26,605 nucleotides of DNA from a virus: IMG/VR virus record IMGVR_UViG_3300023301_000081, positions 1-26,605 of that record; one strand, written 5' to 3'. The first letter of the stretch is position 1; every line of letters begins with the position of its first letter. The notes under the pieces were generated by a model, which did no database searches, was not told where the DNA came from, and saw only the letters and a list, made by a program, of their open reading frames with translations. Positions 1-26,605 of the stretch are shown here, in pieces. The position numbers and the translations under genes are program-made.

Positions 1-1218
1 GATCTCTAATTTTGTAGCCTCTCGATCTACCAGCTCTATAAATAACTCTATATCCTCTTTTTGCGCCCAGGTTAAAACCTCCTCAAAATTATTTTTGTCT
101 ATTAGGGAGGCGTCTACTTTCAATATTTTTAAATCCTTTAGCGTAGAGGCTCCTATTTTCATACCAGCGATTAACTGAGCGGCTGTATTAATTTGGTTTT
201 TGTCAAATGGTAAACCGTTATATAAAAAACGCTCCTCCTCCGTATCGTAGGACAGGCCGTCTACAGATATTAACTCAGAGATCCGTTTAGATTTTTTAGC
301 CCTTAGATCCTCTATATTTTTATTATTATCCTCTATATTTTTCTCCAGGATCTCTATAGCCTCCTCCTGTTTTTTAGCTACTTTGGCTAGGGCTACTTTT
401 TTGTTAATTTCGGACACGTTGTCTAACGAGTCCTCCAGGGATTTAAAGGCTATAATATCTAGAGGCGTATTAATTGGATCTTTTATCCAGGCGTTACCGT
501 CTAAAATTTCGCGCTCTTTAATCATTAACTCTCCTTGTAGATCAGCTATTTTATTTTTTATATCTAAAACGTCTACTCCGCGCTCATTAACGCCATTTTG
601 TACTTTACTATAATTGTTATCCTTTTCGCGCTCGGAGGCTATCTTTTTAGACAGCTCTACGACGTTTACCTCCTCTTTGTTTAGATCTTCTTTATCGTAG
701 TAGTCTAATGTAGCCTCCAGGGTTTTTAATTCTTTTTTGTCAAATTTTCTAGAGTCCTCATTTTCTAGGATCTCAGTATCCAGGTCCGAAAAATCCGCAC
801 CCATAATTTTACTAAAATATTTTAGCTGTTCGTTGTTAGATTTGCTAAAAAACTCATCTATATTAAAATTTAGGATCCCTATTTTATCCTCCATAAAAGA
901 CCTGGGAGCCTTTACAAATTTATCCGTTTCCGTAGTAGCTAATTTATTTTCTACCTCAAAAACAACCGGTTTACCGTTAGTAAATTTAGTCCGGGCTATG
1001 TAGTCCCCTAGATCTATCTCTATTAATCCTTTTTTAGCGCCGCTAGTTACTGGTTTTGGAGGGAGATTTTTACCGGTTACGCCAAGCCAAACAGCCTGTA
1101 TAAAAGAGCTTTTGCCAGTACCGTTTCCTCCTATTAAATAAATATTTTTACCTCTAGCGTCTCCTTTAAAAGCCTCTATAGACTTAAAATTTTTTATATT
1201 TATACTTTCGATTTTCAT
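1..1218 (-). CDS. AAA-family ATPase, SMC/RecF-like (partial, C-terminus beyond left edge)
   Basis: An open frame of 406 codons runs from an ATG at 1218 leftwards to the window edge without a stop, so the C-terminal end is missing. The N-terminus (MKIESINIKNFKSIEAF) is typical of SMC/RecF/RecN-like ATPases and leads into a Walker A motif, GGNGTGKSS, at residues 30-38. The middle (about residues 160-320) is charged, rich in Glu, Lys and Asn, and likely coiled coil. Near the visible end, 'EDIELFIELVDREATKLEI' resembles the Walker B/D-loop stretch that closes such phage ATPases, so probably little is missing. Proteins of this kind often sit beside phage ssDNA-binding or annealing proteins and act in recombination or replication; here the upstream neighbour is a probable SSB. 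It is the last visible gene of the leftward early operon. The family call is good; the exact role is inferred. Confidence 0.85.
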   Translation of the reverse strand, partial: MKIESINIKNFKSIEAFKGDARGKNIYLIGGNGTGKSSFIQAVWLGVTGKNLPPKPVTSGAKKGLIEIDLGDYIARTKFTNGKPVVFEVENKLATTETDKFVKAPRSFMEDKIGILNFNIDEFFSKSNNEQLKYFSKIMGADFSDLDTEILENEDSRKFDKKELKTLEATLDYYDKEDLNKEEVNVVELSKKIASEREKDNNYSKVQNGVNERGVDVLDIKNKIADLQGELMIKEREILDGNAWIKDPINTPLDIIAFKSLEDSLDNVSEINKKVALAKVAKKQEEAIEILEKNIEDNNKNIEDLRAKKSKRISELISVDGLSYDTEEERFLYNGLPFDKNQINTAAQLIAGMKIGASTLKDLKILKVDASLIDKNNFEEVLTWAQKEDIELFIELVDREATKLEI

Positions 1219-1237
1219 AATACTAAATTTTTTGGTT

Positions 1238-1306
1238 AAATAAAAGCGCCTGGAGTTTTCGATTTCAGCAACTATTTATAATTTTTATATTTAGTCATCC
1301 AGGCGC
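1238..1306 (-). terminator. Terminator-like hairpin/attenuator between the SSB and ATPase genes
   Basis: A perfect 9-bp G+C-rich inverted repeat lies at 1298-1306 and 1246-1254 (on the minus strand, GCGCCTGGA and TCCAGGCGC), with a 43-nt loop. On the minus strand it is followed at once by TTTTATTTA, as in an intrinsic terminator. It sits in the 100-nt gap between two co-directional genes, so it probably lowers transcription into the ATPase gene rather than ending the operon. The loop holds a tiny frame (1298-1272, MTKYKNYK and stop) whose ATG overlaps the stem. The long loop makes this less certain than a classical terminator. Confidence 0.5.
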
Positions 1307-1318
1307 CTAGTTATTTGT

Positions 1319-1963
1319 TTAAAATGGTAGTTTTTTAGCTACTAGAGCTCCGTCTACCTCAGTAAATCCGGCCGGAATATCGTCTCCTTTAGCCCAGTTA
1401 TCTGGAGTTACTACTTTTTTAGTCTCTTTAGCTGGCTCCGTAGATTTTGGAGAGCCGGCGCTATTCAAAAAAGGATTTCCATTTTCTACCAATAGGTTAT
1501 TTAATTCTATAGGAGTCTCTAAAAAAGCGTCTATAATTACCTGTCCTGGTGCCTTTTTAGGTTTTGCTATCATGGAGTATTCCGTATCCATTCCAGAGCC
1601 TTTTTTATGGATTACAATATCATAGTGTTTAGGGTGTCCCCAGTCCTCATCATCCGCGTGTTTATATAAAGAGGATATAACGTTTTGTTTATCCAATTCT
1701 AAAACCTCTACAGCCTCCGTTTGGTAATTCCAAACTACTAGCGCCCATGCGTGTTTAACAGAGTCTTTTTGTCCCGGCCCTTTGGCTGGTTTATTATCCC
1801 GGTCAAATTTTACGCGGCTAGGCTTGCCGTCGGCCCAGATTAACCACATCATTAATGGACTGGATAAAATCCTAAATTTATTATCTCCAGGCTCTAGTTT
1901 TGTAAATCCTCCTCCGTTTACTGGAGGCTCGTAGCCGTTAGGCAAAAATGCGTTTTCACTCAT
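1319..1963 (-). CDS. Probable phage single-stranded DNA-binding protein
   Basis: This is a 214-residue protein. Residues about 70-135 show the pattern of phage OB-fold ssDNA-binding proteins: 'AWALVVWNYQTEAVEVLEL', then 'DDEDWGHPKHYDIVIHKKGSG' and 'DTEYSMIAKPKKAP'. In such proteins, aromatic residues (W73, W78, Y80, W108, Y114) and the DW-G-YD-I-G-G-Y run line the DNA-binding face. The C-terminal third (residues about 165-214) is Pro/Lys/Thr-rich and low in complexity. It ends in KKLPF, which recalls the PF tip of bacterial SSB but lacks the acidic run before it. Second gene of the leftward operon, 34 nt after the previous stop. It likely coats ssDNA during replication and recombination. Called by pattern, not by search; a related recombination protein is possible. 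Confidence 0.6.
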   Translation of the reverse strand: MSENAFLPNGYEPPVNGGGFTKLEPGDNKFRILSSPLMMWLIWADGKPSRVKFDRDNKPAKGPGQKDSVKHAWALVVWNYQTEAVEVLELDKQNVISSLYKHADDEDWGHPKHYDIVIHKKGSGMDTEYSMIAKPKKAPGQVIIDAFLETPIELNNLLVENGNPFLNSAGSPKSTEPAKETKKVVTPDNWAKGDDIPAGFTEVDGALVAKKLPF

Positions 1964-1997
1964 AATAGAAATGTTAAAAATTAATTATTATTATTAT

Positions 1998-2222
1998 TTA
2001 TTTGATTAATAGATTAACTAGTTTTTCTAGTCGCTCCGTCAGATCCTGATCTACAGTCCTAATTTGTAGGACATTATTTAACTTAGACTTATTTTTATTA
2101 GTCTCCGGAAAATCCTTTTTAAAATAGTGGAAAAATAAGGAGGTAACGCCGCTTTTAGGGAGGTCCCTTTTAGCGTCTAAAACTCTCCTCTTTAAATCCT
2201 CGTTACTAGGTTTTAATTTCAT
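1998..2222 (-). CDS. Small basic protein, first gene of the leftward early operon; possible regulator
   Basis: A 74-residue basic protein starting MKLKPSNEDLKRRV, mostly predicted helical. An in-frame ATG at 2255 would add 11 residues, but it lies upstream of the -7 promoter element (2243-2250) and so outside the likely transcript. The start at 2222 is therefore preferred. The segment 'LPKSGVTSLFFHYFKKDFP' and the final helix (LTERLEKLVNLLIK) could form a small DNA-binding or dimerising fold, but I recognise no catalytic motif. It is the gene nearest the operator-like sequence at 2266-2296, the usual place for an autoregulator; this is inference only. No function can be assigned. Confidence 0.7.
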   Translation of the reverse strand: MKLKPSNEDLKRRVLDAKRDLPKSGVTSLFFHYFKKDFPETNKNKSKLNNVLQIRTVDQDLTERLEKLVNLLIK

Positions 2223-2242
2223 AATTTTATAATTTGTTACTG

Positions 2243-2273
2243 CAAATATAAACATTTATTTTAAATATACAAA
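2243..2273 (-). promoter_or_regulatory. Early leftward promoter, Bacteroidota type
   Basis: On the minus strand, a -33 element TTTG (2273-2270) is followed after exactly 19 nt by TATATTTG (2250-2243), which fits the Bacteroidota -7 consensus TAnnTTTG. Transcription should start near 2236-2240, shortly before the ATG at 2222. It drives the small protein, SSB and ATPase genes. Confidence 0.75.
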
Positions 2274-2296
2274 AAAAATGTACAAAATTTTGATAC
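2266..2296. promoter_or_regulatory. Candidate operator between divergent early promoters
   Basis: The divergent promoters share a block with half-sites TACAAAA at 2268-2274 and 2281-2287, and TTTTG(A)TA at 2288-2295. The last two form a near-palindrome (TACAAAATTTTGATA) over the forward -33 element, while the first overlaps the leftward -33 element. A protein bound here could control both early operons. A close copy lies at 4744-4758 over another early promoter, which argues against chance, although part of the match is promoter sequence itself. Confidence 0.45.
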
Positions 2297-2318
2297 TAAA
2301 TAAATTTAACTATCTTTG
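2288..2318 (+). promoter_or_regulatory. Early rightward promoter, Bacteroidota type
   Basis: TTTTG at 2288-2292 and TATCTTTG at 2311-2318 are separated by 18 nt, matching the Bacteroidota TTG / TAnnTTTG arrangement. Transcription would start near 2325 and first meet the ATG at 2352. It drives the tiny membrane protein and helicase genes. Confidence 0.75.
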
Positions 2319-2351
2319 TACTATAATTACAAACCAATAAATATTTATATT

Positions 2352-2444
2352 ATGATTTACATTCCTTATATTATCTTTGGATCTCTAGTAGTATCCTTTT
2401 TAATTACGATTATTTTGTTAGCTATTAATTTTATAAAAAAATGA
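2352..2444 (+). CDS. Tiny single-pass membrane protein (30 aa)
   Basis: The first ATG after the rightward early promoter opens a 30-residue frame: MIYIPYIIFGSLVVSFLITI, then a further hydrophobic stretch ending NFIKK. It is almost wholly one transmembrane segment with a basic C-terminal tail, so the N-terminus is probably outside and the tail in the cytoplasm. Its TGA overlaps the ATG of the helicase gene (ATGA at 2441-2444), which suggests translational coupling. It could be a true membrane peptide, for example a host-takeover or exclusion protein, or mainly a leader that loads ribosomes for the helicase. No homologue is recognised. Confidence 0.6.
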   Translation: MIYIPYIIFGSLVVSFLITIILLAINFIKK

Positions 2445-3931
2445 GCGCCTTTAAACTTAGGCCCTACCAGGTAGAGTCTAAAACCAATATCCGGAGCTTA
2501 TTTACTAAGGATCAAAAAAGAGTTATATTATGTAGCCCTACAGGATCCGGGAAAACTGTAACCTTTGCGGATATAGCTAGAGAGAGCGTTAAAAATGGAT
2601 TTAAGGTCCTAATAGTTGTAGATCGTAAAGAGCTACTAGACCAGGCCAGAGAAAAATTAATTTCCTACGGATTAAATCCCTCTATTATAACCGCTGGGAG
2701 GACTGGGCGTTTACGTAATGAGTCCTATATAGCAACGGTACAAACGTTAGTAAAAAGAGACGCGCCTCTGGTAGATCTTATTATAATAGATGAGGCTCAT
2801 AAGCAAATATTTGATAAAGTTTTAGATAAACCGGAGTATAAAAATGTTTTTGTAATTGGAGCTACAGCTACTCCAAAGCGTACCGGCCGGATGACTCAGT
2901 TAAGTAGTATCTATAATGAGATCGTAGAGACTGTTAAAATAGATAATTTAATCCAGGAGGGCTATTTAGTCCCGGCCATTACTTACGGAGCTAAAGTAGA
3001 TACCTCCAAAATTAAAATAAAGCGCGGAGATTTTGATATACAGGAGCTTTACAAAGCATTTGACAAACAGCAACTATACGCCGGAGTAGTAGATAAATAT
3101 AATAAATTTGCCAAGGGCTCTAAAACTGTTTGTTTTAATATAAATGTAGAGCACTCTAAAAAAGTCACCGCCGCGTTTAACGCCTCCGGAGTTTCCGCTA
3201 TGCACCTAGACGGAAAAACGCCAAAAGCGGAGAGGGAGCGGATCCTAAAAAGTTTTAAAGCCGGATATTTTAAAGTCCTTTGTAACGTGGACGTATTAAC
3301 GGCCGGCTATGATGAGTGGACCATAGAGACTATAATAGTAAACCTAGCTACAAAGTCTCTAACTAAATGGTTACAAATGAACGGCCGCGGCTCCAGGATA
3401 ACGCCGGAAATATTTAAAGGTAAAGCCGGATATTTACAAAAAGAACATTTTAATATTATTGACATGGGAGGAAACGTTTTTAACTTGGGATTTTGGGAGG
3501 CGGATAGGGAGTATAGCTTAACGCATAAAGTTAAAGCTACCATAGATCCGGCGCCTGTCAAAATTTGCGCGGAGGATGTTTTAGATATAAATAATATTAA
3601 AGGATGCGGAGCTCTAGTACATTTATCCTCTCCTATTTGTAAATATTGCGGATATATATTTCCTAAAGTAATTAAAAAGGAGGTAGAGGCGGAGTTTATA
3701 CAGTTAGAAAATAATCAGTATTTACCTCCGGAGTTAGTAGATAGGTCCTGGGGATCTATGAGTATCTCAGAGCTAGAGGAGGTCCGTAAAATTAAAGGAT
3801 ATAAAACCGGCTGGATAGTTAGACATATCTTATTATCCAATCATTTAGAGTTAATAGACTACGCTAGATTTAAAGAGTATAAATCCGCGGCTCTTTGGGT
3901 AGAACGTATGGAAGAAATGTATATAAAATAA
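2441..3931 (+). CDS. SF2 DEAD/DEAH-box DNA helicase
   Basis: A 496-residue superfamily 2 helicase with the motifs in order: LRPYQ (residues 6-10), Walker A SPTGSGKT (32-39), DEAH (117-120), motif III ATAT (141-144), LDGKT (256-260) in the second RecA lobe, and motif VI QMNGRGSR (312-319). It matches the ResIII/UvsW-like phage helicases that use ATP to move on or remodel duplex DNA. Beyond the helicase core, cysteines at 376, 389, 400 and 403, the last two in CKYCGYIF, look like a zinc ribbon. A roughly 85-residue tail follows. It is translated from an ATG overlapping the stop of the tiny membrane gene, and the exonuclease gene follows 17 nt later. Likely role: replication fork or recombination intermediate processing. 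Confidence 0.9.
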   Translation: MSAFKLRPYQVESKTNIRSLFTKDQKRVILCSPTGSGKTVTFADIARESVKNGFKVLIVVDRKELLDQAREKLISYGLNPSIITAGRTGRLRNESYIATVQTLVKRDAPLVDLIIIDEAHKQIFDKVLDKPEYKNVFVIGATATPKRTGRMTQLSSIYNEIVETVKIDNLIQEGYLVPAITYGAKVDTSKIKIKRGDFDIQELYKAFDKQQLYAGVVDKYNKFAKGSKTVCFNINVEHSKKVTAAFNASGVSAMHLDGKTPKAERERILKSFKAGYFKVLCNVDVLTAGYDEWTIETIIVNLATKSLTKWLQMNGRGSRITPEIFKGKAGYLQKEHFNIIDMGGNVFNLGFWEADREYSLTHKVKATIDPAPVKICAEDVLDINNIKGCGALVHLSSPICKYCGYIFPKVIKKEVEAEFIQLENNQYLPPELVDRSWGSMSISELEEVRKIKGYKTGWIVRHILLSNHLELIDYARFKEYKSAALWVERMEEMYIK

Positions 3932-3948
3932 TTTAAAACCAATATATA

Positions 3949-4725
3949 ATGAGACTATTAAGATTAGAAAATATCAATAATATTTTATTTATTGATATAG
4001 AAACCGCGCCACAATGGCAAACGCTAGACGCCGCGCCGGAGTACGTACAAAAAGAATGGATCTATAAATTTAAGTTTAGGGAGGGGGCGCCAAAGCCTCC
4101 GGATCCTAATAACTCTAATAGCGCCCAGGATTTTGTCCAGGATAAATATTATAATTATTTTAAAGAACTATGGACAGCACAAGCTGGATTATTTCCAGAG
4201 TTTTCTAAGGTTATAGTTATCTCCGCCGGATATATGGACGGATATAATTTTAAATTAAAGTCTTACAGCCATGATAAAGAAGCGGATTTATTAAAATCCT
4301 TTAGCGAGGATCTTACCGCTTTTAATAAATATAATAAATACTTAAAACTATGCGCGCATTTTGGTAAAGGTTTTGACTATCCATTTTTAGCAAAGCGCCT
4401 ATTAATACATAGGCAAATTTTACCAGACTTATTAGATTCGTACGGTCTTAAACCCTGGGAGGGAGCTAACCTAGACACTCAGGAGATCTGGAAAATAGGA
4501 GGCTACGGATCCGGAGGGACGCTATCCTCTATAGCCATGGCTTTTGGTATTCCTACGCCTAAAGATGATATAGGAGGAGCGGAGGTAGCCGGCTGTTATT
4601 ATAATGGAGAGCTCCAGCGTATTACTACCTATTGCGAAAAGGACGTATTTACGCTGTTAAATGTTTTTAAAGCTATGAGAGGAGAGGAGTTATTAAAAAA
4701 TGAATGTATACAATTTGTTAATTAA
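3949..4725 (+). CDS. 3'-5' exonuclease related to the PolB exonuclease domain
   Basis: A 258-residue DnaQ-fold (DEDD) nuclease. Exo I is FIDIETAP with D16 and E18; Exo II is AHFGKGFDYPFLAKR with D143; Exo III is YCEKD with Y228 and D232, the Y-x3-D spacing of the DEDDy class. The layout fits the stand-alone 'predicted 3'-5' exonuclease related to PolB' family, which occurs next to phage recombination helicases. No polymerase domain is present. It follows the SF2 helicase by 17 nt, so the pair probably work together in resection or in trimming DNA ends. The acidic residues expected for two-metal catalysis are all visible. Confidence 0.85.
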   Translation: MRLLRLENINNILFIDIETAPQWQTLDAAPEYVQKEWIYKFKFREGAPKPPDPNNSNSAQDFVQDKYYNYFKELWTAQAGLFPEFSKVIVISAGYMDGYNFKLKSYSHDKEADLLKSFSEDLTAFNKYNKYLKLCAHFGKGFDYPFLAKRLLIHRQILPDLLDSYGLKPWEGANLDTQEIWKIGGYGSGGTLSSIAMAFGIPTPKDDIGGAEVAGCYYNGELQRITTYCEKDVFTLLNVFKAMRGEELLKNECIQFVN

Positions 4726-4758
4726 TTTTGTAAAAAATAATTGTACAAAAGTTTTGTA
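4726..4758. promoter_or_regulatory. Second copy of the candidate early operator
   Basis: Three half-sites lie within 33 nt: TTTTGTA (4726-4732), TACAAAA (4744-4750) and TTTTGTA (4752-4758). The last two form a perfect 7-bp inverted repeat with a 1-nt centre. The wider sequence TTGTACAAAAGTTTTGTATA closely matches that at 2279-2295. It covers the -33 element of the promoter for the gene at 4788, so a bound protein would be expected to repress it. Confidence 0.45.
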
Positions 4759-4783
4759 TATCAAAATATTAAGTATATATTTG
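4752..4783 (+). promoter_or_regulatory. Early promoter, Bacteroidota type, with very short leader
   Basis: TTTTG (4752-4756) and TATATTTG (4776-4783) are 19 nt apart, a full match to the Bacteroidota promoter. The next gene begins at 4788, only 4 nt past the -7 element, so the mRNA would be leaderless or nearly so if the usual start distance applies. Confidence 0.75.
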
Positions 4784-4787
4784 AGGT

Positions 4788-4943
4788 ATGAAAATTAAAA
4801 TTAGATTCAAACGCACAAAAGCCAAAGACTACGGATCCGTTATAGAGGAGTTTAAAACGGACCAGGAGTTTAATACCTGGTTAATGGCCCAGTATAAAGA
4901 TGAGACCTATAGAAAAATATTAGATTATAAACAAGTAAATTAA
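4788..4943 (+). CDS. Small hypothetical protein (51 aa)
   Basis: A 51-residue frame directly behind a strong promoter, beginning MKIKIRFKRTKAKDYGSVIE. The N-terminal 15 residues are very basic; the rest contains a likely helix (GSVIEEFKTDQEFNTWLMAQ) and ends YKQVN. The codon choice (GGA, TCC, GAG, TTA, ATA) is that of neighbouring genes, which supports coding. It leads the operon through to at least 5978 and is separated from the next ATG by 6 nt. I recognise no family; size, charge and first position suit a host-takeover or regulatory protein, but that is a guess. Confidence 0.65.
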   Translation: MKIKIRFKRTKAKDYGSVIEEFKTDQEFNTWLMAQYKDETYRKILDYKQVN

Positions 4944-4949
4944 ATAAAA

Positions 4950-5270
4950 ATGAAAGTAGTAAAATCAGAAACAGCCCAGCTAGAGACTGGAGAAAAAGTT
5001 TATTATAGTAACTGGGAGGTTAGACCGGCCGGAGTTAGTAATAAAATATATCCTCCTACAGGATACTCTAAATTTAAAGCGCGTTTAGACGCGTTTAATA
5101 AAGGAGAGTTAAAACAACCGGAGCAAATTTACGGCCTAGCTCAGGCGCTAGATCATATCCAGGAACTAAGGAGATCCGTTAAAGCCGGCAAAAATCCTTT
5201 AGCTAAAGCGGATTTTGAGGTAGTAGAGGTTACTATTATTAAAACCAGCTACAAAACTACCAGGCTATGA
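4950..5270 (+). CDS. Hypothetical early protein (106 aa)
   Basis: A soluble protein of 106 residues with no membrane segment or signal peptide. It has alternating beta-like strands at the start (ETGEKVYYSNWEVRP), a central helix (YGLAQALDHIQELRRSVKAG) and a beta-rich end (ADFEVVEVTIIKTSYKTTR). Its stop overlaps the next start (ATGA at 5267-5270), so the two are probably translated together. The codon style matches surrounding phage genes. I do not recognise a family or active site. Confidence 0.7.
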   Translation: MKVVKSETAQLETGEKVYYSNWEVRPAGVSNKIYPPTGYSKFKARLDAFNKGELKQPEQIYGLAQALDHIQELRRSVKAGKNPLAKADFEVVEVTIIKTSYKTTRL

Positions 5271-5497
5271 CTTACAACTCTAAAATGAACAGTTATCTAG
5301 GTATGCGTTTTTATAACAATAGCCTAGTAGAGGTAACGGAAAGTATTAAAATAGGTAAAACCAGGATCTTTAAAGAGGAAAAACACGCCGAGGCCGTAGA
5401 ATACGCCAGAGAGAGGAGGTCCTATACATACGAGCTCAGAGTCCGTAAAACTAATAAATCTAAAATAGAAAGTTATGGATATGCAGTCCCTAATTAA
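5267..5497 (+). CDS. Hypothetical early protein (76 aa)
   Basis: A 76-residue, basic and Tyr-rich protein (SYLGMRFYNNSLVEVTESIK; YARERRSYTYELRVRKTNKS). It looks like a small beta sheet with one helix. The start is coupled by ATGA overlap to the preceding gene, and its 3' end overlaps the start of the small membrane gene at 5475 by 23 nt. The function is unknown; the high positive charge would allow nucleic-acid binding, but no motif proves it. Confidence 0.65.
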   Translation: MTYNSKMNSYLGMRFYNNSLVEVTESIKIGKTRIFKEEKHAEAVEYARERRSYTYELRVRKTNKSKIESYGYAVPN

Positions 5498-5618
5498 ATC
5501 ACTTAAATACTACGGAGTACTTTTTATTAAAGGAGTACTCCTCATGTATTTAATTATGTTTATTTTATTTGGCCTATTTTTTGGCTTATCTGAATTACTA
5601 ATATATATAAATAATTAA
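5475..5618 (+). CDS. Small membrane protein (47 aa)
   Basis: A 47-residue frame, MDMQSLIKSLKYYGVLFIKG, followed by a strongly hydrophobic segment (VLLMYLIMFILFGLFFGLSE) and the tail LLIYINN. There is one clear transmembrane helix after a positively charged amphipathic start, suggesting a cytoplasmic N-terminus. It overlaps the previous gene by 23 nt in another frame and ends 3 nt before the ATG at 5622. A second ATG at 5481 would shorten it by two residues. The tight packing supports coding. No family is recognised. Confidence 0.55.
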   Translation: MDMQSLIKSLKYYGVLFIKGVLLMYLIMFILFGLFFGLSELLIYINN

Positions 5619-5621
5619 ATT

Positions 5622-5978
5622 ATGACTACCACAACTATTTTTTTAATCGCAGACGCTTTAATATTTTTAATTTTATTATCACTGGTTATTAGAAACGTTT
5701 TAAAAGGCGCAAAGCTAGTAAGATCTATTAACCATTTTAACGAGGTCTCAGGGATCCCAGTATCCGGGACGGAATTTATAGCGGATGTTATTAATTTTGA
5801 ACAAAAATACAGCAAAACTTTAAAACTATCTCCAGCTAGAGAGGATCATTATAAAGAGGAGATAGCTAGACAGATATCTCTAGAGCTTTTAAAAAACGAC
5901 GCTATAAAAATAGAATTTATCTACGGCGTAGAGGAGGATACTATTAAAGCGCGTTTAAAATATATGATAGAGGTATAA
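5622..5978 (+). CDS. Membrane-anchored hypothetical protein (118 aa)
   Basis: The N-terminus (MTTTTIFLIADALIFLILLSLVIRNVLKG) is a single uncleaved transmembrane anchor followed by basic residues, so the remaining roughly 90 residues should be cytoplasmic. That part is charged and mainly helical (AREDHYKEEIARQISLELL; EEDTIKARLKYMIEV). It is the third small membrane protein in the early region and the last gene before the primase. The function is unknown; anchoring a replication or host-modifying activity at the membrane is one possibility. Confidence 0.7.
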   Translation: MTTTTIFLIADALIFLILLSLVIRNVLKGAKLVRSINHFNEVSGIPVSGTEFIADVINFEQKYSKTLKLSPAREDHYKEEIARQISLELLKNDAIKIEFIYGVEEDTIKARLKYMIEV

Positions 5979-5980
5979 TC

Positions 5981-6001
5981 AAAAAAAATAGTATACCTTT
6001 A
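5981..6001 (+). promoter_or_regulatory. A8 / TACNTTTA promoter-like element upstream of the primase gene
   Basis: Eight A's (5981-5988), 5 nt, then TACCTTTA (5994-6001), followed by TAATC and, 24 nt after the element, the ATG at 6025. The same arrangement recurs at 18241-18260 and 18730-18750, each at the start of a gene after an intergenic gap. TACNTTTA resembles the TAnnTTTG -7 box but ends in A, and no -33 TTG is seen. It may be a second phage promoter class or a weak variant of the host promoter. Confidence 0.4.
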
Positions 6002-6024
6002 TAATCCTCTAAAAATTTAGCAAT

Positions 6025-6927
6025 ATGAGAAAAATATCATTTCAGTACTACCCGGCTAAAATAAACACTACTAAGCCTCTAGGATCTTTAACGGTCCCGG
6101 AGTTTATAGCGGCTATTAAAAATCCGTCTGACAATATTAAAGAGACGTTTAAACTAATAGCCCAGGCGGAGGCCGCCGGAGATATGGAGACTAAAGCCAC
6201 TTTAAAACAGGAAAATTTATTTTATTTTACGCCTTGCGTCTTTAGTAACGGTAAAAGCCGAGGCTATAAAGATATAGATAATTTTACAGGGTTAGCTGTT
6301 ATGGATTTTGACCACATAGAACACGCTACAGAGTTTAGGGACTATATGTTTAAAACATATAAGTTTATAGCTATAGCTTTTTTATCCGCTTCTAAAAGAG
6401 GGATAAAAGTTTTAGTTAAAATCCCTGTAGTAAAGTCCGTAGATGAGTATAAATCTTTTTTTTATGGCCTGGGCGTAATGTTTGATAAATATAAAGGCTG
6501 GGACGGAACGCCTCAAAACGCCGTACTTCCTTTATTTTTATCCTACGATCCGGATATATTGTTTAGGGAAGATCCGGAGACTTTTGTTAATAAAGGGACC
6601 AAACTAAACGCCTTTAAAGAAAATAATAATACTACTTTTATTAAAGTAGATCCAACTACAGAGGATTCTAAACGCGTTTATTATAACATAGAGACGGCCT
6701 TTAATAATATTACTGATAACGGTCATCCACAAGTAATAGCGGCCTGTATATCTTTAGGAGGTTATGTAGGAGCCGGATACTTAAACCAAACGGAGGCGGA
6801 GGACTGGGCGGCTAATTTAATTAGTAATAACTCATATCTAAAAAAAGGAGTCTCCGGATATATTAAGACCTCAAAAACAGCCATTTTAAACGGAATGAGA
6901 CAACCATTAAAATTAAAAGAATGTTAA
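6025..6927 (+). CDS. VirE N-terminal (BT4734-like) primase-type protein
   Basis: A 300-residue protein. Residues about 70-150 contain the conserved core of the VirE_N / BT4734 family: 'GYKDIDNFTGLAVMDFDHI', then 'FIAIAFLSASKRGIKVLVKIP'. The two acids in MDFDH and the S-x-S-x-RG-x-K-V motif are the likely active-site features of this primase-polymerase-like fold. The C-terminal 100 residues are helical, similar to the PriCT-like helical regions that follow such domains. The stop overlaps the VirE helicase start by 7 nt. In many Bacteroidota elements the two domains are fused; here they are separate proteins. It probably makes primers at the phage origin. Domain recognition is good; primase activity is inferred. 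Confidence 0.75.
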   Translation: MRKISFQYYPAKINTTKPLGSLTVPEFIAAIKNPSDNIKETFKLIAQAEAAGDMETKATLKQENLFYFTPCVFSNGKSRGYKDIDNFTGLAVMDFDHIEHATEFRDYMFKTYKFIAIAFLSASKRGIKVLVKIPVVKSVDEYKSFFYGLGVMFDKYKGWDGTPQNAVLPLFLSYDPDILFREDPETFVNKGTKLNAFKENNNTTFIKVDPTTEDSKRVYYNIETAFNNITDNGHPQVIAACISLGGYVGAGYLNQTEAEDWAANLISNNSYLKKGVSGYIKTSKTAILNGMRQPLKLKEC

Positions 6928-8378
6928 ACGACAAAAAATTTTTAAAGGAGGATTTTTTTTTAAGTGAATACCTAGACGCCAACACTAAGCCGGAGGAGGT
7001 AGAAATAATTAAAGATAATAACTCCGACGCCTGGAGGCAAATATACGGATTTGCACACCAGATTAACAGATCCGGCCGGCCCTGGACTAAAGCGGACGTA
7101 ATAAACCAATGCGATATATTCCTAATATCTGAGGCGGATATTACTAAAGCCTTTAAAAAAGTATTTAAAGAGAACGCCGACGAGTACGGTATAAACGACA
7201 AACCGGATATATATAAAGTAGAGGTATGGCTCCGGAAAAACTGGGATTTTGCAGAGAACGTTATAACACAAGTAACGGAATGTAAACCAAAAAAGGAGGG
7301 AGGATATGAGGTCCTAAATTTAGACTCTATCTACAGGAAACTCCAGCATGTAGGATTTAAGTTTCCATTTGATAAGCTAAAGAGTTTATTTAAAAGTGAT
7401 TTTGTAAATAGATATAATCCATTTCTAGACTATTTTAAAGATTTGGAGCCCTGGGACGGAGAGACGGATTATATTAAACAGTTAGCGAGCTACGTTAAAG
7501 TAGAGGACCAGGATTTCTACGAAATTCAATTTAAAAAGGCGCTGGTTAGATCTATAGGATGTGGATTATTTGGACGCGAGAACCGCATAGTTTTTGTACT
7601 AGTAGGGGAAAAACAAAGCACCGGCAAAAGTACTTTTATACGTTTTTTAAATCCGTTCGGAGCTAAATATTATACGGAGTCTCCGCTACACAATAATAAA
7701 GATTCTAGTTTTTCTATAGCGGAAAACTTCATCTATAACTTAGAGGAGCTTGCTAGCCTATCTAATATAGACATAAACCGCCTGAAAAGCATTATATCTA
7801 TGGCAAGTATTAAAGAGCGTAAAGCATACGCTAGGGATGCTATAGAACAGCCGCGCCGCGCTAATTTTTTTGCGTCTACTAATAAGACGGAATTTTTAAC
7901 GGATACGGAAAATACGCGCTGGCTTTGTTTTAATATGGAGTCTATTAACTGGGGATACACTACGGAGGTAGATATACATAAAGTTTGGAGCCAGGCCTAT
8001 GCACTTTACAAAGATCCTAAATTTAGCGACCAACTAACCAAAGAGGAAGCGCAGGCCAGGGACGCTAAAAATAAAAACTATGAGATTAACGATTACGAGA
8101 AAGAACTTATAAAACGCCACTTTAAAATTTGCCTAGAAAACGAGGGGGAGTTTTACTCTAACGCGGATATATTAGAGATCCTCCAGGAGGACGGAAGCAA
8201 AAATCTAAACAGTAGATTTATTGGTAAAAACATGGTACAATTAGGATTTAATAGAGGTATAAGGAAAATAAACGACCATACAGTACGCGGATATTTTGCC
8301 AAGAGGACAACGGAAAGTTATAAAATTGGCGATCCGGTTACAACAGCACAGGCAAAAGTTACGTTTAAACCTTTTTAA
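6921..8378 (+). CDS. VirE-family P-loop replicative helicase
   Basis: A 485-residue protein with the Virulence-associated E (VirE) ATPase domain at about residues 165-345. Walker A is GEKQSTGKST (229-238); the Walker B-like strand is IYNLEEL (271-277); the sensor/arginine region is FFASTNKTEFL (316-326) with R333 in TENTRWLCF. This SF3/AAA-like family forms helicases that work with primases in phages and mobile elements. The N-terminal 160 residues are helical; the last roughly 90 (EDGSKNLNSRFIGKNMVQLG) look like a winged-helix DNA-binding end. Translation overlaps the VirE_N gene by 7 nt, giving balanced production. The gene ends at the first copy of the iteron motif, whose ATG shares the last base of the TAA. 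Confidence 0.88.
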   Translation: MLNDKKFLKEDFFLSEYLDANTKPEEVEIIKDNNSDAWRQIYGFAHQINRSGRPWTKADVINQCDIFLISEADITKAFKKVFKENADEYGINDKPDIYKVEVWLRKNWDFAENVITQVTECKPKKEGGYEVLNLDSIYRKLQHVGFKFPFDKLKSLFKSDFVNRYNPFLDYFKDLEPWDGETDYIKQLASYVKVEDQDFYEIQFKKALVRSIGCGLFGRENRIVFVLVGEKQSTGKSTFIRFLNPFGAKYYTESPLHNNKDSSFSIAENFIYNLEELASLSNIDINRLKSIISMASIKERKAYARDAIEQPRRANFFASTNKTEFLTDTENTRWLCFNMESINWGYTTEVDIHKVWSQAYALYKDPKFSDQLTKEEAQARDAKNKNYEINDYEKELIKRHFKICLENEGEFYSNADILEILQEDGSKNLNSRFIGKNMVQLGFNRGIRKINDHTVRGYFAKRTTESYKIGDPVTTAQAKVTFKPF

Positions 8379-8418
8379 TGTAACCGTATAAATATATGAT
8401 TATGAAAGCATTAACACC

Positions 8419-8540
8419 CGGTTACATCAGTTACATCAAATATAGGCAACCTGGAAATATTACACACACACTACAGCATATATATACTATATATAATAAT
8501 AATATTAAGTTATCAATATTTAATGTAACTAATGTAACCG
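8419..8540. repeat. 20-bp inverted repeat pair flanking the A+T-rich core
   Basis: CGGTTACATCAGTTACATCA at 8419-8438 and TAATGTAACTAATGTAACCG at 8521-8540 are inverted copies agreeing at 18 of 20 positions. Each contains two iterons spaced 9 bp apart. They enclose 82 nt of A+T-rich sequence. Confidence 0.8.
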
Positions 8541-8573
8541 CCTCTGTATACCTTGGTATCATTGGGTTTTTTA

Positions 8574-8615
8574 GGTTACATCATAATGTAACCTTAATGT
8601 AACCTTAATGTAACT
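8574..8615. repeat. Iteron cluster with 11-bp period
   Basis: GGTTACAT (8574-8581) faces ATGTAACC (8586-8593) as a perfect inverted repeat with a 4-nt loop. ATGTAACC then repeats at 8597-8604 and ATGTAACT at 8608-8615, giving three direct copies of ATGTAACCTTA spaced 11 bp, about one helical turn, so proteins would bind the same face of the DNA. Confidence 0.85.
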
Positions 8616-8639
8616 TTTAACCTTTTAAAACATAATACA

Positions 8640-9293
8640 ATGATTAACAGTACTTTAACAGAATCCGAAGCAAAAATACAGTCAGATTGCTACCTATGGT
8701 TCCATAATAATTTTACAAATCTTAGAGGACTTTTATACCACGTTCCTAACGGTGAACTCAGAGATCCAATAACAGCAAAGAAGCTGCAAGCGATGGGCGT
8801 AGTCCCAGGGATCCCAGATATTTGTTTCCATTATAAAAGTAATACCTATTTTTTAGAATTTAAAAAACCTAAGACCGGTAAAGCCTCCGACCAGCAAAAT
8901 AAAATTCATGATATTTTAGAGCGTCAAGGCTTTACAGTTTGGATCATAGATAACCTAGGACAGTTTATCCAGCTAATACAGCATATAATAGAGCGCAAAG
9001 ATCCATTTTTTACATATGGTGTTAAAAAAAATGATTATTTTTACAGACATAAGATTTTTTCATACCTTTATGATATGGGAGACGCCGAGCTAGTTTTAAT
9101 AGATAACGTTTGCGAGGATGAGACTAGAGCTAAATTTATTAGAATCGTTAGTGAATTTATGGATCAAAATTATGATCTTTTAGCTAATTTTTCTATTCTT
9201 TTTACTCCAGATTTTAAAGCGTTTTATAAAAAAATAGACGGCTCAGATCAAAAAGTAATGTACAACGGAGCTGCTGTAGTAGCGGATTTCTAA
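8640..9293 (+). CDS. VRR-NUC-type PD-(D/E)XK nuclease with C-terminal extension
   Basis: A 217-residue protein. Residues 34-104 match the VRR-NUC fold: HVPNGELRD, then GVVPGIPDICFH (PD at 59-60), FLEFKKP (E73, K75), TGKASDQQNKIH (Q85/Q86), and 'LERQGFTVWIID' at the end of the core. These are the expected catalytic acids, lysine and helix glutamine of small phage VRR-NUC endonucleases, which cut branched or duplex DNA. About 100 further residues (FFTYGVKKNDYFYRHKIFSY onward) are not part of that core and are unrecognised. It lies between the iteron block and the terminase, so it may resolve branched DNA before packaging. Its codons, with many GAA, CCA and GCA, differ slightly from the neighbours and could mark separate acquisition. 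Confidence 0.8.
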   Translation: MINSTLTESEAKIQSDCYLWFHNNFTNLRGLLYHVPNGELRDPITAKKLQAMGVVPGIPDICFHYKSNTYFLEFKKPKTGKASDQQNKIHDILERQGFTVWIIDNLGQFIQLIQHIIERKDPFFTYGVKKNDYFYRHKIFSYLYDMGDAELVLIDNVCEDETRAKFIRIVSEFMDQNYDLLANFSILFTPDFKAFYKKIDGSDQKVMYNGAAVVADF

Positions 9294-9311
9294 AGTAGAT
9301 AATATAGAATT

Positions 9312-9632
9312 ATGAGTGAAACTAGAAAAAAAACCGGAGGACGCGTAGCCGGTACTCCTAATAAAGATACTAAAGATATCCGGGCTATGTTTAAAAAGCT
9401 GGTAGAGGATAACCTAGAGGACCTACAGGAGGATATAGATAAATTAAAAGGCCCGGATAAAATCCGCTATACTCTGGAAATGGCTAAATTTTGTATACCT
9501 ACGCTAAAAAGCGTAGACTATAAAGGAGACGTAGTTATAGAGGCTAAGCGCCGGATCTCATTTATAGATAAAAGCAAAGAGCCGGAGGAGGACCAGGAGT
9601 TTATCCCTCCTACTAATGAGCCAATATTTTAA
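9312..9632 (+). CDS. Probable small terminase subunit (TerS)
   Basis: A 106-residue protein immediately before the large terminase (3-nt gap). It begins with the 'KKTGGRVAGTPNKDTKDIRA' signature common at the N-terminus of small terminases: a basic Gly/Arg/Pro/Asn/Lys segment leading into a helix-turn-helix. A helical region (LVEDNLEDLQEDIDKLKGPD; IRYTLEMAKFCIPTLKSVD) follows, suited to ring formation, and then an acidic Pro-rich tail that could touch TerL. It would recognise the packaging site. Identification rests on position and the N-terminal motif. Confidence 0.7.
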   Translation: MSETRKKTGGRVAGTPNKDTKDIRAMFKKLVEDNLEDLQEDIDKLKGPDKIRYTLEMAKFCIPTLKSVDYKGDVVIEAKRRISFIDKSKEPEEDQEFIPPTNEPIF

Positions 9633-9635
9633 ACA

Positions 9636-10958
9636 ATGGACCAGGAGGACGTTAAATTTAGCCATAAATACAAACCTTTATTTGACATACTAGAGGCCAG
9701 GGAGGAGATAGCCTACGGAAATAAAGATCCATATTACAGACAGCTATCTAAAGTAGATACGGTCCTACTCTCCGGAGGGAGGGATAGCGGAAAAACTTTT
9801 GCTCTCAGTTGTTTTGCTGGTATTGCGGCTAGTGATTTTAATCATAGACTTTTATACACTAGGCAAACTATGGTATCTACCTCTAACTCAATTACTAAAG
9901 CGCTGGAGAGCCGCCTAGATCTCCTCCAACTAGACCAGGATTTTAGTTTCGCAAATAATGAATATAACTCTAAGGACTCCGACGGCTGCATTACTATAAC
10001 AGGACAAAAAACAGCGAGCGGAACGGATACGGCTAAACTAAAATCTATAGAAAACTACTCTATTTTTATTACAGATGAGGGAGAGGAGCTAACGGATCCG
10101 GAAAACTGGAAAAAGATAAAGCGCTCTATTAGAGCTATAGACGTCCAATGTCTAAGTATTATATCTTTTAATCCTCCGTCTAAAGCTCATTATTTATATG
10201 ATGAGTTTTATACAAAGGTCCCGGAGGGATTTAATGGTATAAAGGATAATGTTTTATATATCCATACTACCTATTTAGATAACGGCCAGGAAAATATGGC
10301 TCCTCATAACTGGGAGGAGTACGAGGCTCTACGCGTAGCCTACGAGTTTTATTTAGCTACGCCTGTAGCGGATAGGGATCTACTTCCTAAAGATTTAATT
10401 AAAAAATATAAAGAATATAAAAACGTAGTACTTGGCGCATTTAGAGACGTGGCCGAGGGTGTTATATTCGAGTACACTATCGGGGATTATGTAGCTCCAG
10501 AGTACGGAGAGGTTATAGGGGCTGACCAAGGCTATACTCATCCTAGCGCATTTACCCGCGTAAACGTAGATAAGGACCGTAAAAAGATGTATTTAAAAGA
10601 AATTTTTTATAAAAGACAAGCGACGGAGGAAGATATCTACGCTGCTATAAATGAGGAGGTAGGTTATACGCGTATTTGGTGTGATAACGCAGCACCTCTA
10701 TTCATTAAAAACTTATCTAACAAGGGGCTGAATATTAAAGGAGCTAAAAAGCCTAAAATAAAAGACAGCATTATAGCGATGCTGGGCTATGACATAATTA
10801 TAGATCCAGGCTCTACAAACTTAATGATTGAATTCGATAACTACTCCTGGAGCGATCACAAAAAAGAGGAACCTATAGACGATTTTAACCATGGTATCGA
10901 CGGAGTTCGATACGCATTTACTAAAAAAATAAATGAGAGAGTAGCCCAGGCGCTATAA
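9636..10958 (+). CDS. Large terminase subunit (TerL)
   Basis: A 440-residue packaging motor. The N-terminal ATPase has Walker A SGGRDSGKT (46-54), Walker B IFITDEGEE (143-151) and the coupling motif SFNP (177-180). The C-terminal RNase H-like nuclease has GADQGY (D297), WCDNAAP (D350) and DDFNHGIDGVRYA (D416, H419, D422), as in Terminase_3/PBSX-type enzymes. All key residues are present and the length is normal. It drives ATP-dependent DNA translocation into the prohead through the portal, which lies unusually far downstream (22255). It follows the TerS gene by 3 nt. Confidence 0.95.
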   Translation: MDQEDVKFSHKYKPLFDILEAREEIAYGNKDPYYRQLSKVDTVLLSGGRDSGKTFALSCFAGIAASDFNHRLLYTRQTMVSTSNSITKALESRLDLLQLDQDFSFANNEYNSKDSDGCITITGQKTASGTDTAKLKSIENYSIFITDEGEELTDPENWKKIKRSIRAIDVQCLSIISFNPPSKAHYLYDEFYTKVPEGFNGIKDNVLYIHTTYLDNGQENMAPHNWEEYEALRVAYEFYLATPVADRDLLPKDLIKKYKEYKNVVLGAFRDVAEGVIFEYTIGDYVAPEYGEVIGADQGYTHPSAFTRVNVDKDRKKMYLKEIFYKRQATEEDIYAAINEEVGYTRIWCDNAAPLFIKNLSNKGLNIKGAKKPKIKDSIIAMLGYDIIIDPGSTNLMIEFDNYSWSDHKKEEPIDDFNHGIDGVRYAFTKKINERVAQAL

Positions 10959-10980
10959 TATTAACATAAATTTTATAATA

Positions 10981-11184
10981 ATGGCAAAGCAAAAAATTAA
11001 AATTAGAGACATTAAAAGATCCCACGTTAGATCTCATTTATTAGGGTTTCATCCATTTTTAAAAAAAGAGTTTAGGCCTATTAAAGCCTCTGAGCTCCAG
11101 AGTAAAAAAGTATATGAGGAGATTTTCCCAGGAGAGGAATTTACCGCCTGGAAACTAAAGGCTATTTATGAGTTTCAAAAGTAG
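10981..11184 (+). CDS. Small basic hypothetical protein (67 aa)
   Basis: A 67-residue basic protein (MAKQKIKIRDIKRSHVRSHL at the start, 'EEFTAWKLKAIYEFQK' at the end). It starts 22 nt after the terminase stop and overlaps the next gene by 17 nt, so it is part of the late operon. No motif is recognised. The genes could in principle be joined by +1 frameshifting because the downstream frame is +1, but no slippery site is evident. Confidence 0.65.
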   Translation: MAKQKIKIRDIKRSHVRSHLLGFHPFLKKEFRPIKASELQSKKVYEEIFPGEEFTAWKLKAIYEFQK

Positions 11185-11803
11185 ACAGCGCTACAGATCT
11201 AAAGCCGATATACCATATTTTCAACTATTCGATTTTTCGGAGGTTATAGAGGATAAGGACATAGAGTTTACGGCCGCGGAGACTATGAGAGTATTTAATC
11301 CGGAGAGCCTGGAGCGTTTCTCTGAGGCTTTAATTACAGCCGGGCCTGTTAGTTTTAGATTTAAGTTTAAAATAGATCTAGCCTTTAAATCCGCCGCTAG
11401 ATTTATAGACGCGGATACCTATTTTATGGAGGGCGCCTATAAAGATTTTTTAAAAACTGTATTAAAGCCGGTTATATTCTTTAAAAGAATTAACTTTGAT
11501 AAAATAACCCTAGCGGAGGCGGAGTATATAATCTCTAAATTTGCGGAGTTTAAATACGATCTTAAAAATAAATATGAGTATCTATATAATCCTCCTATTA
11601 GAGCCGGATCTAATGTTATGAGCGCTGGGGCTATAGAGAGGGAGGCCTTTTCTGAACATTACGGTCCATATATAGAAATGGTTTATATACTTTGTAAGGG
11701 AGATTTTACTAAATTTGAGGAGATCATAGCCTGGGATCTAAATAGATTTTTATATCAGGCGGAGTATTTAATTAGAAAACGAGATACTGAAAATATAAAA
11801 TAG
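11168..11803 (+). CDS. Hypothetical late protein (211 aa)
   Basis: A soluble, mostly helical 211-residue protein with many aromatic and charged residues (ADIPYFQLFDFSEVIEDKDI; FAEFKYDLKNKYEYLYNPP). Its end, 'CKGDFTKFEEIIAWDLNRF', then LYQAEYLIRKRD, vaguely recalls the C-terminal helices of tail assembly chaperones, but the gene is not next to the tape measure and has no frameshift partner. It overlaps the 67-aa gene by 17 nt and precedes the tail-terminator-like gene by 5 nt. A virion assembly role is likely from position only. Confidence 0.6.
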   Translation: MSFKSRQRYRSKADIPYFQLFDFSEVIEDKDIEFTAAETMRVFNPESLERFSEALITAGPVSFRFKFKIDLAFKSAARFIDADTYFMEGAYKDFLKTVLKPVIFFKRINFDKITLAEAEYIISKFAEFKYDLKNKYEYLYNPPIRAGSNVMSAGAIEREAFSEHYGPYIEMVYILCKGDFTKFEEIIAWDLNRFLYQAEYLIRKRDTENIK

Positions 11804-11808
11804 TAACT

Positions 11809-12264
11809 ATGGCTAACGAGATATCTAAACTAAATAACTGGATCCTGGAGGAATACTCCAAAAATAACCTGGTAAATACTTTGTCTGTAGTCCCTACAGA
11901 GGTCCTGGATATGAATAAAGCTAATATATATCCGCTTGTTAATGTAGATATGACTAACTCTGTAGTAGAGGATCAGGTGATAATAGTCTATTTTACCATG
12001 ACAGTCCTACAGCAAAGAGATACTAGACCGGTTAAAACGGACTCTAAATTAATGGAGGAGGATAACTATTTAGATAATTTAAACGAGACTCATTCCATAG
12101 CCCAGCGTTTTATTAACGTTTTATTAATGCAAAATAACGATGAGATTATAACAATAGACAGCCTATCTAACCTTAAATTTTTAAAACAATGGAGGGGAGG
12201 ATTATTAGACGGCGTACAATTTACTATTCAATTAGCAATACCTAATACTGGCCAAAGTTGCTAA
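11809..12264 (+). CDS. Tail terminator / tail completion-like protein
   Basis: A 151-residue protein with a helix at the start, a central strand pair (QVIIVYFTMTVLQQRD), the segment 'DNLNETHSIAQRFINVLL', and a final beta strand 'LLDGVQFTIQLAIPN'. This alpha-beta layout, with the 'N-x-T-x-x-I-A-x-R-F' helix and closing strand, resembles phage tail terminator proteins that cap the tail tube. The neighbour after it is an HK97-gp10-like protein, the usual partner in head-tail joining regions. Its TAA overlaps the TTG start of that gene. The call is by pattern and context. Confidence 0.45.
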   Translation: MANEISKLNNWILEEYSKNNLVNTLSVVPTEVLDMNKANIYPLVNVDMTNSVVEDQVIIVYFTMTVLQQRDTRPVKTDSKLMEEDNYLDNLNETHSIAQRFINVLLMQNNDEIITIDSLSNLKFLKQWRGGLLDGVQFTIQLAIPNTGQSC

Positions 12265-12650
12265 CAGAGGTAGAGATACGAGCTATAGGCGCTAAGATCG
12301 TAACAAAATCTAAGCGTACCGCCAGAGTAGATACTGGAGCGTTAAAGCGATCTATATCTTTTAGCTACGTCCGTAGCGTTATGACCTTTAGGGAGCTGTT
12401 CTATGGACAGTATGGTACTAACTCAGAGCTAGAGGATAACGCCGCGGCTATGGTGCCTAGAGGTATAGAGTGGAAAATAGTTTATACAGATTTTGGAGGA
12501 TCCGTTACGGAGGTAGGTAGGACTAGAGCTGGTAGAGCTACGCAAAGATCCGTTTTAAGTAATATAACTAGCGGAGTCTCTAATAATATAAAGGCATTAA
12601 TCGCAAAAACTAAAGCTAAAAAAATAGCAAATGGCAAAGCGGAGGAGTAA
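12258..12650 (+). CDS. HK97 gp10-like head-tail joining protein, TTG start
   Basis: A 130-residue protein whose 'KRTARVDTGALKRSISF' (about residues 18-34) is the signature of HK97 gp10-like proteins, which help join head and tail. The frame opens after a stop at 12243-12245, and its first ATG comes too late, beyond the signature. The TTG at 12258, overlapping the upstream stop (TTGCTAA), is therefore the only sensible start. That suggests reinitiation coupled to the preceding gene and modest expression. The rest is a beta-rich middle (GIEWKIVYTDFGG) and a basic C-terminus. It overlaps the next gene by 20 nt. Confidence 0.65.
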   Translation: MLTEVEIRAIGAKIVTKSKRTARVDTGALKRSISFSYVRSVMTFRELFYGQYGTNSELEDNAAAMVPRGIEWKIVYTDFGGSVTEVGRTRAGRATQRSVLSNITSGVSNNIKALIAKTKAKKIANGKAEE

Positions 12651-12960
12651 AGTACAAATAGACGCGGACCAGATTATAAAAAAACGGTTAAACGAGTTAG
12701 GAGAGAAAATCTATAACCAGGCCGTTAGGACATCTAGGAGAGATACAGGAGTTTTACAGGATACGCAAAACTACAGAGTAAAGCCGGATACTACTTTAAC
12801 TATGGCTCAGGTTTTTTATGGTAAATTTAACTATCCGGCCGGAGTAACCAGCGGCCCTAAAAATGCGTTAATGATCTCCGTCTTAGAGCATATCCCGGAA
12901 ACTACTAAAATTATAGTAACGGATATAACAGACGAACTATTAAAAAATTATACTAGATAA
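12631..12960 (+). CDS. Second HK97 gp10-like protein (109 aa)
   Basis: A 109-residue basic protein in which 'QAVRTSRRDTGVLQDTQNYR' again shows the R-x-DTG-x-L pattern of HK97 gp10-like proteins, though more divergent. It starts within the end of the previous gp10-like gene (20-nt overlap, different frame) and is followed after 1 nt by the next gene. The pair may be tandem duplicates, one for head completion and one for tail completion, or may form a hetero-oligomeric ring. Confidence in the coding call is high; the family call is moderate. Confidence 0.6.
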   Translation: MAKRRSKVQIDADQIIKKRLNELGEKIYNQAVRTSRRDTGVLQDTQNYRVKPDTTLTMAQVFYGKFNYPAGVTSGPKNALMISVLEHIPETTKIIVTDITDELLKNYTR

Positions 12961-12961
12961 A

Positions 12962-14158
12962 ATGGCAATACCTACTACATTACCTACAGGAGATAGGACG
13001 TTAATAAATACAGTATCTCAAATTAAATTTTGTAACTCTCCTATTCATTTAAGACTACAAAACGCCGCGGAGGATACCTCTATAACCTCCGTAGCTGTTT
13101 ACCTTTGGATATGGAACGGAGCCGAAAACAAAGCTCTAGGAAAACCTAATTTTGTTTTGACTAAAAATAAGATTAGTAAATTCGATAACTATATTAGCCT
13201 CCAGATCCAGGACCAGATTAAATCCTATCTAGAAAATCCTTTAAATGCGCCTAATACCTACCAGCCTACATACTCTTTTAATGAGGTAGCGCCGCCGGCC
13301 ATTACAGGACTAGGAGTTTTTTACCAGGTCGTAGCGGATATAACCTCTACGGCTGGTACTATTCGTAATAATTACCCTACAAACTTTACTACTTTAGGGT
13401 ATCGCTGGAATTATGAACAAAACGCCGCGACAGGAAATAACGGAATAACCGCTAATGGATCTCTAGGTTTTTTAGGTACCGTTAATAAATGGTATAATCC
13501 TAAAATACATAATTATTTTTCTCAAAGTTTTAATCTGGCTAATCCTATAGCTGTAGCTACTAGCGCCAATATGATAACGACCGCTATAATAACTCCTCCG
13601 GCGGCGTTCAGTAGGTGCGCTACAGATCCTAGCCTATTAATATTTTTAAATAAACTGGGACTCTGGGAGACTTTTACGCCTCATGGTAAATTTACAGCCT
13701 CCTCCTCCATAACCTCAGAGACTACTAACAGAGCTTTTAGAGATCCGTCTACAGTAGATAACTCCTACTCTCACTCAAAACAGAGAGGAGCGCTAGACGT
13801 TTTACAATCTTATATGATTAATACAGGCTCATTAACTGAGGATATGGTAGAGACTGTAGAGCAAATTATATACAGCTCTAAAGTATATCTAATTAGATTT
13901 AAAGGAGATATACAAACCTCGGCGTTTTTAGGAGTTACTGTAGACAGTACGTTAATCTCTGTAGATAGCTTAAATATAACCGTAGACTCCGATACTGTAG
14001 GAGCGGATGATCTAGGATTTTTTAAAACATTCCAACAGATCCCAGTTACTATAAAAGACTCCGATTTTTTAAGAAAATCTAGAGTAAATGATAAAAATAA
14101 AATAGATTATAATATTATGCTGGAGGAGACTAATAACAAAATTAATAATATTAGATAA
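12962..14158 (+). CDS. Virion structural protein, probably tail-tip or baseplate associated
   Basis: A 398-residue beta-rich protein. The N-terminal part (IKFCNSPIHLRLQNAAEDTS; 'VAVYLWIWNG'; 'ISLQIQDQIKSYL') looks like an Ig/fibronectin-like beta domain of the kind seen in Bacteroidota phage tail proteins. The end, 'IPVTIKDSDFLRKSRVNDKN' followed by IDYNIMLEETNNKINNIR, also recalls tail proteins of these phages. There is no signal peptide or enzyme motif. It is sandwiched between joining proteins and the 743-aa tail protein with 1-nt gaps, so it is surely part of the late structural operon. A distal-tail or receptor-contact role is inferred, not shown. Confidence 0.6.
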   Translation: MAIPTTLPTGDRTLINTVSQIKFCNSPIHLRLQNAAEDTSITSVAVYLWIWNGAENKALGKPNFVLTKNKISKFDNYISLQIQDQIKSYLENPLNAPNTYQPTYSFNEVAPPAITGLGVFYQVVADITSTAGTIRNNYPTNFTTLGYRWNYEQNAATGNNGITANGSLGFLGTVNKWYNPKIHNYFSQSFNLANPIAVATSANMITTAIITPPAAFSRCATDPSLLIFLNKLGLWETFTPHGKFTASSSITSETTNRAFRDPSTVDNSYSHSKQRGALDVLQSYMINTGSLTEDMVETVEQIIYSSKVYLIRFKGDIQTSAFLGVTVDSTLISVDSLNITVDSDTVGADDLGFFKTFQQIPVTIKDSDFLRKSRVNDKNKIDYNIMLEETNNKINNIR

Positions 14159-14159
14159 T

Positions 14160-16391
14160 ATGGCTACATTAATTACAGGCGTATATGTTTTATTCTTAGA
14201 GGAGTTTATAAAATTGGACCTCCATAGCGATGAGTCTATATTAATGAGATATACGACTAAGGATCTACAGCAATTATCTAAAATATTCTCTCCTTATTCT
14301 AAAGATTTTACATTTCCGGCCAGCTCTAAAAACCGGGCGGCTTTTGGTTTCTTTGGAGATACTGACGTAGTAAAAGTTAATCCGGAGTCTAAATTTATAG
14401 CTAAAATATATATAGCCGGGATTTTAAAAGATACTGGTTTTATACAGCTCTCAGATATAGGCTACAGAAAAGGCGCGCCTACAGATTTTACCGGTAGTTT
14501 TAGTACGTCTATGACAAATTTAAAAGATAGGATAGGAGACGATCTAATAACAGATCTAACGGAGGAGGGGTTATTTATAGACTGGAGCCCAGCCAATGTT
14601 TTAAACCTAATGAGAGGCGCGCAAAATACAGCCGTAGACGGAGTGGCCGTTTCTTATTTTGTCCCTTTAATATCCAGTAATAGAGTCCTAGCCTATGATG
14701 CTAACCCGGACTCCTTAATAAAAGATAACGTAGCTTATGATTTATACCAGCCTAGCAATAGTACTATAGAGACTAGCGAGCTCCGGCCGGCCATGTCATT
14801 CTCTACGATCATAGAGTTAATTAAAAACAAATATAATCTAGACGTAGTAGCGCCGCTGGACCTTAGAAAGGAATATACAGAGTTAATAATCTGGTGTAAT
14901 TCAGAGGTATTTTTTAGCCCTGTCTCCTCTCTATTAACCGTATACAATCCCTTTGGACCTATACAGGCTAGGGACACTAAAAACGAGTCCGGGATCCCGG
15001 ATCCTAAAAAGTATAATCCTGTAGTAAACATTACAGATAATAGTTTTACAGTAACTAAACGAGCTTTGCCATTTACTAACTCTAATGAGTATACAGACTT
15101 TTTTAATTTTAAAATTAATTTAGGTAACGTTTTAGTAACAGGATCTACTACAGAGGCTCCAGCAATTAACGTAAAAATTATAGAGAGCGGATCCGATCAA
15201 ATATTAATATCTAAAAATTTTGAACTCCTGGAGTTTTTTACCGGATCTTTTTACCTAGCGGCGGAGCTCCAAATATTAGACAGCTATTTTACTAACGACG
15301 TTATAAACTTTTACGTAGAGGTAGAATTAAACGCGCCTATGTCCTGGAGTAATTGCCATTACGAGGTAAATTTTAAATACTACGACGGTAAAACCGGCTT
15401 TTTTAGCCGTAAAGAGTACGCAACATATTACTATACTAGCGTTTTTAACTATAACTCCGCCGACGTAGGAGGGACTAGGATAGATCTTTTTAGGTGTTTA
15501 CCTAAAGTTAAAGTAGTAGATTTTTTAACCTCCTATTTTAAGGCTTTTAATATCTCTGTTTTTGATACTAACCCAAACGATGAGCGCCTTTATTGGCTAA
15601 CTCCGGAGGATATACAGACGGATCTACTCCCCTACTCAAAAACTACGCTAGACTATACGCCGTATTTAAACTTTAAATCTTTTAAAAAGTCTACTAGCGG
15701 AGACTACAATTATTATAATTTTAAACACTTTAAAAGTGAATATAAATCTAATGTAGATTATTTATTAGCTAAAGGCCTGGAGTACGGACAGGCTGTTTAT
15801 CCTTTAGTAAAGCCTAAAGATCCTATAGAGTTTACTGTAGAGACTACGTTTTCTCTAATGGTGCCAGTATTGCTAATAGGGACTAGCGACGTTATAACCT
15901 ATTACGGATTTACAGCTAGTAAACCAGAGATCCTAGAAACCGGAGAGAGCCGCTACGAGCCTAATTATGGAGAGCTAACTATATTTTATAACGGAGGGTC
16001 TAAGGCTATAGTTAATCCTTTATCCTTTAATAACCAGCCGTTAAATAGTTACATGAAAGTATTACCATTTAATACGGAGAGTAAATCCTTAGCGTTTTCA
16101 GTATTAAAGGAGTTAGGCGTAGAGTATCCAGAGAGCCTGTACAAAAGATTTTATAAACAGCAAACAGAGCGCCTACTAGATCCTAATGTCCTCTCCCAGG
16201 AGTACGAGATAACGCTACCCCCTAACGAAATCTATTTAAACGAGGCCGCCACTATACAGGGAGGAGGCCTAACGCCTAAAGGCTTTAGATTACAAAATGA
16301 TATAATACTAGGAGAGGATTTATTCAGTATCTTAGACGCTACAATAGACTACACTACAGGAAAAACTAAAATAACTCTTTTAAATTATTAA
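14160..16391 (+). CDS. Large tail protein (tail tip/baseplate type, 743 aa)
   Basis: A 743-residue beta-rich protein. The N-terminal segment, 'LDLHSDESILMRYTTKDLQQ' then 'SKIFSPYSKDFTFPASSKN', is a pattern found at the start of Bacteroidota phage tail proteins: L-D-L, then S-K-x-F-x-x-P-x-S-x-x-N. Several modules of strands follow, with many Tyr, Asn and Asp residues and no transmembrane segment. It directly precedes the tape measure gene (2-nt gap), a place where siphophages often keep tail-tip hub or tail-associated lysin genes, although here the order is reversed. No lysozyme or peptidase motif is visible. The exact role is inferred. Confidence 0.65.
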   Translation: MATLITGVYVLFLEEFIKLDLHSDESILMRYTTKDLQQLSKIFSPYSKDFTFPASSKNRAAFGFFGDTDVVKVNPESKFIAKIYIAGILKDTGFIQLSDIGYRKGAPTDFTGSFSTSMTNLKDRIGDDLITDLTEEGLFIDWSPANVLNLMRGAQNTAVDGVAVSYFVPLISSNRVLAYDANPDSLIKDNVAYDLYQPSNSTIETSELRPAMSFSTIIELIKNKYNLDVVAPLDLRKEYTELIIWCNSEVFFSPVSSLLTVYNPFGPIQARDTKNESGIPDPKKYNPVVNITDNSFTVTKRALPFTNSNEYTDFFNFKINLGNVLVTGSTTEAPAINVKIIESGSDQILISKNFELLEFFTGSFYLAAELQILDSYFTNDVINFYVEVELNAPMSWSNCHYEVNFKYYDGKTGFFSRKEYATYYYTSVFNYNSADVGGTRIDLFRCLPKVKVVDFLTSYFKAFNISVFDTNPNDERLYWLTPEDIQTDLLPYSKTTLDYTPYLNFKSFKKSTSGDYNYYNFKHFKSEYKSNVDYLLAKGLEYGQAVYPLVKPKDPIEFTVETTFSLMVPVLLIGTSDVITYYGFTASKPEILETGESRYEPNYGELTIFYNGGSKAIVNPLSFNNQPLNSYMKVLPFNTESKSLAFSVLKELGVEYPESLYKRFYKQQTERLLDPNVLSQEYEITLPPNEIYLNEAATIQGGGLTPKGFRLQNDIILGEDLFSILDATIDYTTGKTKITLLNY

Positions 16392-16393
16392 AA

Positions 16394-18238
16394 ATGGCCG
16401 GAGAAAACCAGGATATAGAGCAAAAAATTAAATTAAATTATGATACTAACGCGGAGGCCGCGGCTAAGGAAGTAAATAAATTAGACGGATCTATAGATAA
16501 AGTAAATACCTCCCAAACGGAGGCTGTTAAATCTAATAAAAAAGTAGAGAAATCTCAAAAAGACGCTACAAAATCCTCTAAAGATCAAAAAAAGGGACTG
16601 GAGGATATGCCGGGGCCGATAGGTGGAGTAGTTAGCGGATTCAAATCTATGCTAAAGACCATGTGGGCTATAGTTGCTAACCCTGTAGGCTTAGTATTGA
16701 TAGCTATAGTAGGTAGTTTAGCGCTATTATTCAAAGCATTTACCTCAACAAAAGCCGGAGCGGAAAAATTCGACCAGGTTATGTCTGGGATAGGAGCTAC
16801 TATAGACGTACTCCGGGACCGGGTTTTAAAAGTTGCTAGCGCTATAGGTAAATTTTTTAGCGGAGATTTTAAAGGCGCTGTAGCTACAGGGAGGGAGGCC
16901 GTCTCTGGTTTTGGGGACGAGGTAAAAAAGGAGTTTGAGATAGCCGCCAATGCTACAAAATCACTACAGGAGGTTGTAGATGCTATGCGAGGCTTGGGAG
17001 TTGCTAGGGCAAAATTAGACAGAGATTTAGCGGAATCAGAAAGGATATTAACAGATGTAAACGCGACCTATGCGGAAAAGAAAAAAGCCTTGGAGGATGT
17101 TTCTACAGCTGAGGCAAAGCAAACTAAGCAGGAGCTAGCTAATGCCGAGAAAAAACTAAAAGCTATACAGGATCAAAACGCGCAAAGTGATTCTAGCGCG
17201 GAGGCTTTAGATGCTGAGGCGGAGGCACAAATAGCGGTATTTGCATTACAGCAAAAGTCCTCAGAAAATTTACGTAAAGTTGCGGATTTTAATAAGACCT
17301 TAGCTGGTGAGGAGGAATCTCGCAGAAAGACAATAGCAGACGCCGCCTCCGCCAGAGCAAAAGTAAAAGCCGATGCCGACGCCGCGGAGGCAAAGCGGAT
17401 ACAAGATTTAGCAACGGAAAAAATAAATACTGAGGCCGCCGCTACCAGAGCCATACAAGACCTGCAGGACAAAACGGAGGAGGAAAAATTAGCTAGGCAA
17501 AAACAGCGAGATTTAGATGAGCTAGAAGCCATTAAGCAAAAAGGAATAAATATAGAGGAACTTCTAAAATTAAACAGCGAAAAGTATAATATTTTAGAGG
17601 ATGAGTTAATAGAAAAGCGCCGACTAGAAAAAGAGGAAAAAGATAAAAAAGCCAAGGAAGATAAACTAGCGGCCGACAAAAAACAAGCGGAGGAGGAGGC
17701 AGCAATAGAGACAGCTAAGCTAGATCAGCAAAAAGCTATTGAAGATGCTAAGTATGATTTATTAGACCAAGGCTTAGGAGCGTTAAAAAATATTTTCGGC
17801 AAAAATAAGAAAATACAAAAAGGTATTTTAATAACGGAAAACGCTGTAGCGCTCTCTAAATTAACTATGAACACTATAGAGGCTGTTAGTAAAGATAACG
17901 CCGCCTCTCCTTTAACGTTAGGTATGCCATGGAGTGGAATACATTTAGCTACCGGAGCTATAGGAGCCGCTAATATTATAGCATCTACAGCTCAGGGATT
18001 AAAAGCTTTAGGAGGAGGGAGCGCCGGAACTGCTCCAAACTTAGGAACCGTAGGAGGAGGAGGAGGTGCTAGTGCTGCTCCGTCCGTAGCGTTTCAATCC
18101 TCTAGCGAAAATCAGATCGCGACGTCTATAGCGGATAATACTAACGCTCAACCTCCAGTAGAGGCTTACGTAGTTTCTAGTAGTATGACTACGGCCCAGG
18201 CGTTAGATAGAAATAAAATTGAAAGTAATAGTATATAA
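16394..18238 (+). CDS. Tape measure protein
   Basis: A 614-residue protein with the tape measure layout. A charged N-terminal coil comes first. A hydrophobic stretch at about 90-117 (WAIVANPVGLVLIAIVGSLA) can cross a membrane during DNA ejection. Long Ala/Lys/Glu coiled coil covers about 200-455. A second, weaker hydrophobic part follows, then a Gly/Ala-rich linker (GGGSAGTAPN; GGGGGASAAP). The end, 'AYVVSSSMTTAQALDRNKIE', is typical of Bacteroidota phage tape measures. At the usual 1.5 angstrom per residue it would set a tail of roughly 90 nm. No chaperone pair with frameshift is seen next to it. The gene ends where a promoter-like element and the secreted protein gene begin. Confidence 0.85.
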   Translation: MAGENQDIEQKIKLNYDTNAEAAAKEVNKLDGSIDKVNTSQTEAVKSNKKVEKSQKDATKSSKDQKKGLEDMPGPIGGVVSGFKSMLKTMWAIVANPVGLVLIAIVGSLALLFKAFTSTKAGAEKFDQVMSGIGATIDVLRDRVLKVASAIGKFFSGDFKGAVATGREAVSGFGDEVKKEFEIAANATKSLQEVVDAMRGLGVARAKLDRDLAESERILTDVNATYAEKKKALEDVSTAEAKQTKQELANAEKKLKAIQDQNAQSDSSAEALDAEAEAQIAVFALQQKSSENLRKVADFNKTLAGEEESRRKTIADAASARAKVKADADAAEAKRIQDLATEKINTEAAATRAIQDLQDKTEEEKLARQKQRDLDELEAIKQKGINIEELLKLNSEKYNILEDELIEKRRLEKEEKDKKAKEDKLAADKKQAEEEAAIETAKLDQQKAIEDAKYDLLDQGLGALKNIFGKNKKIQKGILITENAVALSKLTMNTIEAVSKDNAASPLTLGMPWSGIHLATGAIGAANIIASTAQGLKALGGGSAGTAPNLGTVGGGGGASAAPSVAFQSSSENQIATSIADNTNAQPPVEAYVVSSSMTTAQALDRNKIESNSI

Positions 18239-18240
18239 TT

Positions 18241-18260
18241 AAAAAAAAGCATTACTTTTA
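18241..18260 (+). promoter_or_regulatory. A8 / TACNTTTA promoter-like element upstream of the secreted protein gene
   Basis: Eight A's (18241-18248), 4 nt, TACTTTTA (18253-18260), then TAATC. The TTTATAATC stretch is identical to that upstream of the primase gene (5998-6006). The following ATG is 33 nt further. Together with the terminator at 18674 it would make the gene a separate transcription unit. Confidence 0.4.
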
Positions 18261-18292
18261 TAATCTAATTTAATTAATTAAACGTTTTTTTT

Positions 18293-18649
18293 ATGAAAAA
18301 ATTACTAGTATTATTTTTGTTTTTTAGCCTAGCGTTTACGCTAACAGGCTTTAGTCCTCCAGATAAGGACCAGGGCCAGGTTACAATTATCAAAGCGGAT
18401 CTAAGTATAGACCAGGCTATAACGGCTACGGCTGTTTATAGTGTATCTAGTACGGAGATATGTGAAAGTTTAGATTCTATGACCTCTACGATTTATAAGG
18501 AGGATCATTTATCTAGTTTACCGGAGTATAATTATAGGAATATATATAAATACTATACGTATACAGAGGCTCCTAAAAATTTATACTTAAAAAATAACAA
18601 ATATCTAAAAAAAATAAATTACTTTTATAAAGATTTTCATTCTGTGTAA
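18293..18649 (+). CDS. Small secreted protein of unknown function (moron)
   Basis: A 118-residue protein starting MKKLLVLFLFFSLAFTLTGF, a clear Sec signal peptide (two Lys, about 15 hydrophobic residues, cleavage likely near residues 18-22). No lipobox cysteine is present, so it should be released to the periplasm rather than lipidated. The mature part is about 95 residues, Tyr/Lys/Ser-rich (YNYRNIYKYYTYTEAPKNLY) and unrecognised. It has a promoter-like element in front, its own strong terminator behind, and interrupts the structural genes between tape measure and protease. These are marks of a moron: an inserted gene acting on the host, for example in superinfection exclusion or envelope change. 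A lysis accessory is possible. Confidence 0.7.
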   Translation: MKKLLVLFLFFSLAFTLTGFSPPDKDQGQVTIIKADLSIDQAITATAVYSVSSTEICESLDSMTSTIYKEDHLSSLPEYNYRNIYKYYTYTEAPKNLYLKNNKYLKKINYFYKDFHSV

Positions 18650-18673
18650 GTTTATTATTGGTTAATTATTCTT

Positions 18674-18712
18674 AAAATCCGTTAGTTTTGCTAAATTCTA
18701 ACGGATTTTTTT
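18674..18712 (+). terminator. Rho-independent terminator after the secreted protein gene
   Basis: AAAATCCGTTAG (18674-18685) pairs perfectly with CTAACGGATTTT (18698-18709) over a 12-nt loop, followed by more T's. It is a strong intrinsic terminator that ends the moron transcript and probably also reduces readthrough from the tail genes. Confidence 0.85.
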
Positions 18713-18729
18713 ATTTTTTAGAATATATT

Positions 18730-18750
18730 AAAAAAAAATAACTACATTTA
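18730..18750 (+). promoter_or_regulatory. A9 / TACNTTTA promoter-like element upstream of the protease-scaffold gene
   Basis: A run of nine A's (18730-18738), 4 nt, TACATTTA (18743-18750), then the ATG 24 nt further at 18774, the same distance as at the primase gene. It lies right after a strong terminator, where a new promoter is needed for the capsid genes, and this strengthens the promoter reading. Confidence 0.45.
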
Positions 18751-18773
18751 CGTATAAAAGTTTATAAAATAAT

Positions 18774-19979
18774 ATGAAAGTTTATGAGTTAAAGCTCCAA
18801 AAAGGAGGTAAAGGCGTTTTTAGGATGAGTACTGTAAAAGGTCCGGCCATAGAGGACACGCTTTTATACTTTAAAAAGGAAACTAAAGACATTTCTTTTT
18901 TTGCCGATGAGGAAAAACGTATATTTTACGCTCCGGCTATGATCCCTAACCTAAAAATTTATCGGAATAATGTAAACGGAGAGCCGGCGGAGGTATTTTA
19001 TACAGCGGAGACTGTAGCGGAGGCTCAGATAAACTATTTTAGGCAGAACGGAAATAGATCTAACAATATAAACCACGCTCTAGAGGATATAGAGGGCGTT
19101 TTCCCTTTTGAAAGTTGGATAATACAGGATTTTGCTAGCGATAAAGCTAAAACTTTAGGTTTTAACCTACCTAACGGTACCTGGATTATGGGTTATAAAG
19201 TAGATAATAACGAAGTTTGGAAAAATATTAAAGAGGGCGACCTAGACGGCCTATCCATAGAGGCTACAAATTTAGAACACATATTTAAAAATGATATAAC
19301 GATGAGTAAAAACAAAAAAAATGTTTTCGCATTTTTCAAAGAGGGCCTAGACGCGCTTTTAACTAATGCGGAAAAATTCGAGGGAGAGATCGCGGAGGTA
19401 TCTAAGTGGTGGCAGACCGTAGTTAATACTACTTTCGCTATCGGAGATACTGTAGAGCGTAAACCTTTGGACGGAGAGACCGAGGCTAAACCGGTAAACG
19501 CCGGAGAGTTTGAGTTAGAGGACGGACGAAGAATTTTAACAGATAGCGAGGGCGTTATCCGTTATATTTTTGATGCGCCGGCCGGAGCTACAGATCCTCC
19601 AGCCGCTACAGAGGTTATGGCCGGAGAGACTCCAGAAACTCCAAAGGAGACGGAGGAGGAAAAAAAGGCTAGATTAGCTAAAGAGGCAGAGACAGCCGCG
19701 GCCGCTACAGATCCTCCAGAGCCTCCAGAGCCTCCAGAAAAAGAGGCGGAGTTAATGGATGAGATAATCTCCTTAAAACAGACCATAGCAGAGCTAGAAG
19801 CTGACAAAGTAAAAGAGGCTACAGATCTAGAAAAAATGAACGCCGAGTTGGTAGCTATGAGAAAACAAACTCCAGCCGCCGCTAGTATACCTCTAACTCC
19901 TACGATATCCCAGCATACAGAGGAGAAAAAATACGAGGATATGAGTAACTACGAAAAAACTATTTTTAACAGATCTTAA
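18774..19979 (+). CDS. Prohead protease (XkdF type) fused to a scaffold-like domain
   Basis: A 401-residue protein. Residues about 1-172 match the XkdF / Peptidase_S78_2 family: 'FYAPAMIPNLKIYR', 'VFYTAETVAEAQINYF', 'NINHALEDIEGVFPFESWII' (likely catalytic H101), 'GTWIMGYKVDNNEVW', and 'LDGLSIEA' (likely nucleophile S161). Residues about 177-401 are acidic and Ala/Pro/Glu-rich, with the repeat PPEPPEPPE and a coiled coil (ELMDEIISLKQTIAELEADK), as expected for a scaffold. An in-frame ATG at 19302 (residue 177, MSKNKKNVFAFFKEG) sits exactly at the domain border and could start a separate scaffold, as in lambda C/Nu3. The capsid gene follows after one small gene. Confidence 0.8.
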   Translation: MKVYELKLQKGGKGVFRMSTVKGPAIEDTLLYFKKETKDISFFADEEKRIFYAPAMIPNLKIYRNNVNGEPAEVFYTAETVAEAQINYFRQNGNRSNNINHALEDIEGVFPFESWIIQDFASDKAKTLGFNLPNGTWIMGYKVDNNEVWKNIKEGDLDGLSIEATNLEHIFKNDITMSKNKKNVFAFFKEGLDALLTNAEKFEGEIAEVSKWWQTVVNTTFAIGDTVERKPLDGETEAKPVNAGEFELEDGRRILTDSEGVIRYIFDAPAGATDPPAATEVMAGETPETPKETEEEKKARLAKEAETAAAATDPPEPPEPPEKEAELMDEIISLKQTIAELEADKVKEATDLEKMNAELVAMRKQTPAAASIPLTPTISQHTEEKKYEDMSNYEKTIFNRS

Positions 19980-19988
19980 AACTTTATC

Positions 19989-20228
19989 ATGTCAGAAGAA
20001 AAAAAAGAAAAAAAACAAACTCCAGCCGAAATACAAGCCAAAAAAAACGCGGCCGAAATTAAAGAGAATGGATTTTTAAATCCGTTTAGCCCTGGAGTAA
20101 CCTATCCAGCCTATCTAGCTACTTTAAAAGCGGATGAGACAGTAGAAAAAAATTTAAAAGGTAAAATATCTAACGCGGAATTAAAATGGCTGTTAGATGA
20201 TTTACAAAACCTAAAAAAAGATAAATAA
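19989..20228 (+). CDS. Small charged protein between scaffold and capsid genes
   Basis: A 79-residue Lys/Glu-rich protein. It has a highly charged helical start (MSEEKKEKKQTPAEIQAKKN), a hydrophobic centre (NGFLNPFSPGVTYPAYLATL), and a helical end (ISNAELKWLLDDLQNLKKDK). It lies 9 nt after the protease-scaffold stop and 2 nt before the capsid gene, so it is probably co-translated with capsid proteins. It may be a minor head or assembly protein, but I recognise no defined family. Confidence 0.65.
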   Translation: MSEEKKEKKQTPAEIQAKKNAAEIKENGFLNPFSPGVTYPAYLATLKADETVEKNLKGKISNAELKWLLDDLQNLKKDK

Positions 20229-20230
20229 TT

Positions 20231-21271
20231 ATGAGTGTAGTTTTTAGCGGTACTAAGTTACCACAAAGCGAAATTAAAGACATTCAATCTGAGATTTACT
20301 CAGACTGGGGGACCTTTAGAGAAAAAGACGTAAATATCCAGGAGGGCCACAAGTCCGGTACTGAGGTTTACGAGAGTAAAGTAACGGTAAATAACAAAGC
20401 CTATTCTAGTGGACCGGTAGAGGCCGACGGTACGGCGGAGTACGCTGTAGACAGATCTACTGTAAACTTAGTTAAAACTATGTTTAGTGACGTTATAGAT
20501 TATACTACGCTATTAGATACGCGTTTTGAAAAATCTATGGCTAAAGGAGCATTTAAAACCGTATCTACTGAGTTTGATAACGCCGTATTACAGTATATTA
20601 CTCCGGCTATCTCTCAGAGTATGGAAGAAATGACATGGGACGGTGCTACGGAAGCTCAACAAATAGCTATTGCTGCTTTAACTCCAGGCGCTGGGCAAGG
20701 ATCAATTAGCGCGGCGGCCCAAACTTTAGCGGCGGCTATGCCTACAAAATTAGTAAACAGCTTACCGGCTACTATTTTATATAACGACTCTCGAAGTAAA
20801 GCGACTCCAGGAGCCGGTTTAGGAGACTATGTTAAAGTAGCGGCTACTGCTTATACGGCGGCCACAATAGCGGCGGAGTATACTAAAATGTTTAATGGAA
20901 TTTTGCCAAAGGTTTTAAATGATAAATTAAATCCGCCTGTAATTTACGCTCCTTTAGCGGACCGTCAATTAATGCTGACAGCTAATAACTCCGTAGGAGC
21001 GGCCAGTAATAAAAACTTTTTATTTCCTACAGAGGATTTAAACTCTAAATGCTTCTACCAGGGAGTAGAGGTTAAATTTAAGCCTTTAGTAGGTTTTCAT
21101 ATTATTAGCCCAGCTAAATATTTAATATTGTTATTTGATTTAATCAATGATATGAATATCCTAGAGACTGGAAAAATGCCAGCCGGAGCGGATCAGTACT
21201 ACTATAAAAATGTACAGGCGTTCACTACCTGGTGCACAAACCAGAGATATATTACTCTTTACGGAGGATAA
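20231..21271 (+). CDS. Major capsid protein (HK97-like)
   Basis: A 346-residue protein placed directly behind the protease-scaffold genes, of normal size for an HK97-fold capsid protein. Features fit: an extended N-terminal arm; a segment with 'FEKSMAKGAFKTVSTEFDNA' as the spine-helix candidate; Ala-rich A-domain helices (ISAAAQTLAAAMPTKLVNSL); 'PPVIYAPLADRQLML'; and a beta-rich end with 'FKPLVGFHIISPAKYLILLF'. No removable delta domain is obvious, so scaffold function probably lies in the upstream protein. It ends with a hairpin 15 nt downstream that may stabilise the abundant message. Identification rests on context and fold-like pattern. Confidence 0.8.
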   Translation: MSVVFSGTKLPQSEIKDIQSEIYSDWGTFREKDVNIQEGHKSGTEVYESKVTVNNKAYSSGPVEADGTAEYAVDRSTVNLVKTMFSDVIDYTTLLDTRFEKSMAKGAFKTVSTEFDNAVLQYITPAISQSMEEMTWDGATEAQQIAIAALTPGAGQGSISAAAQTLAAAMPTKLVNSLPATILYNDSRSKATPGAGLGDYVKVAATAYTAATIAAEYTKMFNGILPKVLNDKLNPPVIYAPLADRQLMLTANNSVGAASNKNFLFPTEDLNSKCFYQGVEVKFKPLVGFHIISPAKYLILLFDLINDMNILETGKMPAGADQYYYKNVQAFTTWCTNQRYITLYGG

Positions 21272-21285
21272 GATACTAACAAAAT

Positions 21286-21309
21286 CCTCCTAGGTTAATC
21301 CCTGGGAGG
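21286..21309 (+). terminator. Hairpin after the capsid gene, weak terminator or mRNA stabiliser
   Basis: CCTCCTAGG (21286-21294) pairs with CCTGGGAGG (21301-21309), 9 bp with one G-U pair and a 6-nt loop. Only three T's follow before A-rich sequence, so it would be an inefficient terminator. Partial termination or 3' protection of the capsid mRNA is likelier. Confidence 0.6.
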
Positions 21310-21328
21310 TTTAAAAAATATATAGATA

Positions 21329-21886
21329 ATGAGTTGTGTAACACTAACAAAAAGTCGTAAATTAAACTGTATCTCTAAAATGCCCGGAGTTCGAGCTATA
21401 GGGATCCTACCATTTGACGGAGTTAATAGAATTTTAAAGACAGCTACAGGCGTAGTAACTTTAGTCCCAGCTGTAGCGGATCTAGACGTTACTATAGCTA
21501 GATTTGAGCTAAAAAATACTACTACTAATTTTATAGAAAATGGTATTTCCGGAGGGGATAACAGATCTACAGGAGTTACCGGTAATATCCCTATAATTTT
21601 AAATGTACCTAGCGGCGGAGACGTAGAGTTAAATATTTTAGTAGAGGAGCTGTTAAAAGGAGAGGTAGTTTTATTTTTAGAAATGAACGACGGTACTATA
21701 AAAATAGCCGGATCTCAGTTAGGCGCTTTAGCTATAACAGCCGACGACCAAACAGGAGGTACTATAGGAGATTTAAACGGCTATACAATTACGTTTAATA
21801 CTTTAGAGCCAGATTTTAGCAGAGGATATATACTAACCGAGCCAGCTCTAACAGAGTACGCGGCGGCTATAATGCCATACGTATAA
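21329..21886 (+). CDS. Probable major tail tube protein
   Basis: A 185-residue beta-rich protein with a plug-like N-terminus (LTKSRKLNCISKMPGVRAIG) and a C-terminal stretch 'GSQLGALAITADDQTGGTIG', 'DLNGYTITFNTLEPDFSRGY'. The last part resembles tail tube proteins of Bacteroidota siphophages, where a 'G-D-L-N-G-Y-x-x-T-F' strand pair closes the barrel. It lies between two hairpins, right after the capsid gene, consistent with separate, high-level expression. A capsid decoration protein is the main alternative. Confidence 0.65.
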   Translation: MSCVTLTKSRKLNCISKMPGVRAIGILPFDGVNRILKTATGVVTLVPAVADLDVTIARFELKNTTTNFIENGISGGDNRSTGVTGNIPIILNVPSGGDVELNILVEELLKGEVVLFLEMNDGTIKIAGSQLGALAITADDQTGGTIGDLNGYTITFNTLEPDFSRGYILTEPALTEYAAAIMPYV

Positions 21887-21906
21887 AAAATTAATAAAAA
21901 TCTAAT

Positions 21907-21934
21907 AAAACCTCTCAATATGAGGGGTTTTTTT
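21907..21934 (+). terminator. Rho-independent terminator after the tail tube gene
   Basis: AAAA, then CCTCTC (21911-21916), a 5-nt loop, GAGGGG (21922-21927) and seven T's. The stem is 6 bp with one G-U pair, extended by A-T pairs. It is a good intrinsic terminator that would separate the abundant capsid and tube messages from the portal genes. Confidence 0.85.
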
Positions 21935-21947
21935 ATATATTAAAATA

Positions 21948-22277
21948 ATGAAAGTACTTTTTTTAGATACTCCTTTAGTCTTTTATTTGATCCCTAGAGT
22001 ATATCCAATAATAACGGATACATTAACGCTATATTTGCGTAATGAGATAACAGATAAAACTATAACTCCGGCTATAACTTTTACGATCTCAGAAAAATTA
22101 AAAATTACTATACCAGCCCAGCCTACAGATTTTAAAATTCAAAATAAATACGAAGTAGAATTAAAAAACGGATCTAGCGTTATTTATAGAGGCAAAATTA
22201 TTATCTTAGCAGAGGGGACAGACATACAAAATTATGAATATAGCTCTCAGATAAATGCAAAATTCAAATATAAGTAA
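21948..22277 (+). CDS. Hypothetical beta-rich late protein (109 aa)
   Basis: A 109-residue protein with repeated short strands (TLTLYLRNEITDKTI; AITFTISEKLKITIPAQ; KNGSSVIYRGKIIILAEG) that suggest a small beta sandwich. It has no enzyme motif. It begins 14 nt after a terminator T-run and overlaps the portal gene by 23 nt in another frame, so its translation is likely coupled to the portal. A head or neck accessory role is possible from position; nothing more can be said. Confidence 0.65.
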   Translation: MKVLFLDTPLVFYLIPRVYPIITDTLTLYLRNEITDKTITPAITFTISEKLKITIPAQPTDFKIQNKYEVELKNGSSVIYRGKIIILAEGTDIQNYEYSSQINAKFKYK

Positions 22278-23436
22278 TAACGAGGTACATATTTTTAGAA
22301 ACGAAGTACAAAAATACTCCGCTTTTCAGCCTATAGATATTAAACCTACTCTTGGTAGAGATTGGATTTTAAACGGTCCTAACGGAAATAATTATAAAAC
22401 ATATAAGGACGCGTACGACGATAGCCCGACTAACGCCTCTATTATTAACGCTTTTGTTAAATATATTTTTGGAGAGGGGTTAGTAGATACGTCTACAGAT
22501 AATATAGATCTCAGTATCTACCTCTCAGAGGAGGATCAGCTGTTAATGTGTTACGACTTTAAAATCCACGGCGGCTACTCTGTAACTGTCATCTGGGACT
22601 CTAACGCTGGAGACAAAAAACCTTTAAAAATAGAGTATATCCCTATTTATAAATTAGGCGTTAACTATATTTTAAAGACAGGAAAAATAAATGGATACTG
22701 GTATAGCTACGACTGGACTAAAATTTTTACATATAGACCAGTAAACTATCCAATTTTTACAGGGAGATATCAAGGTAATGACCTGGAGATCCTGGTAGTC
22801 CGTAGACCTACGGCGGAGCCATTTTTTCCGGTACCGGATTATATATCTGGTATACCATGGGCCCAGGTAGAGGGACAGCTAGGTAACGCCGCTAAAAACC
22901 ATTTTATTAACGCTATGTCGGATATAACGTTAATAAATTATAATCAAGGGAGACAGTCTACTCCAGAGGTTTCTAGAGAGGAGGCGGATAAAGTTAGAGC
23001 TAAGGTAGTAGGCTCGGATAATCAGTCTACAGTTTTAGTATCTTTTAACGACGGTCCGGAGGAGGCTGTAGTCATAGACCGGATCTCTCCTCCAGAGTTA
23101 AACCAGCAAAACGTATTTTTTAGCGAGGAGGCGGAGCGAAAATTAATAGTAGCGCATAGCGCGCCGCCTATTTTATTTAGCGGATCCAATACTGGAGGAG
23201 GTTTTAGCTCTAACGCGGACGAAATAGAGGTAGCTACTAACTCACTATATAGGAGACATATAAATCCGGATAGAAATGTAATTCTAAAAGGCCTAAAAAA
23301 AGTATTTAAACTAATAGACAGCTCTATAATTTTAGATTTTAAAGACTTTAAAGAGGAGGCGCTAGAGGAGACTCCAGTAGCTACAGCTCCGGAGCCTGTT
23401 AAATCTAACTTTTTTAAAAATCCATTTAAAAGATGA
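22255..23436 (+). CDS. Phage portal protein
   Basis: A 393-residue protein with portal hallmarks: 'ASIINAFVKYIFGEGLVD' near the start, a wing region with 'GINGYW'-like tyrosine strands, 'VVRRPTAEPFFPVPDYISGI' followed by a long helix (EGQLGNAAKNHFINAMSDIT), and the crown-side part 'VAHSAPPILFSGSNTGGGFS' with 'ATNSLYRRHINPDRNVI'. The P-P-I-L-x-G-like loop followed by a helix returning to the stem is usual in portals. It forms the 12-fold ring through which TerL pumps DNA. Its place far from the terminase, after capsid and tube genes, is unusual. It overlaps both neighbours (23 nt upstream, 4 nt downstream). Confidence 0.8.
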   Translation: MQNSNISNNEVHIFRNEVQKYSAFQPIDIKPTLGRDWILNGPNGNNYKTYKDAYDDSPTNASIINAFVKYIFGEGLVDTSTDNIDLSIYLSEEDQLLMCYDFKIHGGYSVTVIWDSNAGDKKPLKIEYIPIYKLGVNYILKTGKINGYWYSYDWTKIFTYRPVNYPIFTGRYQGNDLEILVVRRPTAEPFFPVPDYISGIPWAQVEGQLGNAAKNHFINAMSDITLINYNQGRQSTPEVSREEADKVRAKVVGSDNQSTVLVSFNDGPEEAVVIDRISPPELNQQNVFFSEEAERKLIVAHSAPPILFSGSNTGGGFSSNADEIEVATNSLYRRHINPDRNVILKGLKKVFKLIDSSIILDFKDFKEEALEETPVATAPEPVKSNFFKNPFKR

Positions 23437-23912
23437 TAACATTATTTTTAAAAGAAAATGATATCCCGGCTTTAACCTCATTTAGCGGAAATATAGACGC
23501 GGATAGTCTAAAGCCTCACATATTTACAGCTCAAACTAACGATATAAAGAGGATTTTAGGGACAGATTTATATAATAAAATGCTAGCAGACTACGAGGCG
23601 GACGCTTTAACAGGATTATATAAGACTATATACGAGGATTATTTAGTCCCTATGGAGGTTTATTTTGCCTGTATGTATTATATGACCTTTGGAGGATCTA
23701 AAATTAATAATAACGGCGTAACTAAAGTAGCTTTTGATAACGGCGTAGCCCTTAGCGAGTCAGAAACTAACCGGCTAATAGGAGTATTTAGACAATTAGC
23801 CAATAATAACGAGTTGTTTTTTTATGAGTATATGAATACTGTAGAGGTCCTGGAGTATAATAGGTCCTCCGATGATGAGTATAATAATAATCCAGTAATA
23901 CCATGGTATTAA
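23433..23912 (+). CDS. Head-tail connector / adaptor protein (DUF6712-like)
   Basis: A 159-residue helical protein starting with 'KENDIPALTSFSGNIDADSL', then 'TAQTNDIKRILGTDLYNKML', the pattern of Bacteroidota phage connector proteins that attach under the portal. A helix rich in aromatic residues (YLVPMEVYFACMYYMTFGGS) and an acidic C-terminus follow. ATGA overlap with the portal stop supports linked expression, and portal plus adaptor is a standard neighbourhood. The family call is by memory of the pattern. Confidence 0.6.
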   Translation: MITLFLKENDIPALTSFSGNIDADSLKPHIFTAQTNDIKRILGTDLYNKMLADYEADALTGLYKTIYEDYLVPMEVYFACMYYMTFGGSKINNNGVTKVAFDNGVALSESETNRLIGVFRQLANNNELFFYEYMNTVEVLEYNRSSDDEYNNNPVIPWY

Positions 23913-23913
23913 A

Positions 23914-26605
23914 ATGAGTAAAATAACTATAAATACCTCACTACCAAACGACGGACTGGGGGACGCACTTAGAAACGCCTTTAATAGTACGAACGCAAAC
24001 TTTACGGAGCTCTACGATCAAAAAGTAGATAAGGTAATCGGCCAGGGATTAAGTGATAATAACCTAACGGACCTATTATTAACTAAAATAAACAATATAG
24101 AAGATCTAGCCGCCGTAAATATACAAAGTGACTGGACTCAAAATAACGATACCGGAGCGGATTATATAAAAAATAAACCGGAAGTATCTACGATCCCTAT
24201 AATGCAACCTATAGGAGTAGATTTTAGTTTTCCTCTAAACACTAAAACAGATATAGACTCCCTTTTCGGAGCTTTTTTAATTAATGATGCGGAGAGCGGT
24301 ATTATATTAAACTCATCTACTCCAATAACAGGAGACGGAGGCCATAGTAAAGTTATGTTTGCTGTTTTAGCTGGGACAATTACCACAGGATCTCTGACTA
24401 TAACCGGCACATCTGTAGACAGAAATACAAAAGTAGAAACGCCTGGAGATACAGAAATAATCCCAATAGCTGGTTTATCGGTTAACGCATCTACGGTAGA
24501 CGCTAACGGTAATACAGTCTATAATTATACAGATAACTATATATCCTCCAAATGGTTTAGAGGTTCTTTAACTTTCTCTACTACGGATTTAAATTTAACT
24601 GAAATAAGAATAGCTCAGGTTGCTTTTGAACAATTTAACTCTATAGGCCCTATAATTATAGATGAGTTAGACGCCACTTATAAGATATCTAATACGCTGG
24701 CTAAAATGGACGCGTATTTATACGCTGTGACTGTAGTAGGATCTAAAGCTAACGTTAAATTAATAGCTGACATACATCATGTAACTGGAGGTTTTGTAGA
24801 TGCGGCTTTTAGGAAAAGACAGGCGGATATAGGTAAGGATTTGAATACAGCTACAGACGGTATATTTGTGGATTTGTTTTTAGCTCCTACAAGTCAACAA
24901 TATTTTAATAGTTTTATTTTAAAGGTACGGGGTCAAAGAATACAATACATAGACGTTTTATTAGATAATACTTTAATAGTTGATACAATTACCTACGGTG
25001 AGAATTTAAACGCTGGAGAGGTAGTTTATTTAGATCCAGACGGTAAATATTATAAGGCCGATAATACAGATCCTTTAACCTCAACTACGCAAATTAGACT
25101 AATATCCCAAAGCGGACTAATAGGGGACGAGAAAAAATGTATTAAATCCGGAACCTATACAACTAGCGGAGCTATAACTCCAGGAAATGAGTATCTAAGT
25201 ACTAGCGGAACGTTTACGGCTGTTTTGCCTACGGCCCCTAGTGATATAGTGAGGATTTTATCTACGGCAATAAGCACAAATAAAAGATATTTCAATCCCT
25301 CCTCTTCTTGGGTTACAGCCGACGGCTCAAATGTAAACGGAGTTAGTCTAATAGCCGGAGGCGGTAAAACATTTGCCGACGCTTGGAGCTTAGGAGGCTT
25401 AGACGTTAGAGCCTATGCTACGAACGCCTTAATATTAGACCAATATTATACAGGAGCCCCTCAAACGATAACGTTAAACGCCGCCTCCGCTACTTTAGGG
25501 CAGAATAGATACATAGCAATAGTTATGGATACGAGCGGAGTTATTAGCGCCCAGGACGGAGTTACCGGAGCTGTAGCTATACCTCCTACAGTAGATACAG
25601 ATAACTATTATTTAATTAGATATTTATTTTTAGTAGGGCAAGCTACAGTTCCTACAGATCAGAGCGGAAATACTACTAGTGTTTACTCCTTAGTATACGA
25701 TGAGACAGGAACGGAGCCGTTAGAGAGTAATGTAACGACATCTACGCCGTCTATAGTTGCAAATACAGCTGCATCTCCTTTTGGAGGCGTAGGTATTAGG
25801 GCTGTTAATTTGGCTAAACAATCCGCCGATAAAATTTATTTTAACTATACGACAAAAAAATTATTTTCAGAGTTTACAGATCTTAATTTAGGATTAAAAA
25901 CCGACATAGGCAATAGCTCTTTAAAGATATATGTGAATTTTTTTAACGATAATGTAAATGTAGGTGGTTTAGCCGTAGCTAGTGGTTTATATGGTTACTT
26001 AGGCTTGGCTACAATCCCTCAAAATATTAGCATACCTAAAGATTATTTTATTTTTAATGGTTTGGAGTTTGATAGAATTGTAATTTTTTTATACTCTCCT
26101 TATTCCACAATCCCCGGCTATTGGATAGACGACGTAAAACTATTAAATGCCTACGCTCCTAATCCTAATACGCCTATATTTATACAAAAACAGGCGGACT
26201 GGATACAGGCGGATATTAACGCTGTAGATTTTATTAAAAATAAGCCTGATTTAGTAACACTTTCAAAAGATATAAATCAAGGATCCCACGGATTTATTGT
26301 AGGAAATGCGATAAGACATAATGGCACAATATGGGTAAAAGCACAAGCAGATAGCTTAGCAAATTCTGGAAGTATTGGAGTTGTAGGAGTTGTTACAGAC
26401 GCTAATAATTTTTCTTATTCATTCGGTGGGTTTTTAGTTCCAGGAACTTGGATTAATGGCACTTCTTATTTTTTATCACCAGCGGTTGCGGGTGGAATAA
26501 TTGTAGAACCTACCTATACAGTTGGGCAAGTTAGGGAATTTATAGGAACAGGAACACCGAACGGTTTACTAATAGAATTAGACTTAGGAGACGAAATAGT
26601 TGCGG
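23914..26605 (+). CDS. Large tail fibre / receptor-binding protein (partial, C-terminus beyond right edge)
   Basis: An open frame of at least 897 codons runs from the ATG at 23914 (1 nt after the adaptor stop) to the window end with no stop. The start, 'GDALRNAFNSTNANFTELYD', is the virion-attachment pattern of Bacteroidota phage fibres. A 19-residue joint motif occurs twice: QSDWTQNNDTGADYIKNKP (71-89) and QADWIQADINAVDFIKNKP (760-778). Between them lie beta-rich domains. After the second joint comes 'HGFIVGNAIRHNGTIWVKAQ', a module common near fibre ends. Base use after about 26280 differs (GAA rather than GAG, GCA, CAC), suggesting a swapped tip. It should bind the host surface receptor. 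Confidence 0.8.
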   Translation, partial: MSKITINTSLPNDGLGDALRNAFNSTNANFTELYDQKVDKVIGQGLSDNNLTDLLLTKINNIEDLAAVNIQSDWTQNNDTGADYIKNKPEVSTIPIMQPIGVDFSFPLNTKTDIDSLFGAFLINDAESGIILNSSTPITGDGGHSKVMFAVLAGTITTGSLTITGTSVDRNTKVETPGDTEIIPIAGLSVNASTVDANGNTVYNYTDNYISSKWFRGSLTFSTTDLNLTEIRIAQVAFEQFNSIGPIIIDELDATYKISNTLAKMDAYLYAVTVVGSKANVKLIADIHHVTGGFVDAAFRKRQADIGKDLNTATDGIFVDLFLAPTSQQYFNSFILKVRGQRIQYIDVLLDNTLIVDTITYGENLNAGEVVYLDPDGKYYKADNTDPLTSTTQIRLISQSGLIGDEKKCIKSGTYTTSGAITPGNEYLSTSGTFTAVLPTAPSDIVRILSTAISTNKRYFNPSSSWVTADGSNVNGVSLIAGGGKTFADAWSLGGLDVRAYATNALILDQYYTGAPQTITLNAASATLGQNRYIAIVMDTSGVISAQDGVTGAVAIPPTVDTDNYYLIRYLFLVGQATVPTDQSGNTTSVYSLVYDETGTEPLESNVTTSTPSIVANTAASPFGGVGIRAVNLAKQSADKIYFNYTTKKLFSEFTDLNLGLKTDIGNSSLKIYVNFFNDNVNVGGLAVASGLYGYLGLATIPQNISIPKDYFIFNGLEFDRIVIFLYSPYSTIPGYWIDDVKLLNAYAPNPNTPIFIQKQADWIQADINAVDFIKNKPDLVTLSKDINQGSHGFIVGNAIRHNGTIWVKAQADSLANSGSIGVVGVVTDANNFSYSFGGFLVPGTWINGTSYFLSPAVAGGIIVEPTYTVGQVREFIGTGTPNGLLIELDLGDEIVA

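Follow-up and report, generated by a model that had tools for sequence, protein, structure and literature searches.

The window (the whole 26,605-base virus record analysed here) belongs to a siphophage of Flavobacterium-type hosts. A gene for a 118-aa protein, situated where its tail genes give way to the head genes, is well supported as a moron, that is, as optional cargo at this position. It looks like cargo because relatives carry different genes or none in the same place. We think it probable that its product, predicted to be exported, acts on the cell envelope.

The gene and its predicted product

The ORF starts with ATG and is coding, with phage-like codon usage: its log-odds value is +0.32, where 12 phage genes reach +0.34 to +0.55 and the five alternative frames score -0.34 to -0.95. 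Its G+C content is 30.5% versus 36.8% for the window, with other phage genes going down to 28.5%. The predicted N-terminus, MKKLLVLFLFFSLAFTLTG|FS, satisfies a simple Sec rule that was drawn up only after the proteins had been looked at; among 632 further ORFs (60-400 aa) from the collected loci, 15 do so too. A lipobox with a cysteine at the cleavage site is absent, the sole cysteine being residue 57. By the simple rule, the protein would thus be of the Glo type, with a Sec signal predicted to be cleavable and no lipid anchor.

The spacers flanking the gene measure 54 and 124 nt, whereas those elsewhere in 9312-26604 range from -23 to 61 nt, most genes of this block adjoining directly. A preliminary description of this DNA had proposed a 118-aa ORF between tail and capsid genes, a Sec signal peptide and a break in an otherwise tight late operon; the ORF and the break were confirmed, and the signal peptide is supported by the simple rule. 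The features of the locus are listed in Table 1.

Table 1. Features of the tape-measure/protease junction in the window, and hairpin copies in related loci
Feature	Position	Strand	Details
Tape-measure-like gene, upstream edge of slot	16394..18238	+	Position, length, weak PHROGs matches
13-nt direct repeat ATTACTTTTATAA, upstream copy	18251..18263	+	Deletion end point; L002 junction
Weak Bacteroidetes -7-like box TACTTTTA	18253..18260	+	40 nt 5' of ATG; consensus as excerpted from PMC6847099
Predicted exported-protein cargo gene, 118 aa	18293..18649	+	Predicted signal peptide ~residues 1-19; single cysteine residue 57
13-nt direct repeat ATTACTTTTATAA, downstream copy	18618..18630	+	Within last codons; L002 junction
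Intrinsic terminator	18674..18712	+	12-bp outer stem, T-tract; folding versus shuffles; kept in L008, L009
XkdF-like protease gene (PF14550), downstream edge of slot	18774..19979	+	Pfam
RNA hairpin, copies in gap	L045:6932-6959, L035:6930-6957, L050:2243-2270, others		
RNA hairpin, further copies	L017:351-378, L032:972-999, L037:119-146		

A near-identical contig that lacks the gene

Over 7870 columns, contig L002 matches the window at 99.53% identity. In this contig the end of the tape-measure gene runs on to the protease gene, and the 118-aa gene is missing through a clean deletion of 367 bp. A comparison of the same locus among relatives had been proposed in the preliminary description, and the gene proved absent from one at 99.5% identity. 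One copy of the 13-nt direct repeat remains at the L002 junction; of 2000 shuffles, 24 produced a word of at least 13 nt common to both flanks. In the window, the upstream copy includes the promoter-like box TACTTTTA, and the downstream copy aligns to non-coding DNA 3' of the gene in two relatives, L008 and L009.

Besides the deletion, L002 and the window differ by 29 other mismatches, so that L002 represents a different strain. The contig begins only ~80 bp left of the junction. Since bases 1-93 of L002 agree with the window, up to and through the repeat, and 29 other sites differ, we took the deletion as real and disfavoured an assembly artefact. An insertion in the window, rather than a deletion in L002, was also disfavoured, given the secreted ORFs of L008 and L009 in the same place and orientation, although this homology has weak sequence support. 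L002 suggests that growth without the 118-aa gene is possible.

The same junction in relatives

Relatives were gathered via the portal, protease and tape-measure genes, which yielded 103 loci in addition to the window. Both edges of the junction were visible in 62 loci, among them L001, a fragment of the window itself; L002 does not count among the 62, as too little of its tape-measure gene is present. At 90% DNA identity, the 62 loci fell into 45 groups, window included. No ORF of at least 60 aa was found in 24 of the 45 groups, with gaps of 29-304 nt, and cargo ORFs were present in the other 21, with gaps of at least 412 nt. The name moron, given to the gene in the preliminary description, agrees with this variable cargo in 21 of 45 groups, with the absence of the gene from L002 and with its own terminator.

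Within the cargo of 8 of these 21 groups we predicted an exported protein, of three unrelated kinds. Sense-strand Sec proteins occur in a lytic-looking lineage formed by the window, L009 (116 aa) and L008 (126 aa). Antisense lipoproteins were found in L015, L023/L064, L028 and L065 (29-47% identity to L015), and a lipobox is present in this cargo of the prophage relatives. The third kind is an antisense Sec protein in L071/L072, which form one group. The remaining cargo, in 13 of the 21 groups, is cytoplasmic; part of it is presumably HNH-like, beside small cytoplasmic proteins.

By the simple rule, 9 of the 18 cargo ORFs of 100-200 aa would be exported, compared to 8 of 310 other ORFs (Fisher p about 9e-9, which overstates the enrichment because the nine exported ORFs represent only three sequence families). 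This count omitted 16 hand-listed near-duplicate loci, among them L037, which is a 90%-identity group of its own, and it kept both L071 and L072, though they are one group at 90% identity.

The antisense lipoprotein family of the prophage-type relatives (L064:6290-6715, L015:6242-6679, L028:6265-6684 and L065:6318-6749, all on the minus strand) has a relative in a Flavobacterium genome (L134:1381-1797, minus strand). The neighbours of the latter are not phage-like, so lipoprotein cargo may have been exchanged by phages and their hosts. A structure model of the lipoprotein cargo was predicted to be all-beta (pLDDT 76.5). Its matches were scattered over lipocalin- and FABP-like barrels, with Z up to 8.2, and none in the PDB or viral libraries reached a Foldseek E of 0.001; with matches so spread, no function could be read from the model. 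In the same junction, Nonlabens phage P12024L (L127) has eight small annotated minus-strand ORFs (record positions 33158-35521), none of them with an evident signal peptide. A 142-aa cargo ORF in L003 (2454-2882) matches the C-terminal part of a PHROGs portal family (E 1.7e-9) and stands apart from the portal gene.

Relation to the genes of L008 and L009

The genes of the window, L008 and L009 are alike in position, orientation, length and signal peptide. Full-length local alignments scored above all 2000 shuffles in all three pairs. Once the signal peptide was taken off, the local score of window and L009 was reached in 71 of 2000 shuffles and that of L009 and L008 in 53 (10 for end-to-end alignment), and the score of window and L008 was reached in 1203 of 2000. 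Based on these scores without the signal peptide, common descent is likely for the genes of the window and L009 and unproven for that of L008.

The L008 and L009 proteins end in TSGGLS(R/E)I, with a terminator directly after the stop codon (z -4.2 and -5.6). The window gene lacks both this end and the first terminator and continues into what is intergenic DNA in the other two, and for that reason the window copy may be damaged. The gene could accordingly be seen as a decaying remnant: an ancestral function, kept in L008 and L009, would have been lost by 3' truncation and fusion to formerly intergenic DNA, with a loss of the L002 type ahead. The missing end and adjacent terminator, the alignment of the last codons with non-coding DNA and the near-identical L002, already without the gene, would all fit such a course. 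But the frame is open, the predicted signal peptide is intact and the codon usage is that of active phage genes, and we therefore regard decay as unlikely, if still a serious competitor to an exported moron that functions at the envelope.

Promoter, terminator and downstream DNA

The Bacteroidetes -7 host consensus is given as TANNTTTG in the excerpted text of PMC6847099. The box in front of the window gene, TACTTTTA, ends without the G that is almost invariant there, and no TTG stands at the spacing to be expected, so that a promoter is weakly supported at this place. A consensus scan of the + strand around the start of the gene revealed no sigma-70-type site. That is, from the promoter-like element described earlier, a -7-like box with one mismatch remained, without a -33 element or a sigma-70-type site to go with it. 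Corresponding boxes stand 5' of the other sense cargo genes (TATATTTG in L009 and TATATTTA in L008). In 31 to 86 of 1000 shuffles (window, L008, L009), a full box of the TAnnTTTG kind appeared upstream, so such boxes carry modest weight by themselves. For the lipoprotein cargo, the match to TANNTTTG is exact in three of four loci, with one mismatch in L065, and a TTG lies 20 nt 5' of the box in three of the four.

The strong terminator of the preliminary description was recovered 3' of the gene: the segment 18674-18712 folds with -15.2 kcal/mol (z = -6.2), a value equalled by 0 of 200 shuffles. It was overlooked by a consensus scanner, presumably because its loop exceeds the scanner limit of 8.

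The DNA 3' of the gene (window 18618-18712; L008 ~6450-6545; L009 ~6310-6390) is conserved far better than the gene. In all three phages it contains a -7-like box, TTTATTGGTTAATT and the terminator stem, and it could give rise to a short RNA from a promoter and terminator of its own. This segment is untouched by the L002 deletion. Outside the phages of the window, L008 and L009, an exact pattern scan for it found no occurrence.

A covarying RNA hairpin at the junction

In 18 of the 45 representative loci, the gap between tape-measure and protease genes holds an RNA hairpin with a 6-bp stem, an invariant UGAAG and the loop GAAG[A/U][U/C]. It is placed 3' of a box of the TATATTTG type and 5' of a terminator. 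The stem covaries strongly: 108 of 108 cells are paired, 24 of them with changes on both sides. In L017 and L032, extra copies stand directly 5' of a tail gene; L018 has a weak one (E 0.28). Searched with the covariance model, the window gave no copy at E values up to 5, and the four loci searched against Rfam gave no match for the hairpin. The loop is reminiscent of lambda boxB, and on this resemblance the hairpin is a possible antitermination or operator site. It may merit more attention than the 118-aa gene.

Searches for homologues

No credible match to the 118-aa protein was obtained in Pfam, PHROGs, NCBIfam or PADLOC, and tblastn against 50,697 phage records returned no hit, in line with its earlier characterization as unrecognised; only L008 and L009 emerged as possible relatives, weakly matched. 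The sole Pfam match was DUF6558, a phage tail N-terminal domain, at E 0.039 and 14.4 bits versus a cut-off of 24.1. In scans of viral contigs, a three-row profile yielded nothing credible and the L009 protein retrieved only itself. Among 299 Flavobacterium genomes, the profile matched in 18 (best E 1.7e-4). Judged collectively, these matches were dismissed as signal-peptide noise, because all start within profile positions 1-3 and 11 of the 18 end by position 77. The AlphaFold2 model of the window protein (pLDDT 41) was too low in confidence for use, a sequence profile search of the PDB gave only matches of E 0.38 or worse, and Rfam had no match within the window. A literature search over titles and abstract openings, with subscription journals mostly outside it, returned no account of the gene or of a flavophage slot at this place.

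Phage context and lifestyle

The window comprises a replication block, a terminase (PF04466), tail genes, the tape-measure-like gene, the XkdF-like protease and a head block that includes the portal (PHROGs 33693). A large open ORF at its end is tail-fibre-like by position only. Of the named phages in the collection, Nonlabens phages P12024S and P12024L come closest, with terminases at 34.6-35.0% identity. A portal identity of 60-65% is seen in four prophages of named Flavobacterium genomes. No match to integrase, resolvase or HTH_3 was found in the records of the window, L008 and L009; integrases are present in those of L018 and L071. The end of the L009 record is an exact 127-bp repeat of its start, and we therefore took this record as complete, the only one of the three for which completeness is supported. 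Because of the missing matches and the complete L009 record, the lineage of the window, L008 and L009 looks lytic, like T5.

In at least ten relatives, very long ORFs 3' of the portal, at the tail-fibre location, open with Sec-like signal peptides, for example MKKILFLLLFTIASYGQ (L011:8496-11387, L019:12271-15330, L058:12333-15467, L055:12123-14306, L029:7967-9874 and others). Such signal peptides on ORFs in tail-fibre position are unexpected for virion proteins.

Possible function and comparison with known systems

Transcription during infection would proceed from the gene's own weak Bacteroidetes-type promoter and stop at the terminator 18674-18712. The small, non-lipidated protein would be exported by Sec to the periplasm and might act there on an envelope component that serves phage adsorption or DNA entry, whereby the infected cell could shut out rival phages. 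The preliminary description had suggested protection of the cell from further phages or an altered cell surface. By analogy with Llp, Glo, Ltp and Cor, exclusion appears the likeliest single role; we propose it tentatively, as a possibility short of an expectation.

A bolder proposal, which we hold to be improbable, is that a lytic flavophage lineage maintains, where tail genes meet head genes, a repeat-bounded slot reserved for exported exclusion proteins that change quickly. Recombination between the promoter-like repeats would excise the cargo cleanly and leave one promoter-like copy behind, and phages of one population would alternate between shielded and unshielded states.

A different envelope role, as lysis helper, inhibitor of envelope stress or of an enzyme, or secreted factor against competing bacteria, would suit a small, predicted secreted protein transcribed with the late genes. 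However, holin-like, secreted and transmembrane ORFs are clustered 3' of the tail fibres in L009, and for this reason we did not prefer lysis. "Lysis-like" is here a reading of sequence, as none of five ORFs of that region compared with Pfam had a match. Neither would a needed lysis part be absent from L002 and most relatives, and together these other roles seem quite improbable. A role in virion structure or assembly would fit the structural region, the late strand and the sub-cut-off DUF6558 match, but with a predicted signal peptide, absence from L002 and most relatives and a terminator between gene and head genes, this is very improbable.

An exported moron acting on the envelope would place the gene among exported cargo, a main route for phages to alter the envelope of the infected cell. 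With a fixed genomic slot named, such genes can be collected across lytic and temperate flavophages and tested as a set. If the cargo excludes phages, unknown flavophage receptors could be tested via their blockers.

The genes for Cor and gp15 are placed among tail genes. Cor of phi80 and N15 is described as an exclusion gene of tailed phages in the excerpted text of PMC11436027, and a title cited there calls the exclusion gene gp15 of HK97 a moron. The only link to Cor was a PHROGs Cor match to residues 1-49 of the L028 lipoprotein (E 0.12). TP-J34 Ltp is an exclusion lipoprotein whose secreted, non-lipidated form strongly blocks phages, according to passages of PMC3952083, and its target is the tape measure according to a title cited therein. 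Ltp belongs to the lysogeny module of a phage of Gram-positive bacteria and gave no sequence match; as an exported moron of ~140 aa it has its closest counterparts in the antisense lipoproteins of L015, L023, L028 and L065. Glo of the Vibrio phage K139 appears in the same passages (PMC3952083) as a soluble periplasmic exclusion protein. Glo belongs to a temperate phage; it is like the window protein in being Sec-exported (by prediction for the latter) without a lipid anchor. T5 Llp, according to PMC9586334, excludes phages by jamming the receptor from the periplasm, and it is encoded by a lytic phage. Llp is a lipoprotein and its receptor is FhuA, whereas the window protein has no lipobox, known target or sequence match to it; yet if our proposal holds, both would be small exported proteins of a lytic, or lytic-looking, siphophage that act at the envelope.
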